Assembly: GCA_019448385.1 (NCBI GenBank) | Contig: JAGTXO010000015.1 | Location: 744,001 to 808,000, forward strand | Reading direction: 5' to 3' | DNA length: 64,000 nt | Source: Diacronema lutheri | Taxonomy: Eukaryota > Haptophyta > Pavlovophyceae > Pavlovales > Pavlovaceae | Shown: positions 1-64,000 of the stretch, piece by piece | Layout of the letters: every line of letters starts with the position of its first letter | How positions within the stretch are numbered: the stretch's first letter is position 1 | The notes under the pieces: model-generated | Told to the model about the DNA's origin: nothing | The model's input: only the letters and a program-made list of their open reading frames with translations | Database searches by the model: none | Made by a program: the position numbers and the translations under genes

Positions 1-3000
1 CACATTGATGGTGACGGCGACGGCAGCGATGACGACTGCGCGCGCGACGGCGCGCCGGCGGATGCGACGGCGGCCGACGCTGCGCGGGACAATGGCCCGG
101 CCGCGCCGCTGCTCGTTGCCTCGCTGGCCCTGCCCTCGTTCACTGTCCGCGTGCGCAGCCCGCACGATGGCGGCGCGGAGCTTGACGCCCCGCGCGGACG
201 CGCGCGCTTGGACGCGTGCGCGCGCGCGCTCGCGCGCTCGTGCGACGAGACGCCGCTCGTCTCGTTTGCCGCGCGTGGGCTGCGCCTTGTGCTCGCGGTG
301 CCGCACGGCGCGCGCGGCGTCGACGCGTCCTTCGCCCTGCGCTCGCTGCACGTGCGCGACGAGGCGGTGGACGAGGCTGCGCCCTTTGCGTATTTTGCGC
401 GCTCGTGCGCGCAGGAGGCTGCGTGCGTGGACGGCGGCGGCGGCGGCGGCGGTGGTGGTGACGGCGGCGGCGCGGTGCTCGTGCGCGTTGCGACGGGCGA
501 CGCGCTGCTCGCACCGGGCTGCGCATGGGCGCGGGACGGAGACGCGTCGGCCGCGCGAGCACAGGCGGCGGTCCGGTTCCGGTTTGGTGGGGCGGAGGTG
601 CATTGGACGCACTCTTTCGTCGAGCGAGCTATGCGCCTCGCGACCGGCCTCTCTCGCGCGCTCGACGATGGCGATGGCGACGGCGGCGACGGCGACGGCG
701 ACGGCGGTGGCGACGGCGACGGCGGCGCGTCAGCGCCGGAGACGGCATGCGCGCATGCGTGTCGTAGCCCGGCGCGAGGCAGCGAGCGAGCGTGCGGCGG
801 TGTGTCACAGGGCTCGGCAGGCCCGGCCGGCGGTGCGCGCGCGCTCACGTCGCCGCGCACCGCGCCGCGGCCGACGGCGGCACGCGCTGACGCGGCGGGC
901 GTCGACGCGGCCGGGCTGGTCGTCGATGCATCGCTCGGCGCGCTCGCGTGCGCGCTCTACGCTGAGCCGACCGATGGAAGGGGCGATGGAAGGGGCGGCA
1001 TGCCACGCGCGCCGCGCTGCGTGTGCCGCGCGACGCTGCTCGCGCTGCGCTGCCGAGTGCAGCATGGCGCAGACGGCCGTTACGATGCGAGCGCGGCCGT
1101 GCGATCTCTCGATGTGACGCATGTGCGCGAGGGCGAGGAGGGGGCGGCGCTCGCCCGCCGGCCGATGCTGCGGCCGGCGGGCGGGGCGGAAGGGGCGGGC
1201 GGCGAGGGCGGGAGCGACCTCGTGCGCGTCACGCTCCGCTCCGCGCGACCAGCCTCGCCGTCTGCCGCGCGCGGCGCGCCCGCCGGCGCCGGCGCGGGCG
1301 CGCACGCTGCCGCCCTCGAGCTCGAGCTGGGCGAGGCCGAGTTGTGCTACTACCAGCCGCACGTTCTAAGCGTCTACCGGCACGTGCGCGAGGGCGTGCT
1401 CGGCGCGCTCGTCGGCGGCGCGGCGCGCTCGGTCGCCGACGCGGCGCGCGGCGCGCTCGAGGCGGAGCTGGCAGGCGGCAATGGGGGCGTGCAACTTAGC
1501 GTGCGCACGGCCGCCGCGCGCCTCTTCGTACCGACCGATGTGCAGTGCGAGGAGGGGCTGAGCTGCACGATGGCGGCGCTAACACTCGACCACAGCACCG
1601 CGCGTGCGCAGGATGGCGTTCGTTGCGACGCGCTCGTGCGGATCTGCGCGCGCGCCCTCGCAGTCAGCGCCGTCACCGCCGCGCGCACCGCCGCGCGCTC
1701 TGCCGCGCGCGCCGCCGCGCGCACGCGCATGCCGGCCGCGGCCTTGCGACACGGCAGCCGGCCGGTGCCGTCGGCGGACGGGCCAGGCACGCGCGAGGAG
1801 CTGATGCTGCGGCACGTCGATCTGACCACGGACGTGCGCATGCCGATCGCGTCAGCGCCGGCGGGCGCCGAGCGCGCGCGCGCCGACGACGGACGAGCGG
1901 CTGTGCACGGCGCGCGTGCGCAGCGCCCGGCCGTGTGGGCGCGCGCGGAAAGTCGAGCGGGAGGCGCCGAGCTCGAGGTGAGCGCGCGCAGCCTGCTCAT
2001 CGTGTGGGACGTGCTCGAGTCCAATCTCGGCGCGGCCGACGAGGAGGAGCATGTGGACGACGCGGGCGGTCTGGGCGCGCAGGACGAGCGAACACGGGCT
2101 GCGCACGCGCAGCCATCGTGTAACGGCTCCCCCTCGTCCGATGCGTCCGCCGATCCCGGCGCGCGCGACGCCGCGGGCGCGGCGAGCGCCGAGCGGCTTG
2201 AGGTGAGTCTCGAGCTGCGCGCGCTCGCCCTGCTGCTGCGCGACGACCTCGGCTGCGCAGCGCGCGCGCGCGTCGACAACGCGTGCGCGCAGTGCGCGCT
2301 GGACGGCGGCAGTGGCGGCATGCACATGTCGCTCTCGGCGCGCGGGATCGCGTTCGTGCCGCTCAGCCCGGACGGCGGTGGCGCGGAGGGGATTGTCGAG
2401 GCGCGCGCGCAGCCGCAGCTCCCCTTCCTCGTGCGCACCGCCCCGCACGAAGAGACGGCCGCGCGCGCGCCGCGCGGCTCGGAGGGCGCGCGCGCGCCGT
2501 CGGCCGACGGGCCGCCTCCTCCCCCCGAATGGCACCTCGTCGTCTCCTACTCGAAGCATGGCTGCGCATCCGAGCCGCGCCGCGCGCAGCTGCACCTGCA
2601 CGGGCTGCAGCTCGCTCTCCTCCACGCGCATGCCCTCCGGCTCGCGCGGCTGTGCTCCGGGCCGTTCGCGCCCGCCGCGCGCGCGCGGCCCGCCGCCGCT
2701 TCGCCGTCGGGCGCCGCGTCGCCGGCGCGCGCCACCGCCACCGCCACCGCCGCCGCCGCCGCGACCGCCACCGCCACCGCCACCGCCGCCGCGACCGCCA
2801 CCGCCACCGCCACCGCCGCCGCCACCGCCGGCGGCTACTCGCTGCTGCCCGCGCCGCAGCCGGGCGGCGCCTCCGCGCTCGAGGTGGGCGTGACGCTGCA
2901 CGAGTGCATCGTCTTTGTCCCGCGCCAGCCCGGACATTCGAGCGCGGACACGCCGGCGCTCGGCGCGCTGCGCGAGCGCGGTAGCGCGGCAGGCGCGGGA

Positions 3001-6000
3001 TTCGCGGCGGAGGTGGCGGAACTGCAGCTTGCATGCATCGGTCCCACCCTCGTGTCGCGCGGCTCGAGCTCGCTGCAGCTGCGCTGGGCGTCGGCGGAGA
3101 GCGCGCGCGCTGGTTCGTGCGAGGCGCGCGCGTCGTTTGTCGACATGAGCTGTGAGATGCACGCGGGGCCGCCGCCCCTGCCGCTCACACCCCACCTCGC
3201 GCTCGACATGGGCGAGGCGCTCGGCGCGGCCGACGGCGCGGCGCGGTCCGTAGCCACCGCCGCGCGCCCAGTCGACGCGGCGTCGCTTCCGTTGCGCCTC
3301 GTTGCCGCCGCGCATGTCGAGGCGCGCGTCGAGCACCGCGCAGCCGGTGGCGGCGACGGCAGCGACGGCGGCGACGGCGTCGATGGCGGCGGCAGCTTCA
3401 CCAAGGTGGCCGTCGAATGCCCGCGCGAGCTCAAGGCCACGCTCTCCTACGCAGCCGCCGTGATGCTCGCGCAGGTGGCGAGCAGCTTTGCGCGCGCGCA
3501 CGCGGCGGCCTCGGAGCGGCAGGCGCGCGGACACGCGGACGCGCCGCAGCTTGCGACGGACGTGCCGCCCGCGCGCGTCGCGGCGCGCAGCGCGGCTGCC
3601 TCGCTCGCGATGGACGTGAGCACAGTGGGCGGGCGCGTCGAACTTGTGAATGACGCGCACGGCAGGCGGGTGCGGCTGCTGCGCGCGCAGGTGCCCGAGC
3701 TGCGCGGCTGGGCGGCGGCGCATGGCGGCGGCAAGCTGCGCGGCTGCGTGTCGGCGACGCTCGCCGTCTGGGCGCACAGCGCGCAGCTCGGCGCGTGGGA
3801 GCCGCTGCTCGAGCCGTGGCCTTTCCACGCCGAGTTGAGGGCGCAGCGCGGCGTGCCCGGCCGTGGCGGCGACGGAGGCGCGGGCGGAGCGGGCGGGTTC
3901 GTGCGCACGCGCCGCGTTGAGCTGCGCTCCGAGCACGCGCTCGCGCTCAACGTGTCTGCCGAGCTCATCGCGCACATCACGCGCACCGCGCACGCGCTGC
4001 ACGCCGACTTTCTGAACGCGCGCCTGGAGCGCGCGGCCGTGCGCCGTGCGGCGGTGGCGGCCGCGGCTACCGCGACGGGCGCGCCCGCCGCGGCGCCGGC
4101 GACGCCCGGGCGGGCGGGCGCGGAGGCGGAGCCCGCGTCGCGCGCGCGCCACCACCCGAACGGCGCCGAGGTCAACGCGCTCGTGCTCGTCAACATGACG
4201 GGGGGCGGGCTTGCGTGCGCGGGTGCGCGCGGCATTGGATGGGACGCGCTGCCGCCCGGCGCTCGGCTGCGCGTTGCGCCGGTGCCCGCCGGCGCCGACG
4301 GCCTCGGCCCCACCCTCTCGCTCCGGCTGACTGGCTGGCAGCCGCTAAGCGCCGTGCCCGTCGGCCGCGTCGGCGCGCGCTGGCACGCGCTCGAAGCGGC
4401 GGATGGCTCAGCGGCTGCCGGCTGCCACGGCACGAGCGCGCGCTCGGCCGACGCTGCGCCGCCCTCCGCCTCCTCGTGCGAGCACGCGACCGCCGGTCGA
4501 TTCGCCATCGTTGACGTCGCGCTGTGCGCTGACGTGCGCGTCGTGACGGTTCGCTCGCCGTGGGCGCTGGTCAATCGCAGCCCGTGCAGCCTCGAGGTGC
4601 ATGCCAGGCAGCCTGCGCGCGGCGGGGCCGGAGGCGGCGGTGGCGGTGGCGTGAGCGACGTGTGCGTGCTGCGGCCGAGCGAGGTGCTCGCGCTGCCCGT
4701 CTGGGCACCTTCGGCGGGCAGCGCTTGGCGTGTCTCGCTCCGGCCCACAGGCGGCACGCACCACTGGTCTGCGCCCGTCGAGCTGCCGCCATCGCCCGTC
4801 GCCGATGCGGCGCGCGGCGCGGCTGCGCCCGTCCTCGCGCAGCCCGCGAGCGCGCAGCCGCTCGCGCCGGGCGCGGAGGCGGCGTGCGCGCTCGTGCTGA
4901 GCTGCGCGCTGGGCGTGCAGCCGCACACGGCCGTCATCTCCATACTCGCGCCGGTCACGCTGCGCAGCGCCGTCGGCAGGCCGCTCCGTCTCAGCGTCCA
5001 GCACGCCGACGCGCGCGCGGCGCCGCGCGGCGCGTCGACCAACGCGGCGGCGGAGGTGGCGGCGGCGGCGGCGGCGGCGGCGCGCTCCGTGCGACCCGTG
5101 GAGCGCACGCTGCAGCACGCGGACGAGCTGTCGCTGTGCGCCCCGCTGTGCGCGACGCTCCTCGTGCAGGCGTCGCTCTGCGGCTACCGCCCGTCTCCGC
5201 TCACGCAGATCATGCTCGGCGCGGCGGCCGGCGCAGCGGGCGGCGCGGCGGACCGCGCGGCGGACGGCGCGGCGGACGGCGTCGAGCTGCTCGATGCGCG
5301 CATCGTGCTCGTCGCCGGCGACGGCCAGCGCCTCGCGCTGCGCGTGCTGCACCGGCTCGAGCGGACGGGCTGCAGGCTGCTCACACTAGTTGCGCCTCTC
5401 GTCGTGTACACGACGTCACGCATCGAGTTTGCCTTTCGCCCGCCGCACGCACACGTGCCGTACGGCGGCGCGGGCGGCGTCGGCGCGTCCGGCGGCTTCG
5501 TCGGCGCGGAGGAGCGCGACGCCGTCGTCGACGCGTTCCAGAACGAGCGGCGGCCATCGCTGTTCGAGCCCTTCTCACCGCACGCCCTGCGGCCAAACGA
5601 CGCATGCGGCGCGCTGTGCGACGCGGGTGGAGCATCGCTCGGCGCGCGCGCGCTCGACGGCGGTCGCCCGTCCGAGCGCCTCCGCCCGCCGGCGGGCTGG
5701 GAGTGGAGCGGCGAGTGGGCCGTCGTGCGCGACCGCTCGACCGACCGCGACGGCTGGGCGTACGCGGCAGCGTGGCACGACCGCTGGCGCTTCGTCGAGC
5801 AACCCACCTCACTCGTGCGACGCAGGCGCTGGCGCCGGCCGCGCGCGCGCGGCGCGCCGGCGAACGCGGGCGTCGAGCGCTGCCCGCTGCCGTGCGTGCC
5901 GCCCATATACGACTTGCACGCGCTGTCGCTGTGCGTGCCCGGCGCGAGCGGCTGGTCGGCGGCGCTGCCGCTCGACCGCGCGAGCGGCGCGGCGGCCGAT

Positions 6001-9000
6001 TTTGCGCTGCCGCTCGACGCGGCCGACGCGGCAGCGTCGAGCGGCAGCGCCGCCGGCAGCCCGTCGTCGCCGCGCGCGCGCTTCGAGCTCGCCGCGCGCG
6101 TTGGCGTGGCGGACGGCGACGCGTCGGCGTTCACGCGCACGCTCGTCCTCTCGGCGCGGTACACGCTCGTCAACCAACTGCCATTCGCGGTGGCGCTCGC
6201 GCAGGCGGGCGCCGAGGCGCTCGCGCTGCCGGCGCTGGGGCCGGACGCGCGCACGGCGGGCGACGCGAGGGGGCGCACGCTGCTTGGTGCGGGTCAGTCG
6301 AGAGCCGTGCACTGGCCGGACGGGCGCGGCGCACGCGCCGTCCGCGTGCGCGACGCGTCCGCGGGCGACGGCGTCGCCGAGTGGGGGCCGGCGGTGCGGC
6401 TGCGCGCGGGCTGCGTCGCGCTCTTCATGCCGCTCGCGCCCGGCGCGCAGCCGCACGCCGGCGCGCTCGTCGTCACGTCGTCGTGCGCGCGCGGCGCGCG
6501 CGCCGTCCGGCGCGAGACGGTCGCGATGCTCGAGGCAGTCGCTGACGGCGCGGTCCTTGCGCTCGCGCTGCGCCTGCCCTCGGCGCGCGGCGCGGACGTG
6601 CCCTTCTGGGTTGAGAACAGCTCAGCGACGGCGGAGGTGCATGCGGGTCAGGCGCCGTGCGACGCGCTGCCCGAGCCGAGCAGATGGACCGTTGTACCGC
6701 CCGGCGGCCGCGCGCCGCTTCTGCTCGAGGCGCTCGACGTGGGCGCAGCGCAGCTCGGCTGTGTGCTGCGCGCGCGCGGCGGAGCCGTCACGCTCGCCCT
6801 CGGCGGGCTCGAGCACGGGCGCGCCGATCTCGGCCAGCCGCTCGGCTCGCGTGACGAGCGCGGGGTGCAACTCGTCTGCTGGCTCGAAAGGGCGGGCGCC
6901 GTGTGCGCACTGCGCGTGGCCGACGTTGCGGCGCCGTCCGCGCTCGCGCGCGCGCCGCGCGCCGAGCGCAGCGCGCACACGAGCGCGCCCGCCGCCTCGA
7001 CCGCCACCGGACCGCCGGCCGCACAGCTCGGCGTCCACACCGCACGCGCGCCGCTCGGCGCGCCACCGGCGGGCGCGGGCGCGCTGCGCGCCGAGGTGGC
7101 CGTGCGCCTGGCGGCGGTGAGCGTCTCGCTGATGAGCAGCGGGTGCGAGCACGCGCTGCTGCTCTGCGAGCGCATCAGCGGCTCGCTCGAGAGCGTGCAT
7201 GCGCTGCCGAGCGGCGGCGGCGCGCCGGCCGACAACGTGCTGGCGCCCGCGCCGGGCTGGGATGGCAGCGTGGAGCACAGCGTGACGTTGAGCGTCGGTT
7301 GGGTCGAGCTCGCGAACCAGATGCCCGCCATCCCGTTCGGCGCCTTCTTCCGACCGACGCGCGCGGCGGACAACGCGGCGTCGCCCGCCGCGCTCGACGC
7401 ACGCGCCGCGTGGACGACGCACGGCGACGGCGCGCTCGACGTGCGCGCCGCGCGCGTGCGGCTTGCCGGCAGCGAGGTGGCCATCGAGACGCGCTCGGCG
7501 GCGGCGCTCGTGCACGCGTGCGCCGACGTGAGCGCCGCGCTCGCCGAGCTCGCCGAGATGGCGAGCGACACGGCTGGCGCGCGCGGCGAGGGCGACGGCG
7601 CGTCCGATGGCGCGTCCGATGGCGGGTCCGACGGCGGGTCCGATGGCGGGTCCGATGGCGCTCCGACGTGGCCACGCGTGCGCTCGGAGGGCGACGTCCT
7701 CGCCGACGCGCTCGCGCGCGCGGCGCGCGAGCGCGCGCGCGGCGCGAAGCGCGTGCATGTGCGTGCGCTCACGTGCGAGGCCTGCCTGCTCCACCTGAGC
7801 ATGCGCTCGTCCGCGGCGGGCGCGGCCGCGCTCGTCGCCGCCGCCGAGCGGCTGCGCGGCGCGGGCGAGGCGCGCGGACTGCCGCGCGGGCTGGCGGGCG
7901 CGCTCGGCGGCGGCGGCGCGCTCGGCGCGCTCTCAAGCTCCCTGCTCTCCGTGCTCCTCAACGTGACGCGCGCGCCGCTCCTCGCGCGCGAGCTGGCCGT
8001 GCGCGACTTTGACGGGCCGCGCGCTCAGCTGCTCGCGGCCGCGCGCGCGCACTACCACGGCTGCATCGCCGACCAGCTCGCGTCGCTCGTCGGCTCGGCC
8101 GACCTTCTGGGCAACCCGCGACAGCTGATCGAGCGCGTCGAGCGCGGCGTGCGCGACGCGCTGAACGACCCGACCGGCGACGGCTCGCGCTCGCTCGTGA
8201 GCAACCTGCTGAGCGGCGTCACGCGCTCCGCGTCGCTCCTCACCGGTTCGCTCGCCAACGGCGTCGCCGAGCTCGGCCTCGAGCGCGGCGACGCGTGCGC
8301 GCGCGCCGACTCGGCCAACCAGCGCGGGGCGGTGCGCTCGGCTGGCGCGGGCGTCGCGCTCGGCCTCGAGTCGGTCGCACAGGGCGCGCTCGGCGGGATG
8401 CTCGGCCTCGTGCTGCAGCCGATCGGCGGAGCGCAGCGCGCGGGCGTCGCCGGCTTCGCGCAGGGGCTGCTCTCGGGCGTGACGGGCGCGCTCGCAAAGC
8501 CGCTCGTCGGCGCGATCGACGCAGCGTCCATCCTCGCCGAGGGCGTCGCCGCCTCGTCCGCTGCGCCAGACGACGAAGAGAGCGCGCTGCTCGCGCTGCT
8601 GCGCGCGCGCGCGCGACCGCCGCGCGCCTTTGGCCCGCACGGCGAGGTGGTGCCGTACGCGGAGCAGTCGGCGCTCTTCGCGGCCGTCCTCGAGCAGCTG
8701 CGCGGCACGAGCGCCGGCGCCGCGCGCTTCGAGCGCGACCGGCTCGTCGGGCACGCGGCGCACGTGCTCGTGAGCACCGGCCACCTGATCGGCGTCGAAA
8801 TGCTGCGCACCGGCTGGCAGCCGCGCTGGATTGTGCCCGTCGCGCGCATCGCGTTCGCCGAGCAGCGCGGCGCAGACCTCCTCCTCCACTTTGACGCGTG
8901 CGCCGCGCCGCGCGCCGCTGCCGCGGACGGCGGCGAGAGCGCGCGGCTGGTGCGATGCGGCCGCGCGGAGCACGCCGCCGCGCTGCGCGGGCTCATCTTG

Positions 9001-9051
9001 CAGGCGAACACGCTGCAGAACGTCGTCGTCGAAGGTGCGCCCCTCGGCTAG
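1..9051 (+). CDS. VPS13-family bridge-like lipid transfer protein, C-terminal part (5' end outside window)
   Basis: One uninterrupted frame runs from the window edge to a TAG at 9049, giving about 3,016 residues with no start inside the window, so the gene is 5'-partial. The C-terminal segment at about 8197-8520 (GVTRSASLLTGSLANG, then GGMLGLVLQPIGGAQ and GVTGALAKPLVGAID) is the glycine-rich VPS13 C-terminal signature. It is followed by a PPRAFGPHGEVVPY segment and a PH-like end. About 4150-7150 resembles the beta-rich VAB/SHR-binding region, with repeats of the type VTVRSPWALVNRSP. At 5689-5840, GWAYAAAWHDRWRF and VRRRRWRR look like a DysF-type motif. The family forms hydrophobic bridges moving phospholipid in bulk between organelles at contact sites; location here is inferred. 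Length and lack of introns are notable. Runs of Gly and Ala-Thr (2743-2830) reflect GCC-type repeats. Confidence 0.86.
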   Translation, partial: HIDGDGDGSDDDCARDGAPADATAADAARDNGPAAPLLVASLALPSFTVRVRSPHDGGAELDAPRGRARLDACARALARSCDETPLVSFAARGLRLVLAVPHGARGVDASFALRSLHVRDEAVDEAAPFAYFARSCAQEAACVDGGGGGGGGGDGGGAVLVRVATGDALLAPGCAWARDGDASAARAQAAVRFRFGGAEVHWTHSFVERAMRLATGLSRALDDGDGDGGDGDGDGGGDGDGGASAPETACAHACRSPARGSERACGGVSQGSAGPAGGARALTSPRTAPRPTAARADAAGVDAAGLVVDASLGALACALYAEPTDGRGDGRGGMPRAPRCVCRATLLALRCRVQHGADGRYDASAAVRSLDVTHVREGEEGAALARRPMLRPAGGAEGAGGEGGSDLVRVTLRSARPASPSAARGAPAGAGAGAHAAALELELGEAELCYYQPHVLSVYRHVREGVLGALVGGAARSVADAARGALEAELAGGNGGVQLSVRTAAARLFVPTDVQCEEGLSCTMAALTLDHSTARAQDGVRCDALVRICARALAVSAVTAARTAARSAARAAARTRMPAAALRHGSRPVPSADGPGTREELMLRHVDLTTDVRMPIASAPAGAERARADDGRAAVHGARAQRPAVWARAESRAGGAELEVSARSLLIVWDVLESNLGAADEEEHVDDAGGLGAQDERTRAAHAQPSCNGSPSSDASADPGARDAAGAASAERLEVSLELRALALLLRDDLGCAARARVDNACAQCALDGGSGGMHMSLSARGIAFVPLSPDGGGAEGIVEARAQPQLPFLVRTAPHEETAARAPRGSEGARAPSADGPPPPPEWHLVVSYSKHGCASEPRRAQLHLHGLQLALLHAHALRLARLCSGPFAPAARARPAAASPSGAASPARATATATAAAAATATATATAAATATATATAAATAGGYSLLPAPQPGGASALEVGVTLHECIVFVPRQPGHSSADTPALGALRERGSAAGAGFAAEVAELQLACIGPTLVSRGSSSLQLRWASAESARAGSCEARASFVDMSCEMHAGPPPLPLTPHLALDMGEALGAADGAARSVATAARPVDAASLPLRLVAAAHVEARVEHRAAGGGDGSDGGDGVDGGGSFTKVAVECPRELKATLSYAAAVMLAQVASSFARAHAAASERQARGHADAPQLATDVPPARVAARSAAASLAMDVSTVGGRVELVNDAHGRRVRLLRAQVPELRGWAAAHGGGKLRGCVSATLAVWAHSAQLGAWEPLLEPWPFHAELRAQRGVPGRGGDGGAGGAGGFVRTRRVELRSEHALALNVSAELIAHITRTAHALHADFLNARLERAAVRRAAVAAAATATGAPAAAPATPGRAGAEAEPASRARHHPNGAEVNALVLVNMTGGGLACAGARGIGWDALPPGARLRVAPVPAGADGLGPTLSLRLTGWQPLSAVPVGRVGARWHALEAADGSAAAGCHGTSARSADAAPPSASSCEHATAGRFAIVDVALCADVRVVTVRSPWALVNRSPCSLEVHARQPARGGAGGGGGGGVSDVCVLRPSEVLALPVWAPSAGSAWRVSLRPTGGTHHWSAPVELPPSPVADAARGAAAPVLAQPASAQPLAPGAEAACALVLSCALGVQPHTAVISILAPVTLRSAVGRPLRLSVQHADARAAPRGASTNAAAEVAAAAAAAARSVRPVERTLQHADELSLCAPLCATLLVQASLCGYRPSPLTQIMLGAAAGAAGGAADRAADGAADGVELLDARIVLVAGDGQRLALRVLHRLERTGCRLLTLVAPLVVYTTSRIEFAFRPPHAHVPYGGAGGVGASGGFVGAEERDAVVDAFQNERRPSLFEPFSPHALRPNDACGALCDAGGASLGARALDGGRPSERLRPPAGWEWSGEWAVVRDRSTDRDGWAYAAAWHDRWRFVEQPTSLVRRRRWRRPRARGAPANAGVERCPLPCVPPIYDLHALSLCVPGASGWSAALPLDRASGAAADFALPLDAADAAASSGSAAGSPSSPRARFELAARVGVADGDASAFTRTLVLSARYTLVNQLPFAVALAQAGAEALALPALGPDARTAGDARGRTLLGAGQSRAVHWPDGRGARAVRVRDASAGDGVAEWGPAVRLRAGCVALFMPLAPGAQPHAGALVVTSSCARGARAVRRETVAMLEAVADGAVLALALRLPSARGADVPFWVENSSATAEVHAGQAPCDALPEPSRWTVVPPGGRAPLLLEALDVGAAQLGCVLRARGGAVTLALGGLEHGRADLGQPLGSRDERGVQLVCWLERAGAVCALRVADVAAPSALARAPRAERSAHTSAPAASTATGPPAAQLGVHTARAPLGAPPAGAGALRAEVAVRLAAVSVSLMSSGCEHALLLCERISGSLESVHALPSGGGAPADNVLAPAPGWDGSVEHSVTLSVGWVELANQMPAIPFGAFFRPTRAADNAASPAALDARAAWTTHGDGALDVRAARVRLAGSEVAIETRSAAALVHACADVSAALAELAEMASDTAGARGEGDGASDGASDGGSDGGSDGGSDGAPTWPRVRSEGDVLADALARAARERARGAKRVHVRALTCEACLLHLSMRSSAAGAAALVAAAERLRGAGEARGLPRGLAGALGGGGALGALSSSLLSVLLNVTRAPLLARELAVRDFDGPRAQLLAAARAHYHGCIADQLASLVGSADLLGNPRQLIERVERGVRDALNDPTGDGSRSLVSNLLSGVTRSASLLTGSLANGVAELGLERGDACARADSANQRGAVRSAGAGVALGLESVAQGALGGMLGLVLQPIGGAQRAGVAGFAQGLLSGVTGALAKPLVGAIDAASILAEGVAASSAAPDDEESALLALLRARARPPRAFGPHGEVVPYAEQSALFAAVLEQLRGTSAGAARFERDRLVGHAAHVLVSTGHLIGVEMLRTGWQPRWIVPVARIAFAEQRGADLLLHFDACAAPRAAAADGGESARLVRCGRAEHAAALRGLILQANTLQNVVVEGAPLG

Positions 9052-9084
9052 CCGGCCACCAACCCACCATTCTATAGCCGAGGT

Positions 9085-9109
9085 TGGAAAGTGGATGCAC
9101 TTTCGCGCC
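9085..9109 (+). promoter_or_regulatory. TGGAAAGTGG + TTTCGCGCC promoter module
   Basis: The 134-bp gap between VPS13 and the WSC gene holds TGGAAAGTGG (9085) and TTTCGCGCC (9101), 77 bases before the ATG at 9186. TTTCGCGC matches the E2F/DP consensus TTTSSCGC. The same two-part module recurs at 51460-51488 upstream of another gene. A regulatory role is inference. Confidence 0.4.
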
Positions 9110-9185
9110 CAAACAAGCCTGCTGCTGCAGGCTGCAGCGTTGAGGCCCACGGAGCGGTGGCGGACGGCGCCTGAAAAAGAACGCA

Positions 9186-10121
9186 ATGTGGATGATGCTG
9201 ACCCTGCTCCTCGCCAACGTGCAGCCCGTGGCGGCATTCGGCAGGTCTGGCGTCTGCGACCACATGTCGATGCAGGACCTGCAGACCTTCGTGGTCGGCG
9301 CGTACGCGCAGCTCAAGGTCATCAACGAGATCCCCAACGATTTGGCGCGCGGCATCGCGCAGCGCGGCGTGTGCACGTCGCTGCTCAACCGCGACGACTC
9401 GCCGGCGAAGTGCCTGACCGAGGCCGTCGTCAACAAGACGGTCGGCGCATGCCGCGCGATCAAGGGCTGCCCCGCTGAGTCGGGCTTCCGTGGCGCGATC
9501 GACAAGCTGTGCGGCTTTGCGGGCGGCTTGGCGTGCAAGCCGCCCATGTGCGCGAGCAGCGACGACCTCGACGGCGTCATGGCGGGCTGCTTCGACGTAC
9601 GCCGCGCCGATTCAAACGGCGCTATCGTGCGCGCGCAGTTCAGCCCCGTCGTGCTCGAGGACGCGACCGCCGTGGGCTGCGCCTCGGAGTGCGCCGGCTC
9701 GGCCAACTTTGTCCTCGAGGACGGTGACTGCTCGTGCGGACGGCACGCCTTCGATCTGGCGGGCGCGGCCGAGTACAAGGTCAAGGCCAAGGACTGCGGC
9801 CGAAGCTGCAGGCAGGAGCCCGACGTACATCGCGAGCTGCCGTGCGGCCGCTCAAAGAGACTGGCCGTGTATGAGACGGCCGAGGTCGCAAAGCTCAGCC
9901 GCGCGCTTCGCGGGCACGCTCTGCGCGCCGAAGGTGCAATCACCATGGCGTGGCGGAGCGACACTCTGCCTCGCGCGTCGGCGCTCGGCGCCGGCTGCCT
10001 ACTGCTTGCCATGGCCGCGCTCGCCACCGCATTTCGCTCGCGTGGCGCGCGTGCCGCCGAAGGCAGCCGCACATCGGCGGCCGCTGGCACGTGGCGCGAG
10101 CGGGCGAATCGGCTCGTCTGA
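9186..10121 (+). CDS. Secreted/type I membrane protein with WSC-like domain
   Basis: 311 residues, single exon. The start is the ATG at 9186, followed by a short hydrophobic signal peptide (MMLTLLLANVQPVAA). The ectodomain has about 20 cysteines. Residues about 138-235 follow the WSC pattern: CFDVRR at the start, then CASECAGSANFVLEDGDCSC, a C-G-R-S-C step and CGRSKRLAVYE at the end. A hydrophobic helix (about 266-285, ASALGAGCLLLAMAALATAF) with a short basic tail would anchor it as a type I membrane protein. WSC domains bind carbohydrate and occur in cell-wall stress sensors. The N-terminal Cys-rich half (9250-9590) is unrecognised. The gene ends 62 bp from a convergent gene. WSC assignment is by cysteine spacing only. 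Confidence 0.62.
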   Translation: MWMMLTLLLANVQPVAAFGRSGVCDHMSMQDLQTFVVGAYAQLKVINEIPNDLARGIAQRGVCTSLLNRDDSPAKCLTEAVVNKTVGACRAIKGCPAESGFRGAIDKLCGFAGGLACKPPMCASSDDLDGVMAGCFDVRRADSNGAIVRAQFSPVVLEDATAVGCASECAGSANFVLEDGDCSCGRHAFDLAGAAEYKVKAKDCGRSCRQEPDVHRELPCGRSKRLAVYETAEVAKLSRALRGHALRAEGAITMAWRSDTLPRASALGAGCLLLAMAALATAFRSRGARAAEGSRTSAAAGTWRERANRLV

Positions 10122-10183
10122 GCGCGGCGCGCACCGGCCCCCGCCTGTATAAGTACAGTTTCTTTCCTTTTTTTGGCGAGTGC

Positions 10184-11620
10184 CTAGTTGCCATGCCGGC
10201 GCCAGGGAGTGCCAAAGAGCCACGTCCATGGCCACGCTGCGCTACGGTTGCCGAGCGCTCCGAGCGGCCCGGGCGCACGCTCGAGGATGCGCGTGTAGGG
10301 GACGACGGGGAATGGGTCGCGCTGCGCCAAGTAATCGTCCGAGCTGACGCCCTCCTCCGACGCGAAGCACAAGTCGAGGAACGCGCCGAAGAGGACGCCG
10401 TGCACGTACACGTTGGCGCGGTCGTTCGCACGGCTCGCCTCCGCGCGGTAGCGGCATGCGCGCAAGCCGGCGATGTGCGCGAGGTTGTAGTAGCCAAACG
10501 GCCCGCTCTGCGGCGGGATCAGCTCGATGACCGTCGTGCGCACACGCGCAAAGAGCAGCCACGAGAGAGCAGCGCCGTGCACGCCGATCAGCACGTCAGC
10601 GGTGCGCACGGCCTCGACCTGAGCGCGCAGCGGCAGGTCAGCGAGCTCGATCGAGCGGACGCGCACGCTGTGCCGCTGTGCAAGTATGCGCACGACATCG
10701 CGCTCATTGAGGAGCGCGCGATATTCCTTGGCGCGCCTGCCGAGCAGCAGGCCGGCGGACTGGGCGGTCTCGCCGGGCGGCGCAGAGCGGACGCCATGCG
10801 AGAGGAGCGGTTCCACGACGATGCGCTCGGGGCGGTCGTCGAGCGCAAGGCCGCGGACGAGCGCCGAGCGGAGCCCATCGACAAGGGCGGAGCTTGTGCA
10901 GCGCACGCGCGACGGCGTGTGGAAGTCACGCCAGATCAGCGCCAGGTGGCGCGAGGGCACAACGAGCGTGTCGGCACACGCGCGCCCTTGCGCTGCGCGC
11001 GGCAGCGCGCGCACCGAGCGGAAGAGCGCGCGCAGCATGGCCGTCGAGAGGTCCCCTTCGTCCGCCGCCGTGTCGGTCATGAGCACGTCCGTCTCCGACG
11101 GATCGGCACCGGCGGCGAGCGCCGAGAAGAAGGCGCCGCACACCGCGCCGAGCGCGTGGAACGGGTTGGCCGCGCCATCACGCGCGAAAAGGACGGCCTG
11201 ACGCGCGCACGGCACCCTGGCGTGCGCGGCGCGTGCGGAGGTGGAGAGGAGCCACGGGTGCTCCTGGTACATGTAGCCGGGCAGCGCGACACGGTGCGCG
11301 CCGAGGTTGCACGGCGCGCCGATCTGGACAACGCTCCGCCAGCGCAGCGAGCGGCTGCGCGATGTGCGCCGTACGGTGCCGGGCTGCAACACCACCACGC
11401 CCTCGACGGGGCCTACAGGCCCATGCTCGAGCGACGGAAAGACGTCGGCGCCCACGCAGAGCGCGCGCCGGCGCGCGCGGAGCTCCGCCAAAAAGGCCGC
11501 ACCATGGTCGCGCGAGCACTCACGCGCCGTGCGCGTGGCGTTGTCCTCCGTCGGGCGAGCGCGTGCGCCCGGGCCGTCCGCCCACCCGAGCGCGAGGAGC
11601 CCCAGGCAATGCGGCACCAT
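10184..11620 (-). CDS. GT61-family glycosyltransferase (DUF563 / EOGT-like)
   Basis: About 478 residues from the ATG at 11620; a GTG five codons further upstream is in frame but not needed. The N-terminus (MVPHCLGLLALGWADG) looks like a signal or signal anchor, fitting a lumenal ER/Golgi enzyme. The decisive part is the C-terminal block near residues 335-375: AVRTADVLIGVHGAALSWLL followed by VIELIPP. It matches the family pattern of an Asp-Val-Leu-Ile-Gly-x-His-Gly-Ala loop and a V-[IV]-E-[LI] strand, where the nucleotide-sugar binds. GT61 enzymes transfer xylose, GlcNAc or related sugars to proteins or glycans; the donor here is unknown. The gene is convergent with the WSC gene and divergent from the NDK-like gene. 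Confidence 0.72.
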   Translation of the reverse strand: MVPHCLGLLALGWADGPGARARPTEDNATRTARECSRDHGAAFLAELRARRRALCVGADVFPSLEHGPVGPVEGVVVLQPGTVRRTSRSRSLRWRSVVQIGAPCNLGAHRVALPGYMYQEHPWLLSTSARAAHARVPCARQAVLFARDGAANPFHALGAVCGAFFSALAAGADPSETDVLMTDTAADEGDLSTAMLRALFRSVRALPRAAQGRACADTLVVPSRHLALIWRDFHTPSRVRCTSSALVDGLRSALVRGLALDDRPERIVVEPLLSHGVRSAPPGETAQSAGLLLGRRAKEYRALLNERDVVRILAQRHSVRVRSIELADLPLRAQVEAVRTADVLIGVHGAALSWLLFARVRTTVIELIPPQSGPFGYYNLAHIAGLRACRYRAEASRANDRANVYVHGVLFGAFLDLCFASEEGVSSDDYLAQRDPFPVVPYTRILERAPGPLGALGNRSAAWPWTWLFGTPWRRHGN

Positions 11621-11754
11621 GCGCCGCACATCCACTGCTCAGCAGGTTGAAGGCATCCGCGCCGTCCACCCCAGCGCCCGCGCGTGGGCGGTGTCGGCGT
11701 CGGTGCCTTTGACCCACCCGGAGAGGCCCACAAAAGTTTCCGCCGGGAATCGCC
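11621..11754. promoter_or_regulatory. Divergent promoter, GT61 / NDK-like gene
   Basis: 134 bp separate the two divergent ATGs, so both core promoters and 5' UTRs must lie here. No TATA box is obvious. Confidence 0.4.
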
Positions 11755-12545
11755 ATGCCGATGCTCTCGCGCGTCGTGTGCCAACGGGCCCTCGCGGCGC
11801 CGTGCCGGCGGCTACTTTCGACGAGCGCGGGCTCGGGCACGGGCGCGGGCTCGGGCACGGGCGCGAGCTCGGCGACGCCGTATCTCCTCGCTGGCACGGG
11901 CGCCGCGCTCGGCGCCGTCGCGCTTGGCGCTTCGGGCGTGTTTGGCGCGGGCCGTGCGGACGCGAAGGCACCCGAGCAGGCGGCGGCCGACGCGTCGCTG
12001 TTCGCGGCCATGGAGAAGCGCCTGTCGGCGCTCGAGGTGCAGCTGGCGGGTGGCAAGCAAATGGCACTCGTCTTCATTAAGCCGCACGCCTGCAACCCCA
12101 AGGTGATCGAGCTCGTGCGCGCCAAGCTCGGCGCGGCCGGGATCCGCATCGCGTCCGAGGGGACGATCGGCGCGGAGCAGATCGACAAGCAGATGCTCAT
12201 CGACAATCATTACGGCGCGATCGCGGCGAAGGCGGTCAAGTTGAAGCCGTCGCAGCTCAACGTGCCCGCCAAGGGCAAGGCCGAGTTCCAGAAGCTCTTT
12301 GGCATCTCGTGGGATGACGCGCTCGCAAAGGGCCTCGTCTACAACGCGGCCGACGCGCTCGCAAAGATCGGCGGCGACGGCTTCGAGCTGGACAAGCGCT
12401 GGTCCAACTTGCAGCGCAGCACGGACCTGCTCAAGTTTGGCGGCGGCTTCTACGTTGGCAAAATCGGCGACATCTTTGTGATCAACGGCTTTTATGCTGC
12501 CATGCGCGCCGCGTAAGCGCGCACCGCGCGCCGCGCGCGCCGCGC

Positions 12546-12639
<94 letters not shown>

Positions 12640-13149
12640 GCGTGGCGCCGGGGTACCTGACCGGCTCCTGCCCTTTCGCCCGCGCCCCTCCTTCTCGCGC
12701 CCAGCTACACCACCCCGCCCGCCAAGCTGCATTATTTCACTGTGCAGTGGCCGACTGAGCGGCTCTCGTGGGCATCGTTTCGCGCGGACGTGCTCGGCGC
12801 GACCAACCCGGCGGATGCGGAGAAGGGGTCGGTGCGGCGGGACATCCTCGAGGGGTGGGAGTCGCTCGGGCTGGCGAGCAAGCCCAACGTCGGCGAGAAC
12901 GGCGTGCACGCGTCCGCCTCGCCCTTTGAGGCCCTCGCCGAGCGAATGAATTGGACGGGGGTGCCGCTGCGCGAAGATGCGTTCGGACGCGGCCTGCTCG
13001 CGGCGGGCGTGCCCGCCGAGACGATCGCGGCGTGGACGGAGGACCCGCAGGTCGCGCTGGGCGGCAAGAAGGGCTCCCTCTTTGACCTGCTCGAGGACCG
13101 CGACGCGGACGACGTGCTCGCCATCGCGCCGAAGATCAGCGCCGCGTGA
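11755..13149 (+). CDS. NDK-like protein with mitochondrial presequence (2 exons)
   Basis: Exon 1 is 11755-12512 and exon 2 is 12705-13149. The GC|C alanine codon is split by a GTAAGC...CCAG intron; the join restores a 400-residue frame. The N-terminus (MPMLSRVVCQRALAAPCRRL) is Arg-rich and amphipathic, like a mitochondrial presequence. It is followed by an Ala/Gly hydrophobic stretch at about residues 42-62. Residues about 103-165 (MALVFIKPHACNPKVIELVR) resemble the first strand-helix of nucleoside diphosphate kinases. I do not find the catalytic-histidine motif N-x-x-H-G-S-D, so phosphotransfer is doubtful. The C-terminal half (VGENGVHASASPFEAL and the LSWASFRADVLGAT region) looks like a conserved algal extension. 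Presequence and family name are inference; the splice is well supported by frame. Confidence 0.66.
12548..12639 (+). repeat. (GCC)n microsatellite filling an intron
   Basis: About 90 bp, roughly 30 units, of almost pure GCC/CCG repeat inside the 192-bp intron 12513-12704 of the NDK-like gene. Being intronic it is not translated. The rest of the intron has a C/T-rich tract before the acceptor CCAG. Confidence 0.85.
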
Positions 13150-13432
13150 GGCGAGCGCGAGCGGCACGGGCGGATCTTTGGAGGGCGTTCCGGCTGTAAC
13201 TCTGCCGTGGGCGCGCTCAGCAGCGCGGCAGCGGCTCTGGTCGCGGCGAGCGCGAGCGCATCCCACGTTCGTACAAGGCGCACGCGCGTCTCATGCCGAG
13301 GCCGGCCTCGCCGGGAGGACGAATGTGCACCTGGATCAGTGGGTGCTCACTGCTCAGTGTGTCACACGTGGTTTGTCGTACATCGAGAGCGTACAACAAA
13401 AATCGCCAAAAAAGGGGAAGCAAACTCGGCTC
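13150..13432. other. Convergent intergenic spacer
   Basis: 283 bp between the stop codons of the NDK-like gene and the MFS gene. It holds an AT-richer patch (about 13360-13425) that probably contributes 3' UTR and polyadenylation signals. No gene seen. Confidence 0.5.
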
Positions 13433-15145
13433 TCAACTCAGCTCGACATGGCCCGCCTCCGCCCTGCTCAGCGCGCGCACGCGCAGGCTCACCTCGTCGA
13501 TCAAGCTCATCGAGCTGGCGGGCGCGCCCTCGAGCAGCGCGGTGCGATTGCTCAGCGCGCGCAGCTCGCCGCTCGCGCTCGCGCTCTTGCCCGCCTCGCT
13601 CAAGTCGTGCCACGTGCGCGTGGCGGAGCCGTACGCGACGCCGAGCGCGACAAAGGCGCTGCCGACCCAAAAGCAGAGCGAGACGACGCGGCCAGGCAGC
13701 AGCGCCTGCGCCTTGAAGAGCGCGCCGTACAGCGAGAGCGCACCGGCGGAGACGCCATGGAATGTTGCACTGACCGCGCCCTGCGTCTTGCCCTGGTCCT
13801 CCTCCGAGACGATCAGCGTCGTCGCCGCCATGAAGGCGGGCGCGCTCGAGAAGGCGAAGGAGACGAGGAGCAGCGCCGCGTAGAAGAAGGCGGAGTGCAT
13901 GAAGGCGAGGTCGAGGCAGAGCAGGCTGCCCAGCATCATCGCCGTCGCGATCGCAAGGTACCTGCCGACGCCCATCAGGCGCTGCAGCCGCGGGCCGAGC
14001 GCGAGCGCGACAACCATCGCTGGCAGCAGCGCGAGCGAAACGTACCCGAAACGCTCCTGCGGCCAGCCGTACACGATGATCAGCCAGCCGCCCACGACAG
14101 ACCACGCCGAGAGGCCACTCACGCAGAGGCACGAGACGATGATCACGTGGCGCAGCACAGGTTGCGAGACAACGCGCAGAGCCTCGGCGAGGCCAAGACC
14201 GGCGTGTGCGGCCGGCGCGGGCTCGGCCGGCTCGTCCGCCTCGCGCGCACCCTTTGCGGCGAGGCTCGCGAGGCGCGGGTGCGTCTCGGGGAAGGCAAAG
14301 CAGCCGGCGAAGAGCGCGGCCGCGCCAAGCGCGAGACCGAGCCAAACCAACGTATAGTCGTAGACGTGCCGCCCGACGATCGCGTAGTTTGCGAGCAAGC
14401 CGGCCGTCGATCCGACGAGCATCTTGACGACGAGGATGAGCGCGAAGCACGACGATCTGCCGCCGGGGGGGGGGGGGGGGGGGGGGGGCAGGCAGGGAGG
14501 CGCCCCCCGGTGGGGATGTGAGCTGGAGGCGCCGGAGGACCGGCGCATCGGCCAGGCCGCGCGGACAGCGCGACAGTCGCGCAGCGCGGGAGCAGGCACT
14601 CACCTCACGTCGGGCGCGCACACGTCGGCGATCTGCGCGTGCGCGATCGGGTGCGGGTCCCCGAGCGCACCCGAGAGCGAGCGTGAGACGAGGAAGACGG
14701 CGTTGGACGGGAAGAGCGCGTTGGCGACGCACAGCATCGAGATGCCCGCAAAGTAGATCGCGATCACGCGCCAACGGCCGATGCGGTCTGCGAGCACGCC
14801 GTAGGTGGGCAGCACGACGCAGCAGAGCCCGAGCGTGATGCCCTGCCCGAGATTGACGAGCGATTGCGCCTCGCGCGTCACGTAGTCGCGGTCGGCGCAC
14901 TCGCGCGATCCCGACCACGAGGATGCGTGCACGTCCAGCAGTGTGGCAGCATCGGGGCGGACGTCGCAGCGCTGAATCGAGCGCGCGTAAGGCAGGTAGA
15001 TGTGCGCGAGCACGGACATGACGCACGCTTCGAGGATCCCGATCGAGAGCATCCCGCGCAGCCGCCACACGTCCGCCCACTCGAGCGTGTGCGTCCTGGG
15101 CGCGGTCGGCTCGGCCGCGGGCGCGGTGCTCGCAACGCTCGCCAT
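13433..15145 (-). CDS. Major facilitator superfamily transporter (2 exons)
   Basis: Exon 1 is 14604-15145 and exon 2 is 13433-14456, read on the minus strand. They are joined across a 147-bp intron with a consensus AG|GTGAGT donor and GGCAG acceptor, and the split AG|A codon restores DVRSSCFALILVV. The encoded protein is about 521 residues with roughly 12 hydrophobic segments. GVLADRIGRWRVI (exon 1) is the MFS loop 2-3 signature, preceded by LVNLGQGITLGLCCVVLPTY. The start ATG at 15145 has a good context. The substrate cannot be told; the layout resembles multidrug/tetracycline-type H+ antiporters, which is only a guess. The C-terminal about 50 residues are hydrophilic. It is divergent from the IQ/PLAT gene 172 bp away. 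Confidence 0.75.
14465..14488 (-). repeat. 24-base C homopolymer (sense strand) in MFS intron
   Basis: A run of 24 G on the plus strand is C24 on the coding strand and ends 8 nt before the 3' splice site. It could act as an extreme polypyrimidine tract. Confidence 0.85.
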
Positions 15146-15317
15146 CGAGCGGTCGCTCGCGGAGTCCTCGGCAGCTGCGAGCAGCCGCCGCGCTTCGGCG
15201 CGCGCTTGGTGCAGTATCCCGAGGGCGGAGGAGGATCCCCAGTGGGGGAGAAAACACGGCTCGCCCGCTCAAAACTTTCGGGCGTCTCCCAGCCCGGTCG
15301 GTTACTACCGCCGCGCG
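15146..15317. promoter_or_regulatory. Divergent promoter, MFS / IQ-PLAT genes
   Basis: 172 bp between the two divergent ATGs. No recognised element apart from GC-rich sequence. Confidence 0.35.
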
Positions 15318-18300
15318 ATGGCGAGATGGCCGCGTCGCACGGCCGAGCCGCGGTTTGACAACGTGGGCGAGGCGAGCGAGTACGCGCAGGGCGAGGCCGC
15401 CCACAACGGCTTCGACGCCGATAAGTACGACGCGTACGGCTACCCCGAGGGCGAGGGCGCAGCGCTTGAGGAGCTCGTCGAGCGGATCACGACGAACAGC
15501 GACGAGCAGGCGGGCCTCGGCTGGCCGCAGCGGCTCCGACGCCTCCTCGCGCTCTTCGACTTGCCGCCCGCCCCGGGCGGCGACGCCGAGGACGCATGCG
15601 CGGACATTGAGGCCGTCTGCCGTTTTGCGATGGTGCCCGACGCGCTCGCCGTGAGCCGCTCCGACCTGTCGGCGATCCTGCTCGACGTGGCGGACGACCT
15701 GGACATGCCCGAGGAGGGCGAGACGGTCTCGCTCGCCACGCTGCTCCGCGCACTCCTCTTGCACCCTGCCGATTGGGGCGCGTGGATTTCTGATCGTTTC
15801 GTCCACCTCGCCGAGACGATCGGCTTGATCGGCCAGCTGCTCGAGGCGTCGCTCGCCGAGGCGCCACGGCCGGACGAGCGGCCGGCCATGTTTGCGGACG
15901 TGGACTCGATGCTCGTGCTGCTCGAGGCGTTCGATATGCAGGAGGCCGAGGCGCACCTCGCCATTAAGGACTTGCTCGTGCCGCTCGACGCGCACGTCGG
16001 CGCAAGGGGATGCGCCGTGTCGCCCGGCTTCTCGCATCAAGTCAGCCTCGCGCGGTTGCTGCACTGGCTCGCCGACTTTTTCGCCGCGCCGCGCGGCGCG
16101 ACATATCACGGCGACGCGACCGCCTCGGCCGACGGCGCTGCCGCCGAAGAGGCCGAGGCGTGGGACCTCGCCGCCGCGCTCGCCGGCGCGCACGGGCGCG
16201 CGGAGGCGGCGCGCGCATTCTCGCGTCTGCAGCCGAGTGCCGCGGAATGGGCGAGTGTCTTCGCGCAGCCGTACGCCAGCGTGCTCGCGCGGATGGACGA
16301 TGCGATGTGGCAGGGCGAGCAGTACATCATCGCCATCCCCTCCTTCGGCCGTGCCAGCGCCCTTCCCCTCGTCTGGTCTGCAACGCGGGCTGAGCTGCTG
16401 CGCGAGCGCGCGCGCCGTCGCGCGCGCGACGCGACGCGCGCACACCTCGACGGCGTGCCGCCTCAGCCGTCGGCGGCAGTCGCGCACATGCCGGCGCAAT
16501 GGCTCTCGCTCGCGCCGATCGTCAAGAAGGGCGTGCGCGTGCACTGCTTCAAATTTGCACCGCCCGCCCATTCCTTCTGCGAGGACGGGCTCTGCTACGA
16601 TGGGCTTGTCAAAATGGCGGGCGGCGAATGGCGGCTCTTCCTTAGGCCGTGGCACCACATGCCCATGCTGCCCACGTGCGACGACATGGAGCGGGTGCGC
16701 ACGCACGCGCGCCGCGCCGCCGCGCTGCGCGTGCGGTGCGCGCAGCATGGTGCCCGCCCGCCGCCCCACGCGCCGCTGCCCTCCGCCCGCCCCACGCGCC
16801 GCTGCCCTCCGCCCGCCCCACGCGCCGCTGCCCTCCGCCCGCCCCACGCGCCGCTGCCCTCCGCCCGCCCCACGCGCCGCCAGGCGGCGGCGGCGAGTGT
16901 GATCAGCGCCGCGTCGCGCGGCCGCCTCGAGCGCATGCGAATTCCAGCCCGCGGCTTCCGCTCAGCGCCGCGCGCATCCGCCCTGTCGCCGCCGAGCCCG
17001 CGCGCGCGCAAGGGCCCGCGCGCGCGCGGCGCGCGCGGCGCTCCAGGCGGCGGCGGCGGCGGCGGCGCGAGCTCACGCTCGCACACGCCGCGCTCGACAG
17101 ACGAGGAGTTGTCGGCAGTGGCATCGTCCGAACGCTCAGCCACCGCACCACCTGCCCCGCCGCCGCTCGCAGCCGGCGCGCTCCTGGCCAGTGCATTCGA
17201 CCGTTACACGGGCGGGAACGATCGGGCGCGCAGGACGCGCCCCATACCACCGCAGCTGTCGGGCGTGGAGTCGGCGCCAGGCACGCCGCGCTCGGCGCGG
17301 CTCGATGGGCAGCTCGATGGCACCGAGGACGCCGCCTCACCCCCGTCGCTCTCGCCGCGCTCAGCCGCCGGGCGGGCGTCGGCCGGCGCGCGCGCGGCAC
17401 GCGGCGCGGCGCGCGGCGCGCGGCCGCTCGGCCTGGGCGACGGGGAGGGCGAGGGTGACGACGACGACGACCTGGTTCTCGTCGGGCGCGACGGCGGCAA
17501 CTCGTCCGTGCGCCACCACGCCCGTCGTTCCACCACTTCGGCGCGCACGGCGCTGCGCGTGGCCTCCGGGGCGCGGGGTGGCGACGACGACGGCGCGCGT
17601 GACGGCGGTGACGACGGCGTGCGTGACGGCAGCGCACGGCGCCTCGCAGCGCCCGCCGCGCGCGGCGATCTCGCGCCGCTGCGCTCGCCGCGCACTTCCA
17701 CGCGCACGCCGTCGAGCGTCTCGAGCCCGGCCAAGCTGCGCGCGCGCGCGCGTGCCGCGCCTGCGCCCGCGGACGACGACGACGACGACGCCGACGCCAT
17801 GCGGCGCGGCGCATCGGTGCTCGTCTTGCAGCGGCACGCGCGCGGCCGGCTCGCGCGCAGCGCGCACGAGCAGCGGCGCGCGCAGGCGTCCGGCGTTGCA
17901 TCGCCGGCAGCGGGCGCCGTGCCGCCCTCGCCCGCCACGTCTTCGCCAGACGCGTCGGTGCGCGGCGGCGCGGCGCGCGCGCGCCGCGCCGCTGCGGGCG
18001 GCGCGGCGCGCGCGCGCGGCGCGCGCTCTCGCGCCGGCTCGGACGACGAGGGCGGCGTGGATGCGAGTCCGGTGCGCCTGCGCCGCGACGACTCAAGCAT
18101 GGCGGCGCTCGTCGGCGCGCGCGCCGAGCTGCGCCGCGGCGAGCGCGTGCGCAGTGCGACCCCATCGCCCGCGCGCGGCGCCGCCGGCGCGCGTCGACAG
18201 GCGGCGCGCGAGGACGCGGCGGCGCGGGCGATCCAGGGGGTGGCGCGGCGCAGGGCGAGGCGCATGCATGGCGCGCGCGTTGGCGCACAAGTTGGCGCGT

Positions 18301-19299
18301 GGGCTGGCGGGCAGCGCGCGCCCGCCGGCCGCCAGCCGACGGAGCGAGCGGGTGCAGCGCAGCGCCCGCTGCCCGACGGCGGCCGGCGCGACGCCGTGCC
18401 GGCGCAGCCGCGGCCGGGCGGCTCGCGTCAGCCGTCGCGCGGGCCCACGCAGCCGCCCACGCGCCGCCCGTCAAGCCAGCACGTCAGCGCGGGCGGCGGC
18501 CCCGCCTTGCTCAACCGGCGCGTTGGCCAGCGCGTGCCGTCCGCGCTGCTCGCGTGGTCCTCCGACGCGGCGCCGCCGCCGGGCGCGGAGCAAAGCGAGG
18601 CGGCACGATGGCGGCTTTTCGTGCACACGGCGCAGCACAGGGATTGCTCGCTCGATGGTTCGCTCACAATTGAATTGCGAGACGCGCACGCCGCACGGCG
18701 CGCGCTCGACGCGGGCGGCGGGGCCGCGCGAACTGGCGTCGTGCACCACACCGCGCCGCTGCGCTTCCGCCAGGCGGCGGTACAGACGCTCGCGCTACGC
18801 CGCGCCGACGGCCCGTTCGCGCCGCTGCGCGAGGTGGTCGTGTCGCACGCGTCCGCCCGCCCGCACGACGCGCTCTTCCTCGATCGCGTCGTCGTGCGCG
18901 ACCCGGTGCGCGCAGCCGCCACGCCGAGCGCGCGCGCGCGCGTGTGTCCGCGCCGCCGCGCGCCGCCGCGCGCCGCCACGCGCCGCCGCGCTTTGCGCGC
19001 GCTCACGCGCAGCGTGCCGCCCCTTTCCGCGCGCGCGTGCGCTCGCCTCGCAGCTGCACGGCCTTGTGTACCTTTTTGGCGGAGGGGGCGCCGTCTGGCT
19101 CGACAGGCGGCGCGCGGACGGCCTCACGCGGCGCGTGCTCCCGCTGCTCGTCGCGTTTGGCGCGGGCGACGATGGGGCCGCGACGACCATCTCGCGCTTC
19201 TTTCGCGCGCACGCGGCGCGGCGGCAGGTTCGCCGGCGCCTCCGGCTGCGCACCGTCGGCACGGACGCGCCGCACGACCTCAGCGCGAGCGGGCACGCG

Positions 19300-19330
<31 letters not shown>

Positions 19331-19653
19331 CTGGAGCGCGCGGCGCGCTCCGCGCCGCCGCTGCCGGCGATGCGTCGCTCGCCGGCTGGGGGCGCACGCC
19401 CGTGCGCGCGGCGCCGGCGGGCTCGAGCGCGCCGGAACGCCTCTCCGCGCCCGCGGCCCTCGCGCTGCACGCGCGGCCCACGCCGCGCTCGGGCATGGGC
19501 GGAATGAAGTACCGCGCGCTCTACGACGAGCACATCGACACGCTGCGCGACGAGCTCGCGCTGCTCGACACGGCGATCCGGCTCGAAGAGCTCGAGCACG
19601 CGGCGCATGCGAGCGCAAGCGGGGCGACCGGCGGCGGCCGGTTGTGGTACTGA
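15318..19653 (+). CDS. IQ-motif and PLAT-domain protein, multi-exon
   Basis: Starts at the ATG at 15318. An unrecognised helical, acidic N-terminal region (about 450 residues) ends in GLCYDGLVKMAGGEWRLFLR. A Ser/Arg/Gly-rich disordered region carries two IQ-like calmodulin-binding motifs (VLVLQRHARGRLAR near 17817 and AARAIQGVARRRARRM near 18222). A PLAT/LH2 beta-sandwich follows (WRLFVHTAQHRDC near 18611, then DALFLDRVVVRDP). The PLAT domain is split by an intron, 18906-19053 (GTGCGC...TCGCAG, phase 0), and continues in another frame as LHGLVYLFGGGGAVWLD, as PLAT domains do. A second intron, 16695-16883, is likely (GTGCGC...GCCAG, phase 0, full of 26-bp tandem repeats), but its length is a multiple of three so the frame does not prove it. 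A polyQ run and a helical C-terminus end at a TGA at 19651. PLAT domains bind lipids or proteins; calmodulin control is inferred. Confidence 0.6.
16757..16882 (+). repeat. 26-bp tandem repeat, about 4.7 copies
   Basis: Unit of the type GCCCGCCCCACGCGCCGCTG followed by CCCTCC, repeated almost perfectly and ending at a GCCAG acceptor-like site. It most likely lies within an intron of the IQ/PLAT gene. If translated it would give only Pro/Ala/Arg low complexity. Confidence 0.8.
19303..19329 (+). repeat. (CAG)9 encoding polyglutamine
   Basis: Nine CAG units in frame in the last exon of the IQ/PLAT gene, giving nine glutamines. Confidence 0.9.
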
Positions 19654-19777
19654 ACCGGGGCACGGGGATCACGACATTGTTCGACGACCGGGGCACGGAT
19701 CGACTGTCTGACCTTTACGTCAGCGCCGTTGGTACTGTTCCGACTGTCTGACTGGCTGCGTGCGCAAACGGCGGGCG

Positions 19778-21871
19778 ATGTCAGACGAGCAACGGTCGCT
19801 GCAACGACGATGCGCCGAGCTCGAGACAGCGCTTGCTGCGTCGGGATCGGGCGACGAGCGCGAGGCGCGGCGCGCATTCGCCGCGGCACATTACGAGCAG
19901 CTCAAGCAGCTCGAAAGCAGCTGCCAGACACGGCTGGGCGCTCTCGATGACGTGACGCGCCGCGCGGACCTGCTCGAGCGCGAGAACGCGCGGCTCCGCG
20001 ACGAGGCCGAGCGCGCGGCGCGCGCGCTCGAACGGCGGGCGGAGGAGGCGGGAGATGCGGACGCGCTGCGCGGCGAAGCACGGCGTGCCGCCGATCAGGT
20101 CGCGCGCATCCGCGCCGACCATGACGGCGTGCTCAGCCGTCTCGAGGAGATGCGCGCACAGCGCGACGACGCCAAGCGCGCAGCCATCGTCGCGCGCGAG
20201 GCGGCGCGCGCGCGCGGCGAGGAGCTCGAGGCGAGCGCGCACGGGCTGCGCCGCGCGCGCGCGGGCGCGCGCGCCCTCCGCACCGAGCTTCGCGCCGTGC
20301 GCGACGAGGCGGCCGACGCGATCCGCTCGGCCGTCGGCCGGGCGAGCGCGGACGCGCGCGATTCGGTACGCGCGTGGCTCGAGGCGGCGATGGCGAACGG
20401 TGCGGTGGACGCGGTGCGGCGCGAGCGGCGGTGGCAGGTTGCCCTCGACGCCTCGCGCGCCGAGGCCGCCCGCCTCGAGCGCGCGCTCGCTGACGCGCAC
20501 GGTCGGTTGCACGACGCCGCCACCGCCGCCGCCACCGCCGCCGCCACCGCCGATGAGTTGGGCCATCGCGGCGCGGAGGCGGCGCGCGCGCGCGAGGCGC
20601 TGCGCGCGTCGGAGGCCGCGCGCGGCGCGGCTGACACGGCGCTGCGCGAGGCGCGCGCCGCCGCCGCCGCCGCGGACGCGGACGCGAGGTCGGCGCGCGC
20701 CGCGCTGCAGCACGCGACGCTCGAACGAGACGGCGCGCGCGTGGACGCGGCCGCCGCGCGCGCCGAGCTCGAGCGCGCGCGCGGCGCGGAGGCAAAGGCG
20801 TCGCTCGCGCTGCGCGCCGAGGCCAAGGCGCGGCGCGATGCGCTGGCCGCAGCGAGCGACGCGCGCGCGGCAGCCGCCGCCGACGCGGACGTGGCCGCGC
20901 GCGCGGCGGACGCCGAGACGCGCGCGGCGCGCGGCGCGGCAGAGCTGCGCGGCGAGCGCGCCGCGCTGCGCGCGCTCGCCGCCGCGCTCACCGACGCGGA
21001 GGGGGACGCGCGAGCGGCCGCAGGCGTGGCGCGCGGTGCGGACGCGCTCGCGCGTGCGGCCCAGGCCGACGCGCGCGCCGCGGCCGACGCGGCGCGCGCG
21101 GCGCGCGCGGAAGCGGACGCGGCGGAGGGCGCGCGCCGCGCGGCCGACGAGGGCGCGCGCCGCGCCGAGTCGAACGCATCGGGCGCGCGCGAAGCGGCGT
21201 CCCGTTCGGCGGCCGCCGAGCGCATCGCCGCGGGCCGCGAGGCGCGCGCCGCCGTGCAGCGCTCGTGCGAGTTCCGCGTGCTCGTGCGCGCGCTCGCCGA
21301 CGCGGAGGACGAGGCGCACGCGGCGGGTGGCGCGCTCGCGCTCGCGCGCGGCATGGCGGACGCCGAGGCGGCGCGCGCGCGCGCGGCGCGCGCGGACGCC
21401 GAGGCGGGCGCGGGCGGCGCGCTCGAGCAGCTCGAGGGGACGCTCGTGCGGATGGCGGAGATCGTGCGGCGCAAGGAGATCGAGGTCGCCGCGCTCAAGC
21501 GCACGGTGCACGCCGAGTGCGCGGAGCGGATGCGGCTGCTCGAGCTCCTCGACGGCGCTGGCGGCGCGCATCGCGGCGCGGGAGCTGCGGCCGCGCTCGA
21601 CGTTGCCGGCGAGGCGGTTGTCGAGCGCGCGCCGGCGCGCGCGCCGGCGCTCGCACCGCCGCCGCCGTCCGCCGACGCGCACGGCGGCCGGACCGGCGCG
21701 GCGGACGCCGTCGGCGCAGCCGGCGCGGCCGGTGTAGCCGCATGGGCGAGCGGGCTCGCGCTCGCGCGCGCACACGGCCCGAGCACCGGCGGCGCGCACG
21801 GCGGCGCTGGCGGCCGGCGCGGCTCGGCGACGTCGGCGCAGCAGCAGGCGAGACGCGCGCTCGCGCGCTGA
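19778..21871 (+). CDS. Long alanine-rich coiled-coil protein
   Basis: 697 residues from the ATG at 19778; a GTG 18 bases upstream is also in frame. It is almost entirely alpha-helical heptad sequence rich in Ala, Arg and Glu, for example LERENARLRDEAERAARALE and LEQLEGTLVRMAEIVRRKEI. A disordered Pro/Gly/Ala C-terminal tail begins at about residue 605. It looks like a structural or scaffold protein (cytoskeletal, ciliary or centrosomal), but no family is recognised and the composition makes homology unreliable. It sits 124 bp downstream of the IQ/PLAT gene on the same strand. A (GCCACC)n stretch near 20520 encodes an Ala/Thr run inside the coil. Confidence 0.6.
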   Translation: MSDEQRSLQRRCAELETALAASGSGDEREARRAFAAAHYEQLKQLESSCQTRLGALDDVTRRADLLERENARLRDEAERAARALERRAEEAGDADALRGEARRAADQVARIRADHDGVLSRLEEMRAQRDDAKRAAIVAREAARARGEELEASAHGLRRARAGARALRTELRAVRDEAADAIRSAVGRASADARDSVRAWLEAAMANGAVDAVRRERRWQVALDASRAEAARLERALADAHGRLHDAATAAATAAATADELGHRGAEAARAREALRASEAARGAADTALREARAAAAAADADARSARAALQHATLERDGARVDAAAARAELERARGAEAKASLALRAEAKARRDALAAASDARAAAAADADVAARAADAETRAARGAAELRGERAALRALAAALTDAEGDARAAAGVARGADALARAAQADARAAADAARAARAEADAAEGARRAADEGARRAESNASGAREAASRSAAAERIAAGREARAAVQRSCEFRVLVRALADAEDEAHAAGGALALARGMADAEAARARAARADAEAGAGGALEQLEGTLVRMAEIVRRKEIEVAALKRTVHAECAERMRLLELLDGAGGAHRGAGAAAALDVAGEAVVERAPARAPALAPPPPSADAHGGRTGAADAVGAAGAAGVAAWASGLALARAHGPSTGGAHGGAGGRRGSATSAQQQARRALAR

Positions 21872-21971
21872 CTGTGTTCTGGTTGCCTGCACTCCTGGCT
21901 GTCCTCACCAGTCACTAGCATTGATGAGTAGTAACGGATGACAGCTGACTGAAGTCGTCTTGGGCGTAGCG

Positions 21972-23771
21972 ATGGCCGCGATTCACCGCGACGTGGTCAC
22001 GGAGGACGCGCTGCGCTCGCCTGCCTACTGGCGGGCGCTGTGCCCGCACCTGCACGTGTGCGACGCGGACTACATGCGCGCGCACGCGACGCCGCCACCG
22101 CCGCACGCGCATCGCGACGTGGCCGCGCGCGTGCGCGACGGCCTCGCGATCGACGGCTTTGCGGTCGCGGACGCGCCCACGCTCGAGTGGGCGGTGGACG
22201 TGGATGCGCTCGCCGACGGGTCGCGCGCGCTGCTCGCGGCGGGATGGCCGGCGACCGCGATCCTCATGTACGACGAGGCGTGGGTCCTCCACGCGCAGGC
22301 GAGCCGGCTGGTCGGCGAGGCGTGCGGTACCCAGCCGTGCCTCGACATCGTCTCGTTCGCGGTCGGTGCCGACACTTTGGCGGAGGGCGCGCGCGGCTTC
22401 TCGCCGCACCGCGACCGCCAACCGGACAACTGGACGGCGCGCGGCTACCCTGCGCCCATCGACGGCACGTTTGCACCGGACGGCACCCCCAAATTCTGCA
22501 CGCTCTGGCTTGCGCTCACGCGCGCGAGCGCGGCCAACTCGTGCCTGTGCTTCGTGCCGCGCTGGGCCGACCCGGGGTACGCTGGCAAGGGCGACGCGCC
22601 CGGCGGCCCCGATCCGCTCGCGCGCGCCCTCGCCAGCCGGCCCGACGCGTACCAGGCGATCCGCGCGGCGCCTCTGCTCGCTGGCGGCGCCTCTCTGCAC
22701 GCGCATCGCACCATCCACTGGGGCTCGGCGCCACCGCGCGCGCCGCCGGTGGGTGCGCCGCCGGATGTGCGCATCTCGCTCTCGTTCACCTTCTCCGACC
22801 CCGCCTTCGAGCCGCCCTACCTCGCCGCGCTCGCCGGCGCGCGCTCGCCGCTGCCCTTCCCGTTGCACGAGCTGCGCGCGGCGCTGCTCTGCGCGCAGGC
22901 GATCAACTATTCGTCGCTCGCCGCGACCGACCCGCCCGGCTGGCGCGCCGTCGGCGGCGCCTTTTTGGCGCACGCGCTCTCGCCGCGCGACGGCGGCCAG
23001 GCGTCGGCAGCCGCGTCGCGCGGGCTGCGCGCGATGCTCCGCACCTTCCGCGCCGCGGCGGGCGGGTTTGAGCGCGGATTCGCCGCAGAGGTTTTCGCAA
23101 AGTACGCCGCGCACGTCGCGGCGGCGACCGGCGGCGCGACCGGCGTGCTCGTCGGCGCGCGTGAGGCGCGCCCGTCGCCGCCGCTCGACGGGCGCGCGCG
23201 CGCGGCGGTGCAGCCCGGCGAGGTGGGGTGCGCGCGCCGCTCGCGCAGCCGCAGCAGCAGCCGCAGCAGCAGCAGCAGCAGCAGCAGCAGCTCGGATGGT
23301 GAAGACGACGCGCTCGCCGAGCTCGCGGCGCAGCGCCAAGCGCACAGGGGCGCGCGCGCTCTGGTCGGCCGCACGCCGGACGGCGACAATGGCGGCAGCG
23401 ATGGCGACGACGATGAGCTGGACGAGGCGCTGGACGCGCTGCTCGAAGCGCAGGCGGGCGGTGCGGCCTACCAGGATGATTACGACCTGCTTGAGCCGGA
23501 GCACACCGCAGACTGCGCGCGCGGCGCTCTGCGGCGCGAGCGCACTGGCATCGCAACGGACGGCCGCACCGCGCCGCGCGGGGGATCGGACGCGCCGCCA
23601 TCGCTCGTCGAGCGAAGGCGAACCGGACGGGCCGCTCGCGCCGGCGTGAACAAGCAGCGCGGTGCGGCCGTGCGCAACAGGACACGTTGGCGCGGCTGGC
23701 TGCCGCTGCGCACCCTTGCCGCCGTCGGCCCGCGCGTGGCCGTTGCGCTTCGCACGCGGGAACAGAAATAG
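21972..23771 (+). CDS. Phytanoyl-CoA dioxygenase-like Fe(II)/2-oxoglutarate oxygenase
   Basis: 599 residues from the ATG at 21972 to a TAG at 23769. The catalytic-type features are GFSPHRDRQPDN, with His about 146 and Asp about 148 as the H-x-D metal pair. A distal histidine cluster, LHAHRTIHWGS (His 243/245/249), can give the third ligand. DVRISLSFTF supplies an Arg for 2-oxoglutarate. This order and spacing fit the PhyH-like double-stranded beta-helix fold. The substrate is unknown. The last about 170 residues are a disordered extension: a Ser/Arg tract from AGC repeats, an acidic stretch and a basic tail. The gene is convergent with the UGPase gene, 74 bp away. PhyH identity is from motifs only. 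Confidence 0.58.
   Translation: MAAIHRDVVTEDALRSPAYWRALCPHLHVCDADYMRAHATPPPPHAHRDVAARVRDGLAIDGFAVADAPTLEWAVDVDALADGSRALLAAGWPATAILMYDEAWVLHAQASRLVGEACGTQPCLDIVSFAVGADTLAEGARGFSPHRDRQPDNWTARGYPAPIDGTFAPDGTPKFCTLWLALTRASAANSCLCFVPRWADPGYAGKGDAPGGPDPLARALASRPDAYQAIRAAPLLAGGASLHAHRTIHWGSAPPRAPPVGAPPDVRISLSFTFSDPAFEPPYLAALAGARSPLPFPLHELRAALLCAQAINYSSLAATDPPGWRAVGGAFLAHALSPRDGGQASAAASRGLRAMLRTFRAAAGGFERGFAAEVFAKYAAHVAAATGGATGVLVGAREARPSPPLDGRARAAVQPGEVGCARRSRSRSSSRSSSSSSSSSSDGEDDALAELAAQRQAHRGARALVGRTPDGDNGGSDGDDDELDEALDALLEAQAGGAAYQDDYDLLEPEHTADCARGALRRERTGIATDGRTAPRGGSDAPPSLVERRRTGRAARAGVNKQRGAAVRNRTRWRGWLPLRTLAAVGPRVAVALRTREQK
23245..23292 (+). repeat. AGC/CGC trinucleotide repeat encoding a Ser-Arg tract
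   Basis: An interrupted AGC microsatellite in frame in the dioxygenase-like gene, giving RSRSRSSSRS followed by polyserine. Confidence 0.85.
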
Positions 23772-23845
23772 ACGAGATGTGATTTTTCTTCCGATGCTGT
23801 CAGATGTCGCGCAGAGACTGAGTGGGCGGATGGGGAGGCGGGCTG

Positions 23846-26536
23846 TCAGCACGAGTGCTTGCTCGCGGCGAACGCGACCGCGTCGTAGAGCGGCGGGCCG
23901 TCGACCGTCACGTCCTCGTACTTGCCCGCGGGAAGCGTGAGCGGCTTTGCGGTGGGATTGACAACCTTCACCGTGCCGCGCACGACGACGCCTTTTGAGA
24001 AGATGACCGCGCCCGAGATGGTGAGCGACTTGCACCCGATCAGCGAAGGCGCGCCGTGCGGGAAGGCCTGCGGGCGCCGTCGAGCCGCGCGGCGGAGGTC
24101 GCGCCTCGCGGATCAAAGCATATGAGCGCGCGCAGCAGGGCGCGCGTCGGCGCACTTGCGCCCGCCGCGCGGCGCAGTCGAGAAGGCGTGCAGCCGTGCA
24201 GCCGTGCAGCGCGCGGCGTGCCTGGTCGAGCTGGTCGACAAACTTGTACCCGTCGTCGAGCTTGATCGTGGGCGGCACGCCGGCGCGCGCGGGCGCGAGC
24301 TCGACGCGAAAGTCGGGTGTGAGCACATACGCGTCGGAGCGGAGGGCGAGAAGGTCGGCGCACGTCTTGACGGGCGCGAAGCGCGTGCGCGGGATGCACA
24401 CGGCGGTTGCGCCGGCGAAGCACGAGATTGCGCTGCCCATCGCCGTCTCGAGCTGCAGCACCTTGGTCGAGCCCTTGTCGCGCGGGTCGACCGTCTTGGC
24501 GTTCTTGATCACGGGCAGGGGGAGCGCGCCGCTGTGCTTGGCGTAGCTGCAACGCGTGGCGGGTGGGAAGCGGTGGGGGGGGGGGGGGGGAAGGGGGGCG
24601 GATCAAGGAAGGAATCGGAGGGTGTATGCCGCGGGCGGCGTGGCGCGGGTGGCGCTGCCGCTGCTGCTGCTGCCGCTGCCGCGCGGACGGGCGCAACGCC
24701 GCGCGCACGCGGCTTTGAGCGCGAGGAGGTCAACCCACAGGTTGTTCGTGTTGAAGTACCTGCGGCAGGGCGGGGCGGGTGGAGCGGGGCGGGGCAGGGT
24801 GGGCAGGGGTGGGCAGGGGTGGGCAGGGGTGGGCAGGGGTGGGCAGGGGCGGGCAGGGGTGGGCAGGGGTGGGCAGGGGTGGGCAGGGGTGGGCAGGGGT
24901 TGGCAGCATCGCGCACGAAGGCGACGCGACGCGAGCGCTCAGCCGATGGGCCGCACCAAGCGAGCGAGCGCGGTGCGCGTGTCGCGTGGCGCACGGCGCG
25001 ACGGTTCGCCGCTCGCGTGGCGCACGGACTTGTACTTGGCCGTGTCCTGGAAGGCGTCCTCGTCCTCCTTGGGGCACTGCGCGCTCTCGCGCAGCAGCAG
25101 CTCGCCGCTCTGCGCATCGCGCGCGAGGTGGCCGCCCTTCTTGTCGGCGTCCGTCCGCTGCGCAACCTCCATCATGAAAGGCGCACCTGAGCGCGCAAAG
25201 TGCCTACGCGCAAGGGGAGGCGGGGTGGGGTGGGGTCGGGGGTGAAATGGGGTGGGGGGGGGTGGGGAAGCCGCCGCGGTGCGGCAGTGAGCGCGCGCGG
25301 CGCGCGGCAAGGGCAGGGGCGGGGTTCCAGGCGCACGGCACGGAGAAAGGCGGGGTCTACGGCACGGGCGCTGCGCTGGGCGCCTCACGTGAGCAGCCTG
25401 AGGTCCATCGTTGCGCCCAAGTTGTCCGAGTTCGAGACGAACATGTAGCTGCGGGATGCGAGGGCGAGGGGAGCAAGTCGACGAGCGGGAAGGTCAAGGG
25501 CGACGGGCGTGGCCAGTGGCGTGCGTCGGCGCAGCTTGGAGGCGCGCGGCGCGCGCGCACGCGCCGGGGCTCAGGGGGCGCAGCGGCGCGCGCGCTCGCA
25601 CCGAATGCCGCGCGCGAGAAGTTTGTCAAGCGTGCCGGATCCCACCATCGCGGGGTAGAGGTCGCCGTGGCCGGGCGGGCACCACTCGTGCGACGGCTCC
25701 TTAGGCCAGCTGGCGGGCGAGTGATCCGCTGCGGTCACCTTGGGCGCCTTGTTCTGCACGAACTCGAGGTCAGCCGCCGCGGGCAGGAAGGCGTACTTTG
25801 AGAGGTGCTCGAGCGTGTCCGCCGACGTGGAGAACGAGTTCATCAGCATGAAGGCGAGGGACGTGCCGAAGCGCTCGCGCATGGCCTGCAACTGCTGAGC
25901 GATCAAGTCGAGGAAGCTCGAGCGCCCCTTGACGACGAGCAGAGACTTGGCTTTGTCGAGGCCCATGCCCGTGCCGAGCCCGCCGTTCAGCTTGAGCATC
26001 ACCGTCTGCGCGAGCAGCGCGGCGTCCTCGGCCGGGTCGAGCTCGTCGAGCGTCGGCAGCGATTGCACCGGCGCGATAGCCGACTCACCGATCATCAGGT
26101 TTGCGCCCGAGACGAGCACGCCGTAGTTGTACTTGAACGCGGCGATCGCGGTGGGCGAGCAGCCCTCTCGCCGCATCTTCACCTCGTACGCCGCGAACTT
26201 GTCGTGCGGCACGGCGGGCACGATCGGCTCTGCGGTGGCGCTCGGAGGCCGCACACTCGGTGCCGGCGCCGCGGCCGCGTTCGGGGGCCGCACGCTCGGC
26301 GCCGGCGCCGGCGCGAGCTCCTTGCTCGGCGCGCTTTCTTCGCGCGGCGCGAGCGCCCACGAGCCAAGAAACATGACGAGGACGGTGGCCAGCAGCGAGA
26401 GGGAGAGCAGCGCAGGGGCGGGAAGTGTATCGAGCAGGCCCAGCGGCGGCGGCGGCGACAGCGCCGGAGGCGGCGTGACCCGGCTCGAGAACCCGAGGCA
26501 CGCGCCCGAGGCAAGCGCTGTGGTCAACACCGACAT
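23846..26536 (-). CDS. UTP-glucose-1-phosphate uridylyltransferase (UGPase), 6 exons
   Basis: Makes UDP-glucose from UTP and glucose-1-phosphate. Exons (minus strand): 25602-26536, 25389-25448, 25030-25203, 24709-24759, 24222-24546, 23846-24067. All splice phases agree and give 588 residues. Family blocks in order: LNGGLGTGMGLDKAKSLL (nucleotide-binding loop), EWCPPGHGDLYPAM, then across junctions RYMFVSNSDNLGATMDL, GAPFMMEV, DADKKGGHLA, AFQDTAKYKYFNTNNLW, VLQLETAMGSAI and FPHGAPSLIGCKSLT (left-handed beta-helix). Intron donors are GTGCGA, GTGAGG, GTCCGT and GTGCGC. The last donor is CAG|GC, implying a GC-AG intron (24068-24221), because using the nearby GT would delete five conserved-length residues. 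An about 100-residue N-terminal extension with a hydrophobic helix (LLSLSLLATVLVMFLGSWAL) suggests a membrane anchor or targeting sequence. The product feeds storage glucan and glycan synthesis. Confidence 0.9.
24575..24590 (-). repeat. C16 homopolymer (sense strand) in UGPase intron 4
   Basis: G16 on the plus strand, 28 nt upstream of the exon 5 acceptor on the minus strand. Confidence 0.85.
24791..24906. repeat. 10-bp minisatellite inside UGPase intron 3
   Basis: Ten consecutive units of GGGCAGGGGT (one variant ending in GGGGC) at 24801-24900, plus partial flanking units, within the 270-bp intron 24760-25029. The G-rich strand could form quadruplexes. On the transcribed RNA it is C-rich (ACCCCTGCCC). 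Confidence 0.9.
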
Positions 26537-26569
26537 CGCGCGAATAAATTAAAAATACGGGTCCGCACG
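26537..26569. promoter_or_regulatory. Ultra-short bidirectional promoter (UGPase / lumen protein)
   Basis: Only 33 bp separate the divergent ATGs. The gap is strikingly AT-rich for this genome (AATAAATTAAAAATAC at 26543-26558) and could be a shared TATA-like or initiator element. The two 5' UTRs must be extremely short, or transcription starts must lie inside the opposite gene. Confidence 0.55.
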
Positions 26570-27142
26570 ATGCACGCCGGTCGTCGCGCGCTCTCATGCG
26601 CGGTTCTCCTGGCGTGCGGGCACGCCGTGACGGGGACCTCCGCATTCACGTCGCGCCGCGCGTTCTGCGGTGGCCTGACAGCTGTTACATGCGGCCTCGC
26701 ACTCCGGCCAGTCGCCGCCGCGCCCCCCGAGCTACTCCGGGACGGCAATGCGGTCCGCTGCGAGAATGGGACGGGGGACGCGTGTGAGGCAGCGGCCGAG
26801 GGCAACGAGCTCATCAAGAGACTTCAAGAGCAATCGCGCGCCAACCGCGACCGCAATGAACAGGATGTGCGCGCGCGCTGGACGCGCAATGCCGGCTACG
26901 ATGGTGCGTGCCGCGCAGCGCCGTGCGTTCGCGCTCGCCACAGGCCGCGCGCGTCCGCTCGTGCACCGCGCGCCGCTCCCAAGCTGCGTGCGCGTCTCAC
27001 GCGACCTCCTCGCTCTCTGTCTTGCGCAGAATATTTTGCCGTCTATGGGCTGAAGGTTGTGCCGAAGGAGGGCGGCGGGTACGCGCTCATGGCCGAAGGG
27101 GAGTACGCGCAGCTCCAAAAGCAGATGAGCCAATCGAAGTGA
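26570..27142 (+). CDS. Predicted thylakoid-lumen small protein (2 exons)
   Basis: Exon 1 is 26570-26903 and exon 2 is 27030-27142. The intron (GTGCGTGCC...TTGCGCAG, 126 bp) splits a G|AA codon; 148 residues result. The N-terminus reads as a tripartite presequence. There is a signal peptide (ALSCAVLLACGHAVTGTSAF) with a Phe at the expected cleavage site of red-derived secondary plastids. Then comes a twin-arginine, hydrophobic, A-x-A segment (SRRAFCGGLTAVTCGLALRP then VAAA), typical of Tat-dependent lumen import. The mature part (about 95 residues) is helical and ends YFAVYGLKVVPKEGGGYALM. No family is recognised. The intron length is a multiple of three and has no in-frame stop, so retention would add 42 residues; splice motifs and Arg/Pro-rich composition favour removal. 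Confidence 0.6.
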   Translation: MHAGRRALSCAVLLACGHAVTGTSAFTSRRAFCGGLTAVTCGLALRPVAAAPPELLRDGNAVRCENGTGDACEAAAEGNELIKRLQEQSRANRDRNEQDVRARWTRNAGYDGACRAAPCVRARHRPRASARAPRAAPKLRARLTRPPRSLSCAEYFAVYGLKVVPKEGGGYALMAEGEYAQLQKQMSQSK

Positions 27143-27969
27143 CCGCGCCGCGCGCGCTGTGCGGACTCGCACGGCGGAGGCGCGGGATCGTCGCGCGCCG
27201 ATTGTGCCAGAGTGCGGGGATGCGCCGTCGGCACACGCCGAACAAGGGATACAGGCGAAGGGGGGGGGGGGGGCCTTGGGAGATGAGCTTGGCTCCGACG
27301 GCAACTGCTCTCACACCTCGGTGCAGGTGCCCGCAGCCGAGTTCGCGTGCGCTGGACAGGCTTTCCGGCCGTCCGTTTGACGACTCAAACTGCGCGCCCG
27401 CCGACAAAGACGTGCACGTATATAGGGCGCGGTCCGGGCTGGTCCGGCCAGTGTAAGGCTGAGAGTACGACCCGGGTCGTACAATCAAGGGTTAAAAGCC
27501 AGCCAATGAGCGCTCGAGGGGTCGGGGCGAGGCTTATGACGAGCCTAGGACCGAGACACCCTCCTGACCGGCCGATTTGGAGTAGAATTCGGGGTCGAGC
27601 GGGCGCGGCGGACGGAGGGCCCGAGCCGGGCCGACGGAGGGTCCGACCCCGGAATGCGGGCGACCGGAAGGGCTTGGGTGATTTACGCCTAGTAGAATAG
27701 AATGGCGGATTCCGGGGGGGCTCGCAACTGGCATCGCGCAAGCTGAGGCCCCCTGACTGACCGGACCGCGCCGAGTGCGCGTGCACCCCGTGGAGGGCGC
27801 GGCCAGTCGGACACTCTTCGCGACTGAGCTCGCCGCGGCATACCGTGCGCTGCGCCGGCGCGCTACTTGCCGTTGGCCGAGCTGCGGGTGTTGCGCACCG
27901 CCGTGTTGCGCAGCCAGCGGCTGGATGCGCCGGTGGCCGGAACCTTGGCGCGCTTTGGCTAAGCGACCT
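27143..27969. other. Intergenic segment with TATA-like box and 18-bp palindrome
   Basis: No convincing gene. It holds a G14 run (27260-27273), a canonical-looking TATATAG (27419) and a perfect 18-bp palindrome, GTACGACCCGGGTCGTAC (27465-27482), 46 bases further on. GGGCCGACGGAGGG-type short repeats lie near 27610-27650. Composition is less extreme than in neighbouring genes, which suggests accessory or repeat-derived DNA. Confidence 0.4.
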
Positions 27970-28136
27970 CGGCCTGCACAGACTCGAACGCGTGCGTAAA
28001 CTCGAGGCGTTGCAGGTGGCGAGCACGTGAGTTCGCGTAGGAGGTCTTGTACTCGGTGGCCTGACTGTCGACCGACGAGAGCTTGGGCGAGTTCGGCGGC
28101 ACGTTGGCTCACTTGGGCTCGGTGCGCGGCTCTGCC

Positions 28137-28169
<33 letters not shown>

Positions 28170-29110
28170 CTTCGGACTCGCTGCCCGGCTCTGCCTGTGC
28201 GGGCGCGATGCACTCGGACTCGATGCCCGGCTCTGCCTTCGTGGGCGCGGTCGCGGGCACGGGCGCGCCCTCGACCCCGTCGCGGTTGAAGACATCGAAC
28301 TCGACGCACACGCCGTGGTCCTTGAAGTCGGTGGCCTCGCTGTCGTTCGCGTAAGCCTCGGGCGAACTCGCAACGAGCGACGACATCTCGGCGTGGAGCC
28401 AGCACATCTCATGCTGCACCGCGTGTTCAGGTTCTCGAGCGCTCCGTTGAAAGAGTCACTCTCACCGAGGCGCTCGCTGCACCACACCAGATAGCCATCG
28501 AGCTTGTGAGCGTGCTCGTGCGCCCGTGCGAGGTCCTTGGAGAGCGCGTCGGCGCGCGCGCACATGCCGTCGCATGACTTGGCCGGTGTCATGCTGTGCT
28601 TCCAAGGCCTGGTGCTCGGCGTTGAGCGTGTCGTGATCCTCGCGAACGAGCTGCAACCAGCTGCAGCAGCCGCGCGACGCCGCTGTCGCCGACGATGCGC
28701 TGGAGCATGTGGCCCATGAGGTGTGCGCGGCACGTGGCGAGCGCCACATTTTTGCGCAGCAGCGCGAGGATCCGGGCGCCGCGGACGAGCCGGCCCATGC
28801 ACTTGAGCGCGTAGATTCGGCCGCACATGCACGCGCCGACGACCGAGTCGGCGGGCCCGCCGTCGAGCCAAAAGTTGGCCTCGGCCGCATCGCGGCGGCG
28901 GGCGACGCGCTGAAGGATGCGCACGCGGTAGTGCCGGTCGACGAGCAGCTCGTCGCCGAAGATCTCGTCGGGCAGCAGCTCGGAGACGTTCTGGGGGTAC
29001 ATGCTGTGCGAGCGTGCACGCGACGAGATCTCGTCGGGCGTGCCGTCCGTTCGTTCAGAGCAGAGCGCGTCGGACCGGCAGACAGACGATGCAGCGCGCG
29101 AAGGCACCTG
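27970..29110 (-). pseudogene. Decayed, frameshifted coiled-coil gene of unknown family
   Basis: Protein-like sequence on the minus strand continues only by changing frame at least three times. One frame (29050-28650) reads MYPQNVSELLPDEIFGDELL and ALKCMGRLVRGARILALLRK. The next (28660-28590) reads REDHDTLNAEHQALEAQHDT. A third (28590-28440) reads ADALSKDLARAHEHAHKLDG and WCSERLGESDSFNGALENLN. A fourth (28419-28080) reads HEMCWLHAEMSSLVASSPEA and FKDHGVCVEFDVFNRDGVEG. There is no room for introns at the switches, so I call it a pseudogene (or sequencing indels). It lies next to mobile-element debris and may be part of an old element. No family recognised. Confidence 0.45.
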
Positions 29111-29420
29111 CGGCGCGCGGCGTGGCCTCGCGTGCCGTCACGAAGCCGCCTGCGCGCACTGCGGAGGCGGCGAGCGCGACGAGGGCGGGCGCGGACGAGG
29201 TGCTGAGCGGCGTCACGTACGCGCCCTCGCTCGCCGAGCTCGACGCCGCGGCGCTGACGATGCGCGCGGCGTACCACACCGACCGCCCCTGAGACGATGC
29301 GCGGCGCCCGCGGAGGACTGGTCCGTTGGCGCGCAAACCGTGGGCGAAAGGGCGCGAAGCCAACGGCCGTCCGCGCACGTTCAAACGCGCGCATACGGGT
29401 GGCATCCTCCCACCTTCGGC

Positions 29421-29505
29421 GCCGCTTTCTAAAAGGGTGTAGGGTGTAGGGTGTAGGATGCAAAACAAGCCCTCCCCACATTTGGGCCCGACGTCATTCC
29501 TTCTT
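29421..29505 (+). repeat. Left 85-bp inverted repeat arm
   Basis: Exact reverse complement of 29649-29733. Begins GCCGCTTTCTAAAAGGG and ends CATTCCTTCTT. Confidence 0.9.
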
Positions 29506-29648
29506 CGAAGCCGTGACGTTACTCACATACGAGTACCTTTACTTAGTGTAGGATGTATCTATTCTCTAGGTATTTGCATAGTGTAGGGTGTAGGATACGT
29601 ACGGTTATGAAAGTCCCATAGGGGGGAGAAGGAATGACGCTGTGACGA

Positions 29649-29733
29649 AAGAAGGAATGACGTCGGGCCCAAATGTGGGGAGGGCTTGTTTTGCATCCTA
29701 CACCCTACACCCTACACCCTTTTAGAAAGCGGC
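29649..29733 (-). repeat. Right 85-bp inverted repeat arm
   Basis: Exact reverse complement of 29421-29505, including the three CCCTACA heptamers. Confidence 0.9.
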
Positions 29734-29883
29734 GGCGCCTCGGAGCATGGCGGCTCGACAGCATGGCGCCTCGACAGCATGGCGTCGTCCAGCGTCACGC
29801 CGCGTCGTGGTCCTGCCGCTCCTCCGTGGCGCACGGATGGCGCTCCTCCGTGACGCAGCCGAACGACGCCGCGGCGTCACGGC

Positions 29884-31440
29884 CCGGGCGCAGTCGCCAT
29901 CCTGGACGCCACGGATGGCGAACCGGTCGACGAGATCCGGCACGAGGACGTCTGCGCCATCGCCACGCAGCTCGACTGCGTCTACACGGGGCTCACGGGC
30001 TCGATGTTTGGCACCAAGTGGAACGTGTGCGGGGTCATGCTCCCGAAGCGCGCCGAGCAGCGGCCGCAGCCCGGCTCGGACGCCTTCGCCTCGTACAGCG
30101 TGGCCGCCTGGGCCGACACGTTCGACTCCACGGGGCTGTACGTGCCCGACGAGCGCGAGCGCGCGGCGGCGCTCGCGGCGGTGGCCGGTCTGCGCACGGC
30201 GCGCGCGCCGGCCGGGCCGGGCGGGCGCGAGCTCGCGCGCGCGCAGGGCTACGATCGCGCCGAGCAGGCTGCGAGCGCGGCGGCGGCGCGCGCGGCGATG
30301 GCCGAGACCGGCCAGCAGCGCGCGCTCCACGGCGCGGTCGTCGACTCGGCGCTGCGCGGCGTGGGCGACCGGCTGCACTTTTGCGACGCGCCGGGCGGCA
30401 CGGGCAAGACGTTCGTCGAGCGCGCCATCATCGCCGCCGTGCGCGCGGATGGGCACGCGGTCGTCGTGTGCGCGTCCTCGGGCGTCGCCGCCACGCTGCT
30501 GCCCGACGGCCGCACCTTCCACTCGACCTTCAAGGTGCCCGTCGGCGCCGACTCGGACGGGCAAGCCGTTCAATGGCGTGCCGCGCTCCGAGCGCGGGCG
30601 CTCCGTGGCCGCCGCGGCGAATGATCGTGGGGGACGAGGCGCCGATGCAGAAGCGGGGCCGCCTCGACTCGCTCGATCGGTGTTTGCGCGACGTGACGGG
30701 CGTCGACGAGCGCTTCGGCGGCAAGACGTTGCTGCTCGCCGGCGACTTTTGCCAGTGCTTGCCGGTGGTGCGGCGCGGCTCGCGCGCGCAGATCGTGCGC
30801 TCCTGCCTCGAGTACTCGGCATCGTGGCAGCACGATCGGCCGTACGCCTTGGTCGAGAACTCTCGCGCCTCGAACGCGGCGCGCGACACGGGCGACGCGC
30901 TCGGCGCGGGCGAGTGGGCGAAGCTGCCGCGCAGCCTCGGCGACGGCGCCTTTCCCGCGGCGGTGCCGCCTGCGGGGGCCATGCCCGGCGCATTCCCGCT
31001 CGATCCCGTGCAGCTGCCCGAGGCGTCTCGGCCTACCCGGCGGAGCTCGTAGCCACTCGCCTCCTCTCGCTCGGCGAGGGGCTGTGCAGCGGCACGCGGC
31101 TGGTCGTGCGCGGCGTGCGCGCCGGCGGCCGGCTGCTCGAGTGCGCGCGACCCGGCGCGGCCGCCGGGCGCGACAGCACCGTGCTCATCGCGCGCATCGG
31201 CCACCACTCGCCCGACGAGGGCACGTTCGCGTTTGCATGGCTGCACCGCCAGTTCCCGGTGCGGCCGGCGTAACAAGGCGCAGGGTCAAGCGCTCGGGTG
31301 CGCGGGCGTGTGGCTCGCCGAGCCGTGCTTCACGCACGGCCAGCTCTACGTGGCCGCTTCGCGCGTCGGGCACGCGTCGCGCATCCGCTTTGCGCTTGGC
31401 CCGGACCCTGTGACGCGCACCGTCGTCTTCAAAGAGGTGC
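29884..31440 (+). pseudogene. PIF1-type helicase relic (Helitron/PIF1-like), frameshifted
   Basis: Helicase blocks appear in the right order but in three frames. Walker A is at 30388-30411 (CDAPGGTGKTF), followed by CASSGVAATLLPDGRTFHST. Walker B is in another frame at 30621-30650 (IVGDEAPMQKRG) with GGKTLLLAGDFCQCLPVV. A third frame (31060-31275) reads GLCSGTRLVVRGV and WLHRQFPVRPA. A fourth (31275-31430) reads NKAQGQALG and CFTHGQLYVAASRV, the last helicase motif. The 30540-30620 interval is rearranged. This order matches PIF1-like helicases of mobile elements rather than cellular Pif1. No Rep or Helitron-N domain is seen. The frame changes make it non-functional unless unrecognised introns rescue it. 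Confidence 0.7.
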
Positions 31441-33160
31441 TCCGCGCGGTCAGCGGTGGCGAGGCGGCGGCGGCGGCGGCGGCGTTCGCCGCGGCCGCCG
31501 TCGCCGCCGCGCGCGAATGCGCGGCGGCGGCGCGCGGTGGCGGCGGGCGCGGCGGGCGCGGCTCGGACGGCGCGCGCGGCGCCGGCGGCGGGCGGCGCGC
31601 TGGCGGCGGGCGCGACGCCGGCGCGCGGTGCTGCCCAGCACCCGCCGGCGCGACGCCCGCCGCGCCGCTCGCGGCCGACGCGCAGCCGGCGGGTGCTCGC
31701 CAACACCGCGCGCCGCGCGACTGGCCCGCGTACCTGCGCGCCCTTCTAGGGCGCGCAGGGCGGCGCCAATGCGGCCGGCAAGCAGGGGCCTCAAGCCGGC
31801 GCGCTGCCCGACGCCGCGTGGGTCGCCGCCGCGCGCGTGCCGTCGGCGCTGCCGCCGTCCGGCGTCGCGCTCGCGCCGCTGCCGCAACCTCAGCCGCCGC
31901 CGCCGCCGCCGCCTGCCGGCAAGCAGGGCAAGCGCGCAGCGGCGGCGACGGCGGTGCGCGGCCCGGCGAGCAAGCGGTAGCGGTGCCGCCGAGCCGGGGG
32001 CGGGCTCCGTGGGCGACGCGGCTTGGCCCGCCACTCGCACCACTCGCGCCGGGCGCGCACAACGCGCCGTGGTCCGCTGCGTGGCCGAGCGAAAATGCGG
32101 TCCTGGCTGCGGGGCGGATCCGACACGCCATGCGGGAGAGGCCGTACAGCGCGTGAGCTTGGGCCCGTGATTTATTACTCATGGATTTATTACTCATGCC
32201 ATGGCGTCGCGCCACGATTACGCCCGTGGCCCCGGCCGCCAGCCTCGCGCCGCTACGCCGTGTCGTCGCGGCCGGCGCACACAGCGAACTGTGTGTCCGC
32301 GGCACATGCCCGGCTGCTCGCGAGCTGCAAGCTTGCCGAACTGCTCGCGCTAAAATGGCGCGTTGCGGGCGTGCCCGCGCACCGCGCGTATGTTCCGCGC
32401 GTTCCAGGCGCGCCGCGCCGCGCGCCGAAGCGGCGCGCGGCGCACGTGCGGCCGCGAGCCGAAGAGGGGCCGGCGCGACCGGCCGCGAGGCAGACGCAGA
32501 CGCTCGGCGTGCCGGTCGACGCGTCGTCCAAATCCGCGTCGGGCGGATGCGCGCCTAGGCCGGCGCTGCGTGCAATCGGCGCGGGTCGCCGCCGCATGAC
32601 GAAGCATGCTTCCATCCGGTGCTCGGCCACGCGCTCGGGCGTAACGTTCGCGCCTGTTCGGCCGAGGCGCACTCGCCGTCCCCTCGCGCCGGCAATGCGC
32701 GTGCGTGCCAGCACGCCGGCAGCGGAGGATGCCACGGCAGCGGCGAGCGGGTCCCCGCCGGTGTGCCGCTCGGCGCCCCGTCACGCGCAACGCGCGCGCC
32801 GCCCGCTGAACGCGCACAATTGCCTGGGCAAGATCGTCCCGCGCTCACGCCGCCGTCGCATCGTTCCATGCATGGCGCCCGGCTCGTCCGTACCGCTTTC
32901 GGGCAGTGCCGCGACGCCCTTTTTCAAAGGCGGGTGCCGCGCTGATTCGTCATCGGCCACCATCCATCTGGCCCTCTAAAGCCGGTTTGCGCGTGGGCGC
33001 CCGTCCGGTGCGAGAAGCGGCTCGCGTCCTCGCGCGGGGCGCCTCCGCGCCAGGCGCCCGGCGCGCGCTCGTCTTGCCGCGCCACCACGCTGATCTGCGC
33101 CCAACCCTCGCTCGCCTATTCCCCCGTCGTTTCTGCTGCGTAGCCCGCAACAGCGCGCGC
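31441..33160. other. Low-complexity region without confident gene
   Basis: About 1.7 kb of GCG/GGC-rich sequence (31440-31640 is Ala/Gly/Arg low complexity) downstream of the helicase relic. Open frames exist in several phases but none shows a recognisable domain. It contains a 15-bp AT-rich tandem duplication at 32169-32198. It may hold 5' exons or the promoter of the giant gene that follows; I cannot identify them. Confidence 0.4.
32169..32198 (+). repeat. 15-bp tandem duplication
   Basis: GATTTATTACTCATG occurs twice back to back in otherwise GC-rich DNA. It could be a target-site or promoter duplication. Confidence 0.8.
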
Positions 33161-36100
33161 ATGACGCGTGCACGGCGCAGCGCCTGGAGCAACTTCCGAG
33201 TCGTCGGCCGGCAGCCTGTGGGGGGCGCGTTCATCGGCCCGATGTGGCCGGTGAGAGTGCCCGACGTGCCGCGTGGTGAGCGCCTGCACGGCTCGCCGGG
33301 TTCGGCGCGTTCCCAGTCGGCCTCTCTCCGACCCGCCGTAAACCTTGCGTGCGCACCCCGCACACCCGGCGCTGCGCGGCGCGGCGCAGGCGTGAAAAAC
33401 GAGGGCAACGCGTGCTACGTGAACGCCCTCGCGCAATCGCTCGTCACCTTGAACGTGCTCCGTCCGATGCCCCGCTCCGCTTCGCGCCGTGCGGGAAGAG
33501 TCGAGAAGGCGCTTTTTCGGGACTTTGGCACGCTGCTCGAGGACACCGAGGCGCCGGCACAGCTGTGTCTTGTGTCCGTCGTCGACGTCATCTTGGGCCG
33601 TGGCACGCGAGGGACGCAGCAGGACGCTGCTGAGTTCTTCCAGATGCTACTCGGCCGAGTGCCCGGGCTCGCTGCTGCCTTCGAAGACGACAGACGCGTA
33701 GTGCTCGAGCCGATCGCTGTGGCCTCGAGCGAGCGCGGTGAGGGCATCGCCATCCTCGTCAGCATTGGCGGCGATGCGGCGCGCACGCTCGCACACGCTC
33801 TGGGGGGCGTCGCTGGGCCGCCGCAGGGTGGCAGCCCGGACGCGTGCCGCTCGGACGTGCTCATGCCAGCCAGCATTGCCGTCGAGGTGCCGCGCACGAC
33901 GCGCGGCAATGGCTCGCAGTGCAAGAACAAGCACGCGTTCGTGTGCGCGCCGCGGCTGCTACTCGGCGGGCGCGACTACCTCCTCGTCGCCGCCGTCGTG
34001 CACTTGGGCGAGGAGTCGACGAGCGGGCACCTTGTCGCCATCGTGCTCCGCAACGGGGCTTGGTTTCTGTGCGACGACGACAACGTGCGGCGGCGCGCAC
34101 GGCCGCTTGGCGCCGCGACCGGCGGTTGATCGCAGCCGCAGCCGCCCCGTCCTCCCGCGCGGCACGCGCGCGTGGCCTGAAAGCTCGCGCCGCGCGCCTG
34201 CCGCACGCACGCGCGTTGCCCGCGCAGATGCACAACTTGTCTCAGTCCGACGCGCTGGCGTGGGCAAGTGGTGCGAGCATGCTCTTCTACAGCCGGCTCG
34301 ACGCGGAACCGTTGGACCCGGCGCTGGGCTCAGCGTCACCGCCGTCGGCCGCATCGCCTGCGTGGCCGAGCTCGGCGCCCGACGCGCCGACCCTGTCGGC
34401 AGCCTGGTCGCGGGTGCGGCAGATGGCAGCGGTGCCAACAGATGCGACGATCGGCATCGCGGAGACGGCTGCAGACACCTCTGCGGCGGCGATCGGCCCA
34501 GCTGCGTGCGAGGCCCGCCAAGTTGTCTCCGCGACGCGCGCATTGCCAATGGCGGTGAGTGCCTCGCACGCGCACGCCGTCCGCTGTCCACAGCGTGGCG
34601 CCCGGCGCTTGCGTTCGCGCCAGGTAAAGTTTGCGCGTATAGCGTGCAGCACCCTCACGCATCCCCTACGCCTCCCGCCCGCCCGACCTCTTGCCCGCCG
34701 GCCGCGCGCAGGACCAGCGCACGCCAATCGTTGGGCGCGGCCAAATCTGGGCATGCGCAAATTTTGAGCCGGCAGCGGAGGGCGGGGATGCGCAGCACAA
34801 CTGGCGCAAGCGCACGTGGTGCCCGCAGCACGAGCAGCGCGAGCAGCGCGAGCAGCGCGAGCAGCGCGAGCAGCGCGAGCAGCGCGAGCAGCCCTGGCAG
34901 CCAGCGCGGCCAGGCCTCGGCGCGGGCGCTGGCGTTCGGCCCGCTGCTCTGCCGCCGAGCCATCCGCGCGCCAGCATGCGCGCGAGCAACCGCTTCGAGC
35001 CGCTCTTGTTGGCCGAGGCGGACGTGCCCGCCACCGAGCCCGCCGCCGCCCAGCCCGCCGCCCAGCCCGCCGCCGAGCCCGCCGCCAAGCCAGCCGCTGC
35101 CAAGCCCACCGCCGAGCCCGCCGCCCAGTCCACGGCCCAGCCTCCCACCGTGCCTGACGCCAAGCCAGCCGACCAGCCCGCCGTCAAATGCGCTGCCGCC
35201 AAGCGCGCTGACGACCGCATTGCTGCCGCTGAGGTAGGCGCCGTCGCCGCCACGCTTGCCGCCGCCACCGAGCCTGGCGGCGTTGCCGAGCTCGCCGCCG
35301 CCGCCGACGAGGGCTGCAGGGCGCGTGCCGACGCGCTCGCCAAGCGCGAGACCCGCCGCGCGCTCCACCGCGAGCAGCTTTTTCGCGAGGACAAGCGCGC
35401 GGCCGGCCGCCTGATCGAGCAGTGCGCGCTGGGCTCTGCGGACGATGCAGCGCGCGCGCGCGCCCTGCTCGAGCGCGTCAAGGCGCGTGGCCACGCGCTG
35501 CCTCCGCACCTGCTGCGGTCGCTGCGCGACCTCGCGTCGCCGCGGCTCGCGCTCGCCGCTGAGGCGGCGGGCGTGCTCGCCGCGTCCGAGATGGGCGAGG
35601 CGGACGCACCTGCGGAGGCGCGCGCGCTACTCATGCACGCCGAGGCCGTGGGCGCCCACCTGCCCGCGCACACAGAGCTCGCGCTGCGCCGCGCCTGCAT
35701 CCCCACCGCCGAGCAGGCGGAGCTGCTCGCGACTGCGCGCGAGCTGCTCGCGCCGCGCGACCCCGAAGGCTCGGTGGCTCCGGCGGGCGCGCGTGCCGAG
35801 TGCGACGGCGCCGCGCTCGGCACTCGCGCGCGCGAGCTCCTCTCGCGACTCGACGAGGCGCACCTCGACGTGCAGCCCTGCATTGCGCGGCAACTGCGCC
35901 GGCTCGCCGCCACCGAGCCAGACGCAAGTTCGAGCGCTGCGCTCGCCGCCACGCCCGGCACCGCCGGTCGCGCGGCCGCCGAGCCGCGGCGCGCGTGGCG
36001 CCCGCGCGGGTGGCGTCTCGCGGTAGGCGCAAAGGGTGCGCGCGCGCGCGCGCGCGCCGCGGCTGCTCCGCTCGACACGGCGCCGCCCGCGGCGGCCGGC

Positions 36101-37941
36101 GCCGTCCCGCCGCTCGAGCCGCAGCCCGAGCGCCGTGCAGCCGACGCCGCGGCCGCCGCAGCGGCGCCGGCGGCCGGCGACGACGGCGTGGCACGCGCGC
36201 TCGCAGCCGCAGCGCGCGGCGACGGCCTCGACGGCGTCGATGGCGCCGACGACCTCGTTTGCGCGCCGTGCGACCGAGGCTGCGCGCACGCACGCGACGG
36301 CGGCTGCTGCGAGCCTGCCGCGCGCAGCTCGCCCGACCAGTGCCCGCGCGCACCGCCGCGGCGCGCACGGCGGGCGGCAAAGCGCGCGCGCGACCGGCTG
36401 CGGAGATCAATCGACAGGTCAGAGCGGGCTGTCGGCCGCCGATTGCGTGGCGGCGACGCGCGCCGCGAGCGCAAGCGCAGGTGCGCGACGGGCGGCCAGC
36501 ACGCACCGCAGCCGCTCCGCCGCGCGAGTCGCAGCCCGCCGTCGCGCACCGATCGGCCCTCGGCCGAGCATGCCGCCGAGCCTGCCGCCGAGCCCGACAG
36601 CCCCCACCGCCGCCCGTGTGCCGGTGCCGCCGTCGCCGTCGCCACTGTCCGGTGCGCCGTCGGCATCTTCGCGAGTGTCGTCGCCGCCTCTGCCGTCCGG
36701 GCCGCCATTGCTCCGGCCGCTCGCCCGTCTGCAGCCACCGCCTTTTGGCTCGTCGCCGTGTGCTCGGCCGCCGCATGGGCCGCCTTCGCCTCCGCCGCCC
36801 GCCCGACCGCCGCCTTGGCCGCGCCGCAGCCTGCCACGCAATCGTCGGCCGCCGAGCCCACCGCCGCCGCGCCAGCCCCCGCCCAGCCCGCCGCTGCCGA
36901 GCCAGCCGCTGCCCAGCCCGCCGCGGCCGAGCCCGCCGTGGCGCAGCGCGACGTCCAGTCCGCCGCCCCGGCGCTGCTCGCGTGGGCGGGCGACGCGGCT
37001 GCGCTCCGGCTGGCCGATGCCGCCGCGCGCGCCGGCATCCCGCAGGCAGAGGTGGACTGCATTGCGGGCGGCGACATGCTCGCCTCCACTGTGGACGCTT
37101 GCTGCGAGGTCGTGCTGCGCGTGCACGGGCAGGCCGGCGAAGGGCGCGTCTGCCACGTACCGCTTGCCGCTCAGCCCGCGGTGTTCCAGGACGGCGCCGA
37201 GCGCGCCGCGCTGCTGCACCGCCTGCACAGCGAGGCGACGACGCAGGCGGTCATCGGCATGTGGAGCCCGCCGGGCGGGCGCGGCGGTGCGGGCAGTGAC
37301 GATGGCACGCCGCCCGCCTCCGGCCATTTCACCGCGTTGCGCCTCGTGCGCGTCGCGCGCGCGGGCGAGCATCGCTACGACGCGGTGCTTGTCGACACGC
37401 TCGCGTCGCCGAGCAGGCAGGCGCTCAAGCGTGCCAGGTCGATAACCGCCACGCTGCACGCGGCGGGCCTCGACGTCTTGCCCGTGCGCCGCGCGCGGCT
37501 GCTCGACAACGCGGCGCAGCGTGGCGCGACGTGCGGCCTCGCCGTGGTGGGCGCGCTCAACGACGCCGCGCTCGCTGCGGCGGGCGGTGCATCCGCGCCG
37601 CGCACGTTCAGCGTGGCGGACATGTACGCTGTTGGCGAGCACCTCCGCGTCGCGTTGACTGGCGCGGTCAGCGGGCGTGCGCCGAGCGGCGCCTGCGCCG
37701 GGGCGGGCGCGGTGCGCGGCGGGGGCAGCCGCGATCGCGCTGCCGAAGCGCCGCGGCAGACGCGCGGCGCCAAGGCCGCCGCAGACGCCGCCGCCGCTGC
37801 CGCCGTTCCGCCGCCGCCGCCACCTCCGCCGCCCGCGCTGGGCGCCGCCGCCGCCACCACCACCGCCGCTGCCGCTGCTGCCGCCGCCGTGGCCGCGCCG
37901 CCACCGCCGCCACCGCCGCCGCGTGCCGGCGACGAGGGCGA

Positions 37942-37989
<48 letters not shown>

Positions 37990-40900
37990 GCGCACGTTCT
38001 TGAGGCTCGCGCCCAGGGCGCGCGCGGCCGCCTCGGCGCGTGAGGCGTTGCGCGCCGCGTGTGCGCGCGCGGACGCGGCGGCGTCGTCACACGCGTCGGC
38101 GCCGCACGCGCCCGCCGGTGCGCGCCGCCGGCGGCGCGCGGGCGCAGGCGAGCTGGCGCTCGCGGCTGCGCGCGCGCTCGCCTCGACGGAGCACGGCGAT
38201 TTGACGGACGACGCGCTCGAGGCCGCCATCGAGCAGGAGCTGGGCGACGAGCGCGGCCAACTGCTGCTGTGCACGCGGGGCGCAGCGGCGCAAAGGCCCG
38301 CGCTTTGCCGGCTCCTGAAGCACGCGTGCGCGTCGGCGCGCGCGGCGAAGCGCGCGCAATTCACGGTGTTCGTCGTGCGCGCGCCCACGCGCGGCGAGCG
38401 GGGGGGCGCCGCCGCGACGCGCGTGGACTCGGTGGTCGAGCTGTCGTGCGCGCTGCACGAGAAGGCGGGCGCGCTCGGCGGCCTCCAGAGCGTCTGTGTG
38501 CGTGGCTTTGCCCTCGAGCGCCGCCGGACACTCGACGGTGGCGCCGAGGCCGGCGCGTCCGCCATCGGCCAGGACGAGCAGGTCGAGGCAGAGGCGGGCG
38601 AGGCGTGCGTCGCCGGCGTGACGATGGCCAAGCAGCTGCGTCAGTTTGCCGAGCAAGCTGCCCGCGACGACGTGCTCTTCCGCGTCGCCGTGTCCGAGGC
38701 CGACGCCCACGCCCGGCTGGCGCGCGTTGCGGGTGACGATGTCGGCGCGTACAGCGTCGTGCTCGCAGTCGCCGGGCTCGTCTGGCTGGCCAAGGCCGAC
38801 GAGGTTGCGCCGGCGGCCGCCCAGTCCGCCGCCGCGCCGCCCGCCGCCCCGCCTGCTGCCGCCACGTCCGCCGACGCCGAGCGCGACGCCTCGCCTTCCG
38901 ACCGCCTGCGCGCGCTGACGCTCGCCGTGCGAGTCGCGCTCGCGCGCGGCGTGCTGCGCCACCTCCTCGCCGACGCGTCGCCGGGCGCGTCCGCGACCGC
39001 TGGCGGTAGTTGCGCGACGCCCGTCGAGGCGGCCGCGTCCGACGCCGCGCCGCCCGCCACGGGCGTCGTGACGAGTGGCGTCGCGGCGGGCGCTGTGGCG
39101 GCCGCACCGGCTGCTGCGGGCGGTGCGACGGCGGGTGCATCGCCCATCGCGCGGCCGGCGAAGCGCGCGCGGCGCACGCTCACCGCCGCTCCAGCCGCCT
39201 CGGCCGTTGCGGCCGCTGGAGGCGCACGCGCTGGCGCACGCGGCGCGGCCGGCGCGCCTCGCGCGCGCGCCGCGCGCGCGCCGGCCGAGTACGTCTGGCT
39301 TGCCATCGCGCGCCGGATGCTGGCGGCGCGACACGCGGCGGCCGCGGGCGGCGACTTTGTCGCGTCGTGCGTCGCCGCGATGCAGGCCGAGTACGGCGAC
39401 GGCTGTGCCGTCGTCGTCGGCGACGCGCCTGGTGACGCCTTGGTCGAGGCTGCGGCGGCGGCGCTGCTCGAGGGCAAGCACGCGGCGGTGAGCCTCGGCT
39501 GCGTCGACCGGCCGGCGGTGCTCGTCGTGCAGCGCGCCGTGGATGCGCCCACGTCGCGCGTGCACGGGTGGTGCGCGCACGCGGCGGGCGCCGCCGAGTT
39601 TGACGAGGGCGCCGCGCGCGACGTGTTCAACGCGATCGTCGAGCGCGCGTGGGCGCTGCGTCCGGACCCGGCCGACGGCAGCCCGCCGCCCACGCGCACG
39701 TGGGAGGTCGGGCGCATCGCTGGCGACGCGCCCGACCAGGCGGGCGTGGCCGCGCTGCGCGTGCTCTACGCGCTCGTCGCGGCGCACGGCCGCTACCGCT
39801 CGGCCGCCGCGCTCTTTGGCGCGCTCGCGCAGCTGCACGCGCCCGACGCCGCCGGCGCGCGCGCGGAGGTCGTCGCGGCGGCGTGCGCGGTGCCGCCCGG
39901 CGCGCGGCCGGGCGCCGCGCCGGCGGCCGCGCGGGACGACGCGAGGGAGCGCGCATGGGAGGGCGCTCAGATCGCCGCGCTCGCCGTCGGCGCGGACGCT
40001 GCGCGCAGGCGTGTCGCGCCCGTGCGCGCGCTCGTCGACGCGCTCGGCACGCCACCGACCTCGGCGATCACGGGCGGGCCGGCGGTCCGGCTCGCGGGCG
40101 CGGGCGACGGCGGCCACGGTGTACGGTGGGTGGGCGAGCAGGCGGCGACGCCCGCCGAGCAGCTGCCGAGGGAGCTGCTGCGCGCCTACCACGAGGCGGT
40201 GCTGTGCGTCACGCCCGGCAGCCTCCAGCTCGGCCCGGCGGCGCTCGACGCGGTCACGCGGCCGCGCGAAAACGACACGCTGGAAGGCCTCCTCGCGCGC
40301 GTCAGCTGGCAGTGCGGCGCGAGGGCGAGCACGTGCGCCATGCTCGCCACGTTTTCCGAGCAGGCGGGCACCGGCTCGCGCGTCGCGCTCAAGGCCCTCC
40401 GCACGAGCTCCGACCTGGCCGGGCTGACGGCGGCTGCGGTCGGGCAGCAGGCGCCGCAGACGCCGCCGCCGCCGCTGCTCGTAATGCTCGGCCGCTGCCC
40501 CAGCCCGCTCGTCGGCGGCGGCCTCTTCCCGCCCGACCGCGCGACGGGCGAGCCGGCGGTGCACGCGGCGACGTCCGAGCTCGCCGTCGAGCTGCTGCGC
40601 GACGCGCGCGCGCTGGCCGGCACGGACGGGCGGCTCGTCGTGCTGTGCCTCGAGGCGTCCAACCCGCTCTGGTTCTGCCCCAAGGTGCGCGAGCTCGAGC
40701 TGCCGCGGACGCGGTCGGACGGCGTGCGCGCGTCCGGCTGCACCTGCCCTGCGACGTGCAGCGATGCGCGCGGCGCGGCGGGTGGCGCTGCCCGCGGCGC
40801 ATCGACGCGGCCGGCGGCGCGCGCGATCAACAAGGCGGTGCTCGACCACTTCGTCGCGCTTTTCGGCCGCGAGGGCTTCGCGACCTTTGAGTTTGCGGGC

Positions 40901-43900
40901 GGCGGCGAGGCGAGCTGGCTGTGCGACAGCGCGGCCGGCACGACGACCGTCGCGGCGTGCGCGTCGCTCCCGCCGCGCATGGGCGATGGGCAGCTGGCCA
41001 TCCGGCGGCACACGCTCGGCACGGGCGCCGGCGCGCCGGCGCACGCCGTCGTCTCGCTCCGCGTCGCGCACGTGAGCCACGCCATCCGCCGCGCGGCGGA
41101 CGACGGCGGCGCGCGCGCCGAGCGGATGGCGCGCGCCGCGCGCGCGTTTTGCGATGTGGCGGCCGCGCTGCGCGTCGACGCGATCCTGGCGGAGGTGCCC
41201 GAGGACCGCCCGACGGGCACGCCCTTCCTTGGCGGGCTGCTCGAGTTTTGGAACAAACGCCACGGGAGCTCGACGGCGCCAGCCACGCTCGCGCTCGGAG
41301 ACGTGCGCGAGGTGGCCAAGCGGACGGCCGACGCAGCGGCCGGCCGAGCGGACGAGGTCCCTGCGGCTGGCCGTCCGCAGGTCGCGGCGCGCGCGTGCGC
41401 TGGCGCGATTGGCGGCGGCGCGGGCGCGGCGGGCGCCTCGGACGCTGCGCCCCGTGCACTGGCGGGCGCGTCGGGTGCGCGCACGGACGGCGGCCCTGCC
41501 GACGCACCGCGCCAGCTGGAGAGCCGCTACGGCGAGGCGAGCAAGCTCGACCTACCCCAAGATTCCACTACGGGCTGCGTCCTCGACGCTCGCGAGGCCC
41601 AGGACCGCGCGCGCGTGCCTGCTGCGCCCGACGGCACAGCGCTGCGCCGCGTGCTCGACGCCGTCGGCGCGGGCGCGCCCGCGCAGCGCAGCCCGCGCTG
41701 GCACGACGAGCGATGGGAGGAGGTCACGGGCAGCAAGGTTGGCGACGTCGTGAACGACAACGCCGGCGTCGCGCACGAGACGCTCACCGACGAGTACGTG
41801 CACCGGCGGCGGCGCGAGGTGCGGACCAAGGCGACGACCGCGGGCATCCTCGGCGAGGCCGTCGCGCTGCGCAAGCTGGCGGCCGCGTACGGCATCACCG
41901 TCGTGTGCAACCTGCCGATGGTGCGTGCGGACCCGCACGACAAGAGCGCGCCGTTCGCCTTCTCGCCGGACGGGCTCGCCATCCTCCCCGAAGACAACGA
42001 GCAGGTCCTCGTCGAGGTGAAGACGCTCACCAAGGCGGACGCCAAGGCGCACGAGGACGGGCCGCCGCAGCCGCACCGCGATCAGCTGCAGCTCGGCATG
42101 CACGTCCTCGGCGTGCGCAAAGCGCTCTACGTGCAGTACCTCAGGCACGAGGACCGGATCGTCGTGCACGTCGTGACGCGCGGCGCCGGCTGGCTTGCAT
42201 TCGCGCAGCCGAGGGTGCAGGCCTTCTGGGCGCGCGTCGTCGAGCGGCGCGCGCGGCTCGAGCGCGCGCGCGCCGACCACCCGGCTGCGAGCCGGCGGCA
42301 CCGGCGGCAGCAGACGCCGGCCGGGCCGCCGCTCGTGCTCGCGCTGGACGGGCGCATCCCCGCCGCGCGCGCCGCCGCGCTGCACGCCGTCGCGCACGGC
42401 ACCGCGAGCGCGGCGGCGGTGGCGGCGACGGCGGCGACGGGCGACGCGACGGCGTTGCAAGACGCGATCGCGGCGCTGCGCGCGCCCGTCGGCAATGCGG
42501 CGATCGACAGCGCAGCGCGTGCGGAGCGCGCGGCCGTCGAGCGGGCGATCGCGTACCTCGGGCAGCCGGCAGGCGACGCCGCCGCCCGCGGCACGGCCGA
42601 GGCGGCCGAGGAGGAGAGGACGGTCGACGCCGACATCTGCGCGTTGCTGCACCAGCTCGGCGCGAGCGTGGCGCACGTGCACGTCGAGGACGCGGATTGC
42701 GTCACGCGTGAGCACTGGGGCGGGGCGGTGCTCGCTGCAGCGGGCGACCCGTCGAGCGCCCCCGCCATTTCGAGCGTCATCGTCGCGCACATCGTGCGCC
42801 TCGCCGGCTTTGGCGTCGAGCTCCCGCAGTCGATTCGCGTCGCCCCCAGCACGGCTGACTGGCACGAGGGCTGGCTCGACGTGCAGTGCGTGCTGCTGCG
42901 CACGCGCCGGCGCGGGCGGCGCGACGACGACTTTGTGGCCGTCGTCAGGCGCGGTGGGCGCTGGTTTGCGTGCGAGCCCGGCCGCGCGCGGCGGCTGCAG
43001 TGGCGGTCGGTCCTGCGCCGCGCGCGCGGCGGCGTCGACGGGACCGGCGAGGAGGCGTTCGCGGTCGTCTACGTGCGGCGCGGCGACGCGGCCGGCGACG
43101 CGGCTGGCGACGCGCAGGCCGAACGGGCGCGCGGCGGGCGCGCGCGCAGGCGCACGCGCGGCGGCACGCGCAAGCGCAAGCGCGGCGCCTCCGCCGGGCT
43201 CGAGGCGGCCGCGCCCGCCGGCGCGCCGGCGGGCGCTGCTCACCGCCCGCCCGCCAGGCGTGCCACGGTCGCCGCGCGCACCACGCGCTCTGTGACCGAC
43301 GCGCGGCACTCGGCGCCTGCCGCCACGGTTGCACCTGTCTTCGACTGGCGCGCCGGCCGCCCGCCCCCTGCCGCCGCCGCCGCCGCCAAGCGCGGCCAGG
43401 CGCTCGAGCCGGGGCAGTTCGCGCGGCCGCGTGGGCGCGCGCCATGGGGCAAGGTCTGGGACAGAGTCTCGGGTGCGTGGGCGGACAAGCCGACTGGTGC
43501 TGCCGTCGCCGCCGCGCCGCCGCCGCTGCCGCCCGCCGCCGCGCCGCCGCCCGCCGCCGCGCCGCCGCCCACCGCCGCGCCGCCGCCCGCCGCCGCGCCG
43601 CCGCCCGCCGTCGCGCCGCCGCCCGCCGCCGCGCCGCCGCCGCCGCCGCCACCGGCGGCGCTCGGCCGCCGGCAGCACGTCGGCGCGGGCGGCAGCGCGG
43701 CGGGCCGGCGGCTCGCGGCCATCGCACGGCGGCAGCGCGGCGTGCGCGCGCCGCCGCCCGCCGCGCGCTTCCTCGCCACGCTGCCGCCACCGCCACGCGA
43801 CGGCCTCGCGCGCACGAGCAAGCAGGCGCGCGCGAGGCGCAACGCGGACGGACGGCCGGCGCACGCGCGCGCGGCCAACGCGCGCGCCTTCTACCGCGGC

Positions 43901-46900
43901 GTGGAGCTCGGCGTGCACGCGACGCGCGCCATCGTCGACGCGCGCCACGCCGACCTGCCGCAGGCCGTCTTCGTGGCGGAGGCGCGGGCGATCGTCGCGC
44001 GCTCCGCCGGCGGCGGCGCGCTGCTCGCGCCGGACGACGTGCGCGACCTGTGCGACGCGCAGACGGACGCCGATCGCGCTGCGATCTGGGCGTCGGTGGG
44101 CGCGCACGAGGCGACGCGCATCTTCGCGCTCGTCACGCGCAACGCGAGCTTGGCGGGCGCGGCGCTGCTCGTGCTGCACACGCCGGCGGGCGCGCCGGCG
44201 CGCGCGCTCGGGCTCGTGGCGACGCGCTCGCGCGCGCCGTCGACGGGCGCGCCGCGCGACGCGCACAGGGCGCTGGTGCAGCGGTTGGACGTGCTGATGG
44301 ACGCGATCGCCGCGGCGCGAGGCGCGTCGCCGCTCGAGCTCGAGCTCGCGCTCGCGCCCGAGCCGCAGAGCGCGTGCAACGCGCGTGCGGCCGCGCTGCT
44401 CTGCCTGCAGGCCGTCGCGGACGCGAGCGGCCGTCCCGCCGCTGAGGACGCGCTGGCCGCGCTCGACGACGCGCGCGGCATCGACCGGCACTGCCACGCC
44501 GTCCGGCAGCAGATCGAGGCGAAGCTCGCGTGGCGGCGCGCCGACGGCGCCGTCGGCGTTGACGGCGCCGACGGCGCGCCCGCGCTCGCGCCTGCCGCCG
44601 CACCGCCGGCGTGCGCGCCGGCGCACGCTGCCGGCGAGGCGGCGGTCGACCAGGCGATCGTCACGCGGGTGCGCGACGCGCTGCGCGCGTGGGCGACGAC
44701 TGGCACCGCGCCCAGCGCGGCGGTGCTCGACGACGCCTGCGCCGCGTACACGGCCCGCGCACGCGCGCGCAAGGACGCGCGCACGGCGCTGGGCCCGACG
44801 CGCGCGGCCGAGCTGCTCGCCGCGGCCGCGCGCGGCGGAGCCGACGGGGCGGATGCCGCGCGCGCGCTGCTCGGCGGCACGCCGCGCCTGCTCGTCGTGC
44901 TCCTCTGCGTGCCCGTCGCCGCGCCGTCCGGCGAGCCGCCGCGCCCGGTCGGGCTGCTCGTCGCCGACCGGCCGACGGACGACTCGCGCCCGGCCGCGCT
45001 CGTGCGCTACGACTTTGCGCCGCTCGACGCGGACGTGGCCGTCGCGGTCGGCGCGCATGCCGTCGCGCTGGCCAGTGCGATCTGGCCGCTGCTCGCGGCC
45101 GAGGGGGAGCCGCGGCCATCGCCCGTCGTGCGCTCGCAGCCGCGCGGCGGCGACGATGGCGCGCGTGCGCTCGCAACGTTCGCGTGCCTCGACGCGCTGA
45201 TGACCGCCAGCGTCGGCGCGCACGGCCTCGCGGGCGGCGCGGGCATGCTGCCCGCGCTGGTCGCGCGAGGCGCCGCGGCCGCCCAGCGCGAGCGGCAGCT
45301 GCGCGCGGCCGCCGAGAGGCTGGGCGGCACGGTCGCTGGGTGGCCGGACACGGGCGCGAGCGCGGCGGGCGCGAGCGTCGACGAGGAGGCGCGCACGTAC
45401 GAGGTCGAGGCGGTCGTCGACGAGCGCCGCAAGGCGGGCAAGAAGGTGACGTTCCAGTTCCGGATCAGGTGGCGGGGCTACGACGAGAGCGCCGACACGT
45501 GGGAGCCTGAGGCCAACGTGAGCAGCGACCTCGTCGCCCAGTTCCGCAAGACGCGCGACGAGCAGAAGCGGCGCGCGGGCGTATCGGGCAGCGGCAGCGG
45601 CGGCGCGGGCGCGGCGTCGGCATTGGCGTCGGCGCCGCTTCGCGCGCACGGCGAGTCGGGCGCCGCGGGCAAGCGCGCCGCGGCGGGTGCCGCCGCGAGC
45701 GCGCGCGACGCCGCGGGCGCGCGCGCGCCGAGCGTTCCCCGCGCGCGCGGCGTCGAGCGCGCGCGCGTGGACGAGCCCGCTGCGCCGAGCGCGCGCGCCG
45801 CCGGCGGCGCGACGGCGCGCACGCGCGGCAGCGTGCTCCCGGGCTTCGTGGTCAAGCGCTCGACGCTCAACGCGGGGCCGCAGGCGGTGACGGCGCAGCC
45901 CGGTGCGCGGAAGGAGCTGCGGCGCATCGCGGCGGCCGTGCACAGGCTCACGACACAGGCGTACCGCGTCATCAACAAGGTGGTGCGCGACGAGGCTGCG
46001 GTGGCGAGCGCGCAGGCCGTCGGCGCGGCGTCGGGCGGCCCGTCGACCAGCGTGCACACGTCGACCACGATGGACAAGGGAACCGTCCGTGCGATCTTCT
46101 CGGCCATCGGCTGGCACAAGGACGAGAGCACGTACGGTGCAGCGCCCCGAGGCAAGCCCGCCGAGCAAGCCGCCGCGCAGACCAAGGCGGCGACGGCGCG
46201 CGCCGTCGGCGAGATGGCCGAGGGCGTCCAGCCCGTCTGCGCGGTGGGCCTCACGGAGATCCTCGAGGCGGAGGCGACGCAGGTGTCCACCGCGTGCCTG
46301 ATGCATCCATCGCGCGTCGTGAACGGGCTGCTCCGCGACGTCGTCCGCGCGGCAGTCGAGCGCGACGAGGCGCTCGTCGCGCTGCCCGAGATGCAGCGAA
46401 ACGCGCGCGTGCGCGAGCTGTGCGAGCGGCTGCTGCGCGGCGACGTGGAGGGCGCGCGCGTCGGCTGCCCCGCCGCGCTCGACCGCCACCTGCCCGACAT
46501 GGTCCTCCACAAGATCGACTACAAGTGCACGCCCACGAAAAGGTGGAACTACGACCGGCACACGACGCGCTACTTCCTCGTGCAGATCCGCACCCTGCAG
46601 CACGTGGCCGAGGGGCAGGCGCTGCTCTGCCGGCTCGCGCACATCCACACGCAGCTGACCGGACGGCCGCCGCGGTACAATGTGGCGCCGCTGCGCACGC
46701 ACAATGTGCGCGCGAGGCGTGGCTGCCGCTGCCGCCGCCGAGGGCCCAAGCGCGCGCGCGCCGCCGCCGTGCGCGCCGCCCCGCGGCCAGGTTGGTCACG
46801 CGCCCGCGCGCTCGCGCGCCGCGCGCTGCGCGCAGGTGCCGCGCAACGTGCGCTTCGCCGCGAGCGCCATCTGGGTGACGCTTTCGGATGACGAGCGCAA

Positions 46901-48560
46901 GGAGCTGCGCGCGCGGCTCAAGGCGCTGGACCTGCGCGACCACGATGGCGAGCCGATCAAGTGGACAGGCACAAACGGCAACACCCCGCCGATGTCGGAC
47001 GTGCGCGTCAGGTACGCGGTCTTTGCGACGCGCTTCGACATCTCCAACCGCGTCTTCGACTACGCCGGGCGCGAGCGGCCGCCGGCCGATCTGCCGTGGC
47101 ACGCGCGGCGCTCGTGGGTTGGCCTCGCGCCGCTGCCGCGCGTGCCGCTCCCGGGCCGGCAGCCCGTCAAGTCGGTGGTGACAGATGGCGTCGCCGTGCA
47201 CGCCGTCGGGACCGTCCTCGTGCCGAAGGCGCAGGCGCCGGCCGGCGGCTCGGGCGTCCTGCACCGCTGGCGCCGGCCGGACGGGCGCATCGCCGTCGCG
47301 CTCGGCTCCGAGCTGCGGCGGGCGATCGACGTCGAGGCGGCGGTCGTCGTCGCGGCCGACCCGAACATGGGCAACATCACCACCTACTCTGCGCACGTCG
47401 GGCGGGCGGCCGTCTGGCGGCAGTTCACGCAGCGCGCGCGCGCGCGCGCCGCGGGCTTTGCGCGCGAGACGGCCAAGACCAACGCGGCGCGGCGGCGCGT
47501 GCGCAAGGACGGGCGCGGCGAGGAGTTCAGCGTGGAGGCGGACGAGGCGCGGCTTGGCGAGGCGCACAGCGCCAAGGTGCTCGGCGAGGGCGAGTTCCAC
47601 GCCTTCCACCGCGAGAGCGCGCGGGTGCGCGAGCGCGCCGCCGAGCACGTGTACGACGCGCCGGCGCGCCGGAAGGAGCGCTGGCGGCGCGACAGCGGCG
47701 GGCGGTCCAACGCGGCGCGCGTCGCCGAGGCGCTCATCGCGGCGCACTGTGTCGACGGCGTGACGCGCGACCGGCTGCTCGTGTGCGTGGGCAAGTGGCT
47801 GCGCGACCACAAGGGCGCGCAGCCCAAGGGCGCGCCGCCCGCCTTCCAGGTGGGGCTGCTGCGCGAGCTGCGGCGGCGCGGCGTCGCGGCCGTCTTCGTG
47901 CCCGAGCCGTACACGTCGATGCACTGCTCGATGCCGCGGCTCGCCAAGGGCGGCAGGCTGCAGCGCTGCGGCGCGGAGCTCGCGCAGAACCCGCGCCTGC
48001 CCGTGGCAAAGGGCGGCACGCGCACGGTGCACGCGCTCGTCATCTGCCCGGCGTGCAACGGCGGCAAGAAGCCCGTGCACCGCGACTACAACGCCGCGCG
48101 CAACATCTTCTACGACGTGCACGACATGGCGGCGCACGCGGCCGGGCGCGACACCACGTCGACGCCTGAGCGCTTTGCCCTCGTGCTCGCCTGGTGGGCG
48201 CGCGGCGAGGTGTGGGAGCGTGAGGAGCGCATGGTGCACGGCGAGGGCGACGACTGCGACGACGAGTGCGACGGCGACGACGAGGGCGACGACGAGGGCG
48301 ACGACGACGACGACGACGATGGCAGCGGCGACGGCGGCGGCGGCGAGGGCGACGGCGACGGCGACGGCGACGGAGGCGGCGGCGGCGACGACGACGATGA
48401 CGGCGGGGGAGGCGGCGGCGGCGACGGCGGTGGCGACGACGGCGGCGGGCGCGGCGGCGGTGGCGGCGGCGGCTCTCGCGCCCGCACCCCCGCCCGCGGA
48501 GCTGCCAGCGCCAGTGCCGGCGGCGGCAGCGCGCGCGGGCCGAAGCGCGGCCGGCGTTGA
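33161..48560 (+). CDS. Giant multidomain element protein: USP protease - Ulp1-like - YqaJ nuclease - chromodomain - Fanzor
   Basis: Reconstructed as four exons: 33161(?)-34084, 34228-34623, 34712-46705 and 46836-48560, about 5,012 residues. All junctions are phase 0. Introns: GTGCGG...GCGCAG; GTAAAG...GCGCAG (a GTGAGT donor at 34555 is an equally good in-phase alternative); GTGCGC...GCGCAG. Each splice joins halves of a recognisable domain: the USP core across intron 1 and the Fanzor core across intron 3. Domains in order: USP cysteine protease, Pro/Ala/Glu low-complexity linkers, Ulp1-like protease, YqaJ exonuclease, degenerate UCH-like segment, chromodomain, Fanzor RuvC nuclease, acidic Asp/Gly tail and basic end (GPKRGRR). 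The ATG at 33161 is a guess; a 139-bp intron ending at 33389 with an upstream exon is possible. The product resembles a self-contained mobile-element protein acting in the nucleus. No known element with this full architecture comes to mind. Confidence 0.7.
33390..34300 (+). other. USP-type (C19) deubiquitinase domain of the giant protein
   Basis: Cys box GVKNEGNACYVNALAQSL (catalytic Cys codon 33413-33415), QQDAAEFFQMLL, and His box YLLVAAVVHLGEESTSGHLV (catalytic His 34028-34030) with W-F-L-C-D-D-D-N supplying the acidic residue. After the 143-bp intron 34085-34227, MHNLSQSDALAWASGASMLF-Y-S-R gives the usual end of the fold. The catalytic triad is intact. It is compact (about 255 residues) with no obvious zinc finger, so it is a minimal USP. 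Confidence 0.8.
34832..34894 (+). repeat. 9-bp tandem repeat encoding (EQR)n
   Basis: GAGCAGCGC repeated six times plus one variant copy, in frame in exon 3 of the giant gene. Confidence 0.9.
36950..37610 (+). other. Ulp1/C48-like cysteine protease domain of the giant protein
   Basis: SGHFTALRLV (His 37325-37327), YDAVLVDTL (Asp 37394-37396) and DNAAQRGATCGLAVVGALN (Gln 37517, Cys 37532-37534) occur in the H-D-Q-C order and spacing typical of Ulp1/SENP and similar viral or transposon proteases. A SUMO or ubiquitin-like target is inference. Assigned by catalytic pattern only; overall similarity is low. Confidence 0.5.
41680..42190 (+). other. YqaJ / lambda-exonuclease-like nuclease domain of the giant protein
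   Basis: SPRWHDERWEEVTGSKVGD opens the domain. GILGEAVAL (Glu 41855), FSPDGLAIL (Asp 41969) and LVEVKTLTK (Glu 42014 and Lys 42020) form the PD-(D/E)xK core, and HRDQLQLGMHVLGVRKALYV follows with the conserved Gln. All expected catalytic residues are present. The family resects DNA ends 5'-3' and supports strand annealing. It occurs in phages, large DNA viruses and some eukaryotic DNA transposons. Confidence 0.85.
42830..43085 (+). other. Degenerate UCH/USP C-lobe-like segment
   Basis: WLDVQCVLLRTRR, DDDFVAVVRRGGRWFACE and EEAFAVVYVRR imitate the last strands of a USP fold (the region that normally contains the catalytic His), but no His is in place. It may be a ubiquitin-binding pseudoprotease or a chance resemblance. 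Confidence 0.35.
43520..43660 (+). repeat. CCGCC/GCCGCCG imperfect repeat encoding Pro-Ala linker
   Basis: Units of 18 bp encoding PPPAAA are repeated about seven times, between the YqaJ and chromodomain regions. It is probably a flexible linker. Confidence 0.8.
45385..45570 (+). other. Chromodomain of the giant protein
   Basis: YEVEAVVDERRKAGKKVTF (from 45398), FRIRWRGYDESADTWEPEAN and a C-terminal helix DLVAQFRKTRDE match the chromodomain fold, including the aromatic positions Y, W and W of the methyl-lysine cage. Chromodomains occur in chromoviral integrases, where they direct integration to heterochromatin. A similar targeting role is inferred. Confidence 0.82.
45890..48150 (+). other. 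Fanzor (TnpB-like RuvC) nuclease domain of the giant protein
   Basis: The N-lobe (45890-46705) includes MHPSRVVNGLLRDVVRAAVE and RYNVAPLRTHN. A 130-bp intron (46706-46835) joins it to VPRNVRFAASAIWVTLSDDE. RuvC I is VVVAADPNMGNITT (Asp 47358-47360). RuvC II is AAVFVPEPYTSMHCS (Glu 47904-47906). RuvC III is VHRDYNAARNIF (Asp 48084-48086). Four cysteines (in HCS, RCG and CPAC) suit the zinc-ribbon insertion. The D-E-D triad is complete. Known family members are RNA-guided DNA endonucleases encoded by eukaryotic transposons and giant viruses. Guide RNA use here is inferred. Confidence 0.82.
48250..48480 (+). repeat. GAC/GGC low-complexity repeat (acidic tail)
   Basis: Encodes a roughly 75-residue Asp/Gly tail after the Fanzor core. 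Acidic tails often mediate protein contacts; the function here is unknown. Confidence 0.8.
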
Positions 48561-49011
48561 CGCACGGCCGAGCCGCGCAGCGGTCGACGCTTTGCGGGCT
48601 CTGCCCAGGTCGCGCGCGGCTGGCGACGCGTGCCGCGCGCGGCACGACCGTGCACGCCGCCACCCGTGGCCGAGCGCGCCGCACCAGCCGGCCCGCTCCA
48701 ACCGCCGTGCGGATCACGGACGCTCGCTACGGCTCGTCGGCGCGCGTCACCTGCGCCGGCGGCCACGGCGCCGTCTGCTCCGGCCTCGTCGCGAGCAGCC
48801 CGACCGCTGCTCGCCGCCCGCACGCCGCCGCAGCAACGCTGCGCGTCGTGCTCCCCCGCTCGCCAAACGCGAAGAGCTCCCTCACAAGGACGTCCTTCCG
48901 AACGGCCCGCGCTGCACTCGGGGCGCGATCGTGCCCCTGATCGGATTTGGCTTGACCATCTATACGGTGCGCAGGTCTGTCAAGTCGCGCGCGCCGCTTC
49001 ACGGCGCGCGC
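48561..49011. other. Region downstream of the Fanzor exon; candidate element end / guide-RNA region
   Basis: 451 bp without a supported gene. It contains a 16-bp palindrome GTGCCGCGCGCGGCAC (48630-48645) and an 8-bp-stem hairpin at 48791-48814. A 10-bp-stem hairpin, GCGCGCGCCG-CTTCA-CGGCGCGCGC (48987-49011), lies directly against the RABIF stop codon. In known TnpB and Fanzor loci the guide RNA overlaps the 3' end of the nuclease gene and the element's right end, so this is where to look. Assignment is inference. Confidence 0.35.
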
Positions 49012-49563
49012 TCACGGCGCTCCTTGTTCACGTTCTGGTTGCTTTGCGTCCTCGGCCTCGCGCAGCTGCGCCACCATGCTGAGCAGCGCGGGGTCTACGG
49101 CGGCCGACGGTGCGCCCTCCGGCGGGGCTGATGACACCCGCTCACACGCCACGTAGATGCTCGCCTCGTCGTTCAGGTCGTAGTAGCCAATAGGGCCCAT
49201 GTCGCACTCGCCGCAGATCAGGTACTTGAGGTGGCCGTCCACGGTCTTCGTGAAGCCGACGTTCTCAAAGTCAAACTTGTCCTTCACGCACCAGAAAGCG
49301 CTCAGCGTCTCGCTCGTCTCACTAGCCGAAGCGCCCGCGGAGGCGTGGCGCATGCCAGGAAGGCGAGGCAGCCTGTACTCGTGCGCGACCAGGTGCGCGT
49401 TCGCGGGCCTCAACACGGCCGACGGGCAAAAGCGGCAGTAGAGAACCTCAGGCGTACCTACAGGAACGGCGGGCCGCGCGCAGGCGCGACGGAGCGGGGT
49501 CACGCATGGGCTCAAGGCGCGCGACCATCCTACCATGACCGCACCTTGGCTCGAGGCGTCCAT
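49012..49563 (-). CDS. Mss4/RABIF-like Rab guanine-nucleotide exchange chaperone
   Basis: 154 residues from two exons, 49545-49563 and 49012-49457. An 87-bp intron with GTGCGG donor and TGTAG acceptor splits a G|GT codon and gives MDASSQGTPEVLYCRFC. Two CxxC zinc ligands (CRFC and CGEC) and the family core DFENVGFTKTV, YLICGECDMGPIGYYDL and IYVACERVSS are present. Mss4/DSS4 binds nucleotide-free exocytic Rabs. The usual length is about 120-140 residues; the C-terminus here has an extra charged tail. It is the first housekeeping gene right of the giant element. Its stop codon abuts a 10-bp-stem hairpin, which may be its 3' UTR or the element boundary. Confidence 0.85.
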   Translation of the reverse strand: MDASSQGAVMVGWSRALSPCVTPLRRACARPAVPVGTPEVLYCRFCPSAVLRPANAHLVAHEYRLPRLPGMRHASAGASASETSETLSAFWCVKDKFDFENVGFTKTVDGHLKYLICGECDMGPIGYYDLNDEASIYVACERVSSAPPEGAPSAAVDPALLSMVAQLREAEDAKQPEREQGAP

Positions 49564-49599
49564 CGTTGCAATTCCAAAAAGGGGCAATCTCTTTCGCGC
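49564..49599. promoter_or_regulatory. 36-bp divergent promoter with E2F-like box
   Basis: Lies between the RABIF ATG (minus) and the ATG of a small plus-strand ORF. It includes TTTCGCGC (49592-49599), ending exactly at the plus-strand ATG, and an A-run. Like the UGPase/lumen pair, this is an extremely tight bidirectional arrangement. Confidence 0.4.
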
Positions 49600-49830
49600 A
49601 TGAGCTCGGCAGCCGCGGCGGCGGGAGCGCAGCAGCAGGCTGGCACGAGCGCGCCCTCGCACGCGAGGGCGCAGCCAAGCGAGACCGCTCTTCGGGCGCA
49701 ATGGCACGCGGAGCTTGCGATCGACCTGGAGGACCGCGCCTCGAAAAAGGGCACGCCGCCGCGGCCGAGCGAGGCAGGCGAGCTGAGCCGCTTGAGGGAT
49801 CAACATCAACCTGCCAACATGAGCACCTGA
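49600..49830 (+). CDS. Small hypothetical protein
   Basis: 76 residues from an ATG that sits 36 bp from the RABIF start on the opposite strand. Hydrophilic and helical in the middle (SETALRAQWHAELAIDLEDR, then AGELSRLRDQH), with no signal peptide and no recognised family. It may be only the first exon of a longer gene. An 18-bp hairpin begins three bases after its stop. The case for it rests on the shared promoter and start context, so confidence is low. Confidence 0.35.
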   Translation: MSSAAAAAGAQQQAGTSAPSHARAQPSETALRAQWHAELAIDLEDRASKKGTPPRPSEAGELSRLRDQHQPANMST

Positions 49831-49832
49831 AG

Positions 49833-49886
49833 GCGCGCAGGCGCCATTTGCCGGGCGCGCTTCCGCAACAAATGGCGCCTGCGCGC
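49833..49886 (+). other. 18-bp perfect stem-loop
   Basis: GCGCGCAGGCGCCATTTG (49833-49850) and its exact reverse complement (49869-49886) flank an 18-nt loop, directly after the stop of the small ORF. It is a candidate 3' UTR structure or a small fold-back repeat. Confidence 0.7.
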
Positions 49887-50229
49887 GAGCGTGCATGCTC
49901 TGCCTTCGCTCGCAACTCGTGTGCGCGTGCACCACACTGCACAAAATATAATTCTGCGGCCTCGGCATCACGAGCTGCGTGCCAATGAGCAAGGCGGCCG
50001 AGGTGGGCGCGCCGGCAGGGCAGAGGCGAGCAACGTGGTGGGCAAGGAGCGTCGCAAGCGGCGCCTGATGTTTACCGGCGATCGGCGCCAAAGCTCGCGA
50101 CGCTCGCAACGGCGCCCAACGCTCCTTGCCATCCACAGCGCCCTGGCAGCTCACGTCTGCCAAGAAAGCCGGGCTGCCGACCGACGTGGTCGATGGGGGT
50201 GTGCAGGGCCTAGGCCAGTATGTAGTCAA

Positions 50230-50240
50230 GGGGGGGGGGG

Positions 50241-50271
<31 letters not shown>
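50230..50271 (+). repeat. Long G homopolymer (G13-A-G28)
   Basis: A 42-bp nearly pure G tract upstream of the E2 gene. No gene was seen in the surrounding 49887-50462 stretch, which presumably holds the E2 promoter. Confidence 0.9.
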
Positions 50272-50462
50272 ATGGTCCCCTTCCCTCAACCCCCCCGCGC
50301 TGCGGCGCTGCCGGGTTCGCATGCGCCCATTGCAGACTCACAGTGAGAGGGCTCCTCACTGTGAAGGGCGTTGGTCTTGGAGGGCGCAGGACACCCGCCG
50401 CTTCAGCCCTCGAGGAGCGCGGGCTTCACACTGCACAAGACGCAGGGCGGAGCGTCGGCGCG

Positions 50463-50927
50463 ATGTCGGGGACGACGATGGCCAACCTTCGCCTCCTTTC
50501 CGATCTACAGGCCGTGAAGCGCACACCGCCCGAGGGCGTGAGCGCGAGCCCGGTTAGCGAGGAGAACCTGTACGTCTGGAACGCGACCATCTTTGGCCCG
50601 GACGACTCGCCGTGGGAGGGCGGCGTGTACACGATGAGGATAACCTTCGGCGAGCAGTACCCGGACAAGCCGCCGCGCGTCCGCTTCTGCTGCGAGATGT
50701 TCCACCCGAACATCTACCCGGACGGCACGCTCTGCATGGACCTGATCCAAGACAACTGGTCACCGATCTACTCGGTCTCGTCCATCCTCACCGCGATCCG
50801 CTCGCTGCTCACAGACCCCAACTGCGCGAGTCCAGCGCACCCCGAGGCGGCGCACCTTTTCCAAACCGACCAAAAGCAGTACAACCGGCGCGTACGCCGC
50901 ATCGCGGAGAAGTCGACGGAGGGCTAA
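50463..50927 (+). CDS. Ubiquitin-conjugating enzyme E2, RAD6/UBC2-like
   Basis: 154 residues, single exon, complete UBC fold. Diagnostic segments are LYVWNATIFGPDDSPWEGGV, YPDKPPRVRFCCEMFHPNIY and the active-site loop GTLCMDLIQDNWSPIYSVSS, with catalytic Cys about residue 91, then LTAIRSLLTDPN. HPN and the Trp three residues after the Asp-Asn pair are conserved. RAD6-type E2s ubiquitinate histone H2B and PCNA in post-replication repair and transcription. UBC2/UBE2A identity over other class I E2s is likely (similar length, same opening and loop) but not proven. The start ATG at 50463 matches the usual N-terminal length. Confidence 0.88.
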   Translation: MSGTTMANLRLLSDLQAVKRTPPEGVSASPVSEENLYVWNATIFGPDDSPWEGGVYTMRITFGEQYPDKPPRVRFCCEMFHPNIYPDGTLCMDLIQDNWSPIYSVSSILTAIRSLLTDPNCASPAHPEAAHLFQTDQKQYNRRVRRIAEKSTEG

Positions 50928-51526
50928 CGAGCGACGCAACGACGTCCCGCGCCGCACGCGTCGGACGCGCTCCGCGACGCGCAGGTGCACGCGCGTCTCG
51001 CGTGCTACCCGCTCGTCCTCCGCGGCCGTGCGCGGGCACCATCCCGCGGCGCGCCGCGCCGATGTTGGGCGCGTCGCGCGCCGACGCTCGCGCGGGGTGG
51101 CTGCCGTCGGCTGCTGGCCACGTTGCGGGTCACGCTTGCGTCGCCTGCTCGCGGGTCAGTGCAGGGCCTCCCAAGGCTGCTCCGGAAATGTGGCGAGCGA
51201 ATCTCCGGCACTCTGCGCACGACTTTGCTCCCCGGTGCAGCCGTGCGCGTGCGTGTGGCGCCTTGCACTGCCGCCCGCCAGCAGCCAGTCACAGTGCCAG
51301 GCACTGCCGCCCGCCAGCAGCCGCCAGCCCCCCCGCGGCCCCTGCCCGCTGTTTCAGTGCATGACGCCGTGCTCGTGCTTACGGGCGCGGCGGTGCCACC
51401 TGAGTCCTGTCGTCGTGGAACCTGCGCGCAGCGGGCATCCATCAATACCCGGACTCTGGTGGAAAGTGGGTCCGGCGCATTTCGCGCCCACAAACTGCAA
51501 GGTGCCTTCTGGGCCCGCCCGGCAAG
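50928..51526. other. Intergenic region with 22-bp direct repeat and promoter module
   Basis: About 600 bp with no supported gene. GCACTGCCGCCCGCCAGCAG-CC occurs at 51265-51286 and again at 51301-51322. The 3' end carries the TGGAAAGTGG (51460) plus TTTCGCGCC (51480) module also found at 9085-9109, here 39 bases before the next ATG. Confidence 0.5.
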
Positions 51527-52316
51527 ATGAGTTCCAACTCGTCGAGAGCCGACGACTTCCTCGAGCGTGCGGCCATCAGCCGGCTGCGGATCCTGTCCGA
51601 GGCCCTATCGGAGCGGCTGATCAGCACGGGTGCGCGCGGCCGCGAGGACGCTAGGGCGGCGGGGGAGGAAAGGAGGGAGAGCCCGAGCGCGCCCTGCCGT
51701 GCCTGGCGCGACGCACGCGGCGTTCCCGATGCTTCCTCGTGGCTGGTGCTCAACGCGCGCGGTTGCCGATGGCGTCACGCGCCTGCGCTACCCGCGCTCC
51801 GCAGAGGAGTACGAGAGGCACAAGCGCATCCTTCTCGCAAGCATCTCGACGCTCCCCGCGAGCCCGGAGGGCACGAACCCGCCTCACGCGCCGTCCGAGC
51901 TGCACGCGTGGGGCGGCGGCGCGACCGCGGGCTTCTCGCGCACGCTTGTTGATGTGCTCGAAGAGTGCGACCGCACGCACCTTCTCGCGGAGCCCCCGCT
52001 CGTGCGCGAAACGAGCGGCTTTGCGTTTGGCTCCGACGACGAGTGCATCTTCCCAGACGACCCGCCCCCGCCCGCGCCTCTGTCGCTCGACGCGCAGAGC
52101 CCAAGCCATCCACTCTCCAGCCAGCACACGAACATTCTCCGTCGCGCCACGCCCACCCCCACCCCGAGAGCCGCCACGCGTTCCACCGAACTGCAGTCGG
52201 TGCCAGCGGCGCCGTCGAGCAAGCGACGCGTGCACGCGCGCGCGCGCTCGCTCCCCAAGAAGGCGGAGGCGCGCGCCTTGAGCCACGTCCGCGATCTGGC
52301 CGCGACCGTCGCATGA
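51527..52316 (+). CDS. Hypothetical protein, 5' splice structure uncertain
   Basis: A good ATG at 51527 opens MSSNSSRADDFLERAAISRL and RILSEALSERLISTG. A second frame, clearly protein-like from about 51750, reads VADGVTRLRYPRSAEEYERH, GFSRTLVDVLEECDRTHLLA and FAFGSDDECIFPDDPPPP, and ends with a basic C-terminus at 52316. The two are presumably joined by an intron with a GTGCGC donor near 51632, but no acceptor of usual spacing is evident; the only AG sites (51667-51687) would make it about 55 bp. An alternative start in the second frame is the ATG at 51729. The rest looks disordered, Pro/Ser/Arg-rich, possibly nuclear. No family recognised. Confidence 0.45.
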
Positions 52317-52483
52317 GTTGCGACCGCACGCCGTTGCCGTCGGCGGCGCGTGTGGCGCTGGGCCGCCAAGCTGGGCAGGCCGCCGTCGCCAGCGCCCTCG
52401 GCAGCTAAAAGCTAAAAAGCCAACCGCCCATAACCGCCCTAGGGTTTTGCGCGCTCGGACGCGCGACGCGCAGGGCTGCCGCC

Positions 52484-54413
52484 ATGTCGGCCGTTGAGAT
52501 CGTGAATCCGAAGGCGGACCTGGTGCGCCATGCAGACGCGACGATGATGAACATCAACGCGGCGCGTGGGCTGTACGACGTGCTCAAGACCAACCTCGGG
52601 CCCAAGGGCACGCTGAAGATGCTCGTCGGCGGCGCGGGCGACCTGAAGCTCACGAAGGATGGGAACACGCTGCTCCACGAGATGATGATCCAGCACCCGA
52701 CCGCGGCGCTGATCGCGCGGATCGCGACGGCGCAGGACGACGTTGCGGGCGACGGGACCACCTCCAACGTGCTCATCATCGGCGACCTGATGAAGCAGGC
52801 CGAACGCTACCTCGCAGACGGGCTGCACCCGCGGCTCATCTGCGAGGGCATCCAGGCGGCGAAGGGTCGCGTGCTCGAGTTCCTTGACAAGGTGAAGACG
52901 GACGTGCCGGTTGGCGACCGCGAGTTTCTGATTAAGGTGGCGAGCTCCTCGCTCCGCACCAAGCTTCACCCCGAGCTCGCCGACCTCGTGACCGAGATCG
53001 TGGTCGACGCGGTGCGGTGCGTCAAGCGGCCGGACGAGCCGCTCGACCTGCACATGGTGGAGATCATGGCGATGCAGCATCGGCACGCGGCGGAGTCGCG
53101 GCTGGTGAAGGGCCTTGTGATGGATCACGGTGGTCGCCACCCCGACATGAAGAAGGCGCTCTCCAACTGCTTCGTGCTCACGTGCAACGCGACGCTCGAG
53201 TACGAGAAGTCGGAGGTCAACTCGGCCTTCATGTACTCCAACGCCGAGCAGCGCGAGAAGATGCTCGCGGCGGAGCGCAAGTGGGTGGACGACCGCGTGC
53301 AGCTCATTCTCAACGTGCAAAAGGCCGTGTGCACCGCCGGCCAGGACTTTGTTCTCGTCAACCAGAAGGGGATCGACCCGCTCGCGCTCGACGCCTTGCA
53401 GAAGGCAGGCATCCTGGCGCTTCGGCGCGCCAAGCGGCGCAACATGGAGCGACTCACGCTCGCGTGCGGCGGCACGGCGGTCAACTCGTTTGACGAGATG
53501 ACGCCCGACGTGCTCGGCTGGGCCGAGAGCGTGTACGAGCAGCAGCTCGGCGAGGACGCGTTCACGTTCGTCGAGGGCACGCGCCACCCGCTCTCGTGCA
53601 CCATCCTCCTCAAGGGGCCGCACAAGTGCGGCGCGCGCACGCGCGGCGCGGCGCAGCGCGGCGCGGTGCGGCGCGGCGCGGCGCGGCGCGACCGGGGCGT
53701 TGCACCGCGCCACCACGGCGGCAACCCGCTCGCGCTCGCGCCGACGCGCGAGCGCGCACCGCGTCGCGACCCCGACCCGGCCATTGTCGCATGCCGCACC
53801 GCGCGCAGGCACACGATCGACCAGATGAAGGACGCGGTGCGCGATGGCCTGCGCGCGGTGCGCAACGCCGTCGAAGACGGCCAGATGGTGCCCGGCGCCG
53901 GCGCCTTTGAGCTCCTCGCGCACGCGCACCTCCTCGAGTTTAAAAAGTCGGTCCTCGGGCGCGCAAAGCTCGGCGTGCAGGCGTACGCGGACGCACTGCT
54001 CGTCATCCCGCGCACGCTCGCGGAGAACGCGGGGTACGACGCAAACGACACGCTGATTAAGCTGCAGGTGCCGCACCGCGCGCGCGTCTCGCGCGCGCGT
54101 GCGCGCGCACGTGCGCGCCGTCGGCCGACCGCGCACCGCGCCGGGCCGGGCCGCGCGCGCGCCGCGCGCGCGCCTCTTCGCGCGCGCGCAGGAGGCGACG
54201 TCGGAGGGCAAGACGGTCGGCGTGGACATCAACTCTGGCGAGCCGATCGACCCGGCGCTGATCGGCGTGTGGGACAACTGGCGTGTGAAGCGGCAGATGC
54301 TCGACTCGAGCGCGGTGATCACCGAGCAGCTCTTGCTCGTCGATGAGATCATCCGCGCGGGCAAGCAGATCAAGAAGGCGGGCCCCGGCTCAGATGTCGC
54401 CTACCAGGGCTAG
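52484..54413 (+). CDS. CCT6: T-complex protein 1 subunit zeta (CCT6), 3 exons
   Basis: Group II chaperonin subunit that helps fold actin, tubulin and other cytosolic proteins in the TRiC/CCT ring. Exons 52484-53625, 53809-54067 and 54192-54413 give 540 residues, the normal length. Introns have GTGCGG and GTGCCG donors and GCGCAG acceptors, and joins restore [20 protein letters not shown] and [20 protein letters not shown]. The equatorial ATP site is [11 protein letters not shown] and the [13 protein letters not shown] loop; [11 protein letters not shown] and [19 protein letters not shown] are the closing blocks. Zeta is chosen from the overall pattern, including [16 protein letters not shown] at the N-terminus. 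Intron 1 has no in-frame stop, so an unspliced reading would insert 61 Arg-rich residues. Confidence 0.92.
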
Positions 54414-54687
54414 AGCGCGCGCGGTGCGGAGCAGCGGAGCAAGGCCGGCGTGGAGCTCGGTGCGCCATGTGCCGATGCGCGGCTGTGGGCGGGCAGCGGC
54501 GCGCGCGGCGCGCGCGGCGCGCGCGCGGTCGGCGGCCAGCAGTGCGCCGACGAGTTTCGATGCAAGGGTCGAGCATGGACGCCGCGTGCGAGAAGAGGCG
54601 CCGCCGAGCTTCGTCGCGAGGACTCTTGGTCCTGGGCGGCTCTCGGTCCAGGCTCTTGGTCCGCACTCACACTGAACTTGACGACTG
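54414..54687. other. Intergenic spacer CCT6 / sialyltransferase
   Basis: 274 bp of GC-rich sequence between two same-strand genes, becoming less GC-rich toward the downstream ATG. No gene or clear motif seen. Confidence 0.4.
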
Positions 54688-55722
54688 ATGAGTGAGCAGA
54701 CTCGGGGCATGCGATGGCCGGCATGTGGACGGCTCGCAGGCGCGTTGCTCCTCGCCACGCCCGAGGCGCTGCACGCGCGTTGCCCGCGCGATGCGCTGGT
54801 GCAGGACGCGCAGCAGAAGCTTCTCTGCGCGGCGCGGCCGCCGTGGGGCCTCGAGCAGGTCTGCCGCGAGGCCGGGATGCGCGAGTTTCTGCGCTCGCGC
54901 GCGTATCCGCCAGGCTGCGGGTACGGCTCGTGCGCGGTGGTCGGGGCGGGCGGCACGTTGCTCGGCGCCCGGCTTGGCGCGCACATCGATTCGCATGACG
55001 CGGTCATTCGCATCAACGTTGCGCCCGATGGCGCTCGCATCAACCTGCGCGCGCTTGGCGCTGGCGGTGCGGAGCGGACACGCGTCGCGTGGCGCGCGGA
55101 CCTCGGCGTGCGGACTGACTGGCGCGTGATGAACATCGACGCGTTTCGACTGCTTCCATGGTACCCGAAAAAGTGGCTCCGCCCGCCGCGCGGCACCGGC
55201 AGCCACGTCGACATGTCGTCGGCGCCCGCATCACCGCGCGTCGCCTTCTACTGCCAGAACCCGCGCATCACCGGCCGGTGCGCGGGCTGGTCGCTGCGCA
55301 CGATCCTCGGCTCGGGCGCGGAGGCGTACATGATCAACCCGCTGCTCCTCGGCCGGTACAACAAGGCCTTCTTCGCCCGCGCCGCGCACCATTCGGCGCT
55401 CACGACCGGGATGGCCGCGATCGCGTTCGCGCGCGCCGTGTGCAACCAGACGCACATATACGGCTTTGGTGACGGCAGCTCGTGCCCGAGCACGTGCTAC
55501 CACTACTACGAGCCGTGCGACGGCAGCCGCCCCGAGCCGACACGGCACACGCAGAGCGAGGTCTTTGGGAGCGACTCGACGGGCGGGATGCACAACTTCT
55601 CCGTCCAGGCCGCGGCGCTGCTCCGCCTCGCAAGTGCGGGCGAGATCGTGCCGCATTGGGGCGCGTGCGACGGCCTCGGCCGTCTGCGTGCGGCCGCGCG
55701 TGCGTCGCGCCGCCGACGATGA
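54688..55722 (+). CDS. GT29 sialyltransferase-like protein
   Basis: 344 residues, single exon. Sialylmotif L is CAVVGAGGTLLGARLGAHID followed by SHDAVIRIN (about residues 81-110). Sialylmotif S is TTGMAAIAFARAVCNQTHIY followed by GFG (about 240-262), and a YHYYEP segment follows as the III/VS-like His-Glu motif. These are the CMP-sialic-acid-binding signatures of family GT29. The N-terminus has a weak hydrophobic stretch (CGRLAGALLLATPEALHA), possibly a short Golgi signal anchor. In animals these enzymes add sialic acid to glycans; algal members may use Kdn/Kdo-like donors, so the substrate is open. Paired cysteines in motifs L and S are present. Confidence 0.82.
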   Translation: MSEQTRGMRWPACGRLAGALLLATPEALHARCPRDALVQDAQQKLLCAARPPWGLEQVCREAGMREFLRSRAYPPGCGYGSCAVVGAGGTLLGARLGAHIDSHDAVIRINVAPDGARINLRALGAGGAERTRVAWRADLGVRTDWRVMNIDAFRLLPWYPKKWLRPPRGTGSHVDMSSAPASPRVAFYCQNPRITGRCAGWSLRTILGSGAEAYMINPLLLGRYNKAFFARAAHHSALTTGMAAIAFARAVCNQTHIYGFGDGSSCPSTCYHYYEPCDGSRPEPTRHTQSEVFGSDSTGGMHNFSVQAAALLRLASAGEIVPHWGACDGLGRLRAAARASRRRR

Positions 55723-56121
55723 GGGAAAGTGAAAGTGCTTGACTGTGCCACTCGGTTGACTGGCAATTCGCGCGTTGCCTGGCAGCTCGCGAGCGCGAGC
55801 ACGAGCACGTCGCCAATTAATTCGCCCGCAATGGTGAGTCTGTTCCCTCGCGCCCCGCTCATGCTAGCCCTCATTTCCTGAGCGCTGACCGTACCATGGT
55901 CGGCGTTCTTCCGGTACAGAGGGCGACATCGCACGCCACAATTATGATCCTGGGAGCGCGGTGTTCCAGACATCTGGCGACGTGGCGAAGAGACGCCGCG
56001 CCGCGCGAGGGCCGTGCGGCGAGAGCGCGCGCGCGCGCGCGCAGCGCGCGCACCCGCGCGGAGCTCAACCCCCTGCACCGCGCGCCTTTGCCTTTCGCCC
56101 GGTGGCCTCCTGGGTAGGAGC
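55723..56121. other. Intergenic region
   Basis: About 400 bp, less GC-rich in its first half (AATTAATTCGCCC near 55816). It presumably holds the 3' end of the sialyltransferase gene and the promoter of the methyltransferase-like gene. No gene seen. Confidence 0.4.
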
Positions 56122-57069
56122 ATGTCCGCGCCTTTGCCTGCCGCCACGCCCGGAGCCGCCCTTGGGCCGTCAGCGGTTGACGGTGCGGCAGCGGCGCACA
56201 CGCAGCTTCCATCCCCTCGCGAGCTCGAGCGCCGCTTCGGTTTCGTCGGCGCGGGGGTGCAGGGCGCACAGCACGAGCCCGAACCGAGCGCGGGAGGCAG
56301 CGTCCGCTGCGCCTGCGCGCACTGCGCGGCGTGGGCCGAATTTATCGCGCGCGGCGCGCCGGACGGCTCGCGCCAGTACGAGGTGTTTACGCGCACCCTC
56401 GTCGCTGGGCTCGCGAGCGCGCTGCTTGCGCTGCGCGCGGCGCTGCGTGACGAGCTGCCCGATGGCCGTGAGCTCCGGGTGCTCGAGCTTGGCGCCGGGA
56501 GCGGCAGACTCGCCCACCTCCTTCGCGAAGAGCTCGCGCTGCGCGCGCCGGCAGGTGACGACGTGGGCGTGTGCCTGATTGCGTCGGACATTGCGCAGCC
56601 GATGGCGAAGCAGTCGAGCGCGCGCCGCGACTACCCGGTGCTGCACGCCGACCACCGCCAGGCGCTGCTCCGCTGCTCGCCCGACGTTGTCCTCGCGTGC
56701 TGGATGCCGCTCGGCGCCGACTGGACGGCGGTGATCCGGCAGACGCACACCGTGCATGCCTTCGTCCTCGTCGGCGACACGACCGGCGCGCTATGCGGCG
56801 ATCCGGTCAAGACGTGGGCGCGCGCACGGCGGGGTACGTCGGCCGACGCGAATGCGGCCGTCCTGCCCGCGCGGCTGAACGGCTGGGCCGTGCGCGAGCT
56901 CGCGGCGTTGAGTGCGGCGCAGCTGTGCATGGCGGACGAGCCGTGGCTGTGCGCGCGTCACTCGCGCACGGTGCTCGTCGTGCGCGAGGAACGCGTGCTT
57001 TCAGGCCGCGCGGCGCGCGCCCTCCTCGCTCCGCTCCTCGGCCCACTCGCCTCGCCCGACGGATCGTGA
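56122..57069 (+). CDS. SAM-dependent methyltransferase-like protein
   Basis: 315 residues from the ATG at 56122. RVLELGAGSGRLAHLLREEL (about residues 114-133) is a typical motif I glycine loop of class I methyltransferases. It is followed by VCLIASDIAQPM (motif II acidic strand end) and SPDVVLACWMPLGADWTAVI (motif IV-like). The N-terminal part has a CACAHCAAWAEF cysteine cluster. The substrate is unknown. It lies 92 bp upstream of the NhaC-like gene on the same strand. Fold assignment is by motif only. Confidence 0.62.
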   Translation: MSAPLPAATPGAALGPSAVDGAAAAHTQLPSPRELERRFGFVGAGVQGAQHEPEPSAGGSVRCACAHCAAWAEFIARGAPDGSRQYEVFTRTLVAGLASALLALRAALRDELPDGRELRVLELGAGSGRLAHLLREELALRAPAGDDVGVCLIASDIAQPMAKQSSARRDYPVLHADHRQALLRCSPDVVLACWMPLGADWTAVIRQTHTVHAFVLVGDTTGALCGDPVKTWARARRGTSADANAAVLPARLNGWAVRELAALSAAQLCMADEPWLCARHSRTVLVVREERVLSGRAARALLAPLLGPLASPDGS

Positions 57070-57161
57070 GCTTCGCGGTTGTCGCGAGTCGCGAGTCGCG
57101 ACATAGTCACGAAGAGGTACGACATAGCGGGCCGAAAGATCGAGTGACGTTGCGGTCCACG

Positions 57162-59127
57162 ATGAAAGCCGTCCTCGCGTCATCGCTCGCACTCTGCGTC
57201 ACCCTCGCGGCGGGGCTGGCGCCGTCAGCGCGGGCGGCGGCGCTGCCGCTCTCGCCGCGGCCGCCGCTGATTCGTGGCGCCGGCCTGCGCGCGCTCGGTC
57301 GCCACGCGCGCGCGCAGCCCCCCGAAGGCAGCGCGCGCGGCGTCGCGATGAGCCTGCGCGGCGGGGCGGCCGCGGCGGCGGTGCTCGCACCGCACTGGAC
57401 TTCGCTGCTGCCGCCGCTGGCGACGATCATGGTGTCGCTTGTGGCCAAGCAGGTGATCATCGCGCTGCTCGCCGGCCTCTGGGCCGGCGCGTGCCTGCTG
57501 CACGCGAACCCGGTCGTCGCGCTGCTGCGGTCGGTCGACACGTACTCGCTCAACGCGCTCGCCGACCCGGAGCATGCGGGGATCCTGATCTTCACGCTAC
57601 TGCTCGGCGGCGCGATTGGCGTGATCCAGAAGACGGGCGGCTCGCTCGGCCTCGCGCGCGCCTTTGGCCCGCTCGCGCGCACGCGCCGGCGTGCGGCGGG
57701 CACAACGTTTGGCCTCTCGTCGCTCATCTTCTTCGACGACTACTCGAGCGTGCTGATCACGGGCAACTCGCTGCGCAAGCCGGCGGCGCGCGCAGGTCTC
57801 TCTGTCCAAAAGTTTGCGCTGATCGTCCACGCGATGGGCACGTGCATCGCTTCGCTCTCGCCCGTGTCGTCATGGACGGGGCTGCAGCTCGGGTACGTGG
57901 CGGGCGCGGTCGCGGCGGCGGGCGTGCCGATGGACGGCTTTTCGATGATGCTCGCGACGATCCCGTACCGGCTGCTGCCGCTTATTTTCGTCGCGCTCAT
58001 CGCCGTCTCCGTCTTCGCCGCCCGCGACTTTGGCGGCATCGCCGACGCCGAGGCGGCCGCGGCCGCGGCGGCGGGCGCCGACGCGCCGCTGACGGGCGAG
58101 GCGGGCGCGCGTGGCGCGACGAACGGCGACGCGTATGAGGCGCCCGCGGGCGAAGCGGGCCCGCTCGATCCGAAGCCGGGCACGCCGCTCCGCCCGCTCA
58201 ACGCGCTTCTCCCCTTCGGCGCGATCATTGCGTGCGCCTTCTTCGGCATGCTCGCGGACGGCGGCGCGAAGCTCGGCGCGGCCGCGCGCGGCGCGGGCAT
58301 TTTCCAGCTGCTCGCGGCGTGCGACAGCGTGCGCGCGCTGATCTGGGCGAGCCTGGCGGGCACCGGCGTCGCGCTGCTCCTCGCGCTCAGCGAGCGCATC
58401 CTGAGCGTGCAGGAGGCGCTCGGCGCGTGGATGGACGGGATGAAGGAGGTCCTCGAGCCGTGCGTCATCCTCACGCTCGCGTGGGCGCTCGGCGCCGTGA
58501 TCGCCGACGTGAAGGCGGCAGCGTTCCTCGCTTCGCTCCTCGGCGGCGGCCTGCCCAAGCCTGCCCTCCCACCCCTCCTCGTGCTGCTGTGCTACGCCAT
58601 GTCGTACGCGACGGGCTCGGCCGCAGGCGAGCGCGCACGCGCGCCGCGCGCCGCGCCGCGCCGCGCGCGCGCTCGCCGGCGCCGCGCACGGGCGGGCGTC
58701 GCGCGCCGCCCACTCGTCTCGCGCGCGCGCGCGCGCCGCACCGCCGCGCGGCGCAGGCACGATGGGCGTCGTCTTCCCGCTCGCCGCGCCGCTCGCCGCG
58801 TCGCTCGGCGGGGGCGACGTGCAGTTCGTGACGTGCTGCTTTGGCGCCATTCTGGGCTCGTCGCTGTGGGGCAACATCTGCTCTCCTATCGCCGACACGT
58901 CCATCATGACCGCGCTCGCCACCAAGTGCGGCCTGACCGAGCACGTGCAGACGACGACGCAATACGCGCTGCTCGCGGGCGGCGTCGCGCTCGCGTGCAC
59001 GGCGCTGCTCTCGCTCGGCGTCGTCGGGCCGGGCGGCGCGCTGCTGAGCGGCGTCGCCATGATCGGGCTCGCGGCGACGCGCTTCAGGCCCGAGCCCAAG
59101 TCGGCCGCGGCCGGCAAGGCCACGTGA
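57162..59127 (+). CDS. NhaC-type Na+/H+ antiporter (2 exons, GC-AG intron)
   Basis: Exons 57162-58626 and 58757-59127 give 611 residues. A cleavable-type signal (MKAVLASSLALCVTLAAGLA) precedes about 11 hydrophobic helices. Family signatures are FFDDYSSVLITGNSLRK (the ion-binding Asp-Asp region), SPVSSWTGLQLGY and, in exon 2, GNICSPIADTSIM. The splice needs a GC donor: GCCGCAG|GCGAGC...GCGCAG|GC. It restores YATGSAAGTMGVVFPLAAPL, the expected continuous helix, and no GT nearby does so. The family exchanges Na+ for H+; location (plasma membrane, plastid envelope or endomembrane) is not determinable. An about 60-residue hydrophilic loop (58040-58200) separates the two halves. Confidence 0.8.
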
Positions 59128-59239
59128 CACCCGTCCCGACTTGGGCTCCGCAAGTCGAGAGTAGGATCGAGGTCACTCCGTCCAGCGGCGGCAAACGTTG
59201 ATCCGAGCGCGCATGAAATGACGCGCGCGCGTTGAGCTC

Positions 59240-62200
59240 ATGGGCGTTGCGTGCTCACGCCCGGCGGCGCCAGCCGTTGCACCGAGCGTGGCGCAGCAGG
59301 CTCTGCTCGCACCGGCGACGGTGAGTAGCGATGCGCCCGCCGCGGCGGAGCCCGCGCTCCCGCCGATGCCGTCAAGCGCGCGCATGGAGGTGATGAACGC
59401 CGAGGAGGCGGCGCGCATCGTGATGGAGGCGCGGAACGACCCGGCGCGCACGGCGATCGTGCACCGGCGTATCGTGCGGCTGCTCTCGCTGGTGTGCTGC
59501 ATGGGCCTGCTCGCGAGCAGCCTCACCGTCTTCCATCTGCCCGTCTCGTCGATCCGCATCGAGCGCGAGTGGGACGCGAACCGGCCTCTGCTGATCGAGG
59601 TGCACGCGTGCGACGTGGCCGTCGAGCCCGCGCCCGCGTCGGCGGCGCCGACGATCGTGTTCAACGGCCTCGCGTCGGGCACGGCGCTGCTCAAATGGAT
59701 CACGTCGCAGCGCGGCGCGAGCCACGGGCGCGTGCTCGTCGAGGGGCTGCAGACGCGCTCGACCACGTCGTGCGCGCGCCTGCCGTTCCTCTCGTGCTCG
59801 ACCGCGTGCCGCATCGTCGTGCGCGTGCCGGACGGCGTCGAGCCGCGCGAGCTGCACGTGTCGCAGGACCTGGAGGACAAGAGCCCGATCGTGCAGCTCC
59901 GGCTGCGCGACGTGAGCCTCCGCACCCTCCGCGTGCGCGGCGCCGCCGGGATGGTGACGTGGAGCAGCGCCGGTCCGTCAATCGCGGTGCACGCCGCGCG
60001 CACAACATTCCTCGCGGGCGTGCTCGTCAATCTGGTCGCGGGCGATTTCCGGTGCGACGAATGCGCGATCAGCGCGGACGCGCAAGTGCAGGTCATCTCC
60101 ACGTCCGGCTCCGTCACCATCGACAGCGCACTGCTGCCCTCTGCCGCCGATCCGGCCGGCGCGCTGCCGTCGTCGCTGCGGCTCGCGCTCCGCCAGCCGA
60201 TGGACTACGCGTGCATCGCGGCGGAGGCGCCCACGCGGATCGACGAGCCCGACGAGCCGTGGGCGCTGTGCGAGGGCGAGTACCACGCGAAGGGCACCTT
60301 TGCGCTCTTTGACGCCGACCGCGACGCGTTTGTCAACCGGCAGGAGCTGCTCGATGGGCTCGGCGCCATCCCCATCTGCTGCGGCGCGGCGAACTGCCCG
60401 TACGCGGGCTGGTGCGACCCGTTCTCGTGGACGCTCTTCCCGTCGGTCGTCGACAGTCCGAGCGACTCGGGGCTCACCGGCCGCGCGGACGTGCTCACGA
60501 ACGCGGCCTTCCTCGCGCGGCTGCGCGCGAGGAATTTGACCAACCTCGTGCCCCGCTGCGCGCGCCTGTACACCCTCCGGCTGCGCACGGGTGCGGAGCC
60601 AGAGGCGACGAACGCGCCGCCCGCGCCCTACTGGGGGCCGATCGTTTCGGAAGGTGGGCAGGTCAGCGTCGTGCTGCGCGCGCCGCCGGCCGAGTCGACG
60701 TGGACGAGCTCGCGCGCGCTGCCGGCCGCGCGCCGGCCGCGCTCGTCGACCGCCTTCCCGCCGCGCACGGCGCTCGGCGAGAACGGCAGCGCCACCTTCT
60801 CCGCGCCGGCGGGTCGGTACGGCGGGATCCGGATGCTCCACGATGACGCGCGCCGGCTGCGCGAGGAGGTGGGCGCCGAGTACGGCGATGCGACGTCCGT
60901 CGGCTCCGCCTTTATCATCTTCGACGTGCCCGCCGCTCCGGGCATCCCACGCTCGCTGTGGGTGTACTCGCCGCTGCCCGTCTACTTCATCCTGCCGCCC
61001 GCCACGCTCGCCCACCTCTCGCTCGGCTCCATGGTGCCCAAACTCGTGCGCTACCGTGTGCGCTTCCACGACTCGGCGTGCGCGCCCGCGCAGACGGACT
61101 ATGTGCCCGTCAATGCGTCGTGCGCCGCGTCGTACCAGCCCGAGGCGCTCGGCCACGACGCCGAGTGCGAGGACGTGCGCTACGCGGTGCGCGCGTCGCG
61201 CAGCGCCGCGCCGCTGCGCGCGCGCCCACCCACCCACCCACGCCGCTCGGCGCGCGCGCGCGCGCGCGCTCCGCGCCGACGCGCGCCCGCCGCGCGCGCG
61301 CGCGCGCACAGGACCACGACGCGCGGCTGGCGGCGGTGCACGACGGCCTGGCGCGCGCGATCAAGTCGAACGGCCTCGACGCGCGCAGGCCCCGCGGCGA
61401 CGTACTGCTCGTGCTGCCCGACCAGCGACCGGAGTCGCACTGGTGGGAGTTCTTGCCCCGCGGCGCGGACTATGCGCTCGCGCAAGTGACGCGCGCAGAC
61501 TATGGCAGCGCGGGTGAGAGCACCGTCGAGGGCCAGGTGCTCATGTCCCACTTCTCCGCGCCGCAGCTCTCGGCGACGGTGCACGCTGCCGTGCTCATGT
61601 CGTTGCTCGCGTCGTTCGTCGTCGCGCTCTTCGCGCAGGCCGCGCTCTATGTGGCCGCGCGCGAGGTGATGCGCACGGCGTGGAAGGACAAGCGCTCGAA
61701 GCAGCGCATGTTCCGCAAGTTTGGCCTCGTCTCGTTGCCCACCGACGGCGTCGAGTCGCAGCGCCCGGCTGACGCCGCCGGTCCGGCCGGCGGCGGCGGC
61801 GGCGACGGCGCGGCCGCGCCGGCGGCGGCCGACGGCGCGGATGGCGCCGAGCGCGAGCGGCTCAAGGTGATCGAGCCGACCTTCTCCGTCTTCGAGGTGC
61901 CGCTCGTCTTCATCTCGACCCTTTTTGTCGAACCGCTCCAGCGGCAGTACATCGATTCGGTCAAGGCATTCATCCGCGACCGCTGCCACGTCGACAGGCC
62001 GCCGCCGCCGCCGTGGGTGCGCAAGCTCGCCGACCAACTCGAGCGGGCGCGCCGCTTCGCGCTGCGGATCGCCGAGCCCGCCGCGTCCGCGGCCGCGGCC
62101 GCGGCGGACGCACCACGGGCCGGCTCGATCGACGGCGCGGCGGGCGAGCCGCTGCCGCCCACCGAGGCCAAGTCGAGCATGGTGATGGCCGACCTGGTCT

Positions 62201-62876
62201 TCCAGTACGAGCTCTACTGCTTCCAGCGGGGCCTCGAGGTCGTGTCGAGCCGCGAGGCGCTGCAGCGTTCGCTCATCCGCCACTTCAACTGCCGCGTGCA
62301 CGCCTCGTCCGCCGTGCTGTACGTTGGCTGCCGGTGGAAGTACGCGGACGAAGCGGCGGGCGCGTCGGCCTCGCGCATCGTGGCGAATCTGCGCCCGAGC
62401 AGGCCGGAGCTGTCACCTAGCATGCTCTTCGACGACTACAAGAAGACGATCGGCGCCTTTTTGAACGAGCACCTCGTCGTCGACCGGCAGCCGACGTCGA
62501 GCGTGCTCGCTGAGCGGCCCGAGCGCGACGGCTCGCGCACGTTTGGCGCGGAGCTGAGCGCCTTCTGCGCGGCGCACGAGCGGCGCGAGCCGTCCAACGT
62601 GGCGGTGCTCTACGAGCTGGCCAACCGCGGCATCACCATCACCAAGCTCAGGAAGCGCACGGTGTACGGGCTGCGCCTCGACGAGGCTGCGACCAACATG
62701 CTCTCGTCCGACAGGACGGTCGTCGAGGTGCTCACCGTCCTCTTCCACTTTGTGCTCATGTTCATGCCCGGCCTGCTCATCCTCTGCGTCGCGCTCTTCT
62801 CGCAGGTGCGCGCGCCGCGCCCGCCGCCCGCCTCGCGCCGCTTTCGCCCCATGCTTTAACCCCTCGCCCTTGTTGC

Positions 62877-62908
<32 letters not shown>

Positions 62909-64000
62909 CCCTACCCCCCCCACCCCCGCCCCCACTCCCCCCGCTCCTACTCCCTGTGCGATCCCTGCGATGCGTGTCGCGCAGGAGGTGTTCGCGCACA
63001 CCACCGCGACGCGCATGCCGCTCATGTGGCAGCACTACTTTGCAATCCAGGAGCCCGAACGGTCCTTCTTCACCGGCGCCTTCTTCTCGGCCCACGGCCC
63101 GCAGCTCGCTGCAGCTGTGCGCGTCGAGGTCTTCGAGCTGTGCGTGTTTGGCGCGGCGACGCTGCTGCACATGGTGATCCACTACATGGACAGCCGCGCC
63201 GTGCTGCCCAGGCTCTTCCAGCGGCTGTACGGCGTGATCTTCTGGGTGCACACGATGGCGCTGCTGCTGCACGTCAGCCTGACGGCCAGCTGGTGCCTCC
63301 TCGCCGCCGTCCTCGACCCGACGCACTTCTTGCCGACGGGCACGGCGATCGTCGTCGCCATCATTGTCGTCTCGACGACGCGCCGCCAGCTCGGCGCGGC
63401 TGCGGGCAGGCTGCGGCTCGCGCTCACGCACGGCTTCGAGCAGCGGCTACAAAAGGTGCTGCACCGCGCGCTCGAGCTCGGCTTGGCCGCGCAGCTCAAG
63501 GCGCAGAAGGCCGAAGTGCTCGAGATCGGCCTGAGCGCCAACCAGCTCCTCCTACCCGACGGCGGCTCGCTCCTCAACGACGGCGCCGCCGGGCTGCTCA
63601 CGCCCAGGCAGGCGCAGGGCGCCGAGAAGGACCGGAAGAGCGCCACAACGGAGGCCGCGCTCAAGGGGACTGGCGACGCGCAGGGTGAAGCGGCGCGCAG
63701 GGACACGGCGCAGAAGCTCCTCCCGTCCGACGTCTTCAACATGCTCGCCAAGGGCTCGAAGAGCAGCAAGAGCGGTCTCGAGACCGCGCTCGACGTCGCG
63801 GAGTTTGAGGCGCTCTTCGACAAGCTCGACCTCGACATCTCTCGCGCGCGCCGCGAGCAGCTCTTCGCGTACATGGACATGAGCGGTGCGCCATGCCGCC
63901 GCGCCCCTGCGCGCGCCCGGGCGCGCGGCATGGACGCCTGTTGCGCCCGCGGCTCGCTCGCGCGCGCCCCACCCCGCGGCGCGGCGCGCGTCGCGCGTCG
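59240..64000 (+). CDS. Large multi-pass membrane protein with EF-hand loops (3' end outside window)
   Basis: Exons 59240-61186, 61312-62805 and 62985-63885, all phase 0 up to the last donor (G|GTGCGCC at 63886), after which the gene leaves the window. Donors are GTGCGC; acceptors are GCACAG and GCGCAG. The N-terminus (MGVACSRP) has Gly2 and Cys5, compatible with lipidation. A first TM helix lies near LLSLVCCMGLLASSLTVFHL. A long beta-rich ectodomain includes a canonical EF-hand loop (DADRDAFVNRQE, about 60313). Later helices lie at 61590-61660, 62720-62800, 63130-63180 and 63230-63390. The C-terminal part ends in DKLDLDISRARREQLFAYMD, an EF-hand-like helix interrupted by the last intron. Ca2+-regulated channel or sensor is a guess; no family recognised. 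Confidence 0.62.
62878..62907 (+). repeat. C30 homopolymer in intron
   Basis: An uninterrupted run of 30 C in the 179-bp intron 62806-62984, followed by further C-rich sequence up to the acceptor. Confidence 0.9.

Follow-up and report, generated by a model that had tools for sequence, protein, structure and literature searches.

The window analyzed herein, a stretch of 64,000 nucleotides from the haptophyte alga Diacronema (Pavlova) lutheri, contains a predicted giant gene that forms only part of a larger repeat (positions 27419-48965; Table 1). In the spliced translation of positions 33161-48560, four exons with GT..AG borders join in phase into 5,012 codons plus a stop, as the initial annotation had described. 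Along this frame lie a USP-type deubiquitinase domain, a region resembling YqaJ/lambda-exonuclease-type nucleases, a chromodomain and a Fanzor nuclease, while the 5' part of the repeat carries the remnant of a PIF1 helicase. The genome searched here comprises 43,492,796 bp in 103 contigs, the longest of which, C9, measures 3,042,068 bp; the published assembly is described as 103 contigs, 43.503 Mb, 73.25% GC and a longest contig of 3.042 Mb (PMC8379373).

Table 1. Features of the giant element (window positions, unless a contig is named).
Feature	Position	Strand	Evidence or remark
Window locus	G000:C29:744001-808000		Host D. lutheri
Whole mobile element, 21.5-kb class	27419..48965	+	Both ends from copy comparison
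5' end	27419..27453	+	TATATA(C/G)GGCGCGGTCCGGG...
18-bp perfect palindrome GTACGACCCGGGTCGTAC near 5' end	27465..27482	+	Sequence
89-bp inverted repeat arms with TGTAGGG runs	29417..29737 (arms 29417-29505, 29649-29737)	.	Sequence
PIF1 helicase remnant	30380..30956	+	Broken across frames, shortened relative to 31-kb copy
Exon 1	33161..34084	+	USP-type deubiquitinase; UCH 6.4e-14
Exon 2	34228..34623	+	End of USP domain (34228-34290) and linker; UCH on joined exons 1.2e-16
Exon 3	34712..46705	+	3,998 codons: linker, unassigned regions, YqaJ, chromodomain, putative N-terminal part of Fanzor; open frame
H..D..Q..C pattern	37319..37591	+	Read by eye as Ulp1-like; unsupported
YqaJ / lambda-exonuclease-type nuclease domain	41699..42106	+	PF09588 0.015, TIGR03033 6.7e-6
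Chromodomain	45398..45550	+	PF00385 (Chromo) 5.7e-12
Exon 4	46836..48560	+	Fanzor RuvC/zinc half and Gly/Asp-rich tail; motif and alignment with relatives
Cas12f1-like_TNB zinc domain	47868..48107	+	PF07282 1.7e-6, over Pfam cut-off
3' non-coding end	48561..48965	+	...GACCATCTATAC; candidate guide-RNA scaffold, by analogy with other Fanzors
31-kb copy	C29:1-31032		Copy of longer class (L011, L012, L033, L034)

Profile searches bore out the USP domain, the chromodomain and the C-terminal Fanzor of the initial annotation. On the joined exons 1 and 2, the Pfam UCH match continued across the junction to profile position 254 of 254, and with the catalytic residues read by eye, deubiquitinase activity is predicted. 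In exon 4, beyond the zinc domain, we recognized the pattern D-X(125-275)-[TS][TS]-xx-C4-X(5-50)-RD as D175, TS360, C364/378/404/407 and RD416, which is the motif of Bao and Jurka, located in the C-terminal half and common to Fanzor and TnpB (PMC3627910). Three database relatives align to exon 4 at 43-50% identity, one of them (P0004) without the C-terminal part. The end of exon 3 we take, by eye, to be the putative N-terminal half of the Fanzor. The YqaJ exonuclease stood in part: two profiles of this type match the region, but both scores lie below the curated cut-offs, of Pfam for PF09588 and of NCBIfam for TIGR03033 (26.3 bits vs 68.05). The proposed SUMO-protease-like domain (Ulp1/SENP, Peptidase_C48) gained no support, as the region returned no Pfam match and no PDB sequence relative. 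Searched against the PDB, the Fanzor and YqaJ regions gave no significant match (best E 0.35), and a defence-system library matched the protein only with Csx1 (E 0.0065) and Cas12f (0.0099), both at the zinc domain. The same genome also harbors a second, distinct Fanzor-like family (C1:154701, L002; C9:378667, L005; and about 12 other places), the copies of which score equally, at about 44 bits, to PF07282.

The claim of a single fusion protein is supported for the YqaJ-type domain, the chromodomain and the putative start of the Fanzor, all of which lie within exon 3. The open frame holding this exon runs to 4,082 codons, compared with at most 2,229 codons for the longest open frame in 200 sequences generated by a second-order Markov model of equal composition. 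When related copies were compared for in-frame stops between these domains, the stretch upstream of the intron 3 donor was open for 3,459-4,518 codons in eight of nine copies and stopped at 411 codons in the ninth (C3). In a tenth copy, C9b, this donor was not found in forward orientation; C9b holds an inverted internal stretch (G000:C9 about 423110-427351, L027) matching window positions 42616-46859. Intron 3 (46706-46835) has the same borders in nine of ten copies, and since its length varies by 2 bp (128 or 130 bp) while exon 4 stays open in those nine, the pattern fits splicing. A EukProt P. lutheri sequence (P0005) matches positions 40340-41614 at 424 of 425 residues. Substitutions among copies, sorted by codon position, have no clear third-position excess, and this uninformative test therefore does not indicate that the frame has been under selection since the copies were amplified. 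From these sequence comparisons, we would place YqaJ-type nuclease, chromodomain and Fanzor in one predicted chain, with the USP perhaps joined through the putative intron 2.

Intron 2 (34624-34711), which is defined by its consensus sites, is the sole link between the USP and the remainder, and it leaves a real, if less than even, chance that the USP is a separate two-exon gene, that one protein exists only for YqaJ-chromodomain-Fanzor, and that the 5,000-residue fusion reflects a guess about splicing. Specifically, the USP frame stops at 34767 if intron 2 is left unspliced, with the exon 3 frame already open from 34643; the homologous frames of the 31-kb copy, for USP and for YqaJ-chromodomain-Fanzor, lie about 10 kb apart, with further long frames between them; and the EukProt P. 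lutheri sequence P0006, for which RNA or genomic origin is not stated, runs unspliced through intron 1 (window 33161-34126). The joined reading draws instead on the intron 2 donor, CAG|GTAAAG, a good consensus site, and on the partial NCBI model KFE25_005282 (P0008), possibly ab initio, in which the USP exon is connected to frames that lie downstream of it in the 31-kb class (element positions 15171-15413 and 15547-15612). The join at intron 1 (34085-34227) recurs identically in three NCBI D. lutheri gene models with related USP pieces (P0008-P0010). Two of these, the annotated proteins P0009 (KFE25_007150) and P0010 (KFE25_009289), have C-termini that include fragments of the element's USP exons.

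The gene had been regarded initially as the mobile unit, and our genome-wide comparison upheld its mobility while revealing that the true element is larger. All 38 scored places (of 2,694 candidates) start at window positions 27414-27426, which sets the 5' boundary at 27419. At the 3' boundary, 48965, similarity stops after ...GACCATCTATAC in six other internal copies, chosen by their zinc domain, with unrelated DNA beyond, and a 400-bp 3'-end probe was 100% identical at 40 places (the best 40 of 282 candidates). With up to three mismatches allowed, a genome-wide search with 28-nt end patterns counted 220 matches for the 3' end and 240 for the 5' end (from 27426), against none for either reversed control. 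Some 220 copies with matching ends imply a recently active mover. When the first 100 listed places of each pattern were considered, 64 of the 3' ends paired with a 5' end, and the resulting copies cluster in length near 21.5, 26.3, 29.2 and 31 kb (14 at 21.4-22.2 kb, the window class; 8 at 26.0-26.9; 8 at 29.1-29.5; 29 at 30.4-31.6; and 5 others). These 64 copies total 1.78 Mb, or 4.1% of the genome, and by extrapolation, 220 copies of the same mean length would make up 14%. The genome paper attributes 22.9% of the genome to repeats, with LTR (32.7%) and LINE (3.8%) elements as the main annotated classes by share of masked bases; the words helitron, transpos and telomer are absent from its main text (PMC8379373).

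The window copy and the 31-kb copy are 99.7% identical over the first 2.4 kb and 98.0% over the last 12.1 kb; between these shared ends, some parts are 87-96% identical, and a stretch of about 10 kb occurs only in the 31-kb copy. At element position 11721-15755, the latter holds an extra frame of 1,345 codons that by eye begins like a protease (H..D..Q..C) and resembles a nuclease in its middle, with no Pfam or PDB match above chance. Before its helicase, we suspected by eye an NCLDV-like single-strand-binding domain, for which Pfam found nothing. On the minus strand of the window, at 28589-29137, a 182-codon frame without a Pfam match appears protein-like by eye and is possibly an exon of a minus-strand gene. 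Many of 32 scored copies also contain the 89-bp inverted repeat with TGTAGGG runs.

At the 5' junction, NTATATA(C/G) precedes GGCGCGG in 30 of the 31 copies read, N being C in 24 of the 31; with three copies added, the pattern fits 31 of 34 (the 31-kb copy in C29 fits, whereas those in C93 and C2 do not). All 3' ends read in the first of these copy sets are CTATAC, although an exact match to the 3' end had served to select most of them, which leaves the six copies picked by their zinc domain as the independent test of this ending. The terminal inverted repeats and fixed target-site duplication of DDE cut-and-paste elements were not seen: long terminal inverted repeats are lacking, with only about 5 bp inverted by eye, and 26 of 27 flank pairs are without a target duplication, their longest shared word being 3-6 bp, as in shuffled pairs. 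The exception, copy C9e, has a 13-bp duplication at its flanks, so the outcome of insertion varies. In folding comparisons, an equal or better fold than that of the 5' end with its palindrome arose in 16 of 200 shuffles; hairpins at both ends, which along with asymmetric inverted repeats characterize Helitron2, do no better here than shuffles (z -1.52 and -0.28); and the RNA fold of the 3' non-coding end has z -1.22.

Empty sites were sought with the joined flanks of 26 copies (9 + 17; C39 and three copies without a 3' flank were left out), and relatives spanning the join were found for four (C27, C40, C4b and C4), these being other copies of the target repeats rather than true alleles and differing from the flanks by several percent. 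Among the relatives listed for C27, 7 of 12 were read (five CATTGAAT, one CACTGAAT and one not alignable), and for C40, 6 of 13 (four CATTAAAG, with two differing). The empty sites are GCTGA-CATTGAAT-CTCTG and ATCA-CATTAAAG-TAAGTG, respectively, from which 7-8 A/T-rich bases are missing in the filled site. Of three relatives read for C4b, one (CGTTA-GTATAAAA-ATTGACC) is compatible with a loss of about 8 A/T-rich bases, at ambiguous boundaries; three relatives were read over the join for C4, and two for C36 did not span it. Five of the 31 copies (C4, C34, C8a, C21 and C4b) have 5' flanks from one shared repeat, near GCG(T/C)C(G/C)TTAGT, which may be a hot spot for insertion.

Among the first 100 listed places of each pattern, a contig terminates no more than about 13 bp from the 3' end of the element in at least 10 cases (C1, C3, C6, C8, C12, C14, C29, C32, C33 and, by its length, C43), and at the 5' end in one (C32). 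We considered and rejected a telomere element, since the first 100 of the 212 TTAGGG places listed include terminal arrays on C15 and C30 and at the far end of C29, and the element, at 31 kb, exceeds the PacBio N50 of 23.5 kb (PMC8379373). These contig ends are thus likely assembly breaks, which do not fully explain the 3' bias.

Canonical Helitrons have 5'-TC...CTRR-3' ends, make no target-site duplication and insert without loss of target bases. The D. lutheri element has a PIF1-type helicase and, in most flank pairs, no duplication, but it deviates in its ends (TATATA(C/G)GGCGCGG...CTATAC), in the loss of target bases and in its lack of a Rep domain, with no HUH Rep (Helitron_like_N) in the element frames scanned or in the element by genome search. 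The second part of the helicase remnant (30618-30956) matches PF05970 at 2.7e-23, while the first part was recognized by eye in another frame. PF05970 was found, frame-broken, in both the window and 31-kb classes, and the break is directly visible in the sequence of three copies (31-kb, window and C96). In line with this break, 148 of 150 places scored genome-wide (of 414 candidates) begin to match the profile only at position 69-104. An intact helicase elsewhere was discounted, as the only two near-full-profile matches of the 150 were C86, which has no blastn similarity to the 31-kb copy, and C96, a broken copy.

The genome's sole Helitron_like_N match (C63:35738-36019) looks broken by eye, and 1.7 kb downstream of it, C63:37687-37814 is 92% identical to 128 bp of the element's helicase region; a search of C63:20001-40000 returned neither of the element's end patterns. 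The same contig also bears degraded fragments of the giant gene, at C63:25491-28061. On sequence grounds, the helicase part is of Helitron origin and the Rep is absent, and because Rep, ends and target are non-canonical, we name the element Helitron-derived rather than a Helitron. The relation of its broken helicase to a relic Helitron argues for a Helitron background, in place of the self-contained new module proposed initially.

Our best explanation, which we hold tentatively and at just under an even chance, is a recently amplified giant DNA element of Helitron descent, without its own Rep, whose main gene unites a Fanzor, a chromodomain, a YqaJ-type exonuclease and perhaps a USP, and which would spread through RNA-guided cutting together with an insertion factor. 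The Fanzor would be programmed by an RNA that arises at the 3' end of the element and includes a guide derived from flanking host DNA, and it would cut matching sites that are without the element. The YqaJ-type nuclease might then prepare the ends, and repair would copy the element in or keep it, as has been proposed for TnpB/Fanzor (PMC10432273). The chromodomain could place the protein on chromatin, and the USP, if fused, may protect the protein from degradation. The insertion step itself would fall to a factor that is supplied in trans or not recognized in the element.

Alternatively, the element may be a self-mobile new type, in which an undetected recombinase or endonuclease in the giant frame (e.g., at 40109-41251) inserts at an A/T-rich core of 7-8 bp. 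The conservation of the giant frame in eight of nine copies points this way, as do the A/T-rich target cores at the two clear empty sites (C27 and C40) within a 73% GC genome and the recent activity implied by the copy number in an assembly with one broken-looking Rep match. Nevertheless, we consider it less likely than the main reading, though a serious rival. In agreement with the initial annotation, no intact transposase turned up in the frames scanned, and neither transposase nor integrase nor Rep families were found there (with Pfam, and with NCBIfam on the four window exons); Pfam likewise matched no tyrosine recombinase domain (Crypton-type) in these frames, although divergent ones could escape. 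Further, the structure prediction for 40109-41251 has a pLDDT of 34.7, and the 13-bp duplication speaks against a fixed outcome. A giant-virus remnant or passenger, integrated many times, is highly improbable: a Mimiviridae paper mentions YqaJ (PMC3620924) and some large DNA viruses carry Fanzors (PMC3627910), but a scan of viral_contigs by conserved short peptides returned no relatives of the Fanzor or the YqaJ domain, the frames scanned hold no capsid or polymerase, and precise ends together with distinct length classes are in keeping with a transposon.

The Helitron-derived reading has partial precedents. Fanzor1 has been described in non-autonomous Helitron2 elements of Chlamydomonas (PMC3627910), which, like the D. 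lutheri element, are multi-copy, algal, non-autonomous and Helitron-related, with 3' ends mostly intact. Unlike the element studied herein, their insertions follow TTTT, and duplications of 7-19 bp accompany many of the copies; the accessible text describes no fusion to YqaJ or a chromodomain, and the D. lutheri element, at 21-31 kb, has other ends and targets. Deubiquitinases (VTD or OTU) are also encoded in Helentron/Helitron elements (PMC9741609), a similar pairing of a Helitron-type element with a deubiquitinase, but those elements have RepHel and an AP-type endonuclease, whereas the D. lutheri element has a USP-type enzyme, no Rep and, in addition, a Fanzor. SpuFz1, which acts with an omega-RNA, is likewise a TnpB/Fanzor-type nuclease, and by analogy, the 3' end of our element could hold such an RNA, although SpuFz1 is the single frame of a locus of about 2.1 kb, in contrast to the giant D. 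lutheri gene (PMC10432273). In Auxenochlorella, the most abundant repeat is an uncharacterized Fanzor element, again a dominant algal repeat, for which the accessible text describes no fusion (PMC12633428). Across the available text of open-licence papers on Fanzor with Helitron, haptophyte, YqaJ, chromodomain, USP or Crypton, no such fusion is reported.

A bolder version, self-insertion by RNA-guided cutting, would have the Fanzor-chromodomain-YqaJ protein cut an A/T-rich motif beside the guide match, the 7-8 bases between staggered cuts being lost and the element copied in without a transposase or Rep. We regard it as improbable; if true, it would represent an RNA-guided transposition system in a eukaryote, occupying an extrapolated 14% of its host's genome. 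In the literature available to us, Fanzors are transposon and virus proteins without such partners. An element of about 220 copies in which a Fanzor is predicted to share its chain with a nuclease for end processing and a reader of chromatin offers a natural setting for asking what the Fanzor contributes to its element. The giant element may account for part of the D. lutheri repeats, and it would also allow the question of whether an element can spread by means of RNA-guided cutting to be addressed in this alga.
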